Shown here one piece after another: positions 1 to 64,000 of a stretch of 64,000 bases of DNA. The stretch's first letter is position 1. Each line of letters starts with the position of its first letter. The DNA is taken from positions 744,001-808,000 of the forward strand of contig NZ_QLLN01000002.1 of the NCBI RefSeq assembly GCF_003259375.1. The letters are read 5' to 3'. This stretch comes from Arenibacter echinorum. GTDB lineage: Bacteria; Bacteroidota; Bacteroidia; Flavobacteriales; Flavobacteriaceae. The notes beneath the pieces are model-generated. The model saw nothing but the letters and a program-made list of their open reading frames with translations. It was not told the origin of the DNA and searched no databases. A program made the position numbers and the translations under genes.

Positions 1-51
1 GATTTCTGTGTTAGTCGATATCAAAGACTTTTTGGGATCATAGCCTTTTTT

Positions 52-3000
52 CTAGTGGGAAAATCCTGTGTACCCTGATGGATTGTTCACTATGGCACGT
101 TGCCTGTCCTTTAAATTATACTCTTCGGTTGTTAATTTCAATACTTCTTCCTCCGTATTAATGTCAGCTATGCTAAAGCCTTGGTTGATGTAATAGGGTT
201 TGTACTGAATATGATCAGTATCTTTGAACACTAACATAAACATTTTCAAATTGTTACTATAGTTATCTTTCTCTTTTACTTTAAAAAAGTAGCTGTGATA
301 ATTTGTTGATGGATAATACATTTTTTGGTCCTTTACGAATTCTATAGAATGCTGTTCAAGGTTTAATTCTAGGGTATTGTAGAGTATGGATTCTGCTATT
401 GCTGTTTGGTTTCTAAAATTGGAAGGGAAAAAATCCAGTTTTCCAATTTGTTGTAATTTTTCAAAAAGTAGTAAACGGGTTTCGGCCTTTTCTGCCAGCG
501 AGTTTATTAAACTTGTTGGTATTTTATTGGGACCAACAAACGGATTTTCTTCATTTTTCAAGCGAAGGGCAAGGTATGAAGCTTGAATTTGGGGGTCGTT
601 TACCTTGGAGAGGCGTTGAAAGAATATGGCTACCTCATTTTCCTTGATATAGGGGTAAAGCAATACCGTATAATTTTCCAATATATCATAATTGTTATCT
701 GGGTTGCTAGCTGAGGATTCCTCGTTGAACTGGTCCATGGTAAGGCCTAATTGCCTCTTTAGTTGGATCTTGGCATCGTTGAGAATCTGATTTTTATATT
801 TTTTGTAGCTCCTTGGCTTGATCAATCCACGGGCCTTAAGCTTTGCAAGCATGGAAAAGATTGGGGATTTATATTCTTCTATTGCACTGTAGTCCAGTAT
901 TTCGGGGAATAATTGGCGGGCAAGGGGTAGACTATCCAAATAGGGCTGGAATATATTTTGAATCTCCTGCTTGCTCGATACCAAGGGCAAATCGGTGGAC
1001 ATAAGGCGTAAGAGCAGTTCTAATGAACTTTCATTTTGGTTTTTGCTTATGGCCTGTAATATTTTCGTTTGTGCCTTGGAGTTGTTGTAGGACTTTGTGT
1101 AGTAATTCTCAAAGAAGCGGGTGGCATCAACGTCTGGCATTTCGGCCAATTTTTGGATTAAATGGGCCTGTAAATATTTCTGATTGTCTTTAAAGTCGAA
1201 CTCCGATATATAATATTTAAGGGAATCCAAGTGCTTCTTATTAAATTTTAAAAAGGCATATCCATCATGGACTATGCTATCGTTTTGTCTAATGGCCTTG
1301 AAAAAATAGGAGGTTTTATCACTTAAAATCGATGAACCTACAAGGGTATCGGAGGGTGCAAAATTGTTAAAAAATTCTGTGACAAATTTACTTGGGGGTT
1401 TAACGGTATCTATTAGTGCCTTAACTTCGTATAGTAGCCCCCCTTTAACAATGTTCTTTATCAATATTCCTCTAGTACTGGCCGTATCGGTCAGGGTTAG
1501 GTTTATTTCATGATATTTTTCATTGTACTGCGGGCGTTCCTCCCTGATAATATTAAAAGTATTTTGGCGGTACAGTTTTCTTCTTAGCAGCCAAACGGAA
1601 TCTATATTAGGAAACATAAGAAAATCATGGGCCTTGTTTACAGTTACCAAGATGGCCTCATTGTTTTTATTCTGATAAACGGTTTTCTTGGTGTAGGCGC
1701 TATAGGGTTTTGGTTTCTTGTGGCGTTCGTAATAATTATTGCTGTTTTCTACAAATTTTGATGGGTCAACGGGGCTGATGGTAGAAAAAAACATAGCCGT
1801 ATCCCGAACCTTTTTAAACTCTTCGGTATAATTGGGTTCCCTGATCTTAAATGAATTGAAATATTGCCGTGCTTCGTTACTGTCATTGGCTACACTTCCC
1901 AAGAGATAGTAGTTGTTATCCCAAATAATGGTCTTTAAATAAAGTTTATTTAATCCGTTGGGGTCAAGCCTGGCGGAAGAGGTCAGGCTTTGTTCATCGA
2001 AGGGGCCGTAATCCTCTTCCAATTTAAGATCCTGATAAAACCGGGATTGAATTTGTTTTAGCTCAAAGGTATCCTGCTCAATAAAATTAAAATCGTTGAG
2101 GGTAGCTTTTTTTAGAAAGAAATAGGAGGAGGTTTCTGGATTCACTGCTTCAATAAATCGATTGCCCTTTCTTTTGCGATTGGTAAAATTGTATTCAGAG
2201 GGCATTTCCACTTCAAAGTCATTGAACTCCGAAAAAAGTACCGTTCGTTCTTTTTTTAATGCTCTGAAGCGGATACTGTTAAATATGGTATCCGAATGCT
2301 TTACCACATAATCTCCTTGCCCACTCATTTTAAAAATTAGTATTTCCAAAGGGGTAATGTAGATATGATACCGTTGAAAATCACCGTTTTTTAACTGATT
2401 TTTTATATCCAAACCGGGATATGTCCCGTTTTCTATTTTGGTCTTTTCAAGGATCTTTCCAGGAATATTCTCGAACAGAAGTTTGTCCACATCGTCCAGG
2501 GAGTAGGTGTAGTCCTTTTTTAAATAGGTAAAAGTGGGAATTCGATTCACCATAACATAGCCGCCATTGGCCAGATCGGGTGAAATATAGGTTGTGTTGG
2601 TATATTCGGCTATTGGATATAGCTTGTTGGATAAAAGAAGACTAAAAAGGCCATCATCAGGAGTCATGGTACTATATTCATTGCTGAGGGTTTTGGCTTC
2701 CAAAGAATCTTTTAAGGCCCGTCCTTTATTGGAAAATCGGGAGGTAAGTGGTTTAACCACGTATCCCATATTTCTAAGGAGTTGTATTACTCCCTTTTTT
2801 CCCGGAAGGTGGGCGGCCCCAATTCCAGCAAATACCTTTGCCGTATGCATTAAGGAATCCAACCGTACTGCCATATTTTTGTTACGGGCATAAAGCATGT
2901 TCTGCAGGTAATACGCGGTATACATGGCCTGGTCAAGGGAATCAATAAGATTAATATTGCGTTCTCTATAGGCATCCTGCAAAAGCGACATTACATCTTG

Positions 3001-3585
3001 GGTCTGCATCTTTTTTTGGAGCCATTCGTCCGGTTTGGGTTTCATTGCATTCATATTGGCCCTACCCACCAGGGCAGTGGATTCCTCCAAATCCTCCAAG
3101 GCCTTAATAGGCTTGGAATACTTTTTTCCCGCTTGATAAATGAACATGTCCAGATAGGTTTCTTCTTCAAAGTTTTGGGAACTTTCATTGGTACGGTATA
3201 GGATATTGTTCACTAGGCGGTCATCCAAAGAAAGATAAGAGGAGACTATCTCCTTGGTAGGATTTTTAAAGGTAAAAGGGTAGATGTAAAATCCTTTGGT
3301 TACAAATCCGGTGCCGTAGCCAATGCCGCTACCGCGCATTTTGCCATAATCTTCCAACCAGGTATCAGGGTCAGACTCCAAGGCCACAATTTCACTTTTG
3401 TCCAAGGCTTCGTAAAAAACGTCGTCCAACCTGAAGGCAATTTTTTGACTTACATGCATGGTTCCGTACAAATAGGACGATTTCTTTAGGTTGTTCCCGG
3501 ATATTTCCCAAAGAAGACTATTATCTTCCTGGGCAAAAATTCCCTGGGAAATTATTAGAAAAAGAAAACCTAAGTAAATGCGCAT
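52..3585 (-). CDS. TraB/GumN-family protein with very long C-terminal extension
   Basis: Secreted protein of 1177 residues. It begins with a signal peptide (MRIYLGFLFLIISQGIFAQ). The first ~290 residues match the TraB/PrgY/GumN family: a GTMH motif follows the first strand and a GAAH motif (GIGAAHLPGKKGV) closes the domain, the paired GxxH arrangement known from TIKI-like metalloproteases. The remaining ~880 residues are not recognised; they are hydrophilic and probably mix beta structure with alpha-helical repeats near the end. Usual TraB/GumN proteins are about 300 residues, so the length is unusual. The frame opens with TTG at 3597, but the ATG at 3585 gives a clean signal peptide and was chosen. 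The MscS gene lies 123 bases upstream on the same strand. Family assignment is fairly sure; substrate and function are unknown. Confidence 0.8.
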   Translation of the reverse strand: MRIYLGFLFLIISQGIFAQEDNSLLWEISGNNLKKSSYLYGTMHVSQKIAFRLDDVFYEALDKSEIVALESDPDTWLEDYGKMRGSGIGYGTGFVTKGFYIYPFTFKNPTKEIVSSYLSLDDRLVNNILYRTNESSQNFEEETYLDMFIYQAGKKYSKPIKALEDLEESTALVGRANMNAMKPKPDEWLQKKMQTQDVMSLLQDAYRERNINLIDSLDQAMYTAYYLQNMLYARNKNMAVRLDSLMHTAKVFAGIGAAHLPGKKGVIQLLRNMGYVVKPLTSRFSNKGRALKDSLEAKTLSNEYSTMTPDDGLFSLLLSNKLYPIAEYTNTTYISPDLANGGYVMVNRIPTFTYLKKDYTYSLDDVDKLLFENIPGKILEKTKIENGTYPGLDIKNQLKNGDFQRYHIYITPLEILIFKMSGQGDYVVKHSDTIFNSIRFRALKKERTVLFSEFNDFEVEMPSEYNFTNRKRKGNRFIEAVNPETSSYFFLKKATLNDFNFIEQDTFELKQIQSRFYQDLKLEEDYGPFDEQSLTSSARLDPNGLNKLYLKTIIWDNNYYLLGSVANDSNEARQYFNSFKIREPNYTEEFKKVRDTAMFFSTISPVDPSKFVENSNNYYERHKKPKPYSAYTKKTVYQNKNNEAILVTVNKAHDFLMFPNIDSVWLLRRKLYRQNTFNIIREERPQYNEKYHEINLTLTDTASTRGILIKNIVKGGLLYEVKALIDTVKPPSKFVTEFFNNFAPSDTLVGSSILSDKTSYFFKAIRQNDSIVHDGYAFLKFNKKHLDSLKYYISEFDFKDNQKYLQAHLIQKLAEMPDVDATRFFENYYTKSYNNSKAQTKILQAISKNQNESSLELLLRLMSTDLPLVSSKQEIQNIFQPYLDSLPLARQLFPEILDYSAIEEYKSPIFSMLAKLKARGLIKPRSYKKYKNQILNDAKIQLKRQLGLTMDQFNEESSASNPDNNYDILENYTVLLYPYIKENEVAIFFQRLSKVNDPQIQASYLALRLKNEENPFVGPNKIPTSLINSLAEKAETRLLLFEKLQQIGKLDFFPSNFRNQTAIAESILYNTLELNLEQHSIEFVKDQKMYYPSTNYHSYFFKVKEKDNYSNNLKMFMLVFKDTDHIQYKPYYINQGFSIADINTEEEVLKLTTEEYNLKDRQRAIVNNPSGYTGFSH

Positions 3586-3708
3586 ACCAGAATCCAATTT
3601 TTAGTTAAAAATGCTTCAAAAATCATTAGGAATAAAAGCCTAGCACATAATTAACGTTTTATTTGGATTGAAGCACCATATTTCATGCCATACTTAATGC
3701 AATGTCGC

Positions 3709-4782
3709 CTATTTTTGGAAAGGTTTGGTTGTAGGTTGGTCCGTAAGGTACAAACGCGTATGTGGCAAGCTTTCCGGGTAGTTTTCTTGTAAAAAACCAA
3801 TCAGCTTTTCCCGGACCAAAACCCTTAAATCCCAGGCCGTAGGTGAATCAACGGCGCTCATTAGCGCCCTGATCTCCACACTTTGGGCCTTGGCATCCGT
3901 TACCTGAAGCACATTTACTTTTCCATCCCAAAGATCTGTGGAGGACAATATTCTGGTGAGTTCTTCCCTAAGTTTATCGAAGGGAACACGATAATCCGTA
4001 TGAATAAAAACGGTGCCCATTATATCCGCGGATGTTTTGGTCCAATTCTGGAAGGGATTTTCAATAAAATAGGTGGTAGGTACTATGAGTCGCCTTTTGT
4101 CCCAAATATTGATCACCACATAGGTGAGGGTAATCTCCTCTATGCGGCCCCACTCGCCCTCTACAATCACTACGTCATCAAACTTAATAGGTTGGGTAAA
4201 GGCAATCTGTATGCCCGCCAGGATACTTCCAATTAGTTTTTGCGCGGAGAAACCAATGATAATACCCGCTACCCCTGCTGATGCAAAAAGACTTACCCCA
4301 ATTTCCCGGATACTTTCAAAACTCATTAAGGCCGCTCCTAAAGCCAATACTATTACCACAACAATAAAGATTCGTTCAAGAATATTGAATTGGGTATATA
4401 TTTTACGAGCTTTTAAATTATCCGAGGTTCCTACATCATAGTTTTTAATAATCAAATTTTTGGAAACTTTTAAAGCCACTAAAATCAACCAGGTTATGGA
4501 AAATATGATCAGTAGAGTGCTGGTTTTTTTTATAACAAAACTATAATCGTTTAGGTACAATAAGGTGTGTAACGATTTTGAGCGAAGCAAAAATGACAGG
4601 AATAATATGAAAAGTGGCAAACTCACCCTTTTCATGGCATCTTTGGGAATTAAATATTTTGGGTTACTGCCCAATCTGCGTAAGATAAAATAAGTGCTTA
4701 CATAAAGAATGGCCAGAAGGACAAAAGTACCAGTAGCATAAAGGAGGGTCTGGTTGTCTATGTTTTTAAATAGGTGTTCCAT
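3709..4782 (-). CDS. MscS-family mechanosensitive ion channel
   Basis: Inner-membrane channel of 357 residues that would release solutes on hypo-osmotic shock. About five hydrophobic segments occupy the first ~190 residues. The last is the pore-lining type, with GFSAQKLIGSILAG followed by IAFTQPIKFDDVV, which is the MscS TM3 and start of the beta domain. The segment EGEWGRIEEITLTYVVI and the NPFQNWTK region match the cytoplasmic vestibule domain. Length is normal for the medium-sized MscS group. It precedes the TraB/GumN gene on the same strand and diverges from hemH. No regulatory site was recognised for it. Confidence 0.9.
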   Translation of the reverse strand: MEHLFKNIDNQTLLYATGTFVLLAILYVSTYFILRRLGSNPKYLIPKDAMKRVSLPLFILFLSFLLRSKSLHTLLYLNDYSFVIKKTSTLLIIFSITWLILVALKVSKNLIIKNYDVGTSDNLKARKIYTQFNILERIFIVVVIVLALGAALMSFESIREIGVSLFASAGVAGIIIGFSAQKLIGSILAGIQIAFTQPIKFDDVVIVEGEWGRIEEITLTYVVINIWDKRRLIVPTTYFIENPFQNWTKTSADIMGTVFIHTDYRVPFDKLREELTRILSSTDLWDGKVNVLQVTDAKAQSVEIRALMSAVDSPTAWDLRVLVREKLIGFLQENYPESLPHTRLYLTDQPTTKPFQK

Positions 4783-5101
4783 CTAGGTCTGGCTTATGTT
4801 AATAATGACCTTAACTTACTAAAATCTATTCAATATAAAAATTTCGGGCCAGTATATTGCCCAGATTAATTTTCAACAGCCTTTAAAGGAGCCCATAAAA
4901 GCTTGGAGGTGGCTAATTTGTAAACAAATTCGGGGCATTGAAAATAAAATACCCAATGGTATTAAAAAAGCTATGGTATGACAATGCCCTATAAATTGTT
5001 CCTATCTATTCCGGTATAGATAAACTATTTATAGGTTTTAAATTATAGTTGCTCCGCAAGTGTTATTTTTGTTGAACAAGTAAATTGATAAAAAAGGAAG
5101 A
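4783..5101. promoter_or_regulatory. Divergent mscS/hemH intergenic region with a dyad
   Basis: A 319-base non-coding stretch between divergently transcribed genes. It contains a 20-base imperfect palindrome at 5003-5022 (TATCTAT-T-CCGG-T-ATAGATA, one mismatched pair) and a -7 element for hemH at 5064-5071. No open reading frame or RNA gene was recognised. The dyad lies about 40 bases upstream of the -7 element, a position that would suit an activator or repressor; that role is inference. Confidence 0.45.
5064..5071 (+). promoter_or_regulatory. Putative -7 promoter element of hemH
   Basis: TATTTTTG fits the Bacteroidota -7 consensus TAnnTTTG and lies 30 bases before the hemH ATG. No convincing -33 TTG at the usual spacing was found, so this rests on the -7 match and position only. 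Confidence 0.4.
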
Positions 5102-6133
5102 ATGAAAGGAGTTTTGTTGGTAAACCTAGGTTCCCCGGATAGTCCCACGCCTAAGGATGTTAAACCTTATTTGGATGAATTTCTAATGGACGAAAGAGTT
5201 ATAGATGTCCCCAATTGGTTAAGGAATATTTTAGTGCGCGGGATTATTCTACAAACTAGACCTAAAAAATCGGCGGAAGCCTATCAAAAGATATGGTGGG
5301 AAGAAGGATCTCCCTTAATAGTTATTTCTGAACGATTTGCCGATAAGGTAAAAGAGCAAAGTGAAATTCCGGTGGCCTTGGGGATGCGTTACGGGAGTAT
5401 GACGATTAAGAATGCCTTGGGGGAGTTGTCCCAAAAAGGGGTAGACGAGGTGCTGTTGGTTCCATTGTATCCACATTATGCCATGTCTTCCTATGAAACC
5501 GTGGTGGTAAAGACCATGGAGGTCAAGGATGAGTTTTTTCCAAATATAAAAATAACAACCCTTCCAGCTTTTTATAATAACAAGGATTATATTGAAGTAC
5601 TTGCAGAAAGTATTGCCGAAGGCCTAAAAGGTTTTGAATACGATCATATTTTGTTTTCATATCACGGTATTCCCGAAAGACATATTAGAAAGTCCGACCC
5701 CACAAAATTCCATTGCAAAATAGATGATAACTGTTGTAAGACCAATTCGGTGGCACATCATACCTGCTATCGTCATCAGTGTTATGAGATGACCGAGAAA
5801 GTAAAGGAAAAACTTGGTCTTTCAAATGATAAAGTTAGTCTTTCCTTTCAGTCCCGATTGCCAAACGATCCCTGGTTGAAGCCCTATACCGACTTTGAAT
5901 TTGAGCGTTTTGGGAAAGAGGGTATTAAGCGTTTGGCGGTGATTACCCCGGCCTTTGTTGCCGATTGTCTGGAAACCTTGGAAGAGATTGCCATGGAAGG
6001 AAAACATCAGTTCCAGGAAGCTGGAGGGGAAGATTACAAACATATTCCCTGTCTTAACGATAATAAGGCATGGGTTAATTTAATGGTGAAATGGATAGGG
6101 GATTGGCAGGTTAAGGAAACACTTCCTGTGTAA
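5102..6133 (+). CDS. hemH: Ferrochelatase
   Basis: Inserts ferrous iron into protoporphyrin IX, the last step of protoheme synthesis. The 343-residue protein starts with the family signature KGVLLVNLGSPDSP. The catalytic histidine is H188 in FSYHGIPERH, and the conserved glutamate E291 lies in PAFVADCLETLEEI. A cysteine-rich stretch around residues 200-225 (HCKIDDNCCKTN then CYRHQCYEM) could bind a metal or cluster, as seen in some ferrochelatases; that is inference. Its TAA overlaps the ATG of the MATE gene by one base, so the two are probably translationally coupled. HemJ is encoded about 2.5 kb downstream. Confidence 0.97.
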   Translation: MKGVLLVNLGSPDSPTPKDVKPYLDEFLMDERVIDVPNWLRNILVRGIILQTRPKKSAEAYQKIWWEEGSPLIVISERFADKVKEQSEIPVALGMRYGSMTIKNALGELSQKGVDEVLLVPLYPHYAMSSYETVVVKTMEVKDEFFPNIKITTLPAFYNNKDYIEVLAESIAEGLKGFEYDHILFSYHGIPERHIRKSDPTKFHCKIDDNCCKTNSVAHHTCYRHQCYEMTEKVKEKLGLSNDKVSLSFQSRLPNDPWLKPYTDFEFERFGKEGIKRLAVITPAFVADCLETLEEIAMEGKHQFQEAGGEDYKHIPCLNDNKAWVNLMVKWIGDWQVKETLPV

Positions 6134-7518
6134 TGGCCAAGGTATCCTCAGAACAGTTGGGCAGTGAACCTATAGGAAAATTACTGGTTAAACAGGCAGT
6201 TCCGGCCTCTATTGGTATTTTGGTCATGTCACTTAACGTTCTGGTCGATTCTATTTTCGTGGGCAACTGGATCGGTTCTATAGCCATTGCGGCCATCAAT
6301 GTAGTACTTCCGGTTTCCTTTTTTATAGCGGCTCTCGGTATGGCCATTGGTATTGGAGGTTCCAGTATTATTTCACGTGCCCTGGGTGAGAATAATAAGG
6401 AAAAGGCCTTAAAGACCTTTGGAAATCAAATTAGCCTGACACTACTGGTTACCATTGTCATGGTGATATTAGGGCTGTATTATGTAAATAGCCTTATTCC
6501 GGCCTTTGGTGGTAAAGGGGATATTTTTGGACCAGCAAAGATATATTATACCATTGTACTATACGGGGTGCCATTCTTGGCGCTTTGTATGATGGGGAAT
6601 ACCGTAATTAGGGCGGAAGGCAAGCCTAGATTTGCCATGAATGCCATGATAATTCCTTCAGTGGGGAATCTTCTGATGGATTATATTTTCATCTATGTCT
6701 TTGACTGGGGTATGGAAGGGGCAGCTTGGGCAACCACCATTGGGTATTTTCTTTGTTTTGCCTATATCCTGTATTTTTTTCTTTCCAATAATTCCGAACT
6801 TAAATTAAACTGGTCCCATTTTGGATTGGATCGCCTAATCTTAAAGGAAATTGGAGCTTTGGGATTCGTAACCTTGTCCAGGCAAGCTGTAATCAGTTTA
6901 ATTTATCTGTTGATGAACAATATCCTCTTCGGTTTGGGAGGGGAGGCCATGATCGCTGTCTACGCCATTATAGCGAGGATGCTTATGTTTGCCCTGTTCC
7001 CTGTTTTTGGGGTCACCCAAGGTTTCCTTCCCATTGCGGGATTTAATTATGGGGCCAAAAAATACCAAAGGGTACGAGAATCGATCAATACCGCAATCCT
7101 TTATGCCGCTGGCCTGGCCTTTGTAGTGTTTGTGGGGCTTATGATTTTTCCTGCTGAGATTGCCGCCTTGTTTCTAAGTAACCAGCCAGATATGTCGGCC
7201 TCAGAACTGGCCATGAATTCTTATGTTTTGGAGCACACCCCTTCTGCCATGCGCCTGGTATTTGCTGCAACACCTATTATAGCCGTTCAATTGATTGGAG
7301 CAGCTTATTTTCAGGCCATAGGTAAGGCCGTACCAGCACTATTGCTGACCTTGAGCCGGCAAGGCTTCTTTTTTATACCGCTCATTTTAATTTTGCCGAA
7401 TTACTTGGGAGAACTGGGGGTTTGGATCTCTTTTCCCATTGCCGATGTGCTGGCAACGGTGGTTACGGGTTATTTTTTGAGGAAAGAGATTCGGGCTACC
7501 TTGGTGGAAATACCATAA
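6133..7518 (+). CDS. MATE-family efflux transporter
   Basis: Multidrug and toxin extrusion transporter of 461 residues with about twelve hydrophobic segments in two related halves. Recognisable family stretches include PIGKLLVKQAVPASIGILV at the N terminus, FVGNWIGSIAIAAINVVLP, and GVTQGFLPIAGFNYGA in the second half. It probably exports a cationic or amphipathic compound using a sodium or proton gradient; the substrate cannot be told. The start overlaps the hemH stop by one base (TAATG), implying co-expression with heme synthesis. That makes a porphyrin-related substrate possible but unproven. Confidence 0.92.
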   Translation: MAKVSSEQLGSEPIGKLLVKQAVPASIGILVMSLNVLVDSIFVGNWIGSIAIAAINVVLPVSFFIAALGMAIGIGGSSIISRALGENNKEKALKTFGNQISLTLLVTIVMVILGLYYVNSLIPAFGGKGDIFGPAKIYYTIVLYGVPFLALCMMGNTVIRAEGKPRFAMNAMIIPSVGNLLMDYIFIYVFDWGMEGAAWATTIGYFLCFAYILYFFLSNNSELKLNWSHFGLDRLILKEIGALGFVTLSRQAVISLIYLLMNNILFGLGGEAMIAVYAIIARMLMFALFPVFGVTQGFLPIAGFNYGAKKYQRVRESINTAILYAAGLAFVVFVGLMIFPAEIAALFLSNQPDMSASELAMNSYVLEHTPSAMRLVFAATPIIAVQLIGAAYFQAIGKAVPALLLTLSRQGFFFIPLILILPNYLGELGVWISFPIADVLATVVTGYFLRKEIRATLVEIP

Positions 7519-7607
7519 GTAATACAGGCTATAAGAAATCTGCATTCAAAAGTTTAAGAAGCTATTCTTTCAACGGAAATCAATATAAAATCCGTTTTTT
7601 AAATAAT

Positions 7608-8387
7608 TCAAAGTTTAAAAAAGGGGTTGGATTTTCTATTACTGTATCCGTGGAATAAAATTACAGATAGAAGTATTGCACTACACGCCAATGCCGTATA
7701 TGCCAGGATTTCCAAACTGCCCTGATGCCTAATATAAATTGCAAATAGTGCCCAGACCCCAACAGCGGCAAATTCGCGCATGTTTCTTTTGTAAATGATG
7801 ACCAGATTTAACAAGGTGGCAACTACTATGAGTACAATGGTCCATTGCACTTCGCTAAGAAATGCGCCCTTCCATCCTAATTTGGTTAGATACAGGGCAA
7901 GGTTGGCTATGGTAGCAACAGTAATCCATCCACTGTAAAGACAAATCGGCCACCAAGAAAAGGCAATTATTTCCTTAGGGGCATCCCATCGTTCCATATT
8001 GGTATTGATAATAATTTTGACCAGCGATATCAAGATACCGGCCATAATGAGTACGGTTAAGCCCATGTACTCATATGCAAAGGTAATCACCCACATCCCA
8101 TTCAATACATTGGCAAAGGCAAACCAATATCCGGTCTGTTCTATGTAATCAAGTTTTTTCTTATCAAAAAAAACAACTTTGATTTGAAATAGGGCGTAGG
8201 CCAACAAGCCCAAAAAAATAAGGCCCCAAATGGCGAAAGCATAACTGGCCGGGGTAAAAAGATTGGTATACCGTTGACTTAATTCGCCTATAGTCGTATC
8301 GTTAATGCGGACAGCCTGCGAAATATAATTTACGGCAATCACCAAAATTACCGACAGTAGGTTTATAATGGATAACTTTTTTTGCAT
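7608..8387 (-). CDS. TspO/MBR-like tryptophan-rich membrane protein
   Basis: Membrane protein of 259 residues with about seven hydrophobic segments. The stretch FTPASYAFAIWGLIFLGL is typical of the TspO/MBR group, and tryptophans recur (SWWPICLYSGW, GMWVITF). Known TspO proteins bind porphyrins or cholesterol and influence tetrapyrrole handling, but they are about 160 residues. This longer form is common in Bacteroidota and its function is less clear. It lies between hemH and the HemJ-like gene on the opposite strand, which fits a tetrapyrrole role by context only. The MATE gene is convergent, with an AT-rich gap of 89 bases. Confidence 0.75.
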   Translation of the reverse strand: MQKKLSIINLLSVILVIAVNYISQAVRINDTTIGELSQRYTNLFTPASYAFAIWGLIFLGLLAYALFQIKVVFFDKKKLDYIEQTGYWFAFANVLNGMWVITFAYEYMGLTVLIMAGILISLVKIIINTNMERWDAPKEIIAFSWWPICLYSGWITVATIANLALYLTKLGWKGAFLSEVQWTIVLIVVATLLNLVIIYKRNMREFAAVGVWALFAIYIRHQGSLEILAYTALACSAILLSVILFHGYSNRKSNPFFKL

Positions 8388-8652
8388 TTACCTAAATTAC
8401 GTAACTTTTGCAGGTAATGTGGCCTTATTGCTACATTAATTAATCTATTCAAATCAATCTTAATTTGATTGCCCAATCATATTGCATTTTTTTTACAGAG
8501 GCAATTATGGAGCCCGTTTTTGGGAAGCGAATGAAATTTGGATATTGATTGTTCGGTATTGACCCCTGTATTGGGAGCGTAGGCCACTAAGGATACCAAA
8601 GATTAGTTTTTCAGAAATCCGTCTACTATCTTTACGTAACAATAGACCTTGT

Positions 8653-9204
8653 ATGACCGATTATTACAACTATATAAAAGCCTTGCACCTCATTTTTGTT
8701 GTTACTTGGTTTGCTGGCTTGTTCTATATACCTCGTTTGTTTATCTACCATATCGAAGCCGATCAAAAACCGTCGCCAGAGAGGGAAATCCTAACCCATC
8801 AACTAAAGTTGATGACCAAGAGATTGTGGTTTATCATTACATGGCCGTCCGCCGTTTTGGCTACCTTATTTGCCGTATGGCTATTGTTTTTGTATCCGGT
8901 CTGGTTGCAACAACCGTGGATGCACATAAAACTTGCCTTTGTGCTGTTACTTATAGCCTATCATTTAAAAAATCATCAGATCTTTAAACAGCTGCAGCGC
9001 GATGAGGTGAAATACACTTCCAAATTTATGCGCATCTGGAACGAAGGGGCGACCTTAATTTTATTTGCTGTGGTTTTTTTGGTGATTTTAAAGGGCGCCT
9101 TCAATTGGATTTTTGGCGTTGTCGGTATTATAGTGCTGGGAGTTCTATTAATGTTGGGCATAAGGCTCTACAAGTGGATCCGCGAAAAAAAACCTGAGGC
9201 TTAA
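8653..9204 (+). CDS. hemJ: Protoporphyrinogen oxidase HemJ-like (CopD family)
   Basis: Likely oxidises protoporphyrinogen IX to protoporphyrin IX in the inner membrane, one step before ferrochelatase. The 183-residue protein has four to five membrane segments and the family N terminus YIKALHLIFVVTWFAGLFY, with the conserved histidine in ALHLIF, then RLFIYH. A second conserved histidine lies in WMHIKLAFVLLLIAYH. Length fits HemJ. A TATCTTTA sequence upstream resembles a -7 element but departs from the consensus at the last base. The histidine kinase gene follows after 74 bases. The family also contains copper-export CopD proteins; the histidine pattern and nearby hemH favour HemJ. Confidence 0.85.
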   Translation: MTDYYNYIKALHLIFVVTWFAGLFYIPRLFIYHIEADQKPSPEREILTHQLKLMTKRLWFIITWPSAVLATLFAVWLLFLYPVWLQQPWMHIKLAFVLLLIAYHLKNHQIFKQLQRDEVKYTSKFMRIWNEGATLILFAVVFLVILKGAFNWIFGVVGIIVLGVLLMLGIRLYKWIREKKPEA

Positions 9205-9278
9205 TGGCCACTTGGCTCTAAATTGATATCCGTTTTGGCGTGATAATTGTTACCTTTAATATCTAAATTAGATTTCAG

Positions 9279-10745
9279 TTGCTCACAAACTTTTCATTGC
9301 GTTCCCGAATTTTTATTTCCATGATTTTTTGGGTAGTAATTGCATTTATACTAATTGCATCCGTTACGGTATACCAGTACAGCGAACAAAACAGGGACTA
9401 CCATGCTGACCGCATGGAACGGAAGGAAGAACAAATAAAACAGAGTATTGATCTGGCACTTCAAAAGACTACATTTCCTGTAACAACAGAAAACTTAGGC
9501 CTTATTTTTAGGGATGAAATTTATGAGATCGCCCTGGTACAGAATATTAATTTCAATATTTACGACTTACAAGGCCAATTGATCAAAAGTTCTAGGCCTA
9601 AATTTGAAATTGATTCCATTTCCACCTGCTTGGATGCAGAAGTGTTGAACAATTTGGCTTCCTCCCGTAACAAGAGGTACGTAGAACAGAAATCGGCTGC
9701 AGGCTATAGCTATCAGGCGTCCTACACCTACATAGACGACAAAAGATTTAAACATGTGGGGATTTTAAACCTGCCGTATTTTGAAGACAACTCCTTTAAC
9801 GACAAGGAATTAAAGGAAATACTATTAAGGCTTACAGGAGCTTATTTACTTTTGATGCTCTTGGCCATTGGTCTTGCCTATTTTATTTCCAAATATATTA
9901 CTAGGTCCTTACAGACCATTTCGGACAGATTAAATCAGACCGACCTCACCAAGAGGAACGAAAAAATCATAGTGGAAAATCCCAGCGAGGAAATTGGGAA
10001 ATTGATTACCTCTTATAACGAAATGATAGATGAGCTGGAAATCAGTGCTGCAAAATTGGCCAAAGGTGAAAGGGAGCAGGCATGGCGCGAAATGGCAAAG
10101 CAGGTGGCCCATGAAATTAAAAATCCACTTACGCCTATGCGTCTAAGTGTACAGAGTTTTGAGCGTAAGTTCGACCCTAACGACCCTGACATTACAAAAA
10201 AGGTTTCAGAGTTTTCAAAAACATTGATTCAACAGATCGATACTATGAGTAGTATCGCCTCTGCTTTTTCCAACTTTGCCAATATGCCAGCCCAGCAGAA
10301 CGAGACCTTAAATGTGGTGAAAATCGTAAAAATGGCAGTGGATATTTTTGATGAAAACTATATTCATTTTTCCTCGGATGAAGAGGAAATTATAGCCAAA
10401 TTGGATCGTACACAATTAATTAGGGTAGTTACCAACTTGGTTAAAAATGCCACTCAGGCCATTGTGAATGTAGAGGCTCCCAATGTTTTGGTAACCGTCT
10501 CCAAAGAGGGGGATTTTGTAAAAATGACTGTGGAGGATAATGGTGTGGGAATCTCAATGGAATCAAAGGACAAGGTTTTTGAACCCAAGTTCACTACCAA
10601 GACCAGCGGAATGGGCCTTGGTCTGGGGATGGTAAAAAATATTGTGGAAACCTATAAAGGAACCATCAACTTTACTACCGAACCCGGTAAGGGTACCATT
10701 TTTACGGTGCGGTTTCCCATCGCCAATGCAGGCGCAAATATGTAA
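9279..10745 (+). CDS. HAMP-domain sensor histidine kinase
   Basis: Membrane sensor kinase of 488 residues. Order: TM1 (~residues 12-30), extracytoplasmic sensor (~30-185), TM2 (~187-205), HAMP (~206-265), HisKA with H278 in QVAHEIKNPLTPMRLSV, and HATPase_c with an N box (TNLVKNATQAI), G1 (VEDNGVGIS) and G2 (GMGLGLGMVKNIVE). The H-x-I-K-N-P-L-T-P-M type is the NtrY/AtoS-like kinase group. No response regulator is adjacent, so the partner is unknown. The start is TTG at 9279; it keeps a conserved-looking leader NFSLRSRIFIS, whereas the next ATG (9321) would cut into TM1. Confidence 0.88.
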   Translation: MLTNFSLRSRIFISMIFWVVIAFILIASVTVYQYSEQNRDYHADRMERKEEQIKQSIDLALQKTTFPVTTENLGLIFRDEIYEIALVQNINFNIYDLQGQLIKSSRPKFEIDSISTCLDAEVLNNLASSRNKRYVEQKSAAGYSYQASYTYIDDKRFKHVGILNLPYFEDNSFNDKELKEILLRLTGAYLLLMLLAIGLAYFISKYITRSLQTISDRLNQTDLTKRNEKIIVENPSEEIGKLITSYNEMIDELEISAAKLAKGEREQAWREMAKQVAHEIKNPLTPMRLSVQSFERKFDPNDPDITKKVSEFSKTLIQQIDTMSSIASAFSNFANMPAQQNETLNVVKIVKMAVDIFDENYIHFSSDEEEIIAKLDRTQLIRVVTNLVKNATQAIVNVEAPNVLVTVSKEGDFVKMTVEDNGVGISMESKDKVFEPKFTTKTSGMGLGLGMVKNIVETYKGTINFTTEPGKGTIFTVRFPIANAGANM

Positions 10746-10814
10746 GTCCTTATGGGCAAGGAATTCAATATTCAATATTTTGACAAATTCAGATGAAAAA
10801 TTAATTTTTAAGCC

Positions 10815-11597
10815 ATGAAATACGAAAATCTACTTATTACTACAGACAAAGAGGTGGCCATAATCACCATAAATCGGCCTACCAAATTAAATGCACTTAA
10901 TAAGGCGACCATCGAAGAACTGCATTATGCGTTTAAGGCCTTGGAGAAGGATAAAAACGTAAAGGTGATAATTTTAACTGGAAGCGGGGAGAAGGCGTTC
11001 GTGGCTGGGGCTGATATTTCCGAGTTCGCCAGTTTTTCGGAAAAAGAGGGTGCTAAATTGGCGGCTAAAGGCCAAAAACAATTGTTCGACTTTGTAGAAA
11101 ACCTATCCACTCCAGTCATAGCCGCTGTCAATGGATTTGCCTTGGGAGGCGGATTGGAATTGGCCATGGCCTGCCATTTTAGGGTGGCCAGCCATAATGC
11201 CCGTATGGGCCTTCCCGAAGTTTCCCTGGGTGTTATACCAGGTTATGGGGGTACACAGAGACTGCCACAACTTATAGGGAGGGGCAGGGCCATGGAAATG
11301 ATCTTAACAGCTGGAATGATCGATGCGGCCAAGGCACTGGAGTTCGGTTTGGTCAACTATGTGGTGGAGCAGGAACATCTTATGGATCTATGTAAAAAAT
11401 TTGCAGGTAAGATATCGAATAATTCGCCTGTGGCCATTAGTTATGCAATAAAAGCGATAAATGCTGGTTTTAACAATAGTATTAACGGGTTCAAAACGGA
11501 AATAGAAGCTTTTGGCAGTTGTTTTGGTACTTCAGATTTTAAGGAGGGAACCACTGCTTTTTTGGAAAAAAGAAAGGCCAATTTTCCGGGAGCTTAG
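10815..11597 (+). CDS. Enoyl-CoA hydratase (crotonase family)
   Basis: Adds water to trans-2-enoyl-CoA in fatty-acid or amino-acid breakdown. The 260-residue protein has the oxyanion-hole and CoA motifs AGADISEF and NGFALGGGLELAMAC, followed by GLPEVSLGVIPGYGGTQRL. Both glutamates expected of a true hydratase are present (LGGGLELA and LPEVSLG), arguing against an isomerase-only or decarboxylase member. The specific substrate cannot be told. The secreted unknown protein follows after 23 bases, so the two may share a transcript. Confidence 0.93.
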   Translation: MKYENLLITTDKEVAIITINRPTKLNALNKATIEELHYAFKALEKDKNVKVIILTGSGEKAFVAGADISEFASFSEKEGAKLAAKGQKQLFDFVENLSTPVIAAVNGFALGGGLELAMACHFRVASHNARMGLPEVSLGVIPGYGGTQRLPQLIGRGRAMEMILTAGMIDAAKALEFGLVNYVVEQEHLMDLCKKFAGKISNNSPVAISYAIKAINAGFNNSINGFKTEIEAFGSCFGTSDFKEGTTAFLEKRKANFPGA

Positions 11598-11620
11598 AAG
11601 GATGCCCTAAATAGTTTATT

Positions 11621-13192
11621 ATGGATATTGGGAAAAATCTTGTGTTGCCATTTTTGCTTTTTTGCTTTTTTTTACTAACTCAGGCGCAGGAATTGCCTGT
11701 AAAATATAGTTTTGGAGAAAAATATAACGATAGGTATAAGTATTCTAACCTTCTGGAAATTTCGGATGACGGAATGGGAGGCTCTATTTTGGTGCGTTCC
11801 TATTACACCGGCATAATCCTTAAACCCAAAGGATATTATATTGAACATTACAATCAGGATTTGGAACTGGTAGGCGAATATAATTACAAGTTAAAAGGCC
11901 TCGATTTTGTAAACGCCTTTGTAAAGAACGGACAACTTAATATCTTGTTCTTGGATTACAATCTTGGCAAGGGGTCCTATGATTACGTAGTGCATAGAAG
12001 TCCAATAGGCAATTTTAATTTTACCCAGGAGACCATTCTTTCAATACCCTCTCAGCAGGTAAATGAGCCCTTGGACCATAATTACTACAAGAGGAATTTT
12101 TCATCGGGTTTTACTACCACTGCTTTTCTCAATGAGGACAAAACCGCTATTGCCATCAGTACCCACTATAAAAAAGGAAAAGACGAAAAGCATTTTGTAT
12201 ATCTCTTCAACAGTAGCTTAAAAAAGCTCATAGAATATGATTTTTCTGCGGAAATAGAAGAAAAGAACTATGCCTTTGAAAACATGGTCACCTCAAAAGA
12301 CCTAAACCAAGTATATTTGGTTGGTAAGGCTTATTATAAAAAGAAGCGTTTTGCGGCCACGGAACGCAAATTTCAATACGAATTACTAAAGGTTGCCAAG
12401 AATGGGGCCATTACACAAACTTTTGATGACCCGGGTAAATTTTCTGAAGCCTTAAAACCCATCATAGTAAATGATAAATTGATCTGTGTTGGTTTTTATG
12501 CAGATAGAAAGGATAATAGATATAATGGTTTGGCCTATTTTGAACTTGATGGGAACTCCCTAGGTATCAAGGCCAAAAAATACAATGCGTTTTCACAGCA
12601 ATTTATGGAGGATAAGTTTGGTAGGGAGGACGATACGGAAATAAAAAATTTGGTCTTTAAGAATGTTAGTGTTACCAAGGATAATTCCATTCTTTTTAAC
12701 GCGGAGGAATACTTTGTTACTTCCAGTGTACAGCAGGACCCTACCGGTTCCAGGGTTAAAATCGAAAGGTTTCATTACAACGACATTGTCAGTGCCAAAT
12801 TAAATTCAGAAGGAGATATCATTTGGGCAAGAAATATTAATAAGTCGGAGGTCACCCAGGGAGACGGGGCCTACGCCTCATACAGCACTTGTGCCAGTGG
12901 CGACAATACTTATTATTTGATCAGTACGGCATCAGAAAATCCACAATTGTTAAGTGGCGAAAGGCTAGTTTTTAAACAGGGCCTTAGCCGCAACAGAAAT
13001 GTGTTTATGATCCAATTGGACAAGGAAGGGAAGATAAGTTATGAAAAGGTAATAGATGACCACGAAGCACGCCTTCCGTTAATGGTTTCCATGCCGTTAA
13101 TAGACAAGGAAAACAGTAATATGCTTTATTATGCCAAAAGGGGATCTAAAAAGCAATTGGTCAAAGTTGAAATTACTGGCTCCAATAAATAA
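11621..13192 (+). CDS. Secreted protein of unknown function
   Basis: 523 residues with an N-terminal signal peptide (LVLPFLLFCFFLLTQAQ). The mature part is hydrophilic and rich in tyrosine, asparagine and lysine, with strand-like repeating stretches such as KHFVYLFNSSLKKLIEYD and DKLICVGFYADRKDNRYNG. This pattern would fit a beta-propeller or similar all-beta fold, but no family was recognised. It follows the enoyl-CoA hydratase gene at 23 bases. It is probably a periplasmic or surface protein of a Bacteroidota-restricted family. Confidence 0.7.
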   Translation: MDIGKNLVLPFLLFCFFLLTQAQELPVKYSFGEKYNDRYKYSNLLEISDDGMGGSILVRSYYTGIILKPKGYYIEHYNQDLELVGEYNYKLKGLDFVNAFVKNGQLNILFLDYNLGKGSYDYVVHRSPIGNFNFTQETILSIPSQQVNEPLDHNYYKRNFSSGFTTTAFLNEDKTAIAISTHYKKGKDEKHFVYLFNSSLKKLIEYDFSAEIEEKNYAFENMVTSKDLNQVYLVGKAYYKKKRFAATERKFQYELLKVAKNGAITQTFDDPGKFSEALKPIIVNDKLICVGFYADRKDNRYNGLAYFELDGNSLGIKAKKYNAFSQQFMEDKFGREDDTEIKNLVFKNVSVTKDNSILFNAEEYFVTSSVQQDPTGSRVKIERFHYNDIVSAKLNSEGDIIWARNINKSEVTQGDGAYASYSTCASGDNTYYLISTASENPQLLSGERLVFKQGLSRNRNVFMIQLDKEGKISYEKVIDDHEARLPLMVSMPLIDKENSNMLYYAKRGSKKQLVKVEITGSNK

Positions 13193-13305
13193 AAATTCTT
13201 TTGTGGATTAGCTTTAGCCCATGCTTATAGATAAGTCTGTTAATTAACATATATAAGCTGACAACTATTGGAAATAATCCATATGTTTGGATTAAATCCA
13301 TTATT

Positions 13306-14379
13306 TTGCCAAAGGAAGAATATATCAAGGGTAGAGGGGCCCAAAAAAATACAAAGAATAGGTTTGCCCAATTCTCCAATGAATTAAGGGACGATTTTTT
13401 GGAATTCTGCCGTATGGAAGGGGAAATATCGGTTTCCAACAAGACACAGTACCTTCCTATATTTCCAAAGACGATTGTAAACAAAGTAAATAGTCCCGAT
13501 GTGGGCATGAATTATTCCTTGAATCCTTATCAGGGTTGCGAACATGGATGTATTTATTGTTATGCCAGGAATACCCACGAATATTGGGGCTATAGTGCGG
13601 GTCTCGATTTTGAACGGAAAATTTTGGTCAAAAAGGACGCGCCTGCCCTGTTGGAAGCTAAATTGAAAAGCAGAAGTTGGAAGGCTGCAACCATTGTCCT
13701 TTCGGGGAATACGGACTGTTATCAACCCGCGGAACAGCAATTTAGGATTACCAGGGCTTGTTTGGAAGTGTTTTTAAAATACCGGCATCCGGTGGGCATA
13801 ATTACTAAAAATGTATTGGTTCTTAGGGATTTGGACATCCTGACTCAATTGGCGCAGGAGAATTTGATAGCGGTAAATATTTCAGTAACATCTTTGTCCG
13901 AAGAAACTAGGCGCATTCTGGAACCTAGAACGGCCACTATTAAAAAGAGACTGGAGACAATTCGCCACTTGTCCGAAAACTATATTCCTGTAAATGCAAT
14001 GTTGGCCCCTATTATTCCAGGTATAAATAGTCATGAAATTCTTAATTTGGCTAGAGCCGTATCCGATGCAGGGGCTCTTTCTTTTGGGTTCACCGTGGTT
14101 CGACTTAATGGGGCCATAGGCCAGATATTTGAGGATTGGATTAGAAAGACCTTACCGGATAGGGCCAATAAAGTACTTCAACAGATAGCGGACTGCCATG
14201 GGGGTTCCCTAAACGACAGGCGGTTTGGTATACGTAACAGGGGCGAAGGCAAAATGGCCCAGCAAATTAAAGATATGGCCCATTTGGCGCGACAAAAATA
14301 TTTTAAGGACAAAGTCTTTCCAAAACTTAATACAGAGCTGTACGAAGGCTATAAGGGGGGTCAATTAAAGTTATTTTAG
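13306..14379 (+). CDS. PA0069-family radical SAM protein
   Basis: Radical SAM enzyme of 357 residues. The cluster motif is CEHGCIYCYAR (CX3CX2C) near residue 75. The N terminus IKGRGAQ and the stretch VLSGNTDCYQPAEQ are typical of the PA0069 group, related to spore photoproduct lyase-like proteins; the group's reaction is not established. The C terminus contains NDRRFGIRNRGEGKMAQQI. The start is TTG at 13306. No in-frame ATG lies upstream, and the family's conserved N-terminal segment starts within ten residues. A 13-base dyad (TGGATT-A-AATCCA) at 13288-13300 lies directly before the start. Confidence 0.87.
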   Translation: MPKEEYIKGRGAQKNTKNRFAQFSNELRDDFLEFCRMEGEISVSNKTQYLPIFPKTIVNKVNSPDVGMNYSLNPYQGCEHGCIYCYARNTHEYWGYSAGLDFERKILVKKDAPALLEAKLKSRSWKAATIVLSGNTDCYQPAEQQFRITRACLEVFLKYRHPVGIITKNVLVLRDLDILTQLAQENLIAVNISVTSLSEETRRILEPRTATIKKRLETIRHLSENYIPVNAMLAPIIPGINSHEILNLARAVSDAGALSFGFTVVRLNGAIGQIFEDWIRKTLPDRANKVLQQIADCHGGSLNDRRFGIRNRGEGKMAQQIKDMAHLARQKYFKDKVFPKLNTELYEGYKGGQLKLF

Positions 14380-14490
14380 CACAGAGACTTTTGTTTATGC
14401 TGGATATAATAGTGGATACAGGGATTTGTGTAGATAAAGGCCCAGTAAAAAGGTGATTAATAATATACTGAAAGGTATTTGCTAGATATG

Positions 14491-15147
14491 TTAAGCATTG
14501 CCGTTCCATTCCTCATAGAATTGCTTTAGATATTCCAACATGAATTGGTGCCTTTTTTCAGCCAGTTTCTTGCCAGAGTCCGTATTCATTTTGTCTTTCA
14601 GGAGCAGTAATTTTTCATAAAAATGATTTATGGTAGGTGCCTTTGATTTTTTGTACTCCTCCTTGGTCATTTGTAGGTTGGGAGCAATTTCGGGGTTATA
14701 AAGCTCCCTATTCTTATACCCGCCGTAATTGAAGGCACGGGCAATTCCAATGGCGCCAATGGCATCCAATCGATCTGCATCCTGTACCACCTGCAATTCC
14801 TTGGAAGTAAATAGTTTTTTAGAGTCCAAACTGGATTTATAGGATATGTTTTCAATTATTTTCACCACATGATCCACTATCTTTTCATCGACCTCAAGGG
14901 AAGTTAAAAATTCCATTGCCATTTTTGGTCCAACCGTTTCGTCCCCGCCATTAAACTTTGCATCTGCAATATCGTGAAGTAGGGCACCTAGGCTAACTAC
15001 GAGTACATCTACCTTTTCATCTTTCGCTATAAGAAGGGTATTCTTAAAAACGCGTTGGATATGAAACCAATCGTGTCCCCCTTCGGCTCCCTTGAGCGTC
15101 TCTTTAACAAAGGCAATGGTTTCCTCTATGATTTGGGTGTTGGTCAT
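14491..15147 (-). CDS. HD-domain metal-dependent phosphohydrolase
   Basis: Soluble protein of 218 residues. HD signature residues occur in order: HDWFHIQRV, LLHDIADAKF (the HD pair) and DADRLDAIGAIGIARAF. This is the YedJ-like HD hydrolase group, which acts on phosphoesters; the natural substrate is unknown. Its ATG overlaps the stop of the upstream acyltransferase gene by four bases (minus-strand order acyltransferase then HD), so they are probably translationally coupled. The radical SAM gene is convergent, with a 111-base gap in which no clear terminator was seen. Confidence 0.88.
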   Translation of the reverse strand: MTNTQIIEETIAFVKETLKGAEGGHDWFHIQRVFKNTLLIAKDEKVDVLVVSLGALLHDIADAKFNGGDETVGPKMAMEFLTSLEVDEKIVDHVVKIIENISYKSSLDSKKLFTSKELQVVQDADRLDAIGAIGIARAFNYGGYKNRELYNPEIAPNLQMTKEEYKKSKAPTINHFYEKLLLLKDKMNTDSGKKLAEKRHQFMLEYLKQFYEEWNGNA

Positions 15148-15881
15148 GCTGATGGAATTATGGCCTTGGTTATGGTTCTTTCTATATTTTCTATGAGTTC
15201 TTCAACATCTCCTGTATTTTCCAATGGTTTATGAACGTCAAAGGTTATGTGGTTACCAATTCCATACGGAAATTTACCGTATTTCAACATTTTCCAGGAA
15301 TTGTTGATGCTAATGGGGATAATTAGGGCGGAAGGCGCCTTTTTTAATAGGACCTTTAATCCAGTGGTGTGGAATTTTTTGGGTTGTCCTGTCTTACTTC
15401 TGGTACCTTCCGGGAATATGACGGCGGAACGATTGTATTTTTCAATATAAGCGCCCAGTTTTGCAATTTGCGTCAGGGACTGCCTACTATCCTTTCTATT
15501 TATGAGTACAGAACCGCCATGCCTAAGGTTATAGGACACGCTGGGTATTCCTTTGCCCAATTCCATCTTACTCACAAATTTGGGGTGATGTTTTCGCATG
15601 TGCCAAATAATAGGTGGAATATCGTGCATACTTTGATGGTTGAGCACAATAATGGCCGGTCTATCTGTTGGTATATCTTGTGGATTGTTAAAGGTATAGC
15701 GCGTTCCTAGTATATGGGTACAGCGAAGCAGGCAGAGGTTCAACAGGGCCACACTTATTCTGTGGGCATTATAGCCGAACCAATTAAAGCAGACCCATTG
15801 AATGGGATGGAACAGAAGCAATGTTGACCCAAATAATAGGAGGTAAAGGGCCGACAAGGGAAATGCTAATACTTTTTGCAT
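15144..15881 (-). CDS. plsC: 1-acyl-sn-glycerol-3-phosphate acyltransferase
   Basis: Membrane-associated acyltransferase (245 residues) that acylates lysophosphatidic acid to phosphatidic acid in phospholipid synthesis. It shows the HX4D motif (NHQSMHD) and the FPEGTRS motif. N-terminal hydrophobic segments (FPLSALYLLLFGSTLLLF) would anchor it. A longer in-frame start exists at 15923, but it would translate through an intrinsic terminator at 15896-15920, so the ATG at 15881 (MQKVLAFPLS) is preferred. Its stop overlaps the HD hydrolase start by four bases. The start codon lies only 5 bases past the terminator U-tract. Confidence 0.88.
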   Translation of the reverse strand: MQKVLAFPLSALYLLLFGSTLLLFHPIQWVCFNWFGYNAHRISVALLNLCLLRCTHILGTRYTFNNPQDIPTDRPAIIVLNHQSMHDIPPIIWHMRKHHPKFVSKMELGKGIPSVSYNLRHGGSVLINRKDSRQSLTQIAKLGAYIEKYNRSAVIFPEGTRSKTGQPKKFHTTGLKVLLKKAPSALIIPISINNSWKMLKYGKFPYGIGNHITFDVHKPLENTGDVEELIENIERTITKAIIPSA

Positions 15882-15895
15882 GCTACAAAAATAAA

Positions 15896-15920
15896 AAACC
15901 GCTCTTTTACAAAGCGGTTT
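15896..15920 (-). terminator. Intrinsic terminator after bacilliredoxin gene
   Basis: Eight-base perfect stem (AAACCGCT / AGCGGTTT) with a nine-base loop. Read on the minus strand it is followed by TTTATTTTTG, a U-rich tail. It ends the bacilliredoxin transcript and sits directly before the plsC start. Confidence 0.8.
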
Positions 15921-15962
15921 CATTCAAGATTATTTACTGAATATTAATGAGGTAATGCCACA

Positions 15963-16373
15963 TTAACAAAACTCATTGTAAGCTTCCATTAAATTCTCTG
16001 CAATTACTTCTGCAGGCCTACCTTCAATATGATGACGTTCAATCATATGTACCAATTCTCCGTCCTTGAACAATGCCATACTGGGCGAAGATGGTGGAAA
16101 AGGAATCATTGCATTCCTTGCGGCGTTAACAGCTTCAGTGTCTACACCGGCAAAAACGGTTACCAAATGGTTTGGTTTTTTTGGATTCTGAAGGCTCATT
16201 TTGGCAGCAGGTCTTGCATTGGCGGCGGCGCAGCCACAAACTGAATTGACCACTACCAAGGTAGTTCCTTCCTTACCAAGGGCACTTTTAACCGCATCGG
16301 CTGTATATAGTTCTTCAAAACCGGCTATAGCCAAGTCTTGTCTCATAGGTTTTACTAATTCTGCAGGATACAT
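15963..16373 (-). CDS. Bacilliredoxin (BrxA/BrxB family)
   Basis: Small cytoplasmic thioredoxin-fold protein of 136 residues that removes bacillithiol from protein cysteines. The CGC active site is in NSVCGCAAANARPAA. The family stretches MYPAELVKPMRQDL, TVFAGVDTEA and PFPPSSPSMALFKDG are present, and the length matches the family. The ATG at 16373 was chosen over 16421 because it gives the family N terminus and because a -7 element lies between the two. The presence of bacilliredoxin implies, but does not prove, that the organism makes bacillithiol. Confidence 0.92.
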   Translation of the reverse strand: MYPAELVKPMRQDLAIAGFEELYTADAVKSALGKEGTTLVVVNSVCGCAAANARPAAKMSLQNPKKPNHLVTVFAGVDTEAVNAARNAMIPFPPSSPSMALFKDGELVHMIERHHIEGRPAEVIAENLMEAYNEFC

Positions 16374-16408
16374 AGTATAAATTTTTATTCGATTATTGAT
16401 AAAGTTTT

Positions 16409-16416
16409 CAAAGATA
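16409..16416 (-). promoter_or_regulatory. Putative -7 element of the bacilliredoxin gene
   Basis: TATCTTTG on the minus strand, 35 bases before the chosen ATG at 16373. It fits TAnnTTTG and lies downstream of the alternative start at 16421, supporting the shorter protein. Confidence 0.5.
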
Positions 16417-16484
16417 ACCATTTTAAGGCATCCTAACTAAATACCTTAACTTTTCATTAGACCTTCTATTGTACCTTAAAATTA

Positions 16485-16492
16485 TATCTTTG
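16485..16492 (+). promoter_or_regulatory. Putative -7 element of the TerB-DnaJ gene
   Basis: TATCTTTG, 18 bases before the ATG at 16511. It is identical to the -7 element of the divergent bacilliredoxin gene and lies inside the longer frame that opens at 16469, which favours the 16511 start. Confidence 0.5.
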
Positions 16493-16510
16493 CCAAAATT
16501 TGAAATAAAG

Positions 16511-17248
16511 ATGATTAAATGGTTTGCTGCAATATTGGGGTATTATGTCTTTAGGTTTCCTGGGGCAATACTGGGATTTATTATTGGTAGCTTTTTTGAT
16601 AATCTGAAAAGCTCTGGCAGTGGGGGAGGGCGTTCTGTTTTTAGGGATATTACGCAACAGAATGTATCTCCGGCCGATTTTGAGATCAATTTGCTTTCCC
16701 TTTGTTCCATTGTCATAAAGGCGGACGGTTCCGTTAGTCAGACCGAGATGGATTATGTGAGGCGTTACTTTGTAAGCACCTATGGCAAGGATAAGGCCAA
16801 TGCCATTTTTAGGACCTTTAATGAGGTTGTTAAAAAAAGGGAAATCTCTGCCGAGCGTATCTGCAACTATCTAAATCAGCGCACTAGATATGAAGTAAGG
16901 CTTCAATTATTGCATTTTTTGTTTGGAATAGCCCAGGCGGATGGTACCTTACGCCCAGCGGAAATCGATAAAATTTCGGAAATAGCAGGTTACTTTAGGG
17001 TAAGTCATATCGATTTTGAAAGTATTAAGGCCATGTTTATCAAATCGGCCGATAATGCATACAAAATATTGGAAATTGAAAAATCGGTGACCGACGATGA
17101 AGTTAAAAAGGCCTATAGGACCATGGCCAAAAAGTATCATCCTGATAGGGTAAATACCGAAAACGAAGCTATTAAGAAAGGGGCTGAAGAAAAGTTTAAG
17201 GAAGTTCAAAAAGCCTATGAGATTATTCAAAAGGAAAGAGGCCTTTAG
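16511..17248 (+). CDS. TerB/DnaJ-domain co-chaperone (DjlA-like)
   Basis: 245 residues. An N-terminal membrane segment with glycines ([23 protein letters not shown]) is followed by a glycine/serine linker. Next comes a TerB-like helical domain (~residues 55-165, with [15 protein letters not shown] and [15 protein letters not shown]). A C-terminal J domain contains the HPD motif (KKYHPDRVN). The order matches DjlA, a membrane-anchored partner that stimulates DnaK-type Hsp70. It is divergent from the bacilliredoxin gene; the HupE/UreJ-like gene follows after 37 bases. Confidence 0.87.
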
Positions 17249-17285
17249 GACACTAATTAAATAAATCTAAATTTTATTCTGGACA

Positions 17286-17870
17286 ATGGGGAATTTTTGG
17301 TTTTACATTCAGATGGGATTGGAGCATGTTTTGGATTTGGATGCTTATGACCATATTTTGTTCTTGGCAGCTCTGGCGGTTCCATTTACCTTTGCAAACT
17401 GGAAAAAAATATTGGTACTTGCCACTATTTTTACAATTGCACATTGCGCTTCACTTGCCCTTTCGGTGTATGAGGTAATGACAGTTGATGTTGGGTTGAT
17501 AGAGTTTCTTATTCCTGTTACCATTTTCTTTACAGCCATTCACAATCTATTCCATGCCAATAAACCCGCAGAACATAGGGATATGGTCATTTATAGTGTA
17601 GCAACGGGATTCTTTGGCCTCGTTCATGGTTTCGGGTTCTCAAATTACTTTAAGATGCTGATGGCCGGGGAAGAGGAAAAAATCTCTCCCTTATTGGGTT
17701 TTGCGGTTGGGATAGAATTTTCCCAAATATTAATTCTACTGGCGGTATTGTGCACCAATTATATTGTAAGATCTTTATTTGCGGTAAAACAACCGATTTT
17801 TACTCAAGTAACATCGATTATTATCCTATTGATTACAATACCTATGTTGTTTGCAACGTTTCCTTGGTAG
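17286..17870 (+). CDS. HupE/UreJ-like membrane protein
   Basis: Membrane protein of 194 residues with about six hydrophobic segments. It carries the histidine/aspartate motifs of the HupE/UreJ group: GLEHVLDLDAYDHILFL near the N terminus, TIAHCASLALSV, AIHNLFHANKP and GLVHGFGFSNYF. Known relatives are nickel or other metal permeases associated with hydrogenase or urease. Neither enzyme is encoded here, so the substrate is open. It is followed by a 210-base gap that carries the dCMP deaminase promoter. Confidence 0.83.
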   Translation: MGNFWFYIQMGLEHVLDLDAYDHILFLAALAVPFTFANWKKILVLATIFTIAHCASLALSVYEVMTVDVGLIEFLIPVTIFFTAIHNLFHANKPAEHRDMVIYSVATGFFGLVHGFGFSNYFKMLMAGEEEKISPLLGFAVGIEFSQILILLAVLCTNYIVRSLFAVKQPIFTQVTSIIILLITIPMLFATFPW

Positions 17871-17984
17871 AGTTTGACTAAATCTTAACCTTTCAGGATT
17901 GTACGGGCTATAGGTAGCAGCTATCTTAGTAAGGAAAAGTTATATTATTCCCAATGCGCTAATATTTTCAATAAAAAGTTCCCT

Positions 17985-17992
17985 TACCTTTG
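17985..17992 (+). promoter_or_regulatory. Putative -7 element of the dCMP deaminase gene
   Basis: TACCTTTG fits TAnnTTTG and lies 88 bases before the ATG at 18081, giving a leader of about 80 bases. No -33 element was identified. Confidence 0.4.
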
Positions 17993-18080
17993 TAAAAGCA
18001 AACCATTGGAGTAGCTGCTTAGGGGGCTAGAGACATGGTTAAGGGAAAGGGGCTCGTGAATTAATGGGAAAAATCAACGG

Positions 18081-18515
18081 ATGAAGGAACGTAAACAGGA
18101 AAAGTACGACAAGGCGTACTTACGTATGGCCAGTGAATGGGGTAAACTCTCCTTTTGCAAACGCAAGCAGGTGGGGGCGATAATAGTGAAGGATAGGATG
18201 ATAATTTCCGACGGTTACAATGGGACCCCAACCGGATTTGAAAATATTTGCGAGGACGAAGAAGGATATACCAAGTGGTATGTTCTTCATGCCGAGGCCA
18301 ATGCCATATCCAAAGTAGCCTCTTCCACTCAGTCCTGTGAAGGTGCCACACTGTACATAACATTGTCACCTTGCAAGGAATGCAGTAAGTTAATACATCA
18401 GTCTGGCATAAAACGTGTAGTATATCAGACAGCTTATAAAGATAACTCTGGGTTGCAATTTCTTGAAAAAGCCGGAGTGCAGCTCGTTCACCTGCCCATA
18501 ATTGTGAACGTGTAA
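18081..18515 (+). CDS. dCMP deaminase family protein (ComEB-like)
   Basis: Zinc-dependent deaminase of 144 residues, probably converting dCMP to dUMP to feed dTMP synthesis. Zinc and catalytic residues occur in VLHAEANAISKV (H and E) and SPCKECSKLIHQ (both cysteines). The N-terminal AYLRMASEWGKLSFCKRKQVGAI and the GYNGTPTGFEN loop are typical of the dCMP group rather than cytidine or guanine deaminases. The S41 protease gene follows after 15 bases, so they likely share a transcript. Confidence 0.9.
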   Translation: MKERKQEKYDKAYLRMASEWGKLSFCKRKQVGAIIVKDRMIISDGYNGTPTGFENICEDEEGYTKWYVLHAEANAISKVASSTQSCEGATLYITLSPCKECSKLIHQSGIKRVVYQTAYKDNSGLQFLEKAGVQLVHLPIIVNV

Positions 18516-18530
18516 ATGCTATTTTGAATC

Positions 18531-20156
18531 ATGAAGAGAAAAAATTCCTACATATGGCCCACAATCATTGCCCTAGCTTTGGCCGCGGGTATATTTGTGG
18601 GCGGAAAATTGAATTTTAATGATTCTCCTGAGAAGCTTTTCACTACCAATTCTAAAAAGGACAAACTCAACAGATTAATAGATTATATAGATTACGAGTA
18701 CGTAGATGACATTAATACGGATAGTATTGTAGATGTCACCGTAAACAATATTTTGGAGAAATTGGATCCACATTCGGTATACATCCCGAAACAGGAGATG
18801 GATAAGGTCTCTGAGAATATGAAAGGGGATTTTGTGGGGATAGGTGTTAATTTCTATATGTACAAGGATACTATTTCCGTGATTAGAACTATTGAGGACG
18901 GACCAAGTTTTCTGAAGGGCCTTCAAGCTGGAGACAGGATATTAATGGCGGATAACGATACTTTGTTCGGGGAGAACATTCCCAATAACCTGGTTGTTGA
19001 AAAACTAAAGGGCAAAAAAGGATCTCCGGTAAGATTACAGGTTTATAGAAAGGACGACAATAGGACCTTCAGCGTAAATATTAAACGGGATGTGGTTCCC
19101 ATAAAAAGTGTAGAGGCCTACTATATGCTCACAAAGGATATGGGTTATATCAAGGTCAATCGCTTTGCCGAATCAACCTATAAAGAGTTTAGGACGGCCT
19201 TGAGAAAATTGGAGGCCCAAGGAGCAAAGAAATTAACCTTGGATCTAAGGGATAATCCCGGTGGATATTTGGGGATTGCAGAACAAATGGCGGATGAATT
19301 TCTGGCCGATGGGAAATTGATTTTGTTTACCAAAAATAAAAAAGGCAAGATAGATAAGGTCTTTGCCACCAAAAAAGGGGATTTTGAGGATAAGCCCGTG
19401 TACGTTTTAATTAATGAGCGTTCCGCCTCTGCCAGCGAGATCATAGCAGGATCCTTACAGGATAATGATATAGGCACTATTGTGGGGCGTAGATCTTTTG
19501 GCAAGGGTCTGGTGCAGCGTGAAATGGATTTGGGGGACGGTTCTGCCGTCCGCTTAACCGTATCCCGATATTATACCCCTACCGGGCGTTCCATTCAGAA
19601 ATCCTACGACAAGGGAAACAAGGATTATTATCAGAAATTTACAGATCGCTTCCATAGCGGGGAACTTATTTCGGTAGACAGTATTAAAGTGGCCGATTCG
19701 CTAAAGTTTAAAACCCCAAAAGGAAAGGTGGTCTATGGTGGAGGAGGTATTATCCCGGATGTTTTTGTGCCCATTGGCTCCAATGAATCGGAATATTTTG
19801 AAAGCATGGAAAGTTTAGGCTTTTTGTCTTATTTTGTATTTGAGCATTTGGATGGGAACAGGGCCCAATATAAAGGGTATTCCAAGGAAGAATTCATAAA
19901 TAACTTTAGAGTGGATGATATCCTTTTTGAGGTATTTATAGATTATTGTCTGGCGAGAAATATCAAATTGGACTTTTATGCTTTTGAGGAAAGGATAAAG
20001 CTATATATTAAGGCAACCTTGGCAGAACAATTGTTCGACCCAAATGTCTATGCCAAAATAAAAAGTGGCGGGGATGATATGTTGAAGAAGGTGCTGGAAT
20101 TGGATAAACCAACTATTAGGCAAAAGGAAGCGGATAAAATAGAAGCTACCAATTAA
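18531..20156 (+). CDS. S41-family C-terminal processing protease
   Basis: Periplasmic serine protease of 541 residues. It has an N-terminal membrane anchor (PTIIALALAAGIFVGG), a PDZ domain (~residues 95-180, GDFVGIGVNFYM then GLQAGDRILMADND) and the peptidase S41 core. The catalytic serine is in NERSASASEIIAG and the lysine in GRRSFGKGLVQ. Known relatives (CtpA/Prc) trim or degrade envelope proteins. The last ~130 residues form a helical extension common in Bacteroidota. Its stop overlaps by four bases the stop of the convergent small membrane protein gene. Confidence 0.93.
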   Translation: MKRKNSYIWPTIIALALAAGIFVGGKLNFNDSPEKLFTTNSKKDKLNRLIDYIDYEYVDDINTDSIVDVTVNNILEKLDPHSVYIPKQEMDKVSENMKGDFVGIGVNFYMYKDTISVIRTIEDGPSFLKGLQAGDRILMADNDTLFGENIPNNLVVEKLKGKKGSPVRLQVYRKDDNRTFSVNIKRDVVPIKSVEAYYMLTKDMGYIKVNRFAESTYKEFRTALRKLEAQGAKKLTLDLRDNPGGYLGIAEQMADEFLADGKLILFTKNKKGKIDKVFATKKGDFEDKPVYVLINERSASASEIIAGSLQDNDIGTIVGRRSFGKGLVQREMDLGDGSAVRLTVSRYYTPTGRSIQKSYDKGNKDYYQKFTDRFHSGELISVDSIKVADSLKFKTPKGKVVYGGGGIIPDVFVPIGSNESEYFESMESLGFLSYFVFEHLDGNRAQYKGYSKEEFINNFRVDDILFEVFIDYCLARNIKLDFYAFEERIKLYIKATLAEQLFDPNVYAKIKSGGDDMLKKVLELDKPTIRQKEADKIEATN

Positions 20157-20356
20157 TCCTGCTCAATTTTTTTCTGGATTTTTTTAGAAGTACTATAAAT
20201 CAACAAAAGTACTATGGCACATAAGGCAGCCAATATTCCTATTAAGGCTATAATACTATTTCCTTGAAAAGGATCCTTAAAATCCACCAAGGTCACGTTA
20301 TAGGCTATTAATCCCAATCCCAGTACAATTAGTATTACTATTACAATTTTGTTCAT
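20153..20356 (-). CDS. Small two-segment membrane protein
   Basis: 67 residues with two hydrophobic helices (KIVIVILIVLGLGLIAYNVT and IIALIGILAALCAIVLLLIY) and a lysine-rich tail. The function is unknown. It follows the MarC gene by 20 bases on the same strand, so it probably belongs to that transcript. The four-base convergent overlap with the S41 protease gene leaves no room for a terminator. Confidence 0.65.
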   Translation of the reverse strand: MNKIVIVILIVLGLGLIAYNVTLVDFKDPFQGNSIIALIGILAALCAIVLLLIYSTSKKIQKKIEQD

Positions 20357-20376
20357 CTGCTTACTTGCTTAATAGA

Positions 20377-20955
20377 TTAAAATAACTGGTTGATATTCGA
20401 GGTAAATAACTTCACAGCAATGGCCAAAAGAATAACACCAAATATTTTTCGGATTACGTTAAGTCCGTTTTTACCCAAAATATGCTCTATTCTTCTAGAG
20501 GACTTCAGGACAAAGTATACAAAAATAACATTTATTACTATGGCAACAATGATATTCTCTACGTAGTATTCGGCCCTTAATGAGAGTAAGGTGGTAACAG
20601 TACCGGCACCGGCAATTAAGGGGAAGGCAATGGGCACTATAGAGGCGCTTTCGGGTTGATCGTCCCTGTAAAGGGTGATTCCCAAAATCATTTCTATGGC
20701 CAAAAAGAAGATTACGAAAGACCCGGCAACGGCAAAAGAGTTGACATCGATTCCTATTAGATTTAGAATTTCTTCCCCAACAAACAAAAAGGCCACCATT
20801 ATACAGGCAGAAACAACAGAGGCTTTGCCAGATTGGATATGTCCTACTTTGTTCCTCAGGGATATTATGATGGGGATGCTTCCTATTATATCTATTACTG
20901 CAAAAAGAACCATACTGGCAGTAACTATTTCTCGAAAATTAAAATTGAATTCCAT
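20377..20955 (-). CDS. MarC-family membrane protein
   Basis: 192-residue integral membrane protein with about six hydrophobic segments. Family stretches are FAVIDIIGSIPIIISLR, FVGEEILNLIGIDVNSFAVAGSFVIFF (split across TM2-TM3) and PIAFPLIAGAGTVTTLLSL. MarC proteins were once linked to multiple antibiotic resistance but their role is not established. The small membrane protein gene follows 20 bases downstream. Confidence 0.88.
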   Translation of the reverse strand: MEFNFNFREIVTASMVLFAVIDIIGSIPIIISLRNKVGHIQSGKASVVSACIMVAFLFVGEEILNLIGIDVNSFAVAGSFVIFFLAIEMILGITLYRDDQPESASIVPIAFPLIAGAGTVTTLLSLRAEYYVENIIVAIVINVIFVYFVLKSSRRIEHILGKNGLNVIRKIFGVILLAIAVKLFTSNINQLF

Positions 20956-21081
20956 AATTAAAAAAATATAATCCTAGTTTCTAACATACATGTTTGGCCT
21001 TTCTTAGCTAAGACGCGGCAAATTTACGTTTAATTAGGGGTATTTGGATTTATTTAAAGGAAAATATATCCCTTAAAGAAT

Positions 21082-21089
21082 TATATTTG
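21082..21089 (+). promoter_or_regulatory. Putative -7 element of the DUF3109 gene
   Basis: TATATTTG fits TAnnTTTG and lies 17 bases before the ATG at 21107, which would give a very short leader. Confidence 0.45.
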
Positions 21090-21106
21090 TCGCCTAATAA
21101 TATGGT

Positions 21107-21679
21107 ATGTTCCAACTTGGAAAAACAATAGTATCGGAGGAAATTATTGAGAACGATTTCGTTTGTAATTTAAGTGCCTGTAAAGGGGCCTGTTGCGTTG
21201 ATGGTGAAGCCGGAGCACCCCTTGAAGATAAGGAAACGGAGATTTTGGTTGATATCTATAGCAAGGTTAAACCCTTTTTACGACCCGAAGGTATTGCTGA
21301 AATAGAAAAGCAGGGGGCTTTTATTCGCGGGGAGGATGGTGAATGGGAAACGCCCTTGGTGAATGGCAGTGAATGTGCTTATGTGATCTTTGATGACAAA
21401 GGGATTACAAAATGCGGCCTGGAAGAGGCATATAATCAAGGTGCTACCAAATGGAAAAAGCCTGTTTCCTGTCACTTGTACCCCATAAGGGTACGCGAGT
21501 ATTCGGAACTTACGGCAGTGAACTATCATAAATGGGAAATCTGTGACCCTGCATGTTCTTTGGGCAATGAGCTTAAAGTGCCGATTTACAAATTTGTAAA
21601 GGAGGCCTTGATTCGTAAGTTTGGCAAAAAATGGTATGCCGAATTGGAGCAAATTGCCTTAGAGCATACTAATGGGTAG
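21107..21679 (+). CDS. DUF3109-family cysteine-rich protein
   Basis: 190-residue soluble protein. The N-terminal cluster CNLSACKGACCVDGEAGAPL plus later cysteines (SCHLYPIRV, CDPACSLG) fit the DUF3109 family, related to proteins suspected of binding zinc or an Fe-S cluster; the function is unknown. It is convergent with the TPR histidine kinase, and the two genes overlap by 11 bases at their 3' ends. Confidence 0.87.
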   Translation: MFQLGKTIVSEEIIENDFVCNLSACKGACCVDGEAGAPLEDKETEILVDIYSKVKPFLRPEGIAEIEKQGAFIRGEDGEWETPLVNGSECAYVIFDDKGITKCGLEEAYNQGATKWKKPVSCHLYPIRVREYSELTAVNYHKWEICDPACSLGNELKVPIYKFVKEALIRKFGKKWYAELEQIALEHTNG

Positions 21680-23648
21680 GGATGTGTAGGACCACTTTGG
21701 TGCCCAGGGCCACTTTATTGGAGTCATACAGGTCTATTATTTCTACCTGAAAGGAGTTTTCAAAGTCTTTGGAGAAATTGGCCAACCTTTCCTTGGTAAT
21801 ATCGATGCCAATGGACTTTCGCTTCAAAACCTTGCTTTCCTTTATTCTTTCGGAGGCTTCCCGGCCAACACCGTTATCGGTGATACTTATTTGAATGAAT
21901 TTCTCATTTTCCCGGCTTACGTGCAGATGGATTTTCTTTTCTCCTTCTTTTGAGGAGAGCCCATGCCAGAGGGCATTTTCCAGAAATGGTTGTAGAATCA
22001 ACGAAGGTATCTTAACGGTATGCTCATCAATAGGTTCGTCTACCCGCACAGTGAAATTTATCTCGTGCGAAAATCTAATATTTTCAATGTTCATATATAA
22101 GTCGATGGTCTCCAGTTCATCGGCAAGGGATATTTCTTTTAATGAGGAGGCTTCGAGAATTTTACGGACCAGCTTGGAGAATTTATTAAGGTAGTGTACC
22201 GCATTCTTCTTTTCGTTATTAATGATATATAGTTTAATTGAATTTAGGGAATTGAACAAAAAATGAGGGTTCATCTGGCTGCGCAACATACTTTGCTCCA
22301 ACGTGAGGATCTGTTTTTCGTTTTTTAGCTCTTTCTGTCTGTATAGTATGTAAAGAATAAAAGTTAAAAGGGCCATCCCCAGGGCCCCAATAATCAGGGT
22401 ATTTGTTTTTTTACGTAGCCGTAGGTTCATGAATTCGTTTTCCCTGGCCAAGGCTTCTATTTGATTGGTTTTTTTTTCAGTTTCATATTTTATGATCAAA
22501 TCGTTGATATAACGGCGATTGACCTCACTATTAATTTCTTCGTTAAATTTTTCCGCCATTTGATAGTACTCCAAGGCATTTTGGTATTTCCCCTCGTAGG
22601 TATATAACTTGGATAAGTAATTATAGGCATGGGCAATATAACTCGGCAAATGATGTTTTTTGGACATTTCCAATCCGGTCACTAGGTATTTTTCCGATTC
22701 AGCATATTGTTTTAACTCCATCAGTGCCCAGCCAATATTTATGTTTATGGCAGCTATGATAGACATGTCCCCCAAAGATTCCGCAGCCAACAGGTTGGGT
22801 TCAAGGATTTCCAATGCCTGTGCTAATTTGTTTTGCTTTATATAGATCTGGGCAATACTATTTTTACATATAACCCTTCCCTTATCGCTGTCAATTTCAT
22901 TATTGTAATCCAAGGAGGTCCTGTAGTAGTGTAGAGCCTCTTCCAATTCACCCTTGTATTCCAAGCATTCCCCAATATTTTGATAGTTAATGGCAAGGCC
23001 TAACTTATTGCCAAGTTCCTTTTCCAATGCCATCGACTTCTTAAATTGTGCAATGGCTATATCGTATTGTTTCAGGATAGAATAAAGGTTACCTATGCTG
23101 TTTAGGGAAACGTTTATACTTCGTTTTAGTCCGTCCGAGGGATTCTCTTCCGACTCCGCCAATTCCAAAGCCTCCTGGTTGTAATCCAAGGCTATTTTTA
23201 TGGCATCGCTCCGTCTATAGACCACGCCCAACATATTTAAACTGTACACCCGGAATTCCAAGTTGTTGGCATCCACGGCGGCCTGCAAGGCCTTTTCATG
23301 TAGGGCAACGGCCTTGGAATAATCGGAAATATCCCTGTATTTTCTCCCTAGCTGGTTTAAGGCGTAGGACTGCCCTATAAAATATTTTTTTCGGGCAGAC
23401 TCCATATCAAAAAAGCGCATGTAGGTGGTATCACTTCTTTTTGGGTTTAAAATGGAATCCAATTCTTGATAGGTTACCGGGGCGGCTTTTATAAGGCTAT
23501 CCGTTATCCTTTTAAATTCTTCTGAAACTTCTTGCGAATTGGCCTTGAAAAGAGAAAGGGTAGAAAAAGCTAAAAAAAAAAAGAAGCGGCCTATATTTAA
23601 TAATGGAAGTCGACAAGAGATAGAAAAAAATAAGGAGGGAAAATTCAT
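21669..23648 (-). CDS. TPR-containing LytS-type sensor histidine kinase
   Basis: 659 residues: signal peptide, tetratricopeptide repeats (~residues 75-370, e.g. YSKAVALHEKALQAA and YDIAIAQFKKSMALEKELGN), a coiled-coil-like linker, one membrane helix (IIGALGMALLTFILYILY), then His_kinase and HATPase domains. The phospho-acceptor histidine is in MNPHFLFNSLNSIKLYI; the ATP-binding motifs are LILQPFLENALWHG and ITDNGVGREAS. The TPR region is predicted in the periplasm. The LytTR regulator lies 9 bases upstream, forming a two-component operon. An 11-base A run (T run on the coding strand) at 23572-23582 encodes part of the signal peptide. Confidence 0.92.
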   Translation of the reverse strand: MNFPSLFFSISCRLPLLNIGRFFFFLAFSTLSLFKANSQEVSEEFKRITDSLIKAAPVTYQELDSILNPKRSDTTYMRFFDMESARKKYFIGQSYALNQLGRKYRDISDYSKAVALHEKALQAAVDANNLEFRVYSLNMLGVVYRRSDAIKIALDYNQEALELAESEENPSDGLKRSINVSLNSIGNLYSILKQYDIAIAQFKKSMALEKELGNKLGLAINYQNIGECLEYKGELEEALHYYRTSLDYNNEIDSDKGRVICKNSIAQIYIKQNKLAQALEILEPNLLAAESLGDMSIIAAININIGWALMELKQYAESEKYLVTGLEMSKKHHLPSYIAHAYNYLSKLYTYEGKYQNALEYYQMAEKFNEEINSEVNRRYINDLIIKYETEKKTNQIEALARENEFMNLRLRKKTNTLIIGALGMALLTFILYILYRQKELKNEKQILTLEQSMLRSQMNPHFLFNSLNSIKLYIINNEKKNAVHYLNKFSKLVRKILEASSLKEISLADELETIDLYMNIENIRFSHEINFTVRVDEPIDEHTVKIPSLILQPFLENALWHGLSSKEGEKKIHLHVSRENEKFIQISITDNGVGREASERIKESKVLKRKSIGIDITKERLANFSKDFENSFQVEIIDLYDSNKVALGTKVVLHIPTH

Positions 23649-23657
23649 AATGATAGA

Positions 23658-24392
23658 TTATATTAAATCTAGAAAGTCGGACTTTTTCTGTCTTGAAACC
23701 GGTATTTTATGGTTGGACTGTAAAATTACGTAACCATCTGTTTTAAGAAATTCCTTTATTTTGTTAAGGTTTATGATAAAGGAATTGTGAATTCTAAAAA
23801 AAGTATCCTTGGGCAGTATCTGATTTACCTCCTTTAATTTTTTGGTGAGCAAAATTTTTTGTCCATCACTTAAAAATAAGGTACTGTAATTACCATCGGA
23901 TTCTGCAAAAAGAATTTCATCACTTTGTAAAAATAATAATTTCCCGTCTGTATTTATAGTAATCTTTTTTTGAAGTGAGTCGGAATTGAATTTCAACAAT
24001 ATTTTCTCCAGCTTTTCCGCCGTATAATTTTTGCTATTGAACTTTTTTATTTTAGCGATGGTGGCATTTAAATCATCTGTATCTATTGGTTTTAGAAGAT
24101 AATCTATTGCCTCGTTCTTAAGGGCTTTTATCGCATATTGGTTGTAGGCAGTGGTGATGACCACTGGAAATTCCTTGTTATGTAATTTCTGGATAAATTG
24201 AAATCCGTCCATTGTGGGCATTTCTATATCCAGGAATAAACAATCCGGAGGGTTTTGCTCCAAATATTTTAGGGCCTCAAAAGGATCCGTAAAGGAGGCT
24301 ACCACTTTAATTTCATCACTAAAGTTGGTCAGCTCCCAAGAAAGACTCTGTAGGGCTTTAATTTCGTCGTCTACTAAAACTGCTTCTAACAT
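23658..24392 (-). CDS. LytTR-family response regulator
   Basis: 244 residues: receiver domain (~1-120; acidic pair in VLVDDE, phospho-acceptor D in LFLDIEMPTMDG, conserved K in LLKPID) and a C-terminal LytTR DNA-binding domain (~140-244, with LFAESDGNYSTLFL and FFRIHNSFIINLNKI). It pairs with the TPR kinase encoded 9 bases downstream. The ATG at 24392 gives the normal receiver N terminus (MLEAVLVDDE); the longer frame from 24455 would read through the -7 element at 24410-24417. Targets are unknown. Confidence 0.93.
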   Translation of the reverse strand: MLEAVLVDDEIKALQSLSWELTNFSDEIKVVASFTDPFEALKYLEQNPPDCLFLDIEMPTMDGFQFIQKLHNKEFPVVITTAYNQYAIKALKNEAIDYLLKPIDTDDLNATIAKIKKFNSKNYTAEKLEKILLKFNSDSLQKKITINTDGKLLFLQSDEILFAESDGNYSTLFLSDGQKILLTKKLKEVNQILPKDTFFRIHNSFIINLNKIKEFLKTDGYVILQSNHKIPVSRQKKSDFLDLI

Positions 24393-24409
24393 AGTATAGG
24401 AAAGATACT

Positions 24410-24417
24410 CAAAAATA
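24410..24417 (-). promoter_or_regulatory. Putative -7 element of the LytTR-kinase operon
   Basis: TATTTTTG on the minus strand, 17 bases before the chosen ATG at 24392. It fits TAnnTTTG; no -33 element at standard spacing was seen. Confidence 0.4.
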
Positions 24418-24640
24418 GAAATATTGTTCGTTAAGCTTTTAATATTTTGTGTCAATGGATTTGAATTGAGTATAGTTGGTGGTTATTGGGTTAAGATTGG
24501 GTCTTTGGGGAAAGGAGGATTAGGACTAATGGTTTTTATCTAAGAATAGAAATAGATGTATCTTGAATTTGCCCAATGTCATTTATACAGGAAATTTTAC
24601 CATTTACACAATTACGGGGTATATGCTCTTACATTTCGTA

Positions 24641-24659
24641 TACATTTGGTTAACCAAAT
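24641..24659 (+). promoter_or_regulatory. -7 element overlapping a perfect palindrome
   Basis: TACATTTG at 24641-24648 fits TAnnTTTG. The perfect 16-base palindrome ATTTGGTT/AACCAAAT occupies 24644-24659, overlapping the -7 element and covering the expected transcription start. It lies about 50 bases upstream of a 57-residue peptide gene. A bound repressor here would block initiation; that function is inference. Confidence 0.5.
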
Positions 24660-24710
24660 ATTTCCTTAGATAGGAATCATGTTTAACCTAATAGTGCCAA
24701 AACCCAGGTG

Positions 24711-24884
24711 ATGAATAAATGTATAGCTTTTTTTATCGTTTTAGTTTTAGTCCTTGTTGTAGCTGTTATTACAGACAATCAGAGCACAACTTCCCAAGAA
24801 AACAATTTAGTGGAACATAAGGTAGATACAAATAAGAATAGGTCTCTTGTTGATAATAAGGCCGTAGCGGATAGGAGGTATTAA
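24711..24884 (+). CDS. Small membrane-anchored or secreted peptide, unknown
   Basis: 57 codons: ATG at 24711, stop at 24882-24884. The N terminus is strongly hydrophobic (CIAFFIVLVLVLVVAVI), followed by a polar 35-residue tail rich in asparagine, aspartate and lysine. AGGTG lies just before the start. It is isolated in the 952-base interval between the LytTR operon and the hybrid sensor, with its own plausible promoter. No family was recognised. It could be a membrane peptide or a chance frame; the promoter-plus-palindrome context argues for a gene. Confidence 0.45.
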   Translation: MNKCIAFFIVLVLVLVVAVITDNQSTTSQENNLVEHKVDTNKNRSLVDNKAVADRRY

Positions 24885-25344
24885 GAATTTAGTTTTGTAC
24901 ATATGATTCATAAATGGTATATAATAATCAAGAGCATTCAATGACCATAAATATTAATAAGTAAAATTAACTGCCAAAAAAAGTGCGGTCCTGTAGGATT
25001 TTTTAATACGAACATGTCATTGTTGCAAAACTATCCGAGGGATGTTGATGTAAATTTGAAAAACGCAATCAACTTGTAGGTTTTGGAATTCGCATAGTCT
25101 TTAGGTTTCGGGGGAACTACCTAAACGTGTGGTTCCGATTCTCGTAATTCATAATCTCATTGCATCTTAAGGATCGCACCTATTTGGTGGTTATTTTTTT
25201 AATTTTCTCAAAAAATTTTGGGGTACAGAAAAGAGACCCCAAGGTCATAGTTCTAATATAGCCCATATTCCTAAAGTATATTTTCATTGATTTCTTGTCA
25301 GATATATCTTATCTTGTATCATACCATTCAGGATAGAACTAGCC
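24885..25344. other. Intergenic region upstream of hybrid sensor, structured
   Basis: 460 bases without a gene. Three hairpin-capable segments occur between 25113 and 25242. The first is GGAACTAC/GTGGTTCC (25113-25136, one wobble). The second is a short CACC/GGTG stem followed by a T run near 25180-25200. The third is TTGGGGT/ACCCCAA (25218-25242). This could be a leader or a small RNA ahead of the sensor gene. No riboswitch family was recognised. Confidence 0.3.
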
Positions 25345-28300
25345 GTGGACAAGAAAAAATTATTAAAACTTATCTTCACGTTGTTCATTGGTGCAATTTA
25401 TTTTAATTGCGCTCAGTTACTATATTGCCAAGACCAAATCAAATTTAGACAGCTCTCGGTAAATGACGGACTTTCACAGAACAGTGCTGTATCCATTGCT
25501 CAGGACAGTATAGGATTTTTGTGGATTGCTACGCAGGACGGGCTTAACAAGTACGATGGTAGCACATTTAGTGTATATCCTTTTACGTTTGCCGATGTTA
25601 CAAGGGCCACACAAAGTTATTTAGGAAAGGTTTATGTGGATAGAAAGGGTCATGTCTGGGCCATTCCCAATGATCGAATTCCTTATAAACTGGAAAACCG
25701 TTCAAATGTTTTTGTTCCACTTTCGGGAATTGACGATGCAAGTTCCATATTCATGGATAGGGATTTTAATCTGTGGATAGGCACCTACTCCAACGGACTT
25801 TATTTAAAAAAGGCGGATAAGGAAGGGGTTAGTCAAATGCTTTCACCCAACATTGCTGGGGGCACTATTTATAACATCACCCAGAATGAAAAGGGTATCC
25901 TATTGTTGTGCATGGACAAGGAAATTGTGGAATATGACTACAACAACGTGCGCTTGCACAAAGTAAAGGGTCAAACAGCCAATGGCAATCGGGTAGTTGC
26001 CAATTATAGTGATATTGTTACTGATACCAGGTCTAGGGAATGGATAGGCACTTTTGGCGCTGGGCTTTATTTTAGGAATCCCGGGGAGAGCGTATTTAAA
26101 CGTTTGGAGGATTTGGGCTTTAAAGACGGTTTGTCAAAGGATTTGAATATAACCGACCTGCATTTGGATGCGTTGAATAGACTATGGATAGCAACTTATG
26201 GACGGGGACTCTATCTAGTTAATTTTGATCAACTTTCAATTACACATTTTATTACAACCAAGCATAATCCCACTGCCCTTCACTATAATGATATACTGAG
26301 TATTTATGAAGATTATTCCGGAACGCTATGGTTTGGAACAGATGGGGCGGGAATTAGTTATTACGATCAGTATTTGGAAAAATTTAATTCTTTTACGGAT
26401 TATCAAACACCAGAGAATGTAAGTATAGATGTTGTTAGGTCTATTGTGGTAGATAAGGAGAAATCGGTTTGGATAGGTACTTCTGGCAAAGGTCTAACTC
26501 AATATATCCCGGAGTCCGATAGTTGGCGGACCTTTAAGGCGGGAACCGGAAATGAAAACACCATTTCTTCCGATCGCGTTATGAGTTTGATGTTTGATAA
26601 AGAGGACAATTTATGGATCGGCACTCAGGACGGCGGCTTAAACATGCGGGATACCAAAGGTGAGTTTGTGCATTTTTCCGATACAAGTGAAAGTTCGCTT
26701 TCCGCAAATACGATTTGGTCTATTTATCAAGATGAAGAGAATAGGATTTGGTTGGGGACACGGGATCAAGGTCTTATTCAGTTTGATAAGGTCAAGGGTG
26801 AAATAAGAAGGTATGATTACGATCCAAAGCTTCAAAATGGCATACCCAGCAATAATGTAAGGGTAATTACCTCAGATGGCAAAGGAAATTTGTGGATTGG
26901 TACCGAGGGACATGGAATTGCATTGTTCAATATTAAGGAACAGACATTTACAGCCCATCAATTCGTTACAAATGGAAATTCCTTAACTAGTAATAGAATA
27001 AAATGCCTGTACTATGCTCCCAATGATATACTCTGGATAGGTACCAATAGTTCCGGACTCAATGCGTACGACATTGAAAATAACATTTTCTATGACTACA
27101 CTGTAAAGGATGGATTTGCAAATAATGTAATATACGGAATACTGCCAGATAATGAAGGATCCTTATGGTTAAGCTCCAATAAGGGCATTACTAAATTTAC
27201 CCCTGCAGCTAATTTAGGTGATACACCCACTATTGTAAATTACAACAATTACGAGGGCTTGGCAACAGAATTTAATACCGGTGCGTATTTTAAGGATGGG
27301 GATGGCAATCTTTATTTCGGTGGTTTGGATGGATTCTATTGGTTTAAACCTAACAAAATAAAGGAGAATACCATAGTGCCAAAGATTGCGATCACTAGTT
27401 TTGATGTGTATAATACATCCTTCCCAATAACGGATGGACTTGCTTTGAAAGCAAATCAGAACACCCTATCCTTTAGCTTTTCCAGCCTGCAATATTCACT
27501 TCCAGAAAAAAACCAGTACCAATATAAATTGGTAAATTTTGATAGTGATTGGGTGTATTCCGGGGAAAAGAACTTTGCACGTTATACGCGATTGCCTCCA
27601 GGTGATTACGAATTTCAAGTAAAGGCCAGTAATTATGATGGGGTTTGGAATCATGATCCGGTTGGCTTTTCTTTTTCCATTGGGTCTCCATGGTATTTGA
27701 CGCCCATGGCCCAATTTTCTTATGTCTTCTTGTTTTTATTGCTCGCTTATGGCGTTTATGGTTACCTCAAATGGCAATGGCGATTACAATTGAATTTACG
27801 TTTAAAAATGGAAGAAACCGAACGGTTTAAAAAGTTAAATCATTTGAAATCAAAGCTCTATACCGATATTTCACATGAATTCCGAACTCCTCTGACCTTA
27901 ATTGCTGGACCCGTGGATTCCAAATTATCCCAAGGTGGGCTGTCGGATATGGATTTTGCAAATTTTTCCATGATCAAGAGGAATATCAACCGATTGATAG
28001 CCTTGGTGGATCAACTGCTACATTTGGCAAAGTTGGAAAAAGGAAAATTGAAATTAAGGATTTCTAAAGGTGATATGGGCCTTTTTTTAGGGATGCTTAC
28101 CTCTTCTTTTAGATATAGGGCCGGTATTAAAAGAATTGATTATAAGGTTGAAATAGATGAATTGAATCCTGTTTGGTTTGATGAGGATGCTTTGGAAAAA
28201 ATTACTACCAATCTGCTTTCCAATGCCTTTAAATATGTAAGTGAAGGCGGAATGTGTCAGTTTATTGCCAAAAGGGATGGAGGTAAAGTACAGATCAGTG

Positions 28301-29379
28301 TCAAAAACACGGTAGCCCAATATTCAGAGGTAGATCTGGATAATCTCTTTACCCGATTCTACCAGCAAAATGAATATTCCGAGGGGGCTGGTGTTGGTCT
28401 TTCTGTTGTAAAGGAATTGGTGAGTTTGTATCAAGGTTCCATAAGCGTTCAAATGGAGGAAGCAAAACTTATCCACTTTTCAGTGAGTTTGCCCTTGATG
28501 AAGTCTCATTTTGCTAACTTGGAGGTTGTGGAATTAGGCAAGGAGGTCGGTGAACCCGGCTTAAACCTGGATCACAACGACTATAATTTACCTATGCAAG
28601 GTGCCGCTTATGACGGTGAGTCCAGTGCCTTGCCTATTTTATTAATTGTTGAGGACCATAAGGAAGTAAGGGAGTTTCTAAATTCGGCTTGGAAAACTAG
28701 GTACACGATTGTGGAGGCAGTCAATGGTCTCGAAGGAATCAATACCGCTCTGGAAGTGGTTCCGGATATTATAATATCCGATGTGCGCATGCCCCTCTGT
28801 GACGGAATTGAACTTTGTAATAAATTAAAGACCGATGAACGAACCAGTCATATCCCCATTATTTTGCTTACGGCTGGAGTCGGTGAAGATCAAGAGCTCC
28901 TCGGCCTGCAATCCGGTGCAGATGATTTTATTACCAAGCCCTTTAAATTGAAAATCCTTCAAGCACGGGTGGATAACCTTATTGGAAACCGAAAAATGCT
29001 GCGGAACCGATATAGTCATGAGTTGATATTAGAGGCTAAGGACATAGCACTTACCCCTACGGATGAAATGTTTCTAAACAAATTGCAAAGCGTGCTGGAC
29101 GACCATCTTGCCGATCCTAACTTCAATGCGGAGGCTTTTTGTGAAAAGTTGGCAATGAGCCGCATGCAGCTTCATAGGAAACTTTTGGCCTATACCGGAC
29201 TTTCCACTACTGCTTTTATTAGATCACAAAGATTAAAACAGGCTGTTCGCATTTTGAAGACCTCGGATGCATCGATAAGTGAAATAGCCTATGCCGTAGG
29301 TTTCAATACTCCCTCTTATTTCATCAAGTGCTTTAAGGAAACCTATAAGAAAACACCTGCGGAATATCAGGACACCTAG
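25345..29379 (+). CDS. Hybrid two-component system sensor/regulator (HTCS)
   Basis: One-polypeptide signalling protein of 1344 residues. Order: signal peptide (~1-29), periplasmic beta-propeller repeats (~40-650, repeated units such as LWIGTQDGGLNMRD), Y_Y_Y domain (~690-780), membrane helix (~788-808), HisKA with H844 in DISHEFRTPLTLIAGP, HATPase (~950-1060), receiver with D1146 in IISDVRMP, and an AraC-type HTH (~1240-1340, ending SYFIKCFKETYKKTPAEY). HTCS proteins usually sense an oligosaccharide and activate polysaccharide-use genes. The ATPase G1 box is degenerate: NTVAQYSEVDL stands where a D/N-x-G-x-G is expected; the G2 box EGAGVGLSVVKELV is intact. The start is GTG at 25345. No glycan gene is adjacent. 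Confidence 0.93.
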   Translation: MDKKKLLKLIFTLFIGAIYFNCAQLLYCQDQIKFRQLSVNDGLSQNSAVSIAQDSIGFLWIATQDGLNKYDGSTFSVYPFTFADVTRATQSYLGKVYVDRKGHVWAIPNDRIPYKLENRSNVFVPLSGIDDASSIFMDRDFNLWIGTYSNGLYLKKADKEGVSQMLSPNIAGGTIYNITQNEKGILLLCMDKEIVEYDYNNVRLHKVKGQTANGNRVVANYSDIVTDTRSREWIGTFGAGLYFRNPGESVFKRLEDLGFKDGLSKDLNITDLHLDALNRLWIATYGRGLYLVNFDQLSITHFITTKHNPTALHYNDILSIYEDYSGTLWFGTDGAGISYYDQYLEKFNSFTDYQTPENVSIDVVRSIVVDKEKSVWIGTSGKGLTQYIPESDSWRTFKAGTGNENTISSDRVMSLMFDKEDNLWIGTQDGGLNMRDTKGEFVHFSDTSESSLSANTIWSIYQDEENRIWLGTRDQGLIQFDKVKGEIRRYDYDPKLQNGIPSNNVRVITSDGKGNLWIGTEGHGIALFNIKEQTFTAHQFVTNGNSLTSNRIKCLYYAPNDILWIGTNSSGLNAYDIENNIFYDYTVKDGFANNVIYGILPDNEGSLWLSSNKGITKFTPAANLGDTPTIVNYNNYEGLATEFNTGAYFKDGDGNLYFGGLDGFYWFKPNKIKENTIVPKIAITSFDVYNTSFPITDGLALKANQNTLSFSFSSLQYSLPEKNQYQYKLVNFDSDWVYSGEKNFARYTRLPPGDYEFQVKASNYDGVWNHDPVGFSFSIGSPWYLTPMAQFSYVFLFLLLAYGVYGYLKWQWRLQLNLRLKMEETERFKKLNHLKSKLYTDISHEFRTPLTLIAGPVDSKLSQGGLSDMDFANFSMIKRNINRLIALVDQLLHLAKLEKGKLKLRISKGDMGLFLGMLTSSFRYRAGIKRIDYKVEIDELNPVWFDEDALEKITTNLLSNAFKYVSEGGMCQFIAKRDGGKVQISVKNTVAQYSEVDLDNLFTRFYQQNEYSEGAGVGLSVVKELVSLYQGSISVQMEEAKLIHFSVSLPLMKSHFANLEVVELGKEVGEPGLNLDHNDYNLPMQGAAYDGESSALPILLIVEDHKEVREFLNSAWKTRYTIVEAVNGLEGINTALEVVPDIIISDVRMPLCDGIELCNKLKTDERTSHIPIILLTAGVGEDQELLGLQSGADDFITKPFKLKILQARVDNLIGNRKMLRNRYSHELILEAKDIALTPTDEMFLNKLQSVLDDHLADPNFNAEAFCEKLAMSRMQLHRKLLAYTGLSTTAFIRSQRLKQAVRILKTSDASISEIAYAVGFNTPSYFIKCFKETYKKTPAEYQDT

Positions 29380-29621
29380 GAATTGTAGAACGGAGTGCCA
29401 ATGTTACATTTATTGCACACTTTGTTACATATTGGATATTCCTTATGGATTATCTTGGATATATTTGGAAAGTAGATGATTGCCGAACTAACTTCTAAAA
29501 TAGGGGTTTTTGGATGCCAACATCTATCAGGGATAGGACTCATGTTAAACAATATCATTTCCATTTGGATAAAACCTTGTGAGAAATATTAAAATACTAT
29601 ATTAACTCAAACTCCACAATT

Positions 29622-29714
29622 ATGACAACTTCAAACATTAAAGCCGTAAGCTTAGTTTTTTTAGCAATGATTGCCATTTCGGTATTTATGATCTTGGCCG
29701 CATTATCTCTCTAA
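29622..29714 (+). CDS. Candidate 30-residue membrane microprotein
   Basis: ATG at 29622 to TAA at 29712-29714. The product is a short polar start (TTSNIKA) followed by a single hydrophobic helix (VSLVFLAMIAISVFMILAAL). It is followed about 50-90 bases later by the two hairpins at 29768 and 29801. No -7 element or family was recognised, so this may be a chance frame. Confidence 0.35.
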   Translation: MTTSNIKAVSLVFLAMIAISVFMILAALSL

Positions 29715-29767
29715 TTTTTTAAACTTAAATTAAAATAGGCAAAAGGCAATTTCGGATATGACCATAC

Positions 29768-29784
29768 AAACCAATGGTTGGTTT
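29768..29784 (+). terminator. Short hairpin with T-rich tail
   Basis: AAACCAA/TTGGTTT seven-base stem with a three-base loop (TGG), followed by TTGG. It is weak alone and is the first of two hairpins that share the same outer arms. Confidence 0.3.
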
Positions 29785-29800
29785 TTGGTAATGACGTGTA

Positions 29801-29845
29801 TAAACCAAAGAGTATGTTTTTTATATACTTTTTGGTTTATTTTTT
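29801..29845 (+). terminator. Intrinsic terminator upstream of nrdB
   Basis: Fifteen-base stem from 29801 to 29839 (arms TAAACCAAAGAGTAT and ATACTTTTTGGTTTA, one G-T pair), nine-base loop, then a run of seven T. It would end transcripts from the hybrid sensor or the 30-residue frame before nrdB. Confidence 0.65.
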
Positions 29846-30075
29846 TGGGTTAATATTTTCGAGAAAACCGTTCGTCTTTTTTTCATTTTGCTTGGTACTA
29901 CAAAGGTAATGAACATCACTAGCGAAGTAACATTTCAACATTTTGTGTTAAAAACTTTGTGGTTAATAATGAATAATGGGCTTTAGTTATTGGGCGTATT
30001 TTGCAATCTTTGTTATCTCCTATCGAGGGCAAATTTTCGCCTAAGTTTAAGAAACCCTATAAATCTAAAAAAGAT

Positions 30076-31065
30076 ATGTCAGCAGCTATAGAGCCGATTC
30101 TGAAAGAAAACCTTAACCGATTTGTTATTTTCCCTATCAAACACCATGATTTGTGGGATTGGTACAAAAAGTGTGAGGCTAGTTTTTGGACTGCTGAAGA
30201 GATTGACCTGCATACGGATCTTAATGATTGGACCAACAAGCTGAATAGTGATGAGCGTTATTTCATAAAACATATTCTAGCGTTCTTTGCTGCTTCCGAT
30301 GGTATTGTGAATGAAAATCTAGCAGAGAATTTCGTAAGTGAAGTTCAATATGCCGAGGCAAAGTTCTTCTACGGTTTTCAGATAATGATGGAAAATATTC
30401 ATTCGGAAACCTATTCTCTCTTGATCGATACATACGTAAAGGATGAAAAGGAAAAAGATTTGCTTTTTAATGCTATAGAGAACTTTCCGGCAATAAAGAA
30501 AAAGGCGGATTGGGCTTTGAAGTGGATAGAGTCTCCAAGTTTTGCGGAACGCCTAATTGCCTTTGCGGCAGTGGAAGGTATTTTCTTCTCTGGTGCATTT
30601 TGTTCTATATTTTGGCTTAAGAAAAGAGGGTTGATGCCCGGACTTACTTTTTCCAATGAACTTATATCCAGGGATGAGGGGATGCACTGTGATTATGCAG
30701 TTCATCTACACAACAAACATCTTGTAAACAAGGTCCCCAAAGCTCGAATTACTGAAATTTTAGTGGATGCCTTGAACATAGAAAGGGAATTCATTACAGA
30801 ATCACTTCCAGCTAGCTTAATAGGGATGAATTCAAAGTTGATGACTCAATACTTAGAGTTTGTAACGGACCGTTTGTTGGTGGAGTTGGAATGTGACAAA
30901 GTTTACAATTCAACCAATCCGTTCGACTTTATGGACATGATTTCCCTACAGGGTAAAACCAATTTCTTTGAAAAAAGAGTGGCTGAATATCAAAAGGCCG
31001 GGGTATCGAACAACAAGGATAAGGACGACGATTCGCAGAAAATCAGTTTCGACGCGGATTTTTGA
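30076..31065 (+). CDS. nrdB: Ribonucleotide reductase class Ia, beta subunit
   Basis: Radical-generating small subunit (329 residues) of the aerobic enzyme that makes deoxyribonucleotides. Diiron ligands are visible in [11 protein letters not shown] (D), [10 protein letters not shown] (E and H), and [15 protein letters not shown] (E, H). The radical tyrosine is four residues after the histidine in ENIHSETY, as in E. coli R2. The open frame extends up to a TTG at 30001, but the ATG at 30076 ([12 protein letters not shown]) fits the family N terminus. It is followed by a terminator-like hairpin and nrdA, 132 bases downstream. The C-terminal tail (QKISFDADF) is the expected docking peptide for the large subunit. 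Confidence 0.95.
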
Positions 31066-31083
31066 GAAGTAGTAGTATAGTAG

Positions 31084-31113
31084 AAATCCCCTTTGGGTTA
31101 TAAGGGGATTTTT
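31084..31113 (+). terminator. Intrinsic terminator or attenuator between nrdB and nrdA
   Basis: Ten-base perfect stem (AAATCCCCTT / AAGGGGATTT), eight-base loop, and a run of five T closing the arm. It lies 18 bases after the nrdB stop. Partial read-through would set the ratio of the two subunits; alternatively nrdA has its own promoter. Confidence 0.7.
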
Positions 31114-31197
31114 ATGCGATTAATTTGATATGTTAACGTTTTTAACATATTGGGCCATAACCCATAATTAAGTATCATTTAAAAAAATTGTAGCAAC

Positions 31198-33669
31198 ATG
31201 TATGTAGTAAAAAGAGACGGAAGAAAAGAGCTGATGATGTTCGATAAGATCACGGCTAGAGTAAGAAAATTGTGTTATGGCCTTAATGACCTGGTGGACC
31301 CATTAAAGGTTGCCATGCGGGTAATTGAAGGGCTATATGACGGGGTAACTACTTCGGAGCTGGACAATCTAGCTGCGGAGATTGCGGCTACAATGACTAC
31401 CTCCCATCCAGATTATGCAAAATTGGCGGCCCGTATTTCCGTTTCCAACCTACATAAGAACACTAAGAAATCTTTTTCGGAAACGATGAAGGATCTTTAT
31501 GAATATGTAAATCCTAGAACAGGAAAAAAAGCACCTTTACTATCCGATGAGGTTTATGAGGTTGTTGCCGCGAATGCGGATAGGTTGGACTCTACCATTA
31601 TTTATAACCGGGATTTTGGCTACGATTATTTCGGATTTAAGACTTTGGAACGTTCCTATCTTTTGAAACTTAATGGAAAGATTGCCGAAAGACCACAGCA
31701 TATGCTTATGAGGGTGTCCATAGGGATTCATTTGAACGATTTGGATTCGGCCTTGGAGACCTATGAGTTGATGTCCAAAAAATTCTTTACCCACGCTACA
31801 CCTACCTTGTTTAATTCAGGGACCCCAAAACCACAAATGTCCTCCTGTTTCCTTTTGGCAATGAAGGACGATAGTATTGATGGTATTTATGATACGCTAA
31901 AACAAACTGCAAAAATTTCGCAATCCGCTGGGGGAATAGGTCTTTCCATACACAATGTACGGGCCACAGGTTCTTATATTGCCGGTACCAATGGTACTTC
32001 CAATGGTATTGTACCCATGTTGCAGGTTTTTAACGATACCGCAAGGTACGTAGATCAGGGCGGAGGAAAGCGTAAAGGTAGTTTTGCAATCTATGTGGAA
32101 CCATGGCATGCGGACATATATGATTTCCTGGACTTGAAGAAAAATCACGGAAAGGAAGAAATGAGGGCCAGAGACCTTTTTTATGCCATGTGGATTCCGG
32201 ATTTATTTATGAAAAGGGTAGAGGCTAATGAAAATTGGACCCTAATGTGCCCTAACGAATGTCCTGGACTTTTTAACCATCATAGTGAGGAATTTGAGAA
32301 GTTGTATTTCAAATATGAAGCAGAAAACAAAGGGCGTAAAACGGTTAAGGCCAGAGAGCTTTGGGAGAAAATTTTAGAATCCCAAATAGAGACAGGTACT
32401 CCGTACATGCTTTACAAGGATGCCGCGAACAGGAAAAGTAACCAACAGAATTTGGGTACTATTCGCTCGTCCAACCTTTGTACTGAAATAATGGAATATA
32501 CCTCGCCTGATGAGGTGGCAGTTTGTAATTTAGCTTCAATTGCGCTTCCGATGTTTATTAAGAATGGGGAGTTTGATCACAAGGAGTTGTTTAGGGTTAC
32601 AAAACGCGTCACCAAAAATTTAAATAAGGTTATAGATAGGAATTATTATCCGATCAAGGAGGCCGAAAATTCCAATATGCGCCATAGGCCTGTTGGCTTG
32701 GGGGTTCAAGGATTGGCAGATGCCTTTATAATGTTGAGATTGCCTTTTACCAGTGACGCGGCCAAGGAATTGAACCAAGAGATTTTTGAGACTCTTTATT
32801 TTGCTGCTGTTACCGCTTCCATGGAAATGGCAAAAGAGGAAGGCGCTTACTCTTCCTATGAAGGTTCGCCAATATCCAGAGGAGAATTCCAGCACAATTT
32901 GTGGGGTGTTAAGGATGAAGAGTTGTCCGGTAGATGGGATTGGGCAAAATTGCGCAAAGAAGTGAAAAAGTGCGGAGTTCGCAATTCCTTATTGGTAGCT
33001 CCAATGCCTACAGCTTCCACCTCGCAAATATTGGGGAACAATGAGTGCTTTGAACCATATACTTCCAATATATATACCCGTAGGGTTTTGTCCGGGGAGT
33101 TTATTGTAGTGAATAAGCACCTATTGGAAGATCTGGTGAATCTTGGACTTTGGAACGAAAATATGAAGCAGGAATTGATGCGTGCCAATGGTTCCGTTCA
33201 GCATATTGAAAATATTCCTGCCGAGATTAAGGAGCTGTACAAAACGGTTTGGGAATTGAGTATGAAGGATATTATAGACATGTCCAGACAACGTGGATAT
33301 TTCATAGACCAGAGTCAGTCCCTTAACTTGTTTATGGAAAATGCAAATTATTCAAAACTGACTTCAATGCATTTCTATGCCTGGAAGAGTGGACTTAAAA
33401 CAGGAATGTATTATTTAAGGACCAAAGCGGCGGCAGATGCCATTAAATTTACTTTGGATAACAGCAAGAAGCAGGAAGTACCTGAGGTTGCAGAAGTAGA
33501 AACTACGGTAGTAGCGCCTGCTGTTGCCAAGACCATTAAGGTGGAAGCTACTTCCGCCAATCCACAGGAGGTGGATGTCCAGCCTATGACGGCCGATGAG
33601 ATGAAGGAATTGATCTCTAAGGCAAAGGAGGGTCAGGCTGATGACGATTGCTTAATGTGCGGCTCCTAA
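31198..33669 (+). CDS. nrdA: Ribonucleotide reductase class Ia, alpha subunit
   Basis: Catalytic large subunit, 823 residues. An N-terminal ATP-cone (~1-95, starting [20 protein letters not shown]) gives allosteric activity control. The core has the substrate-site cysteine in [11 protein letters not shown], the finger loop NLCTEI (N, C and E) and the [19 protein letters not shown] segment. The C-terminal pair of cysteines is in DDDCLMCGS. Between the core and that tail is a ~60-residue low-complexity linker rich in valine, alanine and glutamate. It works with NrdB, encoded 132 bases upstream, and is followed by a strong terminator. Confidence 0.96.
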
Positions 33670-33692
33670 ATGGCTTATAGAGCCTAGTTGAG

Positions 33693-33736
33693 AAACAAAA
33701 AAATCCCCGAAGAACTCTTCGGGGATTTTTTTGTTT
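33693..33736 (+). terminator. Strong intrinsic terminator after nrdA
   Basis: Twenty-base stem (left arm 33693-33712 ending ATCCCCGAAG, loop AACT, right arm from 33717 starting CTTCGGGGAT) with flanking A and T runs, so it could act on both strands. It lies 23 bases after the nrdA stop. Confidence 0.93.
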
Positions 33737-34152
33737 ATAGGAAAAGGGAAATATAGAGAATGACTCCTCCCAATTAATATAGATTAAGATATTCCTATCT
33801 ATTGGAGATATAAGGTTTTAGTATAAACGCACATAGGAACGCTATACAATAAATTGCTAGAATTGTGATGTAATTATCCATTTTGCCCCGTATTAAATGC
33901 CTTGTAATTATATACGATGGAAATTTAAAAATGGACTATAATTATCTCAAAAAGAAGAATATAACATGATATACCATTTTCATTTTTTAAAATGATGATG
34001 ATATATTATTCGACCTAGGACGAATAGTATCAAGTAAATCGCTATGGTGTAAAAATAAAGTTCCATCTTGTTTCTTTGACGGGGAAACAAGATGGAAACT
34101 TTCTAAATGCAACGTTAAATTAGCGGCATTAAAGCCTTAAAAGGAATTTCGA
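33737..34152. other. Intergenic region nrdA / TIM-barrel gene
   Basis: About 416 bases between convergent genes. It holds a 20-base palindrome with one mismatched pair (34007-34026, centre CCTAGG) and a 14-base-stem hairpin (34061-34097). No coding frame or known RNA was recognised. Confidence 0.4.
34056..34097 (-). terminator. Intrinsic terminator after TIM-barrel gene
   Basis: Perfect 14-base stem (TTCCATCTTGTTTC / GAAACAAGATGGAA at 34061-34074 and 34084-34097) with a nine-base loop. On the minus strand it is followed by CTTTATTTTT. It lies 56 bases after the stop of the gene at 34153. Confidence 0.75.
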
Positions 34153-35067
34153 CTATAAAAAATTGTCTTCTGATTTATAGGCATTTATTACGGCCATTTC
34201 ACCTTCTTTGTCCGGTCTGGAATTACCGTGTTCCATGCCCAGAACGCCTTTAAATCCTTTACTGTGTATATACTTGAATACATTTTTGTAATTAATTTCT
34301 CCCGTAGTTGGCTCTTTTCTGCCTGGATTGTCCCCTATTTGTATATAGTCGATCTCATCCCATGTAAGTTCCATATTGTGGATTAAATGCCCTTCGGTTT
34401 TCTGCATATGGTAGATGTCGAACAATATTTTGCAGGATGGACTGTCCACGCCTTTACAGATCATATAGGTCTGATCGGAATTTTGCAAATACAGATCGGG
34501 AGAGTCGGATAAGGGTTCAAGTACCATTACCAAACCGTGGGGTTCCAAAATTTCTGCTCCCCTTTTTAAAGCTTCAATAACATTGCCATCCTGAATACCG
34601 ATAGGCAGCTTCCTTTCGAACCCACCGGGCACTACGGTCATCCATTTGGCATTGACACGTTTGGCCACCTCTACGGCTCTCTTACATCCGTCCAAAAAGA
34701 TATCAATGTACTCCTGTTTACCTGCAGCTAAGGTGTTGGCCATGTTGCCTCCCTTGTCTATCACAAAAACACCCATGGTCATACCACGTTTAGCCAAGGT
34801 TTCGCCAATTTTGGTTTGGGTTGCCACATCCCTTCCCATCATCCCGTTATCTTCAAAGGCCGTAAACCCTTGGTCGGCCATGAAGTTTATCTGGTCAATA
34901 AGATCTTCGCCTGCAAGATTTTTGAACATTCCAAAATGAGGGGCGTATTTTAAGTTGAACGTATGTTTCGTATCTATGTTAGTGTTGGCCCCATAGGCTA
35001 AAGAACCTCCTAAGGTAACCGCACCGCTGGTTAGGGCAGTTTTTTGTATAAAATCTCTTCTTTTCAT
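34153..35067 (-). CDS. Tat-exported sugar phosphate isomerase/epimerase-like TIM barrel
   Basis: 304 residues of the AP-endonuclease-2/xylose-isomerase-like fold. The N terminus is a twin-arginine signal (MKRRDFIQKTALTSGAV), so export in folded form to the periplasm is predicted. Candidate metal ligands are E in MVLEPLSDSP, D and H in LFDIYHMQ, and E in GVLGMEHGNS. It resembles hydroxypyruvate-isomerase-like members. In related pathways such barrels eliminate or hydrate 3-keto sugars; that activity is inferred from the adjacent GMC oxidoreductase genes. It is downstream of the GMC/subunit-3 pair on the same strand with a 111-base gap. Confidence 0.85.
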   Translation of the reverse strand: MKRRDFIQKTALTSGAVTLGGSLAYGANTNIDTKHTFNLKYAPHFGMFKNLAGEDLIDQINFMADQGFTAFEDNGMMGRDVATQTKIGETLAKRGMTMGVFVIDKGGNMANTLAAGKQEYIDIFLDGCKRAVEVAKRVNAKWMTVVPGGFERKLPIGIQDGNVIEALKRGAEILEPHGLVMVLEPLSDSPDLYLQNSDQTYMICKGVDSPSCKILFDIYHMQKTEGHLIHNMELTWDEIDYIQIGDNPGRKEPTTGEINYKNVFKYIHSKGFKGVLGMEHGNSRPDKEGEMAVINAYKSEDNFL

Positions 35068-35178
35068 TTTTTGGATATGGTTGGAATATTTTAATAAAAC
35101 AATGCTAAAAGAACCGAAATGCCTTTGGCTATCACAGTCCTTTTAGCTTTTTCTCAGATTTTTGATAACTGTAATTAT

Positions 35179-35826
35179 TTATAGGGACCAAACTTTTCCC
35201 CCGGTCAATTCCTGAAGGTCTCCGCAGGCGATAAATTCACCTGGTACTGGCAAATAGGGCAATACATTTTCTCCTACAAACTCGGATGATTTATAGCCCC
35301 AGATTGCCAGACCTCTTAAATTATTGGCGAAGGCAAATCTTGACACATCATCATCCAAGGTGGCTGTTTGACCAGTCTTAACGGCTTCAGTATATGAATT
35401 TATTACCTTAAAGTTTTTGGCTTGATCCGCTTTGGAAATTTTAAGGGCACTGGCAAGGACCGGTTCCAAATCTTCGGGGGTCAGGTCTGCAATTTCCTTT
35501 TTACCAGAATCCTGCAAGGCCTTGTCCGTAAATTTCCCCATGGTCATCTTTAAAAGATCCTGTTGTTCTTTTTCCATAACCTGATCTGCAAAACGGTCAA
35601 TAAAGATATGGACCTGAACTTCGGACGCTGATGGCGTATCTGTCTTGGGTATTATAATATCAACCAAATGTGTTAGAACAGATCCTTCGGCAGATGTTAA
35701 AAAATCCGGAGTCCATACAATTGCAGCGTCTTTTTTGCAACTTTGGACGATGCTGATCAAGGTTGGGGTGGCTACAGTGTATCCTAATGCCAGCCCCATA
35801 TTCTTTAGTGCTTTTCTTCTATCCAT
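35179..35826 (-). CDS. Gluconate 2-dehydrogenase subunit 3 family protein
   Basis: 215 residues. The N terminus carries a twin-arginine-like start (DRRKALKNMGLALG), a hydrophobic stretch and then a cysteine in a lipobox-like position (LISIVQSCKKD), so a Tat-exported lipoprotein is plausible. The family is the small subunit of flavin (GMC) sugar and alcohol dehydrogenases; it is known to carry the signal that co-exports the signal-less GMC subunit. Its ATG overlaps the stop of the GMC gene by one base, which strongly supports a two-subunit enzyme. Confidence 0.87.
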   Translation of the reverse strand: MDRRKALKNMGLALGYTVATPTLISIVQSCKKDAAIVWTPDFLTSAEGSVLTHLVDIIIPKTDTPSASEVQVHIFIDRFADQVMEKEQQDLLKMTMGKFTDKALQDSGKKEIADLTPEDLEPVLASALKISKADQAKNFKVINSYTEAVKTGQTATLDDDVSRFAFANNLRGLAIWGYKSSEFVGENVLPYLPVPGEFIACGDLQELTGGKVWSL

Positions 35827-37538
35827 TATATATTTCCTTTTTTAAGTTCTTTTACCGCATGGTCGGCGGCCCTGGCAGTGAAGGCCATGTAAGTCAATGA
35901 TGGGTTAACACAACTGGCCGAAGTCATAAATGCCCCATCGGTAACATAAACATTGGGTACATCGTGTAATTGATTGTTGCCGTTGAGTACGGAGGTTTTT
36001 CTGTTGCGTCCCATTCTGGCCGTACCCATTTCGTGTATGCCCAGTCCTAAACCGGTTGGGCCATCATGTCCTTTAACATCGCGCAATCCAGCTTTTTCCA
36101 ACATTTCTACAGCAGATTCCTGCATGTCCTTACGCATGTTGAATTCGTTTTCCTGCAAATCGGCGTCAAAGGTTACCGTGGGTAATCCCCAACCATCCAA
36201 TTTGTCGTAATCCAAGGTCATTCTGTTATCTTCGTAAGGGAGTACTTCCCCAAAACCACCAATTCCCATTCTCCAACCTCCTGGTTTAAGTATATTTTCC
36301 TTAAATTCTTTTCCGTAAGAGAGCTCTGCAACCGTTTCTTCCCAATTGCCTCTGCTGGCTCCACCCTGATAACCAAAGCCACGCTTGTAATCTTTTCTAT
36401 CGGAAGCACCACCTAGGTTCCTAAATCTTGGAATATATATTCCATTAGGTCTTCGGCCTTTGTAATATTTGTCTTCGTAACCATCAAATTTACCGGAAGC
36501 ACCAACTCCAAGATGGTGGTCCATAATATTACGTCCCAATTGATCGGAGTCGTTGCCCATCCCATTTGGGAACCTATCAGATTTGGATTGCATTAGAATA
36601 GAGGTCGACGCTATGGCCGAGGCACACAAGAAAATTACCTTTGCTTTAAATTCATGTGTTTCCTTGGTCAACCTGTCTATAACCTTTACCCCAGTAGCCT
36701 TCTTGGTATTGGGATCGTACATTACTTCATGTACAATGGAGTCCGTACGCAACGTCATATTTCCTGTTGCTTCCGCAGCGGGGAGGGTAGATGATAAACT
36801 ACTAAAATAGCCTCCAAAAGGACATCCCCTGATACATCTATTTCTGTATTGACATTTGGTACGTCCGTCAAAATTTTTGGTCCCCGTAATATGGGCAACC
36901 CGGCCTATGGTAACGGCACGGTCGTCAAAGCCTTCAGTCACTTTGTTCTTAAAATGTTCTTCTACACAATTCATTTCCATGGCCGGTAGAAAATCGCTAT
37001 CGGGCAATTGCGGTAAGTTGAGTGCCTCCCCACTAACGCCGATAAAATCTTCCACTTTTGAATACCATGGGGCAATATCCTTATAGCGCACCGGCCAATC
37101 AACTGCAATTCCATCCTTTAGGTTAGCCGTAAAATCGATGTCGCTCCAACGATAACTTTGTCGTCCCCATGTTAGGGAACGCCCACCTAAATGGTAACCT
37201 CTCATCCAATCAAATCTTCTTATTTCATTATATGGATGTTCCAGATCATTAACAAACCACATTTTGCTTGCCGCATTGGTAGTATATCCCGTTCTATTCT
37301 GTTTAGGCTGTTTTTCAATATCTTCCCTAGTAGGTTCACCAGCATTCGGTAAATCCCAAGGATCTAGATTGGCCGTCTCGTAGTCTTCGATGTGTTTTAC
37401 CATTCTTCCACGTTCCAGAACTAGGGTTTTGAGTCCTTTTTCACATAATTCTTTGGCGGCCCATCCTCCGCTAATGCCGGTACCTACGACAATTGCATCA
37501 TAAGAATCCTGCACTTCATTGTTATTGAACTTGCTCAT
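35826..37538 (-). CDS. GMC-family flavin oxidoreductase (with subunit 3)
   Basis: 570-residue catalytic subunit. FAD-binding motif VVGTGISGGWAAKEL at the N terminus, C-terminal GMC signature HEMGTARMG and NPSLTYMAFTARAA. A CX5CX3C motif (C229, C235, C239; CQYRNRCIRGCP) could hold an Fe-S cluster, as in FAD glucose dehydrogenases; that is inference. It has no signal peptide and would be exported with its subunit-3 partner, whose start overlaps its stop. Likely reaction: oxidation of a sugar or glycoside hydroxyl, probably C3, with electrons passed to a respiratory carrier. It is clearly paralogous to the gene at 42116. It diverges from the lipoprotein TIM-barrel gene across a palindrome-bearing region. 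Confidence 0.92.
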   Translation of the reverse strand: MSKFNNNEVQDSYDAIVVGTGISGGWAAKELCEKGLKTLVLERGRMVKHIEDYETANLDPWDLPNAGEPTREDIEKQPKQNRTGYTTNAASKMWFVNDLEHPYNEIRRFDWMRGYHLGGRSLTWGRQSYRWSDIDFTANLKDGIAVDWPVRYKDIAPWYSKVEDFIGVSGEALNLPQLPDSDFLPAMEMNCVEEHFKNKVTEGFDDRAVTIGRVAHITGTKNFDGRTKCQYRNRCIRGCPFGGYFSSLSSTLPAAEATGNMTLRTDSIVHEVMYDPNTKKATGVKVIDRLTKETHEFKAKVIFLCASAIASTSILMQSKSDRFPNGMGNDSDQLGRNIMDHHLGVGASGKFDGYEDKYYKGRRPNGIYIPRFRNLGGASDRKDYKRGFGYQGGASRGNWEETVAELSYGKEFKENILKPGGWRMGIGGFGEVLPYEDNRMTLDYDKLDGWGLPTVTFDADLQENEFNMRKDMQESAVEMLEKAGLRDVKGHDGPTGLGLGIHEMGTARMGRNRKTSVLNGNNQLHDVPNVYVTDGAFMTSASCVNPSLTYMAFTARAADHAVKELKKGNI

Positions 37539-37621
37539 TTATGAAATTGTTTATTTAATAAATATATTAAATATAAAATTAATTTTTTACATTTAAACCC
37601 TATATATATTAATACTATGAC

Positions 37622-37637
37622 ACTATAACGTTATAGT
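37622..37637. promoter_or_regulatory. Perfect 16-base palindrome in divergent promoter region
   Basis: ACTATAAC/GTTATAGT with a central CG, located between the GMC gene (start 37538) and the lipoprotein TIM-barrel gene (start 37675). A CG-centred palindrome is typical of LacI-family operators. It would be placed to control both divergent transcripts. The regulator is unknown and not encoded nearby. Confidence 0.5.
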
Positions 37638-37674
37638 AATTGTTAATTCTTGGATTTAATCTCAAAACTTAAAA

Positions 37675-38664
37675 ATGAATCAAAAAAATTTAAAAACCAA
37701 AGGGATCAAGGTGGTTTTGGTTGCCTTGTTAATGGGTGTGCTGTCTTGTAAAGAAGCCCCTAAGGAGCAGCCCAAAGATGTGGATACCGCTGAAGCAACC
37801 ATGAAAGCCAAGGAACCTTTTTTTAAATTGTCATTGGCCCAATGGTCCATTCATAAAATGATACGTGAAGATGGAGTTGATCCCTATACATTTGCGGAAA
37901 AGGCCAAGAAGTGGGGATTTACTGGACTGGAGTATGTAAGTCAATTATATAACCCGGAGTTGGAAAAGGCCAACTATTCGGAGGAGGCAATGGCTGCTTT
38001 TGTTGAGAAATCAAATGCGGAAGCAAAAAAGTATGGGTTAGAAAATGTGTTGATTATGATCGACGGCCAAGGGAATTTGGCCGTAAGTGATGAGAAAGAG
38101 AGAAATGAAACTGTAGAAAAGCACAAGCGTTGGGTAGACGCTGCTGCGGCAATGGGATGCCATGCAATTCGGGTAAACCTGAACGGAAGTAGTGTACCCG
38201 AGGAATGGAAAGTGAATGCTGTGGACGGACTTACCAAGTTGGCAACTTATGCCAAAGGCAAGAACATTAATGTTTTGGTCGAAAACCATGGGGGATTGTC
38301 TTCCAACGGTGTATTACATGCAGAAGTGATGAAAGCTGTAAATATGGATAATTGTGGAAGCCTTCCTGATTTTGGAAATTTCTGTATTACCAGATCCAAG
38401 GATGGCTGTGCCGAGGAATACGACAATTATAAAGGCATAGCGGAATTAATGCCATATGCCAAGGCGGTAAGTGCTAAATCCCACGATTTTGATGCAGAGG
38501 GCAATGAAACTAAATTGGATTATCCCAGAATACTCAAAATAGTTAAGGATGCTGGTTATACCGGCTTCATAGGTGTGGAATACGAAGGTAGTATTTTGAG
38601 TGAGGAGCAAGGAATAATTGCTACTAGGGATTTATTGATAAAAGCTGGTAAGGAACTTAATTAG
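37675..38664 (+). CDS. Lipoprotein sugar phosphate isomerase/epimerase-like TIM barrel
   Basis: 329 residues. A lipoprotein signal (VVLVALLMGVLSCKEAP) is followed by an acidic linker and the AP-endonuclease-2-like barrel. Candidate metal ligands: E and H in VLVENHGGLSS, D in LPDFGNF, H in AKSHDFDA and E in GVEYEGSI. It is first of a run of four same-strand genes (DinB, MFS transporter, Gfo/Idh/MocA) with gaps of 11, 16 and 18 bases, so an operon is likely. Its probable role is acting on a keto-sugar in the periplasm; isomerase activity on a phosphate sugar is unlikely outside the cytoplasm. Confidence 0.87.
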   Translation: MNQKNLKTKGIKVVLVALLMGVLSCKEAPKEQPKDVDTAEATMKAKEPFFKLSLAQWSIHKMIREDGVDPYTFAEKAKKWGFTGLEYVSQLYNPELEKANYSEEAMAAFVEKSNAEAKKYGLENVLIMIDGQGNLAVSDEKERNETVEKHKRWVDAAAAMGCHAIRVNLNGSSVPEEWKVNAVDGLTKLATYAKGKNINVLVENHGGLSSNGVLHAEVMKAVNMDNCGSLPDFGNFCITRSKDGCAEEYDNYKGIAELMPYAKAVSAKSHDFDAEGNETKLDYPRILKIVKDAGYTGFIGVEYEGSILSEEQGIIATRDLLIKAGKELN

Positions 38665-38675
38665 CATTATATTTT

Positions 38676-39119
38676 ATGAAGGCTTTTTTCAATCAGCTGT
38701 TCGATTATAACTTTTACTGCAATAAGAAATTGATTGAAGAGTGCCAAAAGCTGGAGAATGTTCCAGAAAGGACTACTGAGCTCTTCAGTCATATACTAAA
38801 TGCGCACCATATATGGAATGCCAGAATTCTTGGTAAAAAAGTGGAATACGGTGTATTTCAGTTACAATCGTTAAAAGATTGGGGCGACTTGCATTATGAA
38901 AATCAAAGAAGCTCTTTTGAAATAATCACCAATGTGGATAGTTTTGAAAAGCGCTTGGATTACGAGAATACCCAGGGAAGGTTGTTTACCAATACTATTC
39001 AGGATATGTTATTTCATATCATTAACCATTCAACCCATCACAGAGCCCAGATTTCAGTTGATTTTAGAAACAACTCCATTGAACCCCTGGTTTTTGATTA
39101 TGCAACTTATAAGCGATAA
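38676..39119 (+). CDS. DinB-family protein
   Basis: 147 residues, a four-helix-bundle DinB/YfiT-type protein. The three metal-binding histidine positions are visible: HILNAHHIWNARIL near residue 45 and HIINHSTHHRAQIS near residue 115. Members bind a divalent metal and include thiol transferases, but most are uncharacterised. It is second in the operon, 11 bases after the lipoprotein TIM barrel. Its presence in a sugar operon is not explained. Confidence 0.83.
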   Translation: MKAFFNQLFDYNFYCNKKLIEECQKLENVPERTTELFSHILNAHHIWNARILGKKVEYGVFQLQSLKDWGDLHYENQRSSFEIITNVDSFEKRLDYENTQGRLFTNTIQDMLFHIINHSTHHRAQISVDFRNNSIEPLVFDYATYKR

Positions 39120-39135
39120 ACACACCTGCTAGACC

Positions 39136-40365
39136 GTGAATATAAAGACCAAAGTTCAGTTGTCCTTTATGATGTTCCTCGAATTTTTTATTTGGGGAGG
39201 TTGGTTTGTAACACTAGGCACTTTTTTGGGACAGAATCTCAAAGCCACGGGGGCAGAATCGGCAATGGCATATTCAACCCAATCCTGGGGAGCCATAATT
39301 GCACCGTTTATAATAGGTTTAATAGCGGACAGATATTTCAACGCGGAGCGCATTTTGGGAGTACTTCATCTTTTGGGTGCGGTTATGATGTATCAAATGT
39401 ATATGGCCGTTGACTTTGCTGGTTTCTACCCCTATGTACTTGGATACATGATTCTCTATATGCCAACTTTGGCCTTGGTGAATTCAATCTCCTTTAGCCA
39501 AATGAAAAATCCTGCTAAGGAGTTTTCTTTTGTGAGGGTTTTTGGTACTATTGGTTGGATAGTGGCCGGACTAATAATTAGTTTTGTGTTCCTATGGGAT
39601 TCCGAAAGCTCAAGGGAACAAGGCCTTTTGAAAAATACTTTTTTAATGGTGGCTATTGCATCAGCTGTTATGGGGATTTTTAGTTTTACTTTGCCCAAAA
39701 CACCTCCCAAGGTTAAAACGGATGAAAAGGTATCCATTTCAGACATTTTGGGGTTGGATGCCCTAAAACTCTTAAAGGATAGGAATTTCCTTATTTTCTT
39801 TCTCTCATCTATTTTAATTTGCATTCCATTAGCCTTTTATTACCAGAATGCCAATCCTTTTTTGTCAGAGATCGGAATGGAAAATCCCACAGGTAAAATG
39901 ACCATTGGCCAGGGTTCGGAAGTTTTGTTTATGTTGTTGTTGCCATATTTCTTTAAGAAATTTGGATTTAAAAACACCTTGATTTTCGGTATGTTGGCTT
40001 GGACCATTCGATATTTCCTATTTGCTTACGGAAATGCCGGAGATTTGGCCTTTATGCTAATATTGGGGATTGCGCTACACGGTATTTGTTATGATTTTTT
40101 CTTTGTTTCCGGACAGATTTATACGGATTCAAAGGCAGGGGACAAATTTAAAAGTGCGGCCCAGGGGTTGATAACCTTGGCCACCTATGGTGTTGGAATG
40201 TTGATCGGGTTTTGGGTGGCCGGAAAAATAACGGATAGTTATATAATTGGCGAAGGTGTACACAGCTGGAAAGATATTTGGACATTTCCTGCTATTTTTG
40301 CTTTAGGGGCAATGGTGCTGTTTGCAATATTTTTTAAAAGCGAAGAAGTAGAGTATAAAGAGTAA
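39136..40365 (+). CDS. MFS transporter, nucleoside-permease (NupG-like) type
   Basis: 409 residues with about twelve membrane segments. The N terminus LSFMMFLEFFIWGGWFVTLG and the loop LIADRYFNAERILGVLHLLG are typical of the nucleoside:proton symporter branch of the MFS in Bacteroidota. Given its position between a periplasmic TIM barrel and a cytoplasmic Gfo/Idh/MocA oxidoreductase, import of a sugar or keto-sugar is more likely here than nucleoside transport; that is inference. The start codon is GTG at 39136; the gap to the next gene is 18 bases. Confidence 0.87.
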   Translation: MNIKTKVQLSFMMFLEFFIWGGWFVTLGTFLGQNLKATGAESAMAYSTQSWGAIIAPFIIGLIADRYFNAERILGVLHLLGAVMMYQMYMAVDFAGFYPYVLGYMILYMPTLALVNSISFSQMKNPAKEFSFVRVFGTIGWIVAGLIISFVFLWDSESSREQGLLKNTFLMVAIASAVMGIFSFTLPKTPPKVKTDEKVSISDILGLDALKLLKDRNFLIFFLSSILICIPLAFYYQNANPFLSEIGMENPTGKMTIGQGSEVLFMLLLPYFFKKFGFKNTLIFGMLAWTIRYFLFAYGNAGDLAFMLILGIALHGICYDFFFVSGQIYTDSKAGDKFKSAAQGLITLATYGVGMLIGFWVAGKITDSYIIGEGVHSWKDIWTFPAIFALGAMVLFAIFFKSEEVEYKE

Positions 40366-40383
40366 CTTAGGAATAAATAAATT

Positions 40384-41520
40384 ATGAGCAAGAAAATTAG
40401 ATTAGGAATTTTAGGAGGTGGAGGAGACTCCCTTATAGGGGTGTTGCACAGAGTGGCATCGCAGATTAATGATAATTACGAAATTGTTGGTGCAGTTTTC
40501 AACCCAGATTTTGAGGCAAATGTTGCTTTTGCCAAGGAAATAGATGTTCCTACCAATAGGATCTATAAGGATTTTGATACCTTGGTGGAAGAGGAATTGA
40601 AACTTCCAAAGACAGAACGTATACAGGTATGTTCTGTGCTTACCCCAAACTTTTTGCATTTTCCTATGGCAAAAAAGTTGTTGGAAAATGGGTTTCACGT
40701 AATTTGTGAAAAGCCCATGACCACCACCTACGAGGAGGCTAAAATATTGCAGGCTACCTTGGAAAAGGCCAAGACCGTTTTTGCGGTTACCCATACATAT
40801 ACGGGATATCCTATGGTAAGGCAAATGAGGGAAATGATTAAGGCAGGTGCTATTGGGAAAATACATAAGGTGGATGCACAGTATTATCAAGGGTGGATCA
40901 ACTCCATTATCCATGACAAGGCCAAACGTTCAACCGTTTGGAGATTGGATCCTAAAAAGGCCGGTATCAGTTCCTGTATGGGAGATATAGGGGTGCACGC
41001 CTTTAATATGATCGAATATACTACGGGATTGACCATAAAATCAATTTTGGCAGATTTCAACTATTTGTACGAGGATAACCAAATGGATGTAGACGGTACG
41101 GTATTGATCCGTATGGACAAACACGTGAAAGGGGTTATTCGTTCAAGTCAGGTTGCTACCGGAGAGGAGAACGGATTGTCAATTGCCATTTATGGCGAGA
41201 AGGGCGGACTAAGATGGGAGCAGGAAAATCCCAATTACCTTTATGTGCTTAGCGATGACAAACCGCTTCAGGTGTATAAGCCGGGCCATGCCTATAATTC
41301 CAAGTTGTCCCTAAATGGAACTAAATTGCCTCCAGGACATCCCGAAGGTATTTTTGATTCTATGGCCAATATTTATTTGGGTGTTGCAAGGGCCATTCGC
41401 GGAGAGAAATATAACGATGGGGAATTCCCTACCATGATGGATGGTGTTCGTGGGCTCGATTTTATAGAGAGCACAGTTGAGTCCAACAAAAAGGGCAATG
41501 TTTGGATCAATTTAAAATAA
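40384..41520 (+). CDS. Gfo/Idh/MocA-family NAD(P) oxidoreductase
   Basis: 378-residue cytoplasmic enzyme. Rossmann motif GILGGGGDSLIGVLH at the N terminus, and the catalytic lysine in the family motif CEKPMTTTYEEA. The C-terminal domain includes GDIGVHAFNMIEY, with the conserved histidine. Known relatives oxidise or reduce sugar hydroxyls, including reduction of 3-keto-glucose to glucose in levoglucosan breakdown. Here reduction of an imported keto-sugar is inferred. It is last of the four-gene operon and is followed by a bidirectional terminator. Confidence 0.92.
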   Translation: MSKKIRLGILGGGGDSLIGVLHRVASQINDNYEIVGAVFNPDFEANVAFAKEIDVPTNRIYKDFDTLVEEELKLPKTERIQVCSVLTPNFLHFPMAKKLLENGFHVICEKPMTTTYEEAKILQATLEKAKTVFAVTHTYTGYPMVRQMREMIKAGAIGKIHKVDAQYYQGWINSIIHDKAKRSTVWRLDPKKAGISSCMGDIGVHAFNMIEYTTGLTIKSILADFNYLYEDNQMDVDGTVLIRMDKHVKGVIRSSQVATGEENGLSIAIYGEKGGLRWEQENPNYLYVLSDDKPLQVYKPGHAYNSKLSLNGTKLPPGHPEGIFDSMANIYLGVARAIRGEKYNDGEFPTMMDGVRGLDFIESTVESNKKGNVWINLK

Positions 41521-41539
41521 CACAGGATATAGTGTAATA

Positions 41540-41565
41540 AAAAGGGCCGCAATTGCGGCCCTTTT
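41540..41565. terminator. Bidirectional intrinsic terminator
   Basis: Eleven-base perfect stem AAAAGGGCCGC/GCGGCCCTTTT with a four-base loop AATT. The arms supply A and T tracts for both directions. It separates the convergent Gfo/Idh/MocA and ASCH genes. Confidence 0.92.
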
Positions 41566-41592
41566 CTATGGAAGTTGTTTAAGTCCTTAAGA

Positions 41593-42054
41593 CTATCCGT
41601 AAACCTTGTCAAATTCAACACAGACCACGATCATACTATCACGGGGCACACGTTTAAAAGGTGCCAATTCACGTAAAAAATAATCCCAGTGGAATTTTTT
41701 CCAATGTTCCAGACTTTTATCCCCTAAGCCGTCCAATAGTACATACTCTTTGGTAATACTAAAAAATGGCTTCAGTTTTACAGCAGTTGTCCTAACGATA
41801 CATTTTGAATTGCCATTCCAATCGGTAAGGACTGTAAAAGCTCCTATTTTAGGCAGTGGTTCCTTGCGGTTTTGAAGTCCCAAAAGGGAAAATGTCGCAG
41901 CTTTCTTAAGGTTTTTAAGCACTAGATCCACTCCGTGGTCCGCATCTTCTTCATTGTCACTGAAATGAATCACTTTAGGTGCTTTTTCAAAAGCAAATTC
42001 CAAGTGGGCGTCCAAAAAATCACCCCACATATTTCTAGCCGAAGCATTGTCCAT
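41593..42054 (-). CDS. ASCH-domain protein
   Basis: 153 residues, full-length match to the bacterial ASCH-domain group (FEKAPKVIHFSDNEEDAD, TFSLLGLQNRKEPLPKIG, TDWNGNSKCIVRTTAV, and the C-terminal SMIVVCVEFDKVY). ASCH domains are PUA-like and are thought to bind RNA; some act as N4-acetylcytidine amidohydrolases. The function here is unknown. It follows the second GMC gene by 61 bases on the same strand, where a subunit-3 gene might have been expected. Confidence 0.82.
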   Translation of the reverse strand: MDNASARNMWGDFLDAHLEFAFEKAPKVIHFSDNEEDADHGVDLVLKNLKKAATFSLLGLQNRKEPLPKIGAFTVLTDWNGNSKCIVRTTAVKLKPFFSITKEYVLLDGLGDKSLEHWKKFHWDYFLRELAPFKRVPRDSMIVVCVEFDKVYG

Positions 42055-42115
42055 TCTAATTAGGTCTAATATTTAACAGTAACGGTAAAATACATTAATT
42101 ATTTCTCGAATGATG

Positions 42116-43819
42116 TTATGAAAATTTACCGTCTTTCAATTGTTTGGCAGCATGATTTGCAGCCCTGGCCGTAAAAGCCATATAAGTCAATGACGGATTT
42201 ACACAATTGGAGGAGGTCATAAATGCACCATCGGTGACATATACATTGGGAACCAGATGCACTTGATTATTTTTATTCAAGATTGAAGTTTTGGGATCAT
42301 GCCCCATACGGGCGCCGCCCATTTCATGTATTCCCAATCCTGGATAGGAAGATTCCTCATAGGATTGTACATCCTTAAATCCTGCCGCTTCAAACATTTC
42401 TATAATAACTTTTATGATATCCTTGCGCATATTCATCTCGTTTTCCTTGAACTCAACGTCAAAGGCCAATTGTGGAAGCCCCCATTTATCTTTTTCAGTA
42501 GGGCTTAATGTAACCCTGTTGTCGTCATATGGCAGGAATTCTCCAAATCCGGTAACACCGATAGTCCAATGACCGGGCTTTAGAATACTTTCTTTGAGTT
42601 CTTTACCGAATCCCAACTCCCCAATATTTTCTGACCAATCGCCTCTACTGGCCGTGCCTTGAAATCCGAATCCACGAACATAGTCATTACGCTTGGTCTT
42701 TTCATCCATATTTACGAATCGGGGAATATAAAAACCATTGGCGCGGCGACCTTTATAATATTTATCCAAATACCCATCTACTTTGGCAGTTGCCCCTAAT
42801 TTATAATGATGATCCATGATACCTCTACCTAAGGCATCCGAGTCATTTCCGAGACCGTTGGGAAAGCGTTCGCTTTTTGATTGTAATAATATACCAACAG
42901 AAGCCATGGCTGAAGCACAGAGAAAAATTACACGGGCCTTGAACTCCATTTTTTCGTTGGTCTCCGCATCTATGACTCTTACCCCTGTCGCTCTTTTTGT
43001 TTTATCATCATAGATGACTTCGTACACAATGGAATTGGGCCTGAGCGTCATATTACCAGTTCTTTCGGCGGCCGGCAAAGTGGATGAATTGCTGCTAAAA
43101 TAGCCTCCGAAAGGGCAGCCGCGCCAGCATCTATCTCGATTTTGGCACACTCCTCGACCTTCAAAATTTGCATTTGGATCCGTAATGTGTGCAGTCCGGC
43201 CAATGGTCACCAAACGACCATCATCAAATTTTTCTTCGATTGATTTTTGAAAGTCCTCTTCTACACAATTCAATTTCATGGGGGGTTGAAATTTGCCATC
43301 TGGCAATTGTTTTAGCCCGAGGGCTTGACCACTGACCCCTATATATTCTTCAACTTTGTCATACCATGGTGAAATGTCCTTATACCTAATAGGCCAATCA
43401 ACGCTGATGCCTTCTTTTTTATTGGCTTCAAAATCAATATCACTCCAACGATAACTCTGTCTGCCCCATGTTAGAGAACGCCCGCCGACCTGATATCCCC
43501 TTATCCAATCAAATCGTTTGGTTTGAACATAAGGGTGATCCAAATCGTTTACAAAGAAATGCTTGTTGCTCTCATCTGGCGCCCAATTCAACCTACTTTG
43601 TATGTGATATTTTTCTTTATCCGATTTAGATAATTGACCTTTTAAAGGGTAATCCCATGGATCATCGTTCATTGTGGGATAATCCTCGATATGCTTTACC
43701 ATTGGTCCTCTTTCCAGCACCAAAGTCTTTAACCCATTCTCGCAAAGTTCTTTAGCTGCCCAACCTCCACTAATACCGGTACCTACAACAATGGCATCAA
43801 ACATTTCACTCTGATTCAT
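42116..43819 (-). CDS. Second GMC-family flavin oxidoreductase (no subunit-3 neighbour)
   Basis: 567 residues, close paralogue of the GMC protein at 35826, sharing long identical stretches such as VVGTGISGGWAAKELCE, GGRSLTWGRQSYRWSDIDF and CPFGGYFSS. The CX5CX3C motif is conserved (C225, C231, C235; CQNRDRCWRGCP), as are HEMGGARMG and NPSLTYMAFTARAA. It lacks a signal peptide and has no adjacent subunit-3 gene, so it either shares the one at 35179, pairs with a distant one, or stays cytoplasmic. It diverges from the cytoplasmic TIM-barrel gene at 43964. Confidence 0.92.
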   Translation of the reverse strand: MNQSEMFDAIVVGTGISGGWAAKELCENGLKTLVLERGPMVKHIEDYPTMNDDPWDYPLKGQLSKSDKEKYHIQSRLNWAPDESNKHFFVNDLDHPYVQTKRFDWIRGYQVGGRSLTWGRQSYRWSDIDFEANKKEGISVDWPIRYKDISPWYDKVEEYIGVSGQALGLKQLPDGKFQPPMKLNCVEEDFQKSIEEKFDDGRLVTIGRTAHITDPNANFEGRGVCQNRDRCWRGCPFGGYFSSNSSTLPAAERTGNMTLRPNSIVYEVIYDDKTKRATGVRVIDAETNEKMEFKARVIFLCASAMASVGILLQSKSERFPNGLGNDSDALGRGIMDHHYKLGATAKVDGYLDKYYKGRRANGFYIPRFVNMDEKTKRNDYVRGFGFQGTASRGDWSENIGELGFGKELKESILKPGHWTIGVTGFGEFLPYDDNRVTLSPTEKDKWGLPQLAFDVEFKENEMNMRKDIIKVIIEMFEAAGFKDVQSYEESSYPGLGIHEMGGARMGHDPKTSILNKNNQVHLVPNVYVTDGAFMTSSNCVNPSLTYMAFTARAANHAAKQLKDGKFS

Positions 43820-43871
43820 TCTATATTTCTTGTTTTAATTCTGATGCTTTTCCTATATTTATAACTTCGCA

Positions 43872-43892
43872 TTTGTAGGCATAGGCTACAAA
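43872..43892. promoter_or_regulatory. Inverted repeat in divergent promoter region
   Basis: TTTGTAG and CTACAAA arms separated by seven bases, between the second GMC gene and the TIM-barrel gene at 43964. A small dyad AGGAT/ATCCT follows at 43903-43916. This is a candidate operator for both directions; it differs in sequence from the palindrome at 37622. Confidence 0.45.
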
Positions 43893-43963
43893 CATTAAAT
43901 ATAGGATTTTTATCCTGAATGTTAACAAAGGTTATTTTCAATTACAATTAATAAAAAATCAAA

Positions 43964-45016
43964 ATGAAGACAATTAAAGGGCCCGCAGTATTTTTAGCAC
44001 AATTTGTTGATGAAAAAGCACCATTCAATTCATTGGATGGTATGTGTAAATGGGCATCCGATTTAGGATATAAGGGAATACAAATACCTACCTGGGTAAA
44101 TTTTCTTATCGATTTGGATAAAGCTGCTGAGAGTCAGACCTACTGTGATGAATTAAAGGGAAAGATAAATTCCTATGGACTGGAAATTACAGAGCTGTCC
44201 ACACATTTACAAGGACAATTGGTGGCAGTGAACCCCGCCTATGACCTTATGTTTGATAATTTTGCGCCGGATAAAGTGAAGAATAATCCAAAGGCCCGTA
44301 CCGAGTGGGCAATTGATACTGTTAAAAAAGGAGCTACTGCGAGTCGTAGGCTCGGGCTAAAGGCACATGCCACTTTCTCGGGCTCCCTTCTATGGCATAC
44401 CGCCCACCCTTGGCCTCAAAGACCAGCAGGATTGGTGGAAATGGGCTTCGAAGAGTTGGCAAAAAGATGGTTGCCCATCCTAAATCACTTTGATAAGGAA
44501 GGTGTAGATGTATGTTACGAAATACACCCTGGAGAAGATCTTCACGACGGGGATACTTTTGAGCGTTTCTTGGCTGCTACCGGTAACCATAAACGAGTTA
44601 ATATTTTGTACGACCCAAGTCATTTTGTACTTCAGCAGCTGGATTATATTACTTATATAGACCATTACCACGAATTCATAAAATCTTTTCACGTTAAGGA
44701 TTCGGAATTTAACCCAACAGGCAAAAAAGGAGCCTTTGGTGGTTTTAATGATTGGGGTGACCGGGCAGGTAGGTATCGTTCGCTGGGGGATGGACAGATA
44801 GATTTTAAGTCCATCTTTTCTAAACTTACTCAGTACGGCTGTGATGTTTGGGCGGTAATGGAATGGGAATGCTGTATAAAGAGTCCGGAACAAGGAGCTA
44901 GGGAAGGAGCCAAGTTTATCCAGGACCATATTATTGAGGCCACTGAAAAAACCTTTGACGATTTTGCCGGTGCAGCTATAGATAAAGCAGTATTGAAGAA
45001 AATATTAGGACTATAA
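43964..45016 (+). CDS. Cytoplasmic sugar phosphate isomerase/epimerase-like TIM barrel
   Basis: 350 residues, no signal peptide. The xylose-isomerase-like barrel has candidate metal ligands E and H in VCYEIHPGEDLHDG, D and H in ILYDPSHFVLQ, H in SFHVKDSEF and E in AVMEWECC. It starts a same-strand run with two DUF1080 lipoprotein genes and an SdpI gene (gaps 17, 19 and 0 bases, using the preferred DUF1080 start). Within the inferred pathway it could isomerise, hydrate or epimerise a keto-sugar after import. It is the only one of the three barrels in the window without an export signal. Confidence 0.9.
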   Translation: MKTIKGPAVFLAQFVDEKAPFNSLDGMCKWASDLGYKGIQIPTWVNFLIDLDKAAESQTYCDELKGKINSYGLEITELSTHLQGQLVAVNPAYDLMFDNFAPDKVKNNPKARTEWAIDTVKKGATASRRLGLKAHATFSGSLLWHTAHPWPQRPAGLVEMGFEELAKRWLPILNHFDKEGVDVCYEIHPGEDLHDGDTFERFLAATGNHKRVNILYDPSHFVLQQLDYITYIDHYHEFIKSFHVKDSEFNPTGKKGAFGGFNDWGDRAGRYRSLGDGQIDFKSIFSKLTQYGCDVWAVMEWECCIKSPEQGAREGAKFIQDHIIEATEKTFDDFAGAAIDKAVLKKILGL

Positions 45017-45033
45017 AATCAATTAAAAGAGAA

Positions 45034-45816
45034 ATGAAAAAATTAATTTTTAGTGCCCTTATAGCTGTCATGGTTATGGGATGTAAAGAGAAGACAGATA
45101 AAAAAGACATGGACGTGGATTCCGATCCCTTGGCCAACTCCGAAAAAGGAACTCCACCCCCGCCCCCACCAGCTTCAATTGAGGGAGAATGGCAGGTGTT
45201 ATTTGACGGGTCCAATTTCGATGCCTGGAAAAGATATTTGGAAGATGGCGTTGGGGATGCATGGAAGATAGAGGATGGAGCCATGGTATACTACCCGCCA
45301 AAGGAGCGCAAGAAAGGTGAGAAATATAATTTAGTGACCAAGGAAGACTTTACCAATTTTGTACTATCCATAGATTGGAAAATCTCTGAGGGCGGAAATA
45401 GTGGTATTTTTTGGGGTGTTAAGGAAGTGGAAAGTCTTTCTGAAGCCTACCATTCCGGGCCGGAAATACAAGTGTTGGACAATGAAAAACACCCTGACGC
45501 AAAAAATGGACCTGTAAGACAGGCAGGGGCTTTGTATGATATGGTTGGTCCTAGTGAGGATGTTACCAAACCTGTTGGGGAATGGAATACCTGTGTTATC
45601 ACAGTAAACCATAAAACCAACAAGGGAAATGTAGTCCTAAATGGTACGGAAGTGGCTTCTTTTCCAGTTCATGGAGAGGAATGGGAGGCTATGATCGACA
45701 AGTCTAAATTTAAGGGGTCTGAGCATTTTGGAAAATATAAGACTGGAAAAATAGGATTACAGGATCATGGGGACATAGTGTCCTTCAGAAATATTAAGAT
45801 AAAAACATTGGACTAA
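45034..45816 (+). CDS. DUF1080 (3-keto-disaccharide hydrolase) lipoprotein, copy 1
   Basis: 260 residues. A lipoprotein signal (LIFSALIAVMVMGCKEK) precedes a linker containing six consecutive prolines and then one DUF1080 domain of concanavalin-like fold. Family motifs: VLFDGSNFDAW, SEGGNSGIFWG, GPEIQVLDNEKHPD, GEWNTCVITV and the terminal LQDHGDIVSFRNIKI. The family name reflects hydrolysis of 3-keto-glycosides. Position at the outer or inner membrane surface would let it cleave substrate oxidised by the exported GMC enzyme; this link is inferred. Confidence 0.9.
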   Translation: MKKLIFSALIAVMVMGCKEKTDKKDMDVDSDPLANSEKGTPPPPPPASIEGEWQVLFDGSNFDAWKRYLEDGVGDAWKIEDGAMVYYPPKERKKGEKYNLVTKEDFTNFVLSIDWKISEGGNSGIFWGVKEVESLSEAYHSGPEIQVLDNEKHPDAKNGPVRQAGALYDMVGPSEDVTKPVGEWNTCVITVNHKTNKGNVVLNGTEVASFPVHGEEWEAMIDKSKFKGSEHFGKYKTGKIGLQDHGDIVSFRNIKIKTLD

Positions 45817-45835
45817 ATCGTTATTGGATATGCCT

Positions 45836-46666
45836 ATGAAAATGAGATCTATTTATGTCCCGTTAATATTGTTCTTGGCATTTGCGTGCAAGGAAAAAGT
45901 TAAAGTGGATCCGTTGGAGCCAAAAGACACAAAACCAACTGATGAAGTGTTGGTGGTACACGGTGAATACTCCGGTACGGAACCTACTAAACCGGAAGAG
46001 ACCGAATTTTATAAACCGGTGCCCCCAGTAGTAAATCCGCATGATCCCATAAAAAAAGTTCCCTCTGATGCTATTGTGCTTTTTAGCGGGGATAATTTGG
46101 ATAATTGGATAAGTTCAAGAGACAGCACGGCGGCCAAGTGGATCGTGAACAATGATGGAAGTATGACCGTTAACAATAAGACTGGTGATATACAAACGGT
46201 TCAGAATTTTGGAAGTATACAGTTGCATCTGGAATGGAAATCTCCAGCAGAAGTTCAGGGAAAAGGGCAAAGCAGGGGTAATAGCGGGGTCTTTTTAAAT
46301 GGGCTGTACGAGGTTCAGGTCTTGGACAACAATGATAATGACACCTATGTAAACGGACAAGTGGGTTCTATTTACAAGCAGCACGTACCGCTTGCCATGG
46401 CATCTGTGCCCACAGGGGAATGGAATACCTATGACATTATTTATCATGCCCCGGAGTTCAATGATGAAGGGGATAAAATTAAATCGGGAACAGTAACGGT
46501 TATACATAATGGGGTACTGGTTCAGGACAATGTTGAAATTAAGGGAACCACCCCATATATAGGCTGGCCCAAAAACCCGGCCCACGGTAAGGGTCCTTTA
46601 AAGCTTCAGGACCATGGGGACAATAGTAGGGTAAGTTACAGGAACATTTGGGTTAGGGAGCTTTAG
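45836..46666 (+). CDS. DUF1080 lipoprotein, copy 2
   Basis: 276 residues from the preferred ATG at 45836 (others in frame at 45830 and 45842, TTG at 45824). Lipoprotein signal YVPLILFLAFACKEK, a long threonine/proline/glutamate-rich linker, then a divergent DUF1080 domain (IVLFSGDNLDNW, SRGNSGVFLNGLYEVQVLDN, GEWNTYDIIYHAP, LQDHGDNSRVSYRNIWV). It keeps the fold landmarks but differs from copy 1 in loops, suggesting a different aglycone or linkage. The SdpI gene begins directly after its stop. Confidence 0.88.
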   Translation: MKMRSIYVPLILFLAFACKEKVKVDPLEPKDTKPTDEVLVVHGEYSGTEPTKPEETEFYKPVPPVVNPHDPIKKVPSDAIVLFSGDNLDNWISSRDSTAAKWIVNNDGSMTVNNKTGDIQTVQNFGSIQLHLEWKSPAEVQGKGQSRGNSGVFLNGLYEVQVLDNNDNDTYVNGQVGSIYKQHVPLAMASVPTGEWNTYDIIYHAPEFNDEGDKIKSGTVTVIHNGVLVQDNVEIKGTTPYIGWPKNPAHGKGPLKLQDHGDNSRVSYRNIWVREL

Positions 46667-47044
46667 ATGCAATGGGGTTTTTTCTTTGGAGCTACAGCTC
46701 CCGGTCTACTATTAATGATTTTTGGTTGGTACTATAGGGCATTCCCACCCAAAAGGATCAATTTTATATATGGCTATCGCACCTGGAAAAGTATGAGGAA
46801 CCAGGAGACATGGGATTTTGGAAACAAAATTGGAGCCAAAATGATTTTTTATTTGGGCATGTCCACGCTAATAGTAGGTACGGTGGCTTATTTCATTTCC
46901 CCCCCCCCCCCTTGGTCCTTAGGTATTTACGGTTTTTTCTTGGTTGTTGCTGCCTTTGTAGGCATATTTTGGTGCGAACAGCAATTATCGGATAATTTTG
47001 ATAAAAATGGGAGGCGAGTAAATAGCGAGGGCAAACCCGATTAG
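46667..47044 (+). CDS. SdpI-family membrane protein with C13 tract
   Basis: 125 residues with about three membrane helices. The family signature is FIYGYRTWKSMRNQETWDFGNKIG. SdpI of Bacillus gives immunity to a secreted toxin; most homologues have no known toxin partner. Its ATG follows the stop of the second DUF1080 gene without a gap. The reading frame crosses a run of 13 C (46899-46911) that encodes ISPPPPW between the second and third helices. Change of the run by one base would frameshift the last ~45 residues, so switching or a sequencing error are both possible. Confidence 0.83.
   Translation: MQWGFFFGATAPGLLLMIFGWYYRAFPPKRINFIYGYRTWKSMRNQETWDFGNKIGAKMIFYLGMSTLIVGTVAYFISPPPPWSLGIYGFFLVVAAFVGIFWCEQQLSDNFDKNGRRVNSEGKPD
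46899..46911 (+). repeat. Homopolymer run of 13 C in coding sequence
   Basis: Thirteen consecutive cytosines inside the SdpI-family gene. Such tracts are slippage-prone in AT-rich genomes and stand out here as the longest G or C run noticed in the window. Confidence 0.95.
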
Positions 47045-47130
47045 GGAAGTGTTCAATTAAGTATTAAGAGCCTTAATGAATGTCTTTGCACTGTACTTGA
47101 CTATTGAAGAATACAAACCTCAATTTTATT

Positions 47131-47138
47131 TACCTTTG
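47131..47138 (+). promoter_or_regulatory. Putative -7 element of yicC-gmk
   Basis: TACCTTTG fits TAnnTTTG and lies 21 bases before the yicC ATG. A TTG at 47104-47106 is a possible -33 element, with a spacing of 24 bases, slightly long. Confidence 0.5.
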
Positions 47139-47158
47139 ACAAAATTTAAAAATAATTT

Positions 47159-48016
47159 ATGATCCAATCAATGACAGGGTTTGGGAAGCATGTAATACAA
47201 CTTCCATCTAAAAAAATTACCATTGAAATCAAATCCCTCAACAGCAAAAGTCTCGATTTAAACGCTAGAATACCTTCCACCTACAGGGAAAAGGAATTGG
47301 AATTGCGCAGGACTATTGCAGGCTCATTGGTCAGGGGCAAGGTAGATTTTTCACTTTATATTGAAAATACTGGTGCTGAGACCTCTTCGGAGGTAAACGA
47401 AGTAGTGGTAAGGCAATATATGAAGCAGTTGGGACATATTGTTTCCGGGAATGAAATGGGTCTGTTGGAAATCGCAATGCGCATGCCCGATACCATGAAA
47501 ACGGAAAGGGAGGACATTGATGAGGAGGAATATAAGGTTATTAAAGAATCATTGGACGAAGCGCTAAAGGAAATAAATATTTTTAGAACGGAAGAAGGAA
47601 AGGTTTTGGAAGCCGATTTTGAGGCCAGAATAAGCGTTTTAAAGAGTTTATTGGAACAGGTGGCACAAATGGACCCTGATAGACTTCTAACGATAAGGGA
47701 GCGTCTGGAAAAGGCTGTTGCGGACTTAAAAGCCGATCTGGATACAAACCGATTTGAACAAGAGCTTATCTATTATCTTGAGAAATACGACATCACGGAA
47801 GAGAAAGTCCGTTTACTAAATCACCTGGATTATTTTGCCACCACCCTTAAATCGGACGACTCCAATGGTAAGAAGCTGGGTTTTATTAGTCAGGAAATAG
47901 GAAGGGAAATCAATACCATAGGATCCAAGGCAAATTTTGCCCCTATGCAACAGTTGGTGGTGCAGATGAAGGATGAATTGGAAAAGATCAAAGAACAAAT
48001 GCTTAACGTTTTATAA
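47159..48016 (+). CDS. YicC/YloC-family endoribonuclease
   Basis: 285 residues. The N terminus MIQSMTGFGK and the C-terminal half (NRFEQELIYYLEKYDITEE then RLLNHLDYF, GKKLGFISQEIGREINT) are the two YicC domains. E. coli YicC and Bacillus YloC act as endoribonucleases in RNA turnover. The stop overlaps the gmk ATG by one base, and the yicC-gmk pairing is conserved in many bacteria. A -7 element lies just upstream. Confidence 0.93.
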   Translation: MIQSMTGFGKHVIQLPSKKITIEIKSLNSKSLDLNARIPSTYREKELELRRTIAGSLVRGKVDFSLYIENTGAETSSEVNEVVVRQYMKQLGHIVSGNEMGLLEIAMRMPDTMKTEREDIDEEEYKVIKESLDEALKEINIFRTEEGKVLEADFEARISVLKSLLEQVAQMDPDRLLTIRERLEKAVADLKADLDTNRFEQELIYYLEKYDITEEKVRLLNHLDYFATTLKSDDSNGKKLGFISQEIGREINTIGSKANFAPMQQLVVQMKDELEKIKEQMLNVL

Positions 48017-48606
48017 TGAAAGGAGGAAAGCTAATTATTTTTTCTGCCCCTTCAGGCAGTGGAAAAACTACTATAGTCAAACACTTATTAAATCAGCCGG
48101 AACTCAATTTGGCTTTTTCCATTTCTGCTACCTCAAGGCCCAGGCGTGGCAAGGAGAAACACGGCGAGCATTATTATTTTATGACCTTGTCCGAATTTAA
48201 GAAACATATTAAGGATGATGACTTTCTGGAATGGGAGGAAGTCTACAGGGATAATTTCTACGGGACTCTAAAAAGTGAGGTAGACCGACTCTGGGCCGAG
48301 GGCAAGAACGTAATTTTTGATATAGACGTGGTCGGGGGCTTGCGAATAAAAAAGAAGTTTCCTGACCAAACCCTTGCGGTCTTTGTAAAGCCTCCCAGTG
48401 TAGATGAACTTAAAATTAGGTTGAAAAAGCGCAGTACGGAATCCGACGATAAAATAAACATGCGGATCGCGAAGGCCTCGGTTGAATTGGCTACGGCCCC
48501 CCAATTTGATACTGTAATAAAGAATTATGATTTGGATACTGCATTAAACGAGGCACATAAGTTGGTAGCGGATTTTATAGGCGTTGAAATGAAGAATAAA
48601 ATTTAG
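48016..48606 (+). CDS. gmk: Guanylate kinase
   Basis: Phosphorylates GMP and dGMP to the diphosphates. 196 residues with P-loop SAPSGSGKTTIVKHL, GMP-binding SATSRPRRGKEKHGEHYYF, and NIRIAKASVELA-like lid region (here MRIAKASVELATAPQFD). Length is standard. It overlaps yicC by one base and is followed by nadD after 83 bases. Confidence 0.97.
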   Translation: MKGGKLIIFSAPSGSGKTTIVKHLLNQPELNLAFSISATSRPRRGKEKHGEHYYFMTLSEFKKHIKDDDFLEWEEVYRDNFYGTLKSEVDRLWAEGKNVIFDIDVVGGLRIKKKFPDQTLAVFVKPPSVDELKIRLKKRSTESDDKINMRIAKASVELATAPQFDTVIKNYDLDTALNEAHKLVADFIGVEMKNKI

Positions 48607-48689
48607 GCCGATATTAATCCCTACAAGTCTACTCCGCCAAATTAAAATTAAAATAATTCATTGAAAAATGATGCAGAATCAAGTTTCTC

Positions 48690-49277
48690 ATGAATAAGAA
48701 AATAGGCCTTTATTTCGGTACTTTTAATCCAATTCATATTGGGCATTTGGTGATTGCCAATCATATGGTGGAATTTTCCGACTTGGATGAGGTCTGGTTT
48801 GTGGTTACACCACAAAGTCCGTTTAAAACCAAGAAAAGCCTACTGGACAATCATCATCGTTATCAGCTGGTAGCCGAAGCTACCTTGGATTACCCCAAAT
48901 TAAAACCGAGCAAAATAGAGTTTGATCTTCCCCAGCCCAATTATACGGTGAATACCTTGGCTTATTTACTGGAAAAATATGAAGACAAACATGATTTCTG
49001 TTTGATAATGGGGGAGGATAATTTAAAGGGGCTGCATAAATGGAAGAACTACGAGCTAATTCTGGAAAACCATTACATTTATGTCTACCCAAGGATTTCT
49101 GAAGGAGAAGAAGTGCATCAATTTAAAAATCATGATAAGATTCAGCACGTTGCCGCTCCAATCATGGAAATATCCTCAACCTTTATTAGGGCGCAACATA
49201 AATTGGGGAAAAATATAAGACCTATGCTTCCGGAAAGAGTCTGGAAATATATGGATGAAATGAATTTTTATAGATAG
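48690..49277 (+). CDS. nadD: Nicotinate-nucleotide adenylyltransferase
   Basis: Transfers AMP to nicotinate mononucleotide in NAD synthesis. 195 residues with the nucleotidyltransferase motif YFGTFNPIHIGHL (HxGH) and the second motif ISSTFIRAQ. Mid-protein VTPQSPFKTKKSLLD and IMGEDNLKGLHKWKN match NadD. The convergent DUF6503 gene ends one base beyond its stop, leaving no room for a terminator. Confidence 0.96.
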   Translation: MNKKIGLYFGTFNPIHIGHLVIANHMVEFSDLDEVWFVVTPQSPFKTKKSLLDNHHRYQLVAEATLDYPKLKPSKIEFDLPQPNYTVNTLAYLLEKYEDKHDFCLIMGEDNLKGLHKWKNYELILENHYIYVYPRISEGEEVHQFKNHDKIQHVAAPIMEISSTFIRAQHKLGKNIRPMLPERVWKYMDEMNFYR

Positions 49278-49278
49278 G

Positions 49279-49992
49279 TCATTGGGGAGTTTTACTCAAA
49301 ATATCCGTTCCTAAATATTGATCGTTTTTGTTATAGTACCACGCCCTGACCTTGGGCATTTTAACATTGTTGATCATCTCTTCCCCTGATAATACAATGT
49401 ATTCACCGTCATTTTTGGATTCATCATGGAAGAATTGATAAGCTTCCATGGCATAGCTGCTAGGATCAAAATAGAAATACCAGGTATCCCTTCCCACTTC
49501 CTCGGAATAGGTTATTTTTAATGTAAGATATTCTTTGTCCTTAAAGGTTTTGGTCTCAACAATTGGGTCTACAAGGGTTCCCGGATCTTTTAATTTCATA
49601 GGAAGACCATAGAGATAGGTGTAGTAGTCCCTCATTTTTTTGGCCCGTTCACAAGAGATATTATGGGATGCCCTATCCTTTTCAGAAATTATGGCTATAC
49701 CATCAATTTTCAAGATGCATGAATCCCTAACCATACCCTGTTCTATGGTTTTCCCATCCTTATCTGTGGTTAACTTAAAGGTGGATGCGGGCAGGTCAAT
49801 GTTGAGCTGGCTTATTCTTTTATCCCCTTTAGGCGATTCCATGATAACTGTAAAATCACTTTTAAAAGAGTGCCAGTTGTCATTGGGGTCATGATATTGA
49901 ATCGCCTTATCTAGAAGTTCAGATCCAGATATCTCCTGTCCCAAACTTCCTGAGGCAAAGGAAAAACAAATCATTAACAATAAGTACCTCAT
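49279..49992 (-). CDS. DUF6503-family secreted protein
   Basis: 237 residues with a signal peptide (MRYLLLMICFSFASGSLGQ). The mature part begins GSELLDKAIQYHDPNDNWHS and continues as a beta-rich domain (TVIMESPKGDKR, YTYLYGLPMKLKDPGT, DTWYFYFDPSSY). It resembles the LolA/LppX-like lipid-carrier shape and is probably DUF6503, a Bacteroidota family of unknown function. It follows the PiT gene by 25 bases on the same strand and may be the last gene of the phosphate run. Confidence 0.75.
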   Translation of the reverse strand: MRYLLLMICFSFASGSLGQEISGSELLDKAIQYHDPNDNWHSFKSDFTVIMESPKGDKRISQLNIDLPASTFKLTTDKDGKTIEQGMVRDSCILKIDGIAIISEKDRASHNISCERAKKMRDYYTYLYGLPMKLKDPGTLVDPIVETKTFKDKEYLTLKITYSEEVGRDTWYFYFDPSSYAMEAYQFFHDESKNDGEYIVLSGEEMINNVKMPKVRAWYYNKNDQYLGTDILSKTPQ

Positions 49993-50017
49993 GCAGTCTT
50001 AGTAATTGCCATGAACC

Positions 50018-52288
50018 CTATTGGACTTCCAATTTGGCAGGTGTTACAGTACTATCGTGCTCGTTGTAATAAAGTTCCAAAAGGTTCATGGTAGCATTAA
50101 TAAAATCTTTTGTCTCCAAAAGAAAGGTAAAGTACAAAGTAGTATTTTTTGGACTGGATTCTTCAGTACGTGTCCTAGCGATCTGTTTTTCTATTTTTTG
50201 AGAAACCATATCCAGCAGTTCTTGTTTGCTGGCAAAAATTACCCCAATGCGTTCAAAAGAGCGGGTTTCAAATGCAGCCTTTGTGGCACTCAGCAATTTC
50301 TGTAGTTCCAGATCAATTTCCTTTAACTCTTTTATCTGATTGTATTTTAACTTTTTATGGTTATTGTGGATGTGCTTATGGCTTATCTTGTTCAGATATT
50401 CCAAGGATTGGGCCATGTCCTGCAGATACCCTAATATATTAATATAAAGATTACTGGCCCCAACACTGGCCTCATCCAAATTCTTAATAAAATAGAAAAT
50501 GTGGTCTCTTAATTCGTCTATTTCATCGGAAAGCTTTCCTACCCCTTTTTTGTTCTTTTTCAAGAGCTCGAGATCCTGTTTGGCAAGTCCGTCTATGATG
50601 TGTGTATAAATTTTGTTACTTCTTTTTGCCACATTGGAAATGTTGTCTGCACTTTCTTCTATCACCCCTTGGATAGAGCTGCTTTCAGCCTTTCTTAAAC
50701 TGTCTTCTGCCCTAATTTCCTTGGATTTTTTGTTATGTGAAATGTAATTTCTTACAAGTAACAATATTGCGATCAATAATAGAATAGCTACCATGGAGGG
50801 GACGTGAATATTGATGAGAGCCACTATAACCGCTGCCGAAACAAAAGCGATGATGGCTGTAAAGAACCAACCTCCAATTACGTTCAATACCCCTGCAACA
50901 CGGTAAACGGCACTTTCGGCGCCCCAGGCCCTATCGGCCAAAGAAGAACCCATTGCCACCATAAAGGTTACATAAGTGGTAGACAAAGGCAATTTATAGG
51001 ATGTTGCCAAAGAAATCAATACCCCTGCAACCATTAGGTTTACCGAGGCCCTTACCATATCAAAGGCAGGCATTTCAAAAGTTTTATCCTTGGATAAGGC
51101 TATAACAGGCTTCTTAAATTTAGCATCTATTTTCTCCTGCAGGGCTTTTGGCATAAGTGCGGTTGTTACCGCAGACAACATCATTGCGGACCGCACTATT
51201 CCTCTTGAAAGAAAATTTGGTTGAAAGCGTTCCTTGGATTCACCTTCCCTGGACAGATTTATTTCTGTTTGGGTTACATAACGTGCCTTTTTGGAAAACC
51301 AGAGGGTAAGTACCATGACCATTCCTGCCACAAAAAGTAAAATAGTTGGAGTTGGAACTTTTTCCGCAAGCACGGTCATACTAAATTCGTTTGCGGGGAT
51401 ACCTGAAGCCTGCCATGCCTCGAAGGACTGCCATGCTGCAATGGGTACACCAATGAAATTAACAAGATCGTTACCAGCAAAGGCCAATGCCAATGCAAAG
51501 GTGCCTACAATAATTATCAGCTTGTAAACATCGTATTTTAATACTACCGAGATGATATAGGATAATAGGGTCCAAAGAACTAGACTGCCAATAATAATCG
51601 TGGAGGTATTGTTTTGTATATATACAATAACGTCGTCACTTACAAAAGTTGCGCCTTTTAATCCTTTGATAAGTATGAAATAAGTAATTGCAGTTAAGGC
51701 TATACCCCCGAAAAGAGCCCCAAATACTTTAGCCTTTTTTCTAAAGTCGAATGAAAGAAGGATACGGGATACATATTGGACCAGGGCCCCAACTGAAAAG
51801 GCAATTACAACGGACAGCAAAATGCCCATTATAATTTCGGTGGCTTTTGAGGTGTTTATGTAGTTGTAGATGTCGATATAATCACCTCCGCTTGAGGCAA
51901 TTTTAATAAAGGACATGGCAACCGAGGCACCCAAAAGTTCAAAGACTATGGAAACTGTAGTGGAGGTGGGCATCCCTACCGTATTGAAAAAATCCAATAA
52001 CAGGATATCGGTAATCATAACGGCCATAAAGATGACCATAATCTCGGCGAACATAAATTCCCCTGGATGAAAAATTCCCTTACGGGCCACTTCCATCATT
52101 CCACTGGAAAAAATGGCACCTATGGCTATACCTAAACTGGCCACGATCATAATGGTCTTAAACGAAATGGCTTTGGAGCCAATGGCGGAATTCAAAAAGT
52201 TTACGGCGTCATTGCTAACTCCGACTACTAAATCTGCGATTGCCAAAAAGGCAAGGGCAATTATCATTAATAAATATAGATTGTCCAT
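50018..52288 (-). CDS. PiT-family inorganic phosphate transporter with PhoU-like tail
   Basis: 756 residues. The first ~520 residues form a PHO4/PiT permease with two homologous repeats (LVVGVSNDAVNFLNSAIGS near the start, FAGNDLVNFIGVPIAAW in the middle, KLPLSTTYVTFMVAMGSSLA in the second repeat). The last ~210 residues are cytoplasmic and helical (SADNISNVAKRSNKIYTHI, VGKLSDEIDELRDHIFYF), resembling PhoU. Phosphate uptake by cation symport with an attached regulatory domain is inferred. It lies 72 bases downstream of the porin gene and is probably co-transcribed. Confidence 0.92.
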   Translation of the reverse strand: MDNLYLLMIIALAFLAIADLVVGVSNDAVNFLNSAIGSKAISFKTIMIVASLGIAIGAIFSSGMMEVARKGIFHPGEFMFAEIMVIFMAVMITDILLLDFFNTVGMPTSTTVSIVFELLGASVAMSFIKIASSGGDYIDIYNYINTSKATEIIMGILLSVVIAFSVGALVQYVSRILLSFDFRKKAKVFGALFGGIALTAITYFILIKGLKGATFVSDDVIVYIQNNTSTIIIGSLVLWTLLSYIISVVLKYDVYKLIIIVGTFALALAFAGNDLVNFIGVPIAAWQSFEAWQASGIPANEFSMTVLAEKVPTPTILLFVAGMVMVLTLWFSKKARYVTQTEINLSREGESKERFQPNFLSRGIVRSAMMLSAVTTALMPKALQEKIDAKFKKPVIALSKDKTFEMPAFDMVRASVNLMVAGVLISLATSYKLPLSTTYVTFMVAMGSSLADRAWGAESAVYRVAGVLNVIGGWFFTAIIAFVSAAVIVALINIHVPSMVAILLLIAILLLVRNYISHNKKSKEIRAEDSLRKAESSSIQGVIEESADNISNVAKRSNKIYTHIIDGLAKQDLELLKKNKKGVGKLSDEIDELRDHIFYFIKNLDEASVGASNLYINILGYLQDMAQSLEYLNKISHKHIHNNHKKLKYNQIKELKEIDLELQKLLSATKAAFETRSFERIGVIFASKQELLDMVSQKIEKQIARTRTEESSPKNTTLYFTFLLETKDFINATMNLLELYYNEHDSTVTPAKLEVQ

Positions 52289-52360
52289 TATCTTATAAAA
52301 ATAGTTTGCAAATATCTAAAGTCTCTAAGTTCGTAACGTTATCTTAAGGTTATATTTTCA

Positions 52361-53566
52361 CTAAAAATGTACGTCCAATTGTAGTCTGTACATCAATGCA
52401 TCAGCGCCATTTTCAACAGAAAGATAACTAATATCTGTTTGCACTTTTAATTTGTGGCCTACAATATATTTGGAGAGTCCCAGGGTGTATTGATTTTCTA
52501 GGTTTTCTCCGGTAATGTTTTTATCCAGTTCTACATTTGTGTATCTCCCAGAAATCTCCCAGTTGCTGTTAAAAAGATAACCGGTTTGCAGATTTAATCC
52601 ATGGCCCACCTGAACCACCTCTCCGGTCAGGGAGCCGTCGATATTTCGGGCAAAGGGGTCTTGAGCATCCCTATAGGCGTATTCTCCCATGAAAGAAAAT
52701 CCGTTATATTTAAAAACGGCATCGAGGAACAAGGTGTTGATATCGGTTTTGTGAAAACCGAAATCGGTTTCCATATAAGTTCCTTGGCTACCCCTGGTCC
52801 TTACCGCATTAATATTAAGGTTGTAAGTAGCCGCCAACATTAGTTTTGGGGATTTTTCCCTTTTTAAATCGCTTCCGCTGTAGTCGCCTCCGCCTTTAAA
52901 TTCACCAAATGGAAGTAATTCCAAACGTCCGCTGTATTGGTGTCCACCTAGATTTCCTGTGGTGACGTTTCTACCTTCGCCTTGTGAAATGGAGAATATT
53001 TCCCGTACCAAAAAGGTATCAGTTAGGTAGGTCAAGTGCCTAAGTTGAATACCCATATCCCTGTCCAAGGTAAACTGGCCATTAAGGAGGGATCTATCTA
53101 CCAGTTGAAGGTTGCCCGAGGAAATAACCCTTTCAACATTTCCGGGAAGTTTGGTCTGGCCTACCCAAAGTTCAAAATTTTCATAAAAATTCCACATGAC
53201 CACGGCATCCAATATATATCTTGGTGCGTCGCTTGTATATTGCGAGCCACCAGAAATATCCCTATTGGATAAACCCAATTCAAGTTTGTAGCTAAGTTTG
53301 GGGGAATATACAAAACCATCAAATTTTAATCTGGCCCTTCTTATGAGAGCATTGAAATCTGGATCCGTATATTCACCGTTTGAATTTTCCGTCCAAGTGG
53401 TACTGCTCAAAAACTGCATTCTGGTAGCAATCTTTGCACTCCAGGTACTGTCTTTGCCCATTAAATTAAAAAGACCTTGCCCAAATTCAGGGGCATTGGG
53501 TTCCTGAGAATAGGATACAAAAAGTGAGCACAATGCAAGCCCTAGGGCTAAGCATTTCATTTTCAT
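52361..53566 (-). CDS. Outer-membrane porin, OprO/OprP (phosphate-selective) family
   Basis: 401 residues: signal peptide (CLALGLALCSLFVSYSQ) then beta-barrel strands with alternating aromatic residues (FDGFVYSPKLSYKLELGL, LEFTLDRDMGIQL-like segment at QFTLDRDMGIQLRH, FSFMGEYAYRDAQDPF) and a C-terminal aromatic-ended strand (RLQLDVHF). Known relatives form phosphate or polyphosphate channels. Adjacent PiT supports a phosphate uptake unit. Its leader carries an unusual nested repeat and terminator structure (53573-53710), suggesting regulation by attenuation. Confidence 0.88.
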   Translation of the reverse strand: MKMKCLALGLALCSLFVSYSQEPNAPEFGQGLFNLMGKDSTWSAKIATRMQFLSSTTWTENSNGEYTDPDFNALIRRARLKFDGFVYSPKLSYKLELGLSNRDISGGSQYTSDAPRYILDAVVMWNFYENFELWVGQTKLPGNVERVISSGNLQLVDRSLLNGQFTLDRDMGIQLRHLTYLTDTFLVREIFSISQGEGRNVTTGNLGGHQYSGRLELLPFGEFKGGGDYSGSDLKREKSPKLMLAATYNLNINAVRTRGSQGTYMETDFGFHKTDINTLFLDAVFKYNGFSFMGEYAYRDAQDPFARNIDGSLTGEVVQVGHGLNLQTGYLFNSNWEISGRYTNVELDKNITGENLENQYTLGLSKYIVGHKLKVQTDISYLSVENGADALMYRLQLDVHF

Positions 53567-53637
53567 AATGTATTAGTTTTTGTCGAGTGCAAAGTACCAA
53601 CACATATGTTAAGTTAATGTTAATCTATAAACAATTT

Positions 53638-53651
53638 TATTTTAAATGAAA
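53638..53651. repeat. 14-base direct repeat, copy 1
   Basis: TATTTTAAATGAAA, identical to the copy at 53710-53723. It lies next to the T-tract of the terminator hairpin in the porin leader. Confidence 0.85.
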
Positions 53652-53677
53652 AAAGCTACCTTGGCCAGAGGTAGCTT
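53647..53677 (-). terminator. Intrinsic terminator inside porin leader
   Basis: Nine-base perfect stem AAGCTACCT/AGGTAGCTT (53653-53661 and 53669-53677) with a seven-base loop. On the minus strand it is followed by six T. No minus-strand gene lies between it and the divergent dgt gene, so it would act on the porin leader itself or on a short RNA. Confidence 0.7.
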
Positions 53678-53709
53678 GAGATTTCAATTATATAGTCGAC
53701 AAAAACTAA

Positions 53710-53723
53710 TATTTTAAATGAAA
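53710..53723. repeat. 14-base direct repeat, copy 2
   Basis: Second exact copy of TATTTTAAATGAAA, 72 bases from the first, adjacent to the outer arm of the leader inverted repeat. Spaced copies may mark binding of a regulator such as a phosphate-response protein; this is inference. Confidence 0.8.
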
Positions 53724-53898
53724 CCAACTCAGTCTTAAGACAAACGCTAAGATGGGGATATGGATTGAATTCATTGTAATCCTAAGATTAATTAATCGTT
53801 AAAATTGAGTTGTGGGTTTTGGCCTGCCGAAAGTGGAAGATGGTTTTATTATGTGTTGAATTGTTAAAAATGTATCTTGCGACCACTAAAATTATAAT

Positions 53899-55242
53899 AT
53901 GCATTGGGAACAACTTCTTTCCTTGAAACGTTTTGGTGATACCCACAAAAGAATTAGAAAGGAACAGGATGAGACCCGATTGGGTTTTGAAGTGGATTAC
54001 GACAGGGTGATATTTTCTGCAGCCTTTAGGAGCTTGCAGGACAAGACCCAGGTAATACCCCTTTCCAAAACCGATTTTGTACACACGCGCCTTACCCATA
54101 GTTTGGAGGTCTCTGTAGTGGGTAGAAGCCTAGGAAGGATAGCCGGGAAGAAAATTTTGGAAAAACATCCTCATTTGCGGGAAGTGCACGGCTATCATTT
54201 TAATGATTTTGGCGCCATTGTTGCTGCCGCGGCCCTGGCACATGATATTGGGAACCCGCCTTTTGGGCATAGTGGGGAAAAGGCTATAGGTGAATACTTT
54301 AAAACAGGCAGGGGCAAACAGTTTAAAACTGTATTGACAAAAAAAGAATATCAGGACATCATAGATTTCGAAGGCAATGCGAATGGATACAGATTATTAA
54401 CTGAATCCCGCCAGGGGGTTGAAGGTGGATTGCGACTTAGTTATGCCACTTTGGGCGCGTTTATGAAGTACCCAAAGGAATCCTTGCCAAAAAAGCCTAC
54501 CAAACATATTGCGGACAAGAAATTCGGTTTTTTTCAACAGGATGTGGCTTCTTTTCAGGAAGTGGCCTCTGAACTGGGACTGGAATCAAGGGGAAATGGA
54601 AAGGATGTTGGTTTTTGCAGACATCCCCTTACCTTCCTCGTAGAGGCTGCGGATGATATTTGTTATACCATTATCGATTTTGAGGACGGAATTAATTTAG
54701 GTCTTATTTCGGAGGATTATGCTTTGGAATATCTTATAAAGTTGGTTAAGGACAGCATCAACATAAAAAAGTACAATAATTTAATCTATATGGAAGACCG
54801 TCTGAGCTATTTAAGGGCTTTGGCGATCAACACCTTGATTACTGATGCCATTGCCATTTTTATTGAAAATGAGGATGCTATCCTCAAGGGGGAATTTTCA
54901 GTTTCCTTAATGGATAAAAGCAAGTTCAAGGCCCAAATCGAAGACATTATTACCTTAAGTGTACAGAAAGTCTACCGCTCACAGGAGGTATTGGAAAAAG
55001 AAATAGCAGGCTACAGGATCATCTCTGACATTTTGGATGTGTATACAACGGCTTTGATAAGGAACAAGGAAGGAAATAGTTCCAATTATGACCGACTAAT
55101 GATTTCAACTTTGCCCGAATCCTATAGGGAAACTAAAGGTTCCAACTACGACATACTCTTGAGTACATGCTGTTTTGTTGCCAGTTTATCAGATAGTGCA
55201 GCGGTACATATCCATAATAAGATAATGGGAAAACAGCTTTAA
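53899..55242 (+). CDS. dgt: Deoxyguanosinetriphosphate triphosphohydrolase (dGTPase)
   Basis: 447 residues. Hydrolyses dGTP (or other dNTPs) to the nucleoside and triphosphate, balancing dNTP pools. HD-domain metal ligands appear in RLTHSLEVSVVGRS and AALAHDIGNPPFGHSGEKAI, with a later conserved segment VEAADDICYTIIDFEDGI. The N terminus ERIRKEQDETR-like segment (KRIRKEQDETRLGFEVDYDR) is typical. It is divergent from the porin; its stop overlaps by four bases the stop of the convergent DUF3078 gene. A TATCTTG sequence 25 bases upstream is a near match to a -7 element. Confidence 0.93.
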   Translation: MHWEQLLSLKRFGDTHKRIRKEQDETRLGFEVDYDRVIFSAAFRSLQDKTQVIPLSKTDFVHTRLTHSLEVSVVGRSLGRIAGKKILEKHPHLREVHGYHFNDFGAIVAAAALAHDIGNPPFGHSGEKAIGEYFKTGRGKQFKTVLTKKEYQDIIDFEGNANGYRLLTESRQGVEGGLRLSYATLGAFMKYPKESLPKKPTKHIADKKFGFFQQDVASFQEVASELGLESRGNGKDVGFCRHPLTFLVEAADDICYTIIDFEDGINLGLISEDYALEYLIKLVKDSINIKKYNNLIYMEDRLSYLRALAINTLITDAIAIFIENEDAILKGEFSVSLMDKSKFKAQIEDIITLSVQKVYRSQEVLEKEIAGYRIISDILDVYTTALIRNKEGNSSNYDRLMISTLPESYRETKGSNYDILLSTCCFVASLSDSAAVHIHNKIMGKQL

Positions 55243-56351
55243 AAATCATAGATCAAACCAACACCCAGTAATTGTTTGAATTGTATTTTTCGTTTCCCCG
55301 GGGTTGTAATAGTGCCATCTGTAGCTTTTACCTCGTCGAATATAATATCGTGGTCATATAGAACATGGGTGCCTATGGACGCCTTTACATATTTGTTGAC
55401 GGTCAAATCCAAATTTACCTCCCAGTCAACATCTATATTTCCAAAATTCTTTACATAATCCGAGTATAATTGTAATCTGTGATTTAGCCTAACATTGTCA
55501 TAAACTATGGTTTCCCAGGTGTTGGACACCAAAAAACCAAATTCCAGATAAACATTTTCGCCCTCTTTTATTATGTTGCCATCCGTATCTATCAGTGCTC
55601 TTTGTACCCCAAAAGCACCACTGTTAGCCAGGGTTTGGTCTAGCACAAAGGTAGATTTGAAGGTAAGTGGCGCCAAGCGCAGGTTGAATTTTTTGCCTTC
55701 CGGAATATAGGAAGTACCAGCACCTAACAGGGCATACCCAGGCGCCATAAATCTGGAAATGGGTTTATCCCTATCGGGGTATTTGTAACCATTGGAGAAC
55801 TGTGTTCTAAATTCTGCGCTGGCGGAATAGTACCAATTGCTTATGGTATCCCTTCGAAACGCAAAGGTGGATGAAAACCGCAATGCATCATCGGTTTTTC
55901 TCAATTTAAAGCCTTCTTGGGCATTAAGGCCATAACGTATGTCCAAATTGTTGTTTAATTGAACGTACCTAAATTTATAATTGCGCACGAACTTGGCATT
56001 GGCCAAACCCGAAATGGAATTGTTTCCCCCTGCATTCCAGTTCACAAAGGCCACTTCACTAAAATTAAATCCAAGTTTGTTTTCCTTCTCCCAGAACGAG
56101 GGTATCCTAAACCGCCTGTATTTCTCTTCCAGAGGCTTGGTACGCTTAAAGGAAACAACAGGATTGGTCAGGTCTGCACCCCGTGGAATGTATTTTATTT
56201 TGTCCTGCAAAGTCCGTATTACTATGGTATCTATACGCATGGAATCTACTTGGGTGGAATCCGGGACTTGTGGAGCAGGAATGGTATCTTGTGCGAATAA
56301 AAAATTAAAATTTAGGAACAGGAGGACAATAATGAAAATTTTACCGTACAT
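55239..56351 (-). CDS. DUF3078-family outer-membrane protein
   Basis: 370 residues with a signal peptide (IFIIVLLFLNFNFLFAQ). A proline/isoleucine-rich linker is followed by a DUF3078 beta-barrel: NKLGFNFSEVAFVNWNAGGN is the family signature, then alternating strand segments to the C terminus (FKQLLGVGLIYDF). The family is Bacteroidota-specific with no established function. The dxs gene lies one base upstream on the same strand, so co-transcription with dxs is likely. Confidence 0.88.
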   Translation of the reverse strand: MYGKIFIIVLLFLNFNFLFAQDTIPAPQVPDSTQVDSMRIDTIVIRTLQDKIKYIPRGADLTNPVVSFKRTKPLEEKYRRFRIPSFWEKENKLGFNFSEVAFVNWNAGGNNSISGLANAKFVRNYKFRYVQLNNNLDIRYGLNAQEGFKLRKTDDALRFSSTFAFRRDTISNWYYSASAEFRTQFSNGYKYPDRDKPISRFMAPGYALLGAGTSYIPEGKKFNLRLAPLTFKSTFVLDQTLANSGAFGVQRALIDTDGNIIKEGENVYLEFGFLVSNTWETIVYDNVRLNHRLQLYSDYVKNFGNIDVDWEVNLDLTVNKYVKASIGTHVLYDHDIIFDEVKATDGTITTPGKRKIQFKQLLGVGLIYDF

Positions 56352-56352
56352 G

Positions 56353-58131
56353 CTAATCAGTATTCAAAAGGTTGTTAATATAATTTTTTAAAGTCGATAT
56401 ATCTATTTTAGCTATTTTATGGAGCTCTTCAACAGTTCCCTGCTCTATAAAAACATCTTCAATGCCAAAAATCTTTATTGGGACAAAACTATGGATCTCA
56501 TTGGCATATTCCAAAATTGCATTTCCAAATCCCCCCATTTTACAGCCATCTTCAATGGTAATCACGCTTTCGTAGGTCGAGAATATTTTCTTCAACATAG
56601 CGGTGTCCAAAGGTTTTACAAAACGCATATTGTAATGGCCAATTTGGCCCTTTTCATTCATGCTTTTTAGTAAATCACTGACCATATTCCCAATATGGCC
56701 GATCGAAAGTACCGCAATTTTCGTACCTTTTTTTAATTCTTGGGATATTCCTATCGGAATTTTGTTAAATTTTTGTTTCCAATCCAATGTCACGCCTCTC
56801 CCTCTAGGATATCTTATGGCTATGGGTTGCCCTAAGCCTAGTTGTGCCGTGAACATTATATCCCTTAGTTCAATTTCGTTTAAAGGTGCAAAAATAATAA
56901 GATTTGGAATACACCGTAAATATGCCATATCATATATTCCATGATGGGTGGCACCGTCCTGCCCGACCAGACCCGCACGATCCAAACAGAAAATAACAGG
57001 AAGATTCTGCAATGCTACATCATGTATAATCTGGTCATAGGCACGTTGTAAAAAAGTAGAGTAGATATTACAAAAGGGTACCAGGCCCTCTGCGGCCATT
57101 CCACCGGCCATGGTTACCGCATGTTGCTCTGCAATGCCCACATCAAATGCCCTTTCCGGGAGTTGTTCCATCATATATTTTAGGGAGCTTCCGGTAGGCA
57201 TCGCCGGAGTTATACCCACTATATTTTCATTGTTTTTGGCCAATTCTACAATGGTGTAACCAAATACATCTTGATATTTTGGAGGTTGTTTTTCAGAGGT
57301 TTTTGGCCAAAGGTCACCTGTTTCCTTATTAAATTTTCCAGGGGCGTGATATACAACTTGGTTCTCCTCTGCTTTTTTAAGTCCTTTGCCCTTAGTGGTT
57401 ATGATATGTAGCAATTTGGGTCCTTCAATATCTTTTAGTCGCTTTAGCTCGTTGATTAAGGCTGCCAAATCATGTCCATCCATGGGACCTGAATAGTTAA
57501 AATTTAAACATTCAAAAATGTTCTCGTCTTTGGCTGTGCCTTTTTTAACATTGGTAAGGTATTTTTTCAAGGCACCTACGCTAGGATCAATTCCTATGGC
57601 ATTGTCATTTAGGACGATAAGGATGTTGGCGTTGGTGTCCCCTGCATGATTAAGCCCTTCAAAGGCCATGCCACTGGCAATGGATGCATCACCTATAACC
57701 GCAATGTGCTGCATATTCTTTGTGCCCTTTATTTGTGAGGCCAAAGCCATTCCCAGGATTGCTGAAATTGAGGTTGAACTATGTCCTGTACCAAAGTCGT
57801 CATACAGGCTTTCTGAGCGTTTCGGAAATCCGCTAATTCCTCCCAATTGTCTATTGGTATTGAATATTTCCCTGCGTCTCGTTAAAATTTTATGGCCGTA
57901 AGCCTGATGTCCAACATCCCAAATTAGTTTATCCTTAGGGGTGTTAAAAACATAGTGAAGGGCAATGGTTAGTTCCACAACGCCCAGACTAGCTCCCAAA
58001 TGCCCTTCTTTGGTAGCTACAATGTCTATGATAAACTCCCTTAATTCTTGGGCAAGTTGTATTAAATCGACTATTTCCAAGGCTCGAATATCCTTAGGGT
58101 CGTTTATATGTTGAAGAATTCCCTTGGGCAT
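56353..58131 (-). CDS. dxs: 1-deoxy-D-xylulose-5-phosphate synthase
   Basis: First enzyme of the non-mevalonate isoprenoid pathway, condensing pyruvate and glyceraldehyde-3-phosphate with thiamine diphosphate. 592 residues from the ATG at 58131 (the frame opens with TTG at 58149). Motifs: HLGASLGVVELTIALHYVF, GTGHSSTSISAILGMA, the ThDP site GDASIASGMAFEGLNH with ND in VLNDNAIGID, and the catalytic glutamate in GIAEQHAVTMAGG. GRAGLVGQDGATHHG-like segment (DRAGLVGQDGATHHG) is present. Slightly shorter than E. coli DXS, as usual in Bacteroidota. Confidence 0.95.
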   Translation of the reverse strand: MPKGILQHINDPKDIRALEIVDLIQLAQELREFIIDIVATKEGHLGASLGVVELTIALHYVFNTPKDKLIWDVGHQAYGHKILTRRREIFNTNRQLGGISGFPKRSESLYDDFGTGHSSTSISAILGMALASQIKGTKNMQHIAVIGDASIASGMAFEGLNHAGDTNANILIVLNDNAIGIDPSVGALKKYLTNVKKGTAKDENIFECLNFNYSGPMDGHDLAALINELKRLKDIEGPKLLHIITTKGKGLKKAEENQVVYHAPGKFNKETGDLWPKTSEKQPPKYQDVFGYTIVELAKNNENIVGITPAMPTGSSLKYMMEQLPERAFDVGIAEQHAVTMAGGMAAEGLVPFCNIYSTFLQRAYDQIIHDVALQNLPVIFCLDRAGLVGQDGATHHGIYDMAYLRCIPNLIIFAPLNEIELRDIMFTAQLGLGQPIAIRYPRGRGVTLDWKQKFNKIPIGISQELKKGTKIAVLSIGHIGNMVSDLLKSMNEKGQIGHYNMRFVKPLDTAMLKKIFSTYESVITIEDGCKMGGFGNAILEYANEIHSFVPIKIFGIEDVFIEQGTVEELHKIAKIDISTLKNYINNLLNTD

Positions 58132-58281
58132 ACTAAAAATGTTACGCAAAACTAATGTATTTAAACATTGAATGGCGTGTTTTTTAGTGTTGGTTTGGCA
58201 GTTTTCAGGATATTTTAATCAAATGGTATTTTTTTTGAACCTTCGCCAATATTGTTTACTATTGTGCCTTAATTGTTAGGC

Positions 58282-58731
58282 ATGATAAACCCGTTTGATG
58301 ACAACTATTTTATGAAAAAGGCCTTACAAGAGGCAGAAGCTGCTTTTGAAATAGGAGAGGTACCTGTTGGCGCCGTTATCGTCGTTGAGAACAGGATTAT
58401 TGCCAGGGCACATAATTTAACCGAGCGTTTGAATGATGTTACGGCGCATGCAGAGATGCAGGCCATAACTGCAGCAGCCAATTTTTTGGGGGGCAAATAT
58501 CTTCACAATTGCACCCTATATGTAACCCTGGAACCATGTCAAATGTGTGCAGGTGCCCTGTATTGGAGTCAAATATCCAAAATTGTCTATGCGGCAAAGG
58601 ACTTGGAGAGGGGCTTTGTGGCCATGGGAACCAAAATACATCCCAAGACTGAATTGGTGACCGGGGTTTTGGAAGAGGAAGCATCTGACATTTTGAAACG
58701 ATTTTTTATTCAGAAGCGCAATTTAAATTAG
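58282..58731 (+). CDS. tadA: tRNA-specific adenosine deaminase
   Basis: Converts A34 to inosine in the anticodon of tRNA-Arg. 149 residues with zinc and catalytic residues in TAHAEMQAITAA (H, E) and LEPCQMCAGALYWS (both cysteines). N-terminal FMKKALQEAEAAFEIGEVPVGA is typical. The frame opens with TTG at 58273; the ATG at 58282 (MINPFDDNYF) was chosen. It diverges from dxs. Confidence 0.93.
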   Translation: MINPFDDNYFMKKALQEAEAAFEIGEVPVGAVIVVENRIIARAHNLTERLNDVTAHAEMQAITAAANFLGGKYLHNCTLYVTLEPCQMCAGALYWSQISKIVYAAKDLERGFVAMGTKIHPKTELVTGVLEEEASDILKRFFIQKRNLN

Positions 58732-58813
58732 AAAGCGACCATTTGCATTTTCAAAATGCGCAACTTATTGATGGCTTTTGCATCTACTTTTTAGTTCAAC
58801 AATTTTTGGTAAT

Positions 58814-59233
58814 ATGAAAGTATATGGAATAATGCTTTTCTTGGGTCTGATTTTTGTATTTAATGGATGTTCCACGGACAATACTCATGAAAAGAACGAT
58901 ATGGTTAGTGGAACCTGGAGCCTGATAAATGTTAGTGGGGGATTCGCAGGGATTGATGTAGATTTTGAAAAGGGGAAAATTGTTTGGAAGTTCAACGCCA
59001 AGGTTGGGTCATTGATCGTTGCCAACAATGACGGGTCCAACGCAATTTATAATGGCTTGCCAACAGGTACCTATACTTATTCTATCCTACAGGAAAAAGA
59101 CCAATATTATTTGCAGATAAACGACAAGGAGATTGGTGGCATTGTGGTTGACAAATCACATTTGGTCCTGGACCAAAATAAAACTTCCATAGGTAGTGGA
59201 GCCGATGGTTTTGTGATGGTATTAGCCAGATAA
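58814..59233 (+). CDS. Small lipoprotein, lipocalin-like
   Basis: 139 residues from the ATG at 58814 (longer frame from 58778 disfavoured because the signal would be buried). Lipobox in FLGLIFVFNGCSTDN. The mature part, starting VSGTWSLINVSGGFAGIDVDF and including GKIVWKFNAKVGSLIV and YYLQINDKEIGGIVV, resembles the lipocalin-like domain often found in Bacteroidota lipoproteins. Function unknown. A weak terminator and the convergent cold-shock gene follow. Confidence 0.78.
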   Translation: MKVYGIMLFLGLIFVFNGCSTDNTHEKNDMVSGTWSLINVSGGFAGIDVDFEKGKIVWKFNAKVGSLIVANNDGSNAIYNGLPTGTYTYSILQEKDQYYLQINDKEIGGIVVDKSHLVLDQNKTSIGSGADGFVMVLAR

Positions 59234-59255
59234 CCAAGCAAATGATAGGTTGGTT

Positions 59256-59289
59256 AAAAACAAAAACCCCTAGCGGATACCAAGGGTTT
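59256..59289. terminator. Weak terminator between lipoprotein and cold-shock genes
   Basis: Six-base stem AAACCC/GGGTTT (59264-59269 and 59284-59289) with a 14-base loop. On the minus strand it is followed by TTGTTTTT, so it more likely serves the cold-shock gene. Confidence 0.4.
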
Positions 59290-59314
59290 ACAACTTTTTC
59301 AAAATAAAATAGTA

Positions 59315-59509
59315 TTAGCCAATCACCTGCACTTTTGCAGCAACTATTCCCTTGCGCCCTTCTTCTTCCTGGTATTCTACTTTGTCTCCTTCGTTAAGTT
59401 CAGTTCCGTTTAATGCAGTAGCATGAACAAAAATGTCCTTACCCGTGTCATCGTTGGTAATGAATCCAAATCCCTTGGATTCATTAAAAAATTTTACAGT
59501 TCCAGTCAT
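59315..59509 (-). CDS. Cold-shock domain protein
   Basis: 64 residues, a single cold-shock domain with both RNA-binding motifs (KGFGFI and DIFVHATAL). Binds single-stranded nucleic acid and melts RNA structure. N terminus [17 protein letters not shown] is standard. The 91-base gap upstream is AT-rich and no clear -7 element was found. It lies downstream of the small membrane protein and ClC genes on the same strand. Confidence 0.96.
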
Positions 59510-59600
59510 TCCAATGAAATTAAAATAATAATCGTTTAGATTACTAATTTATGTTTTTTTGGTTAAAATTGGATATAATCAATTTAAAAAAATAACAAAA

Positions 59601-59852
59601 TTACTGCTTGTCAGGGGTTTCCTTTTCCTTTCCCTGCATTTTCCTGATGTTTTCCTCAGTGAGCATATAATCCTTCATTTTTTTGCCTTTACTAACCGTA
59701 ATAAGAAAGAGGGGCATGGCTACCAAAAATATGCCGACCGTACCAAATCCTATGCATTTATTGGATAAGGCCAAATTTTCCTCATTAATGCTAAAGCCAT
59801 AAATGATAGAAACAAAGGAAGCCAAGAGAATTAAAGAAATAATATACTTCAT
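59601..59852 (-). CDS. Small membrane protein, unknown
   Basis: 83 residues with two hydrophobic segments (YIISLILLASFVSIIYGFSI and FGTVGIFLVAMPLFLITVS) and a charged tail rich in lysine and glutamate. No family recognised. It begins 14 bases after the ClC stop and is probably co-transcribed with it. Confidence 0.65.
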   Translation of the reverse strand: MKYIISLILLASFVSIIYGFSINEENLALSNKCIGFGTVGIFLVAMPLFLITVSKGKKMKDYMLTEENIRKMQGKEKETPDKQ

Positions 59853-59866
59853 CCCTAAGTTGGGTT

Positions 59867-61660
59867 TTAGGAGGTTAAATTTATTAATTTTCTTCTGTAA
59901 GCGGTCAAAAGCTTGGATTTGGAGATAAAACCTATGTATTTTTCATCCTTGATAACGGGCAGGTTCCAAGCGCCGCTATTTTGAAATTTCTCCATAATGT
60001 CCGTCATTTTATCTTTATCCAATTCAATAATATCCGGAGGGGTATTCATAACGTCGGCCGCCATAATTTCCTTGTATAATTTCTGATCGAACATGATGGG
60101 GCGTATGTCATCCAACAAAATAATTCCCAGTAGTGTATTGTCCTCCTTATCAATTACAGGAAATATATTTCTATTGGATTTTACTACCGCTTGGTGTACA
60201 ATTTCCCCTAGATTCATCTCGGGGTATATTGGCACAAAATTATCTTCAATAACCTTGTCTATATCCATCAAAGTTAGAACGGCATGGTCCTTATCATGTG
60301 TAATTAATTCGCCCTTTCTGCCCAATTCCATGTTATAGACAGAATGTGGGTGCACGTACTTGGTTATGGAAAAGGAGATCGCAGAGGTTATCATTAGCGG
60401 AATAAATAATTCATATCCCCCAGTAACCTCGGCTATAAGGAATATTGCCGTAAGCGGGGCGTGGAGTACCCCGGCCATTAGGCCGGCCATGCCCACCAGT
60501 GTAAAATTACTTTCAGAAATTTGGTTTGGAAAGATTCCAACAGTGTTAATTGCTTTGGCAATGCAATTGCCCATTATACTTCCCATAAATAGTGTTGGGG
60601 CAAAGATACCCCCAACGCCACCGGCACCAAAAGTTAGGGCACAGGCAATAATTTTAAAAAAAACCAATCCGGCAAGTAAGCCAATTACCAACCAGGCATT
60701 TGTTAGGTCCAATTGAAAAATGTTATTTTCCAATACCTTTTCAGGGTTGCCTTTAATGAGATTGTTGATAACATCGAAACCCTCGCCATATAAGGGAGGG
60801 ACCAGATATATTAATATTCCAATGGCAATTCCTCCATAGAGCAACCTTTTTACGGGGGAATCTATTTTGTCAAATAGTTTTTGGACCCGCTCATATACTT
60901 CTGTAAAATATATGGAAGTTAAGCCTGCAAATAACCCAAGGACTAGGTAAAAGGGAATATCGGACATTATAAAGTCATCTTCAAGCTTAAAGGGTAAAAG
61001 AATATCGTTCCCAAAGAAAAAGTAGGATGTAATGATTCCTGAAAGTGACGCTAAAAGCAAGGGCAACATGGAGGCGATGGTCAGATCCAGGCTAAATACC
61101 TCAATGGCAAAAATAATGGCCGCAATAGGGGCTTTAAATATGGAGGACATGGCTCCAGCTGCCGCACAACCTATAAGTAAGTTCCTTGTAGTCTGGTTTA
61201 CGTGGAACATTCTTGAAATATTGGAGCTTATGGCCGCTCCTGTGGCCACAGTAGGGCCCTCCAATCCAACCGAACCCCCAAAACCTACTGTAATGGGTGC
61301 AGTAAGAATGGATCCGAACATCTGATATTTCCGCATGATTCCCTTTTTTTTGGAAATCGCGAAAAGTGTGGATGGTATGCCATGGCTTACTTTATTACGG
61401 ATTACATATTTAATGATCAGATAAACAGTGGTAAATCCAATTATAGGGAAAACGAAATAAAAGGCCTGGTGATAATACCGCACCAAATTACCTTCCAATA
61501 AATGTTGAAAAAAGTGGGTTAAATTTTTAAGAATAACGGCCGCTATCCCAGAGGTAAACCCAACCAAAATACTTAGCAGGTAGATAAATTGCCTTTGGGA
61601 GATGTGTTTTGCTCGCCAAACCAAAAAATTGGTTAGCCATGATTTTTTTAGTGCAGCCAT
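59867..61660 (-). CDS. ClC-family chloride channel/antiporter with CBS domains
   Basis: 597 residues. ClC core with about ten membrane helices: selectivity motifs SHGIPSTLF, GSVGLEGPTVATG (retaining the gating glutamate) and GGVGGIFAPTLFMGS. The last ~160 residues hold two CBS domains (ending with SGAWNLPVIKDEKYIGFISKSKL), which usually bind adenine nucleotides. The ATG at 61660 lies 10 bases beyond the aspS terminator hairpin. The start is secure because no other methionine precedes the first helix. Confidence 0.92.
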   Translation of the reverse strand: MAALKKSWLTNFLVWRAKHISQRQFIYLLSILVGFTSGIAAVILKNLTHFFQHLLEGNLVRYYHQAFYFVFPIIGFTTVYLIIKYVIRNKVSHGIPSTLFAISKKKGIMRKYQMFGSILTAPITVGFGGSVGLEGPTVATGAAISSNISRMFHVNQTTRNLLIGCAAAGAMSSIFKAPIAAIIFAIEVFSLDLTIASMLPLLLASLSGIITSYFFFGNDILLPFKLEDDFIMSDIPFYLVLGLFAGLTSIYFTEVYERVQKLFDKIDSPVKRLLYGGIAIGILIYLVPPLYGEGFDVINNLIKGNPEKVLENNIFQLDLTNAWLVIGLLAGLVFFKIIACALTFGAGGVGGIFAPTLFMGSIMGNCIAKAINTVGIFPNQISESNFTLVGMAGLMAGVLHAPLTAIFLIAEVTGGYELFIPLMITSAISFSITKYVHPHSVYNMELGRKGELITHDKDHAVLTLMDIDKVIEDNFVPIYPEMNLGEIVHQAVVKSNRNIFPVIDKEDNTLLGIILLDDIRPIMFDQKLYKEIMAADVMNTPPDIIELDKDKMTDIMEKFQNSGAWNLPVIKDEKYIGFISKSKLLTAYRRKLINLTS

Positions 61661-61666
61661 GATTCT

Positions 61667-61704
61667 GAAAAAAATCCTGCCATGTTATTACATAGCAGGA
61701 TTTT
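61667..61704 (-). terminator. Intrinsic terminator after aspS
   Basis: Ten-base perfect stem AAAATCCTGC/GCAGGATTTT (61671-61680 and 61695-61704), 14-base loop, followed on the minus strand by a T run. It lies 10 bases after the aspS stop and immediately before the ClC start. Confidence 0.85.
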
Positions 61705-61714
61705 AAAGATATGA

Positions 61715-63463
61715 TTATAAATCCAATTTTAGGTGAAGTTCCTTCAACTGTAAATCATCAATCCGGGCAGGGGCATCGATCATGACATCGCGGCCACTAT
61801 TATTTTTTGGGAAAGCTATGAAATCGCGAATAGTTTCCTGTCCGCCCAAAATGGCCACCAACCTATCCAATCCAAATGCAAGACCTCCATGTGGTGGTGC
61901 CCCATATTGAAAGGCATCCATTAAAAATCCAAATTGCGCCTTGGCTTCCTCAGGGCTAAAACCAAGATGTCTAAACATTGTGGACTGCATTTGCTTATCG
62001 TGAATACGAATGGATCCGCCTCCAATTTCATTGCCATTCAACACCAGATCATAGGCATTGGCCTTTACAGCTCCCGGGTCAGTGTCCAACAATTCCAATT
62101 GTCCCGGTTTAGGCGAGGTAAACGGATGGTGCATAGCATGGTAATGCCCAGTCTCCTCGTCCAGTTCCAATAATGGAAAATCTATTACCCAAAGCGGAGC
62201 AAACTCATCTTTTTTACGCAATCCTAAGCGTTGGGCAATTTCCATTCTAAGTGCACTTAGCTGTGTCCTTGTTTTATTGGTGTCTCCTGATAGTACGCAT
62301 ATTAGGTCCCCTGTCTTTGCTCCGGTGGCCTCTGCCCATTTGGCTAGATCTTCCTGATCGTAAAATTTGTCTACCGAAGATTTGAAGGAGCCGTCGTCGT
62401 TATATTTGGCATAGACCATTCCTTTGGCGCCTATTTGTGGCCTGCGTACCCAGTCTACCAGCGCGTCAATTTCTTTTCTGGTATAGGCCGCTCCCCCAGG
62501 TATGGCAATACCCACGACCAATTCGGCCTCGTTAAATATTCCAAAGTCCTTATGTTGTGCAATAGGGTTAAGTTCTCCGAATTCCATTCCAAAGCGGATA
62601 TCCGGTTTATCGTTGCCATATTTTTTCATGGCGTCATCATAAGTCATTCTTGGGAACTTATCAATGGAGACTCCTTTTATTTCTTGTAACAAATGTCTGG
62701 TCAGTCCCTCAAAAACATTTAAAATATCTTCCTGTTCCACAAAGGCCATCTCGCAATCAATTTGTGTAAATTCCGGTTGCCTGTCCGCCCTAAGGTCTTC
62801 GTCCCTAAAGCATTTAACGATCTGGAAGTATTTGTCCATGCCACCAACCATCAATAATTGTTTAAATGTTTGGGGCGATTGTGGCAAGGCATAAAACTGG
62901 CCTTCGTTCATTCTGCTTGGTACTACAAAATCCCGGGCACCCTCTGGGGTAGATTTGATCAAATAGGGAGTTTCCACTTCAATAAAACCTTGGTCGGAGA
63001 GATATTTTCTAACCTCAATGGCTACTTTATGCCTAAAAATGAGATTGTTCTTTACTGGATTTCTGCGAATATCCAGATATCGGAATTTCATGCGGATATC
63101 TTCACCCCCATCGGTCTGGTCTTCAATGGTAAAAGGAGGAACCAAGGATTTGTTTAGTATTTTGATTTCTGATACCAATACTTCCACATTTCCGGTAGGT
63201 ATGTTTGGGTTTTTTGAAGTCCTTTCAATTACAGTTCCTTTAACCTGTATCACAAATTCGCGACCTAAGGATTTTGCAATTTCCATAATCTCTTTTGAGG
63301 AGCGTTCCTCATCAAAAATGAGTTGGGTAATTCCATATCGGTCCCGAAGATCGGCCCAGACCACAAAACCTTTGTCCCTAACTGTTTGTACCCATCCTGA
63401 CAAGGTTACTTCTGCTTGTTGATGGGTTTCCCGCAATTCACCGCAATTATGACTTCTATACAT
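61715..63463 (-). CDS. aspS: Aspartyl-tRNA synthetase
   Basis: 582 residues, class II synthetase. N-terminal OB-fold anticodon domain ([35 protein letters not shown]), catalytic core with motif 2 ([18 protein letters not shown]) and motif 3 ([16 protein letters not shown]), and the bacterial GAD insertion domain. The frame extends to 63529, but the ATG at 63463 fits the family start and follows a -7 element at 63486-63493. Bacterial type, so probably discriminating unless the organism lacks AsnRS. Confidence 0.97.
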
Positions 63464-63485
63464 TTTTATATCATCTAAGAAAAGG

Positions 63486-63493
63486 CAAATGTA
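63486..63493 (-). promoter_or_regulatory. Putative -7 element of aspS
   Basis: TACATTTG on the minus strand, 22 bases before the ATG at 63463. It lies inside the longer frame and so supports the shorter start. Confidence 0.5.
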
Positions 63494-63554
63494 AGAAGTA
63501 ATAGGGTAAGCTGAAAAAAATATCCGCAATTGGGAAATTATGAATTTGTATTAC

Positions 63555-63583
63555 AGAATTTTATCAAATTCTAATTTTTTTTA
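63555..63583 (+). terminator. Hairpin with T8 tail upstream of SusC-like gene
   Basis: Seven-base stem AGAATTT/AAATTCT with a four-base loop, then AATTTTTTTT. There is no plus-strand gene before it, so it is either an attenuator in a long SusC leader or an AT-rich coincidence. Confidence 0.3.
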
Positions 63584-63640
63584 GAGAAAATTAACAAAAC
63601 TTACTTATTTTAGTATATAATTCTAACGAAACTTACTAAT

Positions 63641-64000
63641 ATGAAACAGAAATTATTTAAGAAGAACATGTTCTTATTTTTCTTAATGGCACCTCTGCTG
63701 TTATTGGCTCAGGATGTTGTTAAAGGAAAGGTAACAGACTCAGGTCTCGGAGATCCACTTCCTGGGGTAAATGTTGTTATTAAAGGTACCTCAACGGGTA
63801 CTACTACGGATTTTGATGGTAATTACGAGCTTTCGGTCGATAATTTTCCATCCACTCTTGTATTTTCCTCCTTGGGGTATGCCTCAAAGGAAATGCAGGT
63901 AAGCGGGCCAAGTACATTAAATGTTGCTTTGGACGAATCGGCAACAGGTTTGGAGGAGGTTGTTGTGACAGGTTTGGCCACATCGGTTAAACGAAGTAAT
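63641..64000 (+). CDS. SusC/RagA-family TonB-linked outer-membrane receptor (5' part)
   Basis: First 120 codons; the gene runs off the right edge. Signal peptide (LFFLMAPLLLLAQ) followed by a CarboxypepD_reg-like domain (VVKGKVTDSGLGDPLPGV, VVIKGTSTGTTTDFDGNYEL, VFSSLGYASKEMQV) and a TonB-box-like segment (LEEVVVTGLA) leading into the plug. Such receptors import oligosaccharides or peptides with a SusD partner, expected beyond the window. The substrate cannot be told from this part. Confidence 0.93.
   Translation, partial: MKQKLFKKNMFLFFLMAPLLLLAQDVVKGKVTDSGLGDPLPGVNVVIKGTSTGTTTDFDGNYELSVDNFPSTLVFSSLGYASKEMQVSGPSTLNVALDESATGLEEVVVTGLATSVKRSN

Follow-up and report, generated by a model that had tools for sequence, protein, structure and literature searches.

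A gene island of Arenibacter echinorum that probably encodes a non-hydrolytic glycoside pathway split by the inner membrane

The gene families, gene order, export signals, synteny and orthology found in an island of about 12.5 kb in the marine flavobacterium Arenibacter echinorum indicate that it probably encodes a pathway for non-hydrolytic glycoside catabolism, of the same kind as LacABC/GlycDH, whose steps are split by the inner membrane; enzyme activities and substrate are predicted from the same evidence. The island covers positions 34153-46666 of the window, i.e., the whole analyzed stretch of 64 kb. A preliminary description of this DNA had proposed glycoside breakdown via C3 oxidation, which is supported at the level of families, orthology and synteny by the similarity of the TIM-barrel protein TIM3 to a named hydratase and by the linkage of its gene to those of GMC dehydrogenases. 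The general idea of such oxidative glycoside breakdown is already published (PMC9007349, PMC10628242 and PMC6950322, in the sections available), and a search of mostly open-access papers found no description of the A. echinorum locus. With this analysis, a gene set that is conserved widely but annotated only vaguely receives a step that can be tested. If the assignment is true, many flavobacteria would possess a hydrolase-free glycoside route that is not counted in surveys based on glycoside hydrolases. More tentatively, a transporter specific for an unsaturated keto-sugar might exist, and up to about half of the family's sampled genera might remove aglycones extracellularly independently of glycoside hydrolases.

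Gene content and the hydratase match

All ten genes listed in the preliminary description were recovered with exact start and end coordinates and with the same families (open reading frames, Pfam), and its statement that no classical glycoside hydrolase is present also holds, PF06439 itself being the only Pfam glycoside-hydrolase family among the island proteins. Two genes within the same 12.5 kb were absent from that list and are probably passengers; they encode a DinB-family protein (38676..39119, plus strand; PF05163, E 4.1e-12) and an ASCH-domain protein (41593..42054, minus strand; PF04266, E 1.4e-12), and both co-vary in relatives with the second GMC gene, GMC2, some labels of which (L058, L101) may refer to other paralogues. 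Directly 3' of the last island gene lies an SdpI-family gene (46667..47044, plus strand; PF13630, E 9.7e-14), whose membership in the system is doubtful; it was assigned in only one of 106 loci, and judging from the coordinates this locus is most likely that of the window itself (L001).

The 5.19 Mb genome contains 6 matches to GMC1, 4 to Gdh3, 22 to PF01261, 44 to PF01408 and 26 to PF06439. Assuming independent random placement, the joint Poisson probability of finding this family combination in one 12.5 kb stretch is about 10^-14, or about 10^-11 when position is roughly allowed for; real families cluster, hence conserved synteny is the better evidence. Consensus promoters (39 versus 37.2 in shuffled sequence) and terminators (15 versus 13.8) showed no clear excess between 33600 and 47200, so these predictions were not used to delimit operons. 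There is no sign that the island is mobile: scanning 33600-47200 yielded no Rfam family above threshold, the 64 kb window contains no tRNA, and megablast of 34000-47200 gave no plasmid match.

The anchor of our interpretation is TIM3 (43964..45016, plus strand; PF01261), a putative cytosolic 2-hydroxy-3-keto-glucal hydratase. It matches 8RO4, the PDB entry named as this hydratase, end to end with 64% identity (225/350 identical residues; E 8.6e-163, 545 bits), and both proteins share the residues E186, H188, D217, H220, H243, E300 and E302, which are invariant in 18/18 aligned sequences. Such strong orthology suggests that TIM3 hydrates rather than cleaves, and it places the island in the published pathway of oxidation, beta-elimination, hydration and reduction (PMC10628242).

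Conservation of the cluster in other genomes

Among 149 same-family genomes, the window's own included, the TIM3-type hydratase was found in 71 and a GMC1-type dehydrogenase in 77; both are present in 69 genomes, only the hydratase in 2, only the GMC protein in 8 and neither in 70. For the hydratase, seven matches at E 5.2e-6 or weaker were dropped, including the only one in G072 (72 to 71 genomes), as was a 73-residue fragment in G049. GMC matches were listed down to about 1e-73, and dropping those weaker than 1.4e-151 reduced the count from at least 90 to 77 genomes, with 2 of the 71 hydratase-bearing genomes being without a strong GMC match. Counting any GMC1-type paralogue, GMC2 included, the two genes are no more than 16 kb apart in 62 of the 69 genomes having both and on different contigs in seven; one of these seven, G103, has a dropped GMC1 fragment (166 residues, 74%) on the contig of the hydratase, with which 63/69 would be linked. 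The co-occurrence in relatives, on which the preliminary description had made its proposal depend, is thus evident.

Neighborhoods were compared in the 52 of 80 loci with full flanks. Gdh3 is kept in 50 of them, and GDH3, GFO and TIM3 together stand beside GMC1 in 37, which also have a DUF1080 gene in 34 cases and the MFS gene in 30, whereby some family members counted as GFO, DUFa, DUFb or TIM1 share no more than about 26-44% identity. TIM3 itself is 76-94% identical among the flavobacterial loci having it.

Related clusters exist on proteobacterial and Hymenobacter plasmids. A Pseudoalteromonas plasmid carries consecutively Gfo-HYD-MFS-DUF1080-GMC-Gdh3-TIM (HYD, the hydratase), with a GMC protein only 31% identical to GMC1 and an MFS gene without tblastn match to that of the island, and a Hymenobacter plasmid has the order GMC-Gdh3-nucleoside permease-Gfo-HYD-cytochrome c-TIM-TIM-DUF1080. 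On a Phyllobacterium plasmid, HYD and Gfo occur with an ABC transporter and no GMC gene within 9 kb, while within 9 kb of the Ketogulonicigenium and Croceicoccus clusters no gene is annotated as DUF1080. For TIM2, no counterpart with more than 54 aligned residues was among the matches listed in five plasmid regions. The annotations of these clusters are as vague as "sugar phosphate isomerase", "GMC family oxidoreductase" or "nucleoside permease".

Predicted distribution of the steps across the cell envelope

Signals were counted with a home-made rule instead of a trained predictor, an earlier and cruder version of which gave fewer lipobox cases, and only in loci where the assigned open frame is intact (for TIM3, 44 of 80). 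In the window, lipobox-like signals were found in both DUF1080 proteins, TIM2 and Gdh3. Among assigned relatives, a lipobox is present in 45/54 for TIM2, 30/35 for DUFa and 17/22 for DUFb, those of GDH3 have a Tat motif in 73/73 and a lipobox-like Cys in 67/73, and an export signal occurs in 0/44 for TIM3 and 0/51 for GFO. The location of the DUF1080 proteins at the surface or in the periplasm and the cytosolic location of the Gfo-type reductase, both in line with the preliminary description, fit these numbers. Cleavage by periplasmic TIM barrels, part of the same proposal, has to be abandoned for TIM3, because an orthologue of a hydratase without export signal should not cleave in the periplasm. 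With signals on Gdh3, TIM1, TIM2 and both DUF1080 proteins and none on TIM3 and GFO, the pathway is probably divided by the inner membrane, and a protein of the nucleoside-symporter family probably imports an intermediate.

The first step would be performed by GMC1 (35826..37538, minus strand; PF05199/PF00732), the catalytic subunit of a putative FAD-dependent glycoside 3-dehydrogenase, and the gluconate 2-dehydrogenase subunit 3-like small subunit GDH3 (35179..35826, minus strand; PF13618, E 4.3e-28; Tat motif, lipobox-like Cys30), whose adjacent genes overlap by one base. Exported via the Tat signal of GDH3, the pair would oxidize a glucoside or galactoside at C3 in the periplasm. Cys229, Cys235, Cys239, His502 and Asn545 of GMC1 are invariant in 25/25 aligned sequences, including GMC2 (42116..43819, minus strand; Pfam), a paralogue with 67% identity (374/560, BLASTP). 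Neither GMC protein has an export signal of its own and no Gdh3 gene adjoins GMC2; the export of a GMC enzyme postulated before is supported for a GMC/Gdh3 dehydrogenase.

In the LacABC system, LacA is a GMC protein and LacB a c-type cytochrome. The 64 kb window has no open frame of at least 80 aa with a CxxCH motif and thus no LacB-like cytochrome c, so the island is not self-contained, which had been considered possible; moreover, none of its genes belongs by Pfam to a family of outer-membrane importers or regulators. Electrons from GMC1 would be passed to a c-type cytochrome encoded elsewhere, and the genome has homologues of a relative's cytochrome at two other places, C2:251963 and C5:119940.

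In the second step, the lipoproteins DUFa (45034..45816, plus strand; PF06439, E 3.6e-48) and DUFb (45824..46666, plus strand; E 2.3e-37), perhaps together with TIM2, would beta-eliminate the 3-keto-glycoside to the aglycone and 2-hydroxy-3-keto-glucal. Both far exceed the cut-off of the 3-keto-disaccharide hydrolase domain (164.5 and 129.3 bits versus 26.8), DUFb also matches 4qhz (E 1e-75), and a DUF1080 gene with export signal near GMC1 is what a LacABC/GlycDH cluster should contain. The MFS protein (39136..40365, plus strand; best Pfam PF03825, Nuc_H_symport, E 4.8e-117) would import 2-hydroxy-3-keto-glucal or its hydrated form, TIM3 would hydrate the glucal to 3-keto-glucose in the cytosol, as its strong orthology suggests, and the likewise cytosolic GFO (40384..41520, plus strand; PF22725/PF01408; E 1.1e-89 to 3v5n), by its family a candidate 3-keto-glucose reductase, would finally yield glucose. 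Import of a keto-sugar by the MFS protein is thus retained in principle; since TIM3 appears to be a cytosolic hydratase, a cleavage product (2-hydroxy-3-keto-glucal or 3-keto-glucose) is the more likely cargo than the 3-keto-glycoside.

It is possible, albeit doubtful, that the DUF1080 lipoproteins hydrolyze the 3-keto-glycoside, or eliminate and hydrate it, completely in the periplasm, that 3-keto-glucose is imported and that TIM3 only serves to rescue glucal that leaks or forms spontaneously; the cytosolic hydratase may then be redundant. Such a role is consistent with the treatment of DUF1080 as 3-keto-disaccharide hydrolase in the available part of PMC9007349, and a Bacteroides thetaiotaomicron lyase has been described, in the text accessible, as deficient in hydration. 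However, the high conservation of TIM3 and its tight linkage with GMC genes are unlikely for a mere rescue enzyme.

The other TIM barrels are less clear. TIM1 (34153..35067, minus strand; PF01261, E 3.4e-29) is of the hydroxypyruvate-isomerase/ketose-epimerase type, with E184, D217, Q243 and E279 invariant in 18/18 aligned sequences and a Tat motif in 23/23 assigned relatives, four of them only 24-31% identical. TIM2 (37675..38664, plus strand; PF01261, E 2e-26) is a candidate periplasmic 3-keto-sugar enzyme. Its predicted model (pLDDT 89.8) has 4ovx as best fold match among those listed (Z 41.5), followed by the Art22 isomerase, an epimerase-like protein and C-glycoside deglycosidases; CGE chains reach Z 24-27, with Art22 and ketose epimerases equal or higher. 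The catalytic His expected on strand 5 of an eliminase is present as His205 (32/32), which aligns with PuCGE His143 (profile alignment to 7bvr/7exz; residue number counted by hand), while the E-x-H motif also occurs in TIM3 and does not single out eliminases. At the expected third metal-ligand His (AtOGE His189), TIM2 has Ser266, a Ser in 32/32 sequences, which aligns with a His of 7bvr and, in a weak alignment (E 0.08), with TIM3 His243; close by, a His occupies position 270 in only 9/32. The AtOGE variant H189A kept <0.1% activity (PMC10628242, available part). Given this Ser, the epimerases alongside C-glycoside deglycosidases, and 8BVK not being among the matches listed for TIM2 in profile and fold searches (the best 50 in the latter), it is doubtful whether TIM2 is a plain AtOGE orthologue.

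A cyclitol or rare-sugar oxidation island, in which polyols of the inositol-like or amino-sugar type are oxidized by the GMC enzymes and the TIM barrels act as inosose dehydratases or isomerases, is very unlikely: TIM3 does match the IolE model and IolE 3cny, TIM1 has the hydroxypyruvate isomerase TIGR03234 as best NCBIfam and the transporter is of the nucleoside-symporter type, but 59 of 290 bits for IolE and 109 of 353 bits for TIGR03234 are far below the cut-offs and the 545 bits to 8RO4, so that an inositol route was rejected, and DUF1080 is linked to 3-keto-disaccharides in the part of PMC9007349 available. That the GMC/Gdh3 pair merely supplies respiratory energy by incomplete oxidation, as acetic acid bacteria do, with unrelated neighbors, is hardly credible, because despite fructose dehydrogenase (large subunit; the closest to GMC1) and glucose dehydrogenase being the closest solved relatives, the linkage to HYD, Gfo and DUF1080 spans genera and phyla.

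Relation to known systems

The proposed oxidative pathway can be compared with several known systems. Levoglucosan catabolism (LgdA-type) has an analogous step order via a 3-keto intermediate; however, GFO was rejected as levoglucosan dehydrogenase (97 bits versus a cut-off of 650 for NF052479), and the comparison drawn in the preliminary description therefore fails at the level of orthology. A 3-keto pathway encoded by BT2156-BT2159 of B. thetaiotaomicron was reportedly described by Nasseri in 2024. Its first oxidation is carried out by Gfo/Idh-type enzymes, as also indicated by the NCBIfam names. Unlike these, the island's GFO reaches only 38/750 bits for BT_2158 and 20/650 bits for BT_2159 and was rejected as such a glycoside 3-dehydrogenase, while the cleavage of 3-keto-glycosides by DUF1080 (BT2157; PMC9007349, available part) is as proposed here. 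In the related genus Zobellia, AA3 "clade A" GMC enzymes, 53-58% identical to characterized ones, have been proposed as FAD-glycoside oxidoreductases (PMC6950322); as far as its available text goes, that study deals with the enzymes rather than with their gene neighborhood.

LacABC clusters comprising DUF1080 as well as a transporter, two epimerases and a reductase have been published together with fitness data (PMC9007349, available sections). The island resembles the Caulobacter lactose cluster and its Bacteroidota relatives described there in its GMC, DUF1080, transporter, two epimerase-like proteins and sugar reductase, with a periplasmic dehydrogenase and DUF1080, here predicted, in common, and differs by two GMC and two DUF1080 genes and by the missing LacB-like cytochrome c in the window. 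From the published Agrobacterium tumefaciens operon with GlycDH, the eliminase AtOGE, AtHYD and Gfo (PMC10628242, in the parts available), it differs by its DUF1080 lipoproteins, MFS importer, second GMC protein and several export signals, with no clear AtOGE orthologue found; both combine an FAD glycoside dehydrogenase (here putative), a TIM-barrel hydratase and a Gfo reductase in one cluster, for which the same four-step chemistry is predicted. The chemistry is known from other bacteria, and the predicted layout across the cell envelope represents a useful variation.

Gene content and recurrence of the island

The island (34153-46666) comprises twelve genes in 12.5 kb and is bordered on the right by an SdpI-family gene. 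It is flanked by ribonucleotide reductase genes on the left (30001-33669) and by yicC, gmk and nadD on the right (47159-49277), all named by reading of the sequence and not by family search. On the minus strand, the gene for the GMC flavin oxidoreductase GMC1 (35826-37538) overlaps by one base with that for GDH3 (35179-35826), a gluconate 2-dehydrogenase subunit 3-like small subunit, and the TIM barrel gene TIM1 (34153-35067) follows after 111 bases. Divergent from the GMC1 side, a plus-strand run with spacings of 11-18 bases encodes the TIM barrel TIM2 (37675-38664), a DinB protein (38676-39119), an MFS protein with the nucleoside:H+ symporters as best Pfam family, and the Gfo/Idh/MocA oxidoreductase GFO (40384-41520). 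An ASCH protein (41593-42054) and a second GMC enzyme, GMC2 (42116-43819), are encoded on the minus strand, and the third TIM barrel TIM3 and the two DUF1080 proteins DUFa and DUFb on the plus strand (43964-46666; gaps of 17 and 7 bases). All families named in the preliminary description were borne out by Pfam, but it had overlooked the DinB and ASCH genes. A hybrid two-component regulator with propeller, kinase, receiver and AraC-type HTH is encoded at 25345-29379, upstream of the ribonucleotide reductase genes.

Searching named genome records for GMC1 gave at least 590 loci, of which the best 80 were kept; neighbourhoods were counted in the 52 of these with full flanks (~10 kb). GDH3 (50), TIM2 and GFO (39 each), TIM3 (37) and MFS (32) were kept beside GMC1, as were DUFa-like (26) and DUFb-like genes (22), while GMC2 (14), DinB and ASCH (15 each) and TIM1 (12, the gene kept least) were rarer; some of the GFO, DUF1080 and TIM1 matches are mere family members with 26-44% identity. 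DinB and ASCH were each present in 12 of the 14 full-flank loci with GMC2 and in 3 of the 38 without it. GDH3, GFO and TIM3 occurred together in 37/52 loci, 34 of which also had a DUF1080 gene, 30 MFS and 35 TIM2. In 21 of these 37, yicC or nrdA was also found within the fetched stretch, so that the island of those genomes has the same chromosomal position and looks vertically inherited. Most loci of Saprospiraceae, Balneolaceae, Cytophagales and others had GMC1, usually with GDH3, but no other island genes, and some of these loci lie on short contigs. Absence of co-occurrence in related genomes had been named beforehand as evidence against a catabolic island. Among 149 evenly chosen genomes of the same family, 71 have the TIM3-type hydratase and 77 a GMC1-type enzyme; both were present in 69, the hydratase alone in 2, the GMC enzyme alone in 8 and neither in 70 (Fisher p ~2e-30, ignoring the relatedness of genomes). 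The two genes were at most 16 kb apart in 62 of the 69 genomes and on separate contigs in the other 7, hence the families do co-occur in relatives.

Outside the family, a tblastn search of plasmids identified 353 records with a relative of TIM3 and 611 with one of GMC1, and five regions were hand-picked for inspection among the best matches. A Pseudoalteromonas plasmid carries consecutive genes for Gfo, hydratase, MFS, DUF1080, GMC, Gdh3 and a TIM barrel, although the island MFS protein remained unmatched in this region by tblastn. Hymenobacter, a member of the Bacteroidota, has GMC, Gdh3, a nucleoside permease (58% identical to the island MFS protein), Gfo, hydratase, cytochrome c, two TIM barrels and DUF1080. 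In Ketogulonicigenium and Croceicoccus, GMC and Gdh3 accompany the hydratase and Gfo, with no annotated DUF1080 gene within 9 kb, and the Phyllobacterium region has hydratase, Gfo and ABC-transporter genes and no GMC gene. Identities to the island proteins were 65-69% for the hydratase and 32-41% for GFO in all five regions, and 31% (Pseudoalteromonas) to 58% (Hymenobacter) for GMC in the four regions bearing it; no TIM2 counterpart with more than 54 aligned residues was among the matches listed for any of the five. Gene content and identities of these regions point to a constant core of hydratase and reductase, usually with GMC, while the transporter and the cleaving enzyme differ.

Dehydrogenases and probable electron transfer

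GMC1 and GMC2 are 67% identical. His502, Asn545, Cys229, Cys235 and Cys239 are invariant in 25/25 aligned GMC sequences, and in a profile alignment all three cysteines stand opposite cysteines of fructose dehydrogenase, which carries a 3Fe-4S cluster. A route for electrons from FAD by way of an iron-sulphur cluster is therefore likely in the GMC enzymes. A home-made Tat/lipobox rule found no signal on either GMC protein of the window. In related dehydrogenases, the Gdh3-type subunit takes the catalytic subunit through the Tat pore, and by the same rule a Tat motif is present in 73/73 GDH3 relatives. GMC2 has no adjoining Gdh3 gene and may share GDH3; one related locus (L058) has two tandem GMC-Gdh3 pairs.

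The preliminary description had regarded the island as possibly self-contained, which it is not: no CxxCH open frame of at least 80 aa, as expected for a cytochrome c, exists in the 64 kb window. A small monohaem cytochrome adjoins GMC1-GDH3 in relatives; two of them were translated (L048, L052), and untranslated CxxCH open frames comparable in size and position exist in further relatives. Hymenobacter likewise has such a cytochrome. Elsewhere in its genome, A. echinorum encodes two homologues of this cytochrome, at C2:251963 and C5:119940, with identities of 49% and 47%; a third match is weak (33%).

The first homologue lies in a second candidate 3-keto locus (L110:3508-10421, on contig C2), which encodes a LacI-type regulator, a DUF6807 protein, a Gfo protein, a 460-aa protein with two tandem DUF1080 domains and, beyond an alpha/beta hydrolase, the cytochrome c. 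The best NCBIfam match of its Gfo protein, BT_2158, is far under cut-off (89 of 750 bits). A third GMC enzyme of the island clade, 67% identical to GMC1 (L019:8282-9982; G000:C1:744285-745961), has sulfatases, a sulfatase/alpha-L-rhamnosidase fusion and a ThuA-domain protein as neighbours, hinting at C3-oxidation chemistry within a sulfated-polysaccharide locus. The whole genome (5.19 Mb, 24 contigs) has 26 matches to PF06439 (DUF1080), all exceeding the curated cut-off, 44 to PF01408, 22 to PF01261, 6 to GMC1 and 4 to Gdh3. Despite this richness, the family combination of the island would be improbable if genes were placed at random, although its recurrence in other genomes is stronger evidence than this calculation. 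Each of two adjacent DUF1080 matches on contig C5 falls within a 1,136-aa open frame, which judging by coordinates is shared by both.

Predicted compartments and candidate cleaving enzymes

The simple home-made scan suggests that the island proteins are split between the outside and the inside of the cytoplasm. Besides GDH3, TIM1 is predicted to be extracytoplasmic (Tat motif in 23/23), as are TIM2, DUFa and DUFb (lipobox in 45/54, 30/35 and 17/22, respectively), while motifs were found in 0/44 TIM3, 0/51 GFO, 0/22 GMC2 and 2/77 GMC1 sequences. Accordingly placed, DUF1080 proteins and/or TIM2 would cleave outside and TIM3 would hydrate inside, so that the elimination product would have to cross the inner membrane. 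The keto-sugar had previously been named as the imported species; the imported compound is probably a cleavage product. The MFS protein, encoded between TIM2 and GFO, is the candidate carrier.

The DUF1080 proteins and TIM2 are the two candidates for cleavage. The DUF1080 family includes the characterised 3-ketotrehalose hydrolase BT2157 (PMC9007349), and all 25 DUFa-like and DUFb-like sequences in an alignment share N122, E144, Q146, Q243 and H245. For the predicted TIM2 model (pLDDT 89.8), the nearest solved structure among the matches listed is 4ovx (Z 41.5), titled by domain alone, followed by the isomerase Art22, an epimerase-like protein and C-glycoside deglycosidases. His205 of TIM2, invariant in 32/32 sequences, stands opposite His143 of PuCGE (profile alignment, number counted by hand), which has been named as catalytic base (PMC10628242). 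However, the E-x-H motif also occurs in TIM3, and His205 by itself is therefore no mark of an eliminase. Furthermore, the third metal ligand, expected to be His, is Ser266 in 32/32 sequences, for which reason TIM2 should not be classed with the Agrobacterium eliminase AtOGE. 4ovx likewise has Ser at this position in a profile alignment, and the TIM2 family possibly has a distinct metal site. TIM1 is similar to hydroxypyruvate isomerase and ketose epimerases, well under curated cut-offs.

The predicted hydratase and relation to published pathways

TIM3 matches PDB 8RO4 (molecule name 2-hydroxy-3-keto-glucal hydratase; E 8.6e-163), with 225/350 positions identical end to end. Together with the lack of signals, this makes TIM3 a predicted cytosolic hydratase instead of the periplasmic cleaving enzyme proposed before. 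The source of 8RO4 is presumably AtHYD from A. tumefaciens, studied by Kastner and colleagues. E186, H188, D217, H220, H243, E300 and E302 of TIM3 are the same in 8RO4 and invariant in 18/18 aligned sequences, and by analogy within the fold family they are putative metal or catalytic residues.

In the Agrobacterium operon, as described in PMC10628242, the flavoenzyme GlycDH oxidises, the TIM barrel AtOGE performs the beta-elimination, AtHYD hydrates (on preliminary evidence) and a Gfo protein reduces; the identical four-step sequence is given for C-glycosides in PMC13273386. Caulobacter lactose use is described as involving LacABC and DUF1080, with a transporter, two epimerases and a sugar reductase nearby, and similar clusters are reported for Bacteroidota such as Indibacter (PMC9007349). 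Moreover, Zobellia AA3 'clade A' proteins were previously proposed to be FAD-glycoside oxidoreductases (PMC6950322). Pathways of this kind are thus already in print, and the TIM3 match together with these clusters places the island in the described kind. The island as first observed and its broad 3-keto-glycoside interpretation are upheld, with all activities being predicted from sequence. Like the Agrobacterium GlycDH operon, the island has a flavoenzyme dehydrogenase, a TIM-barrel hydratase (TIM3) and a Gfo protein. With the Caulobacter LacABC system it has GMC, DUF1080, transporter and reductase in common, but differs from it in the cytochrome c, which is absent from the window.
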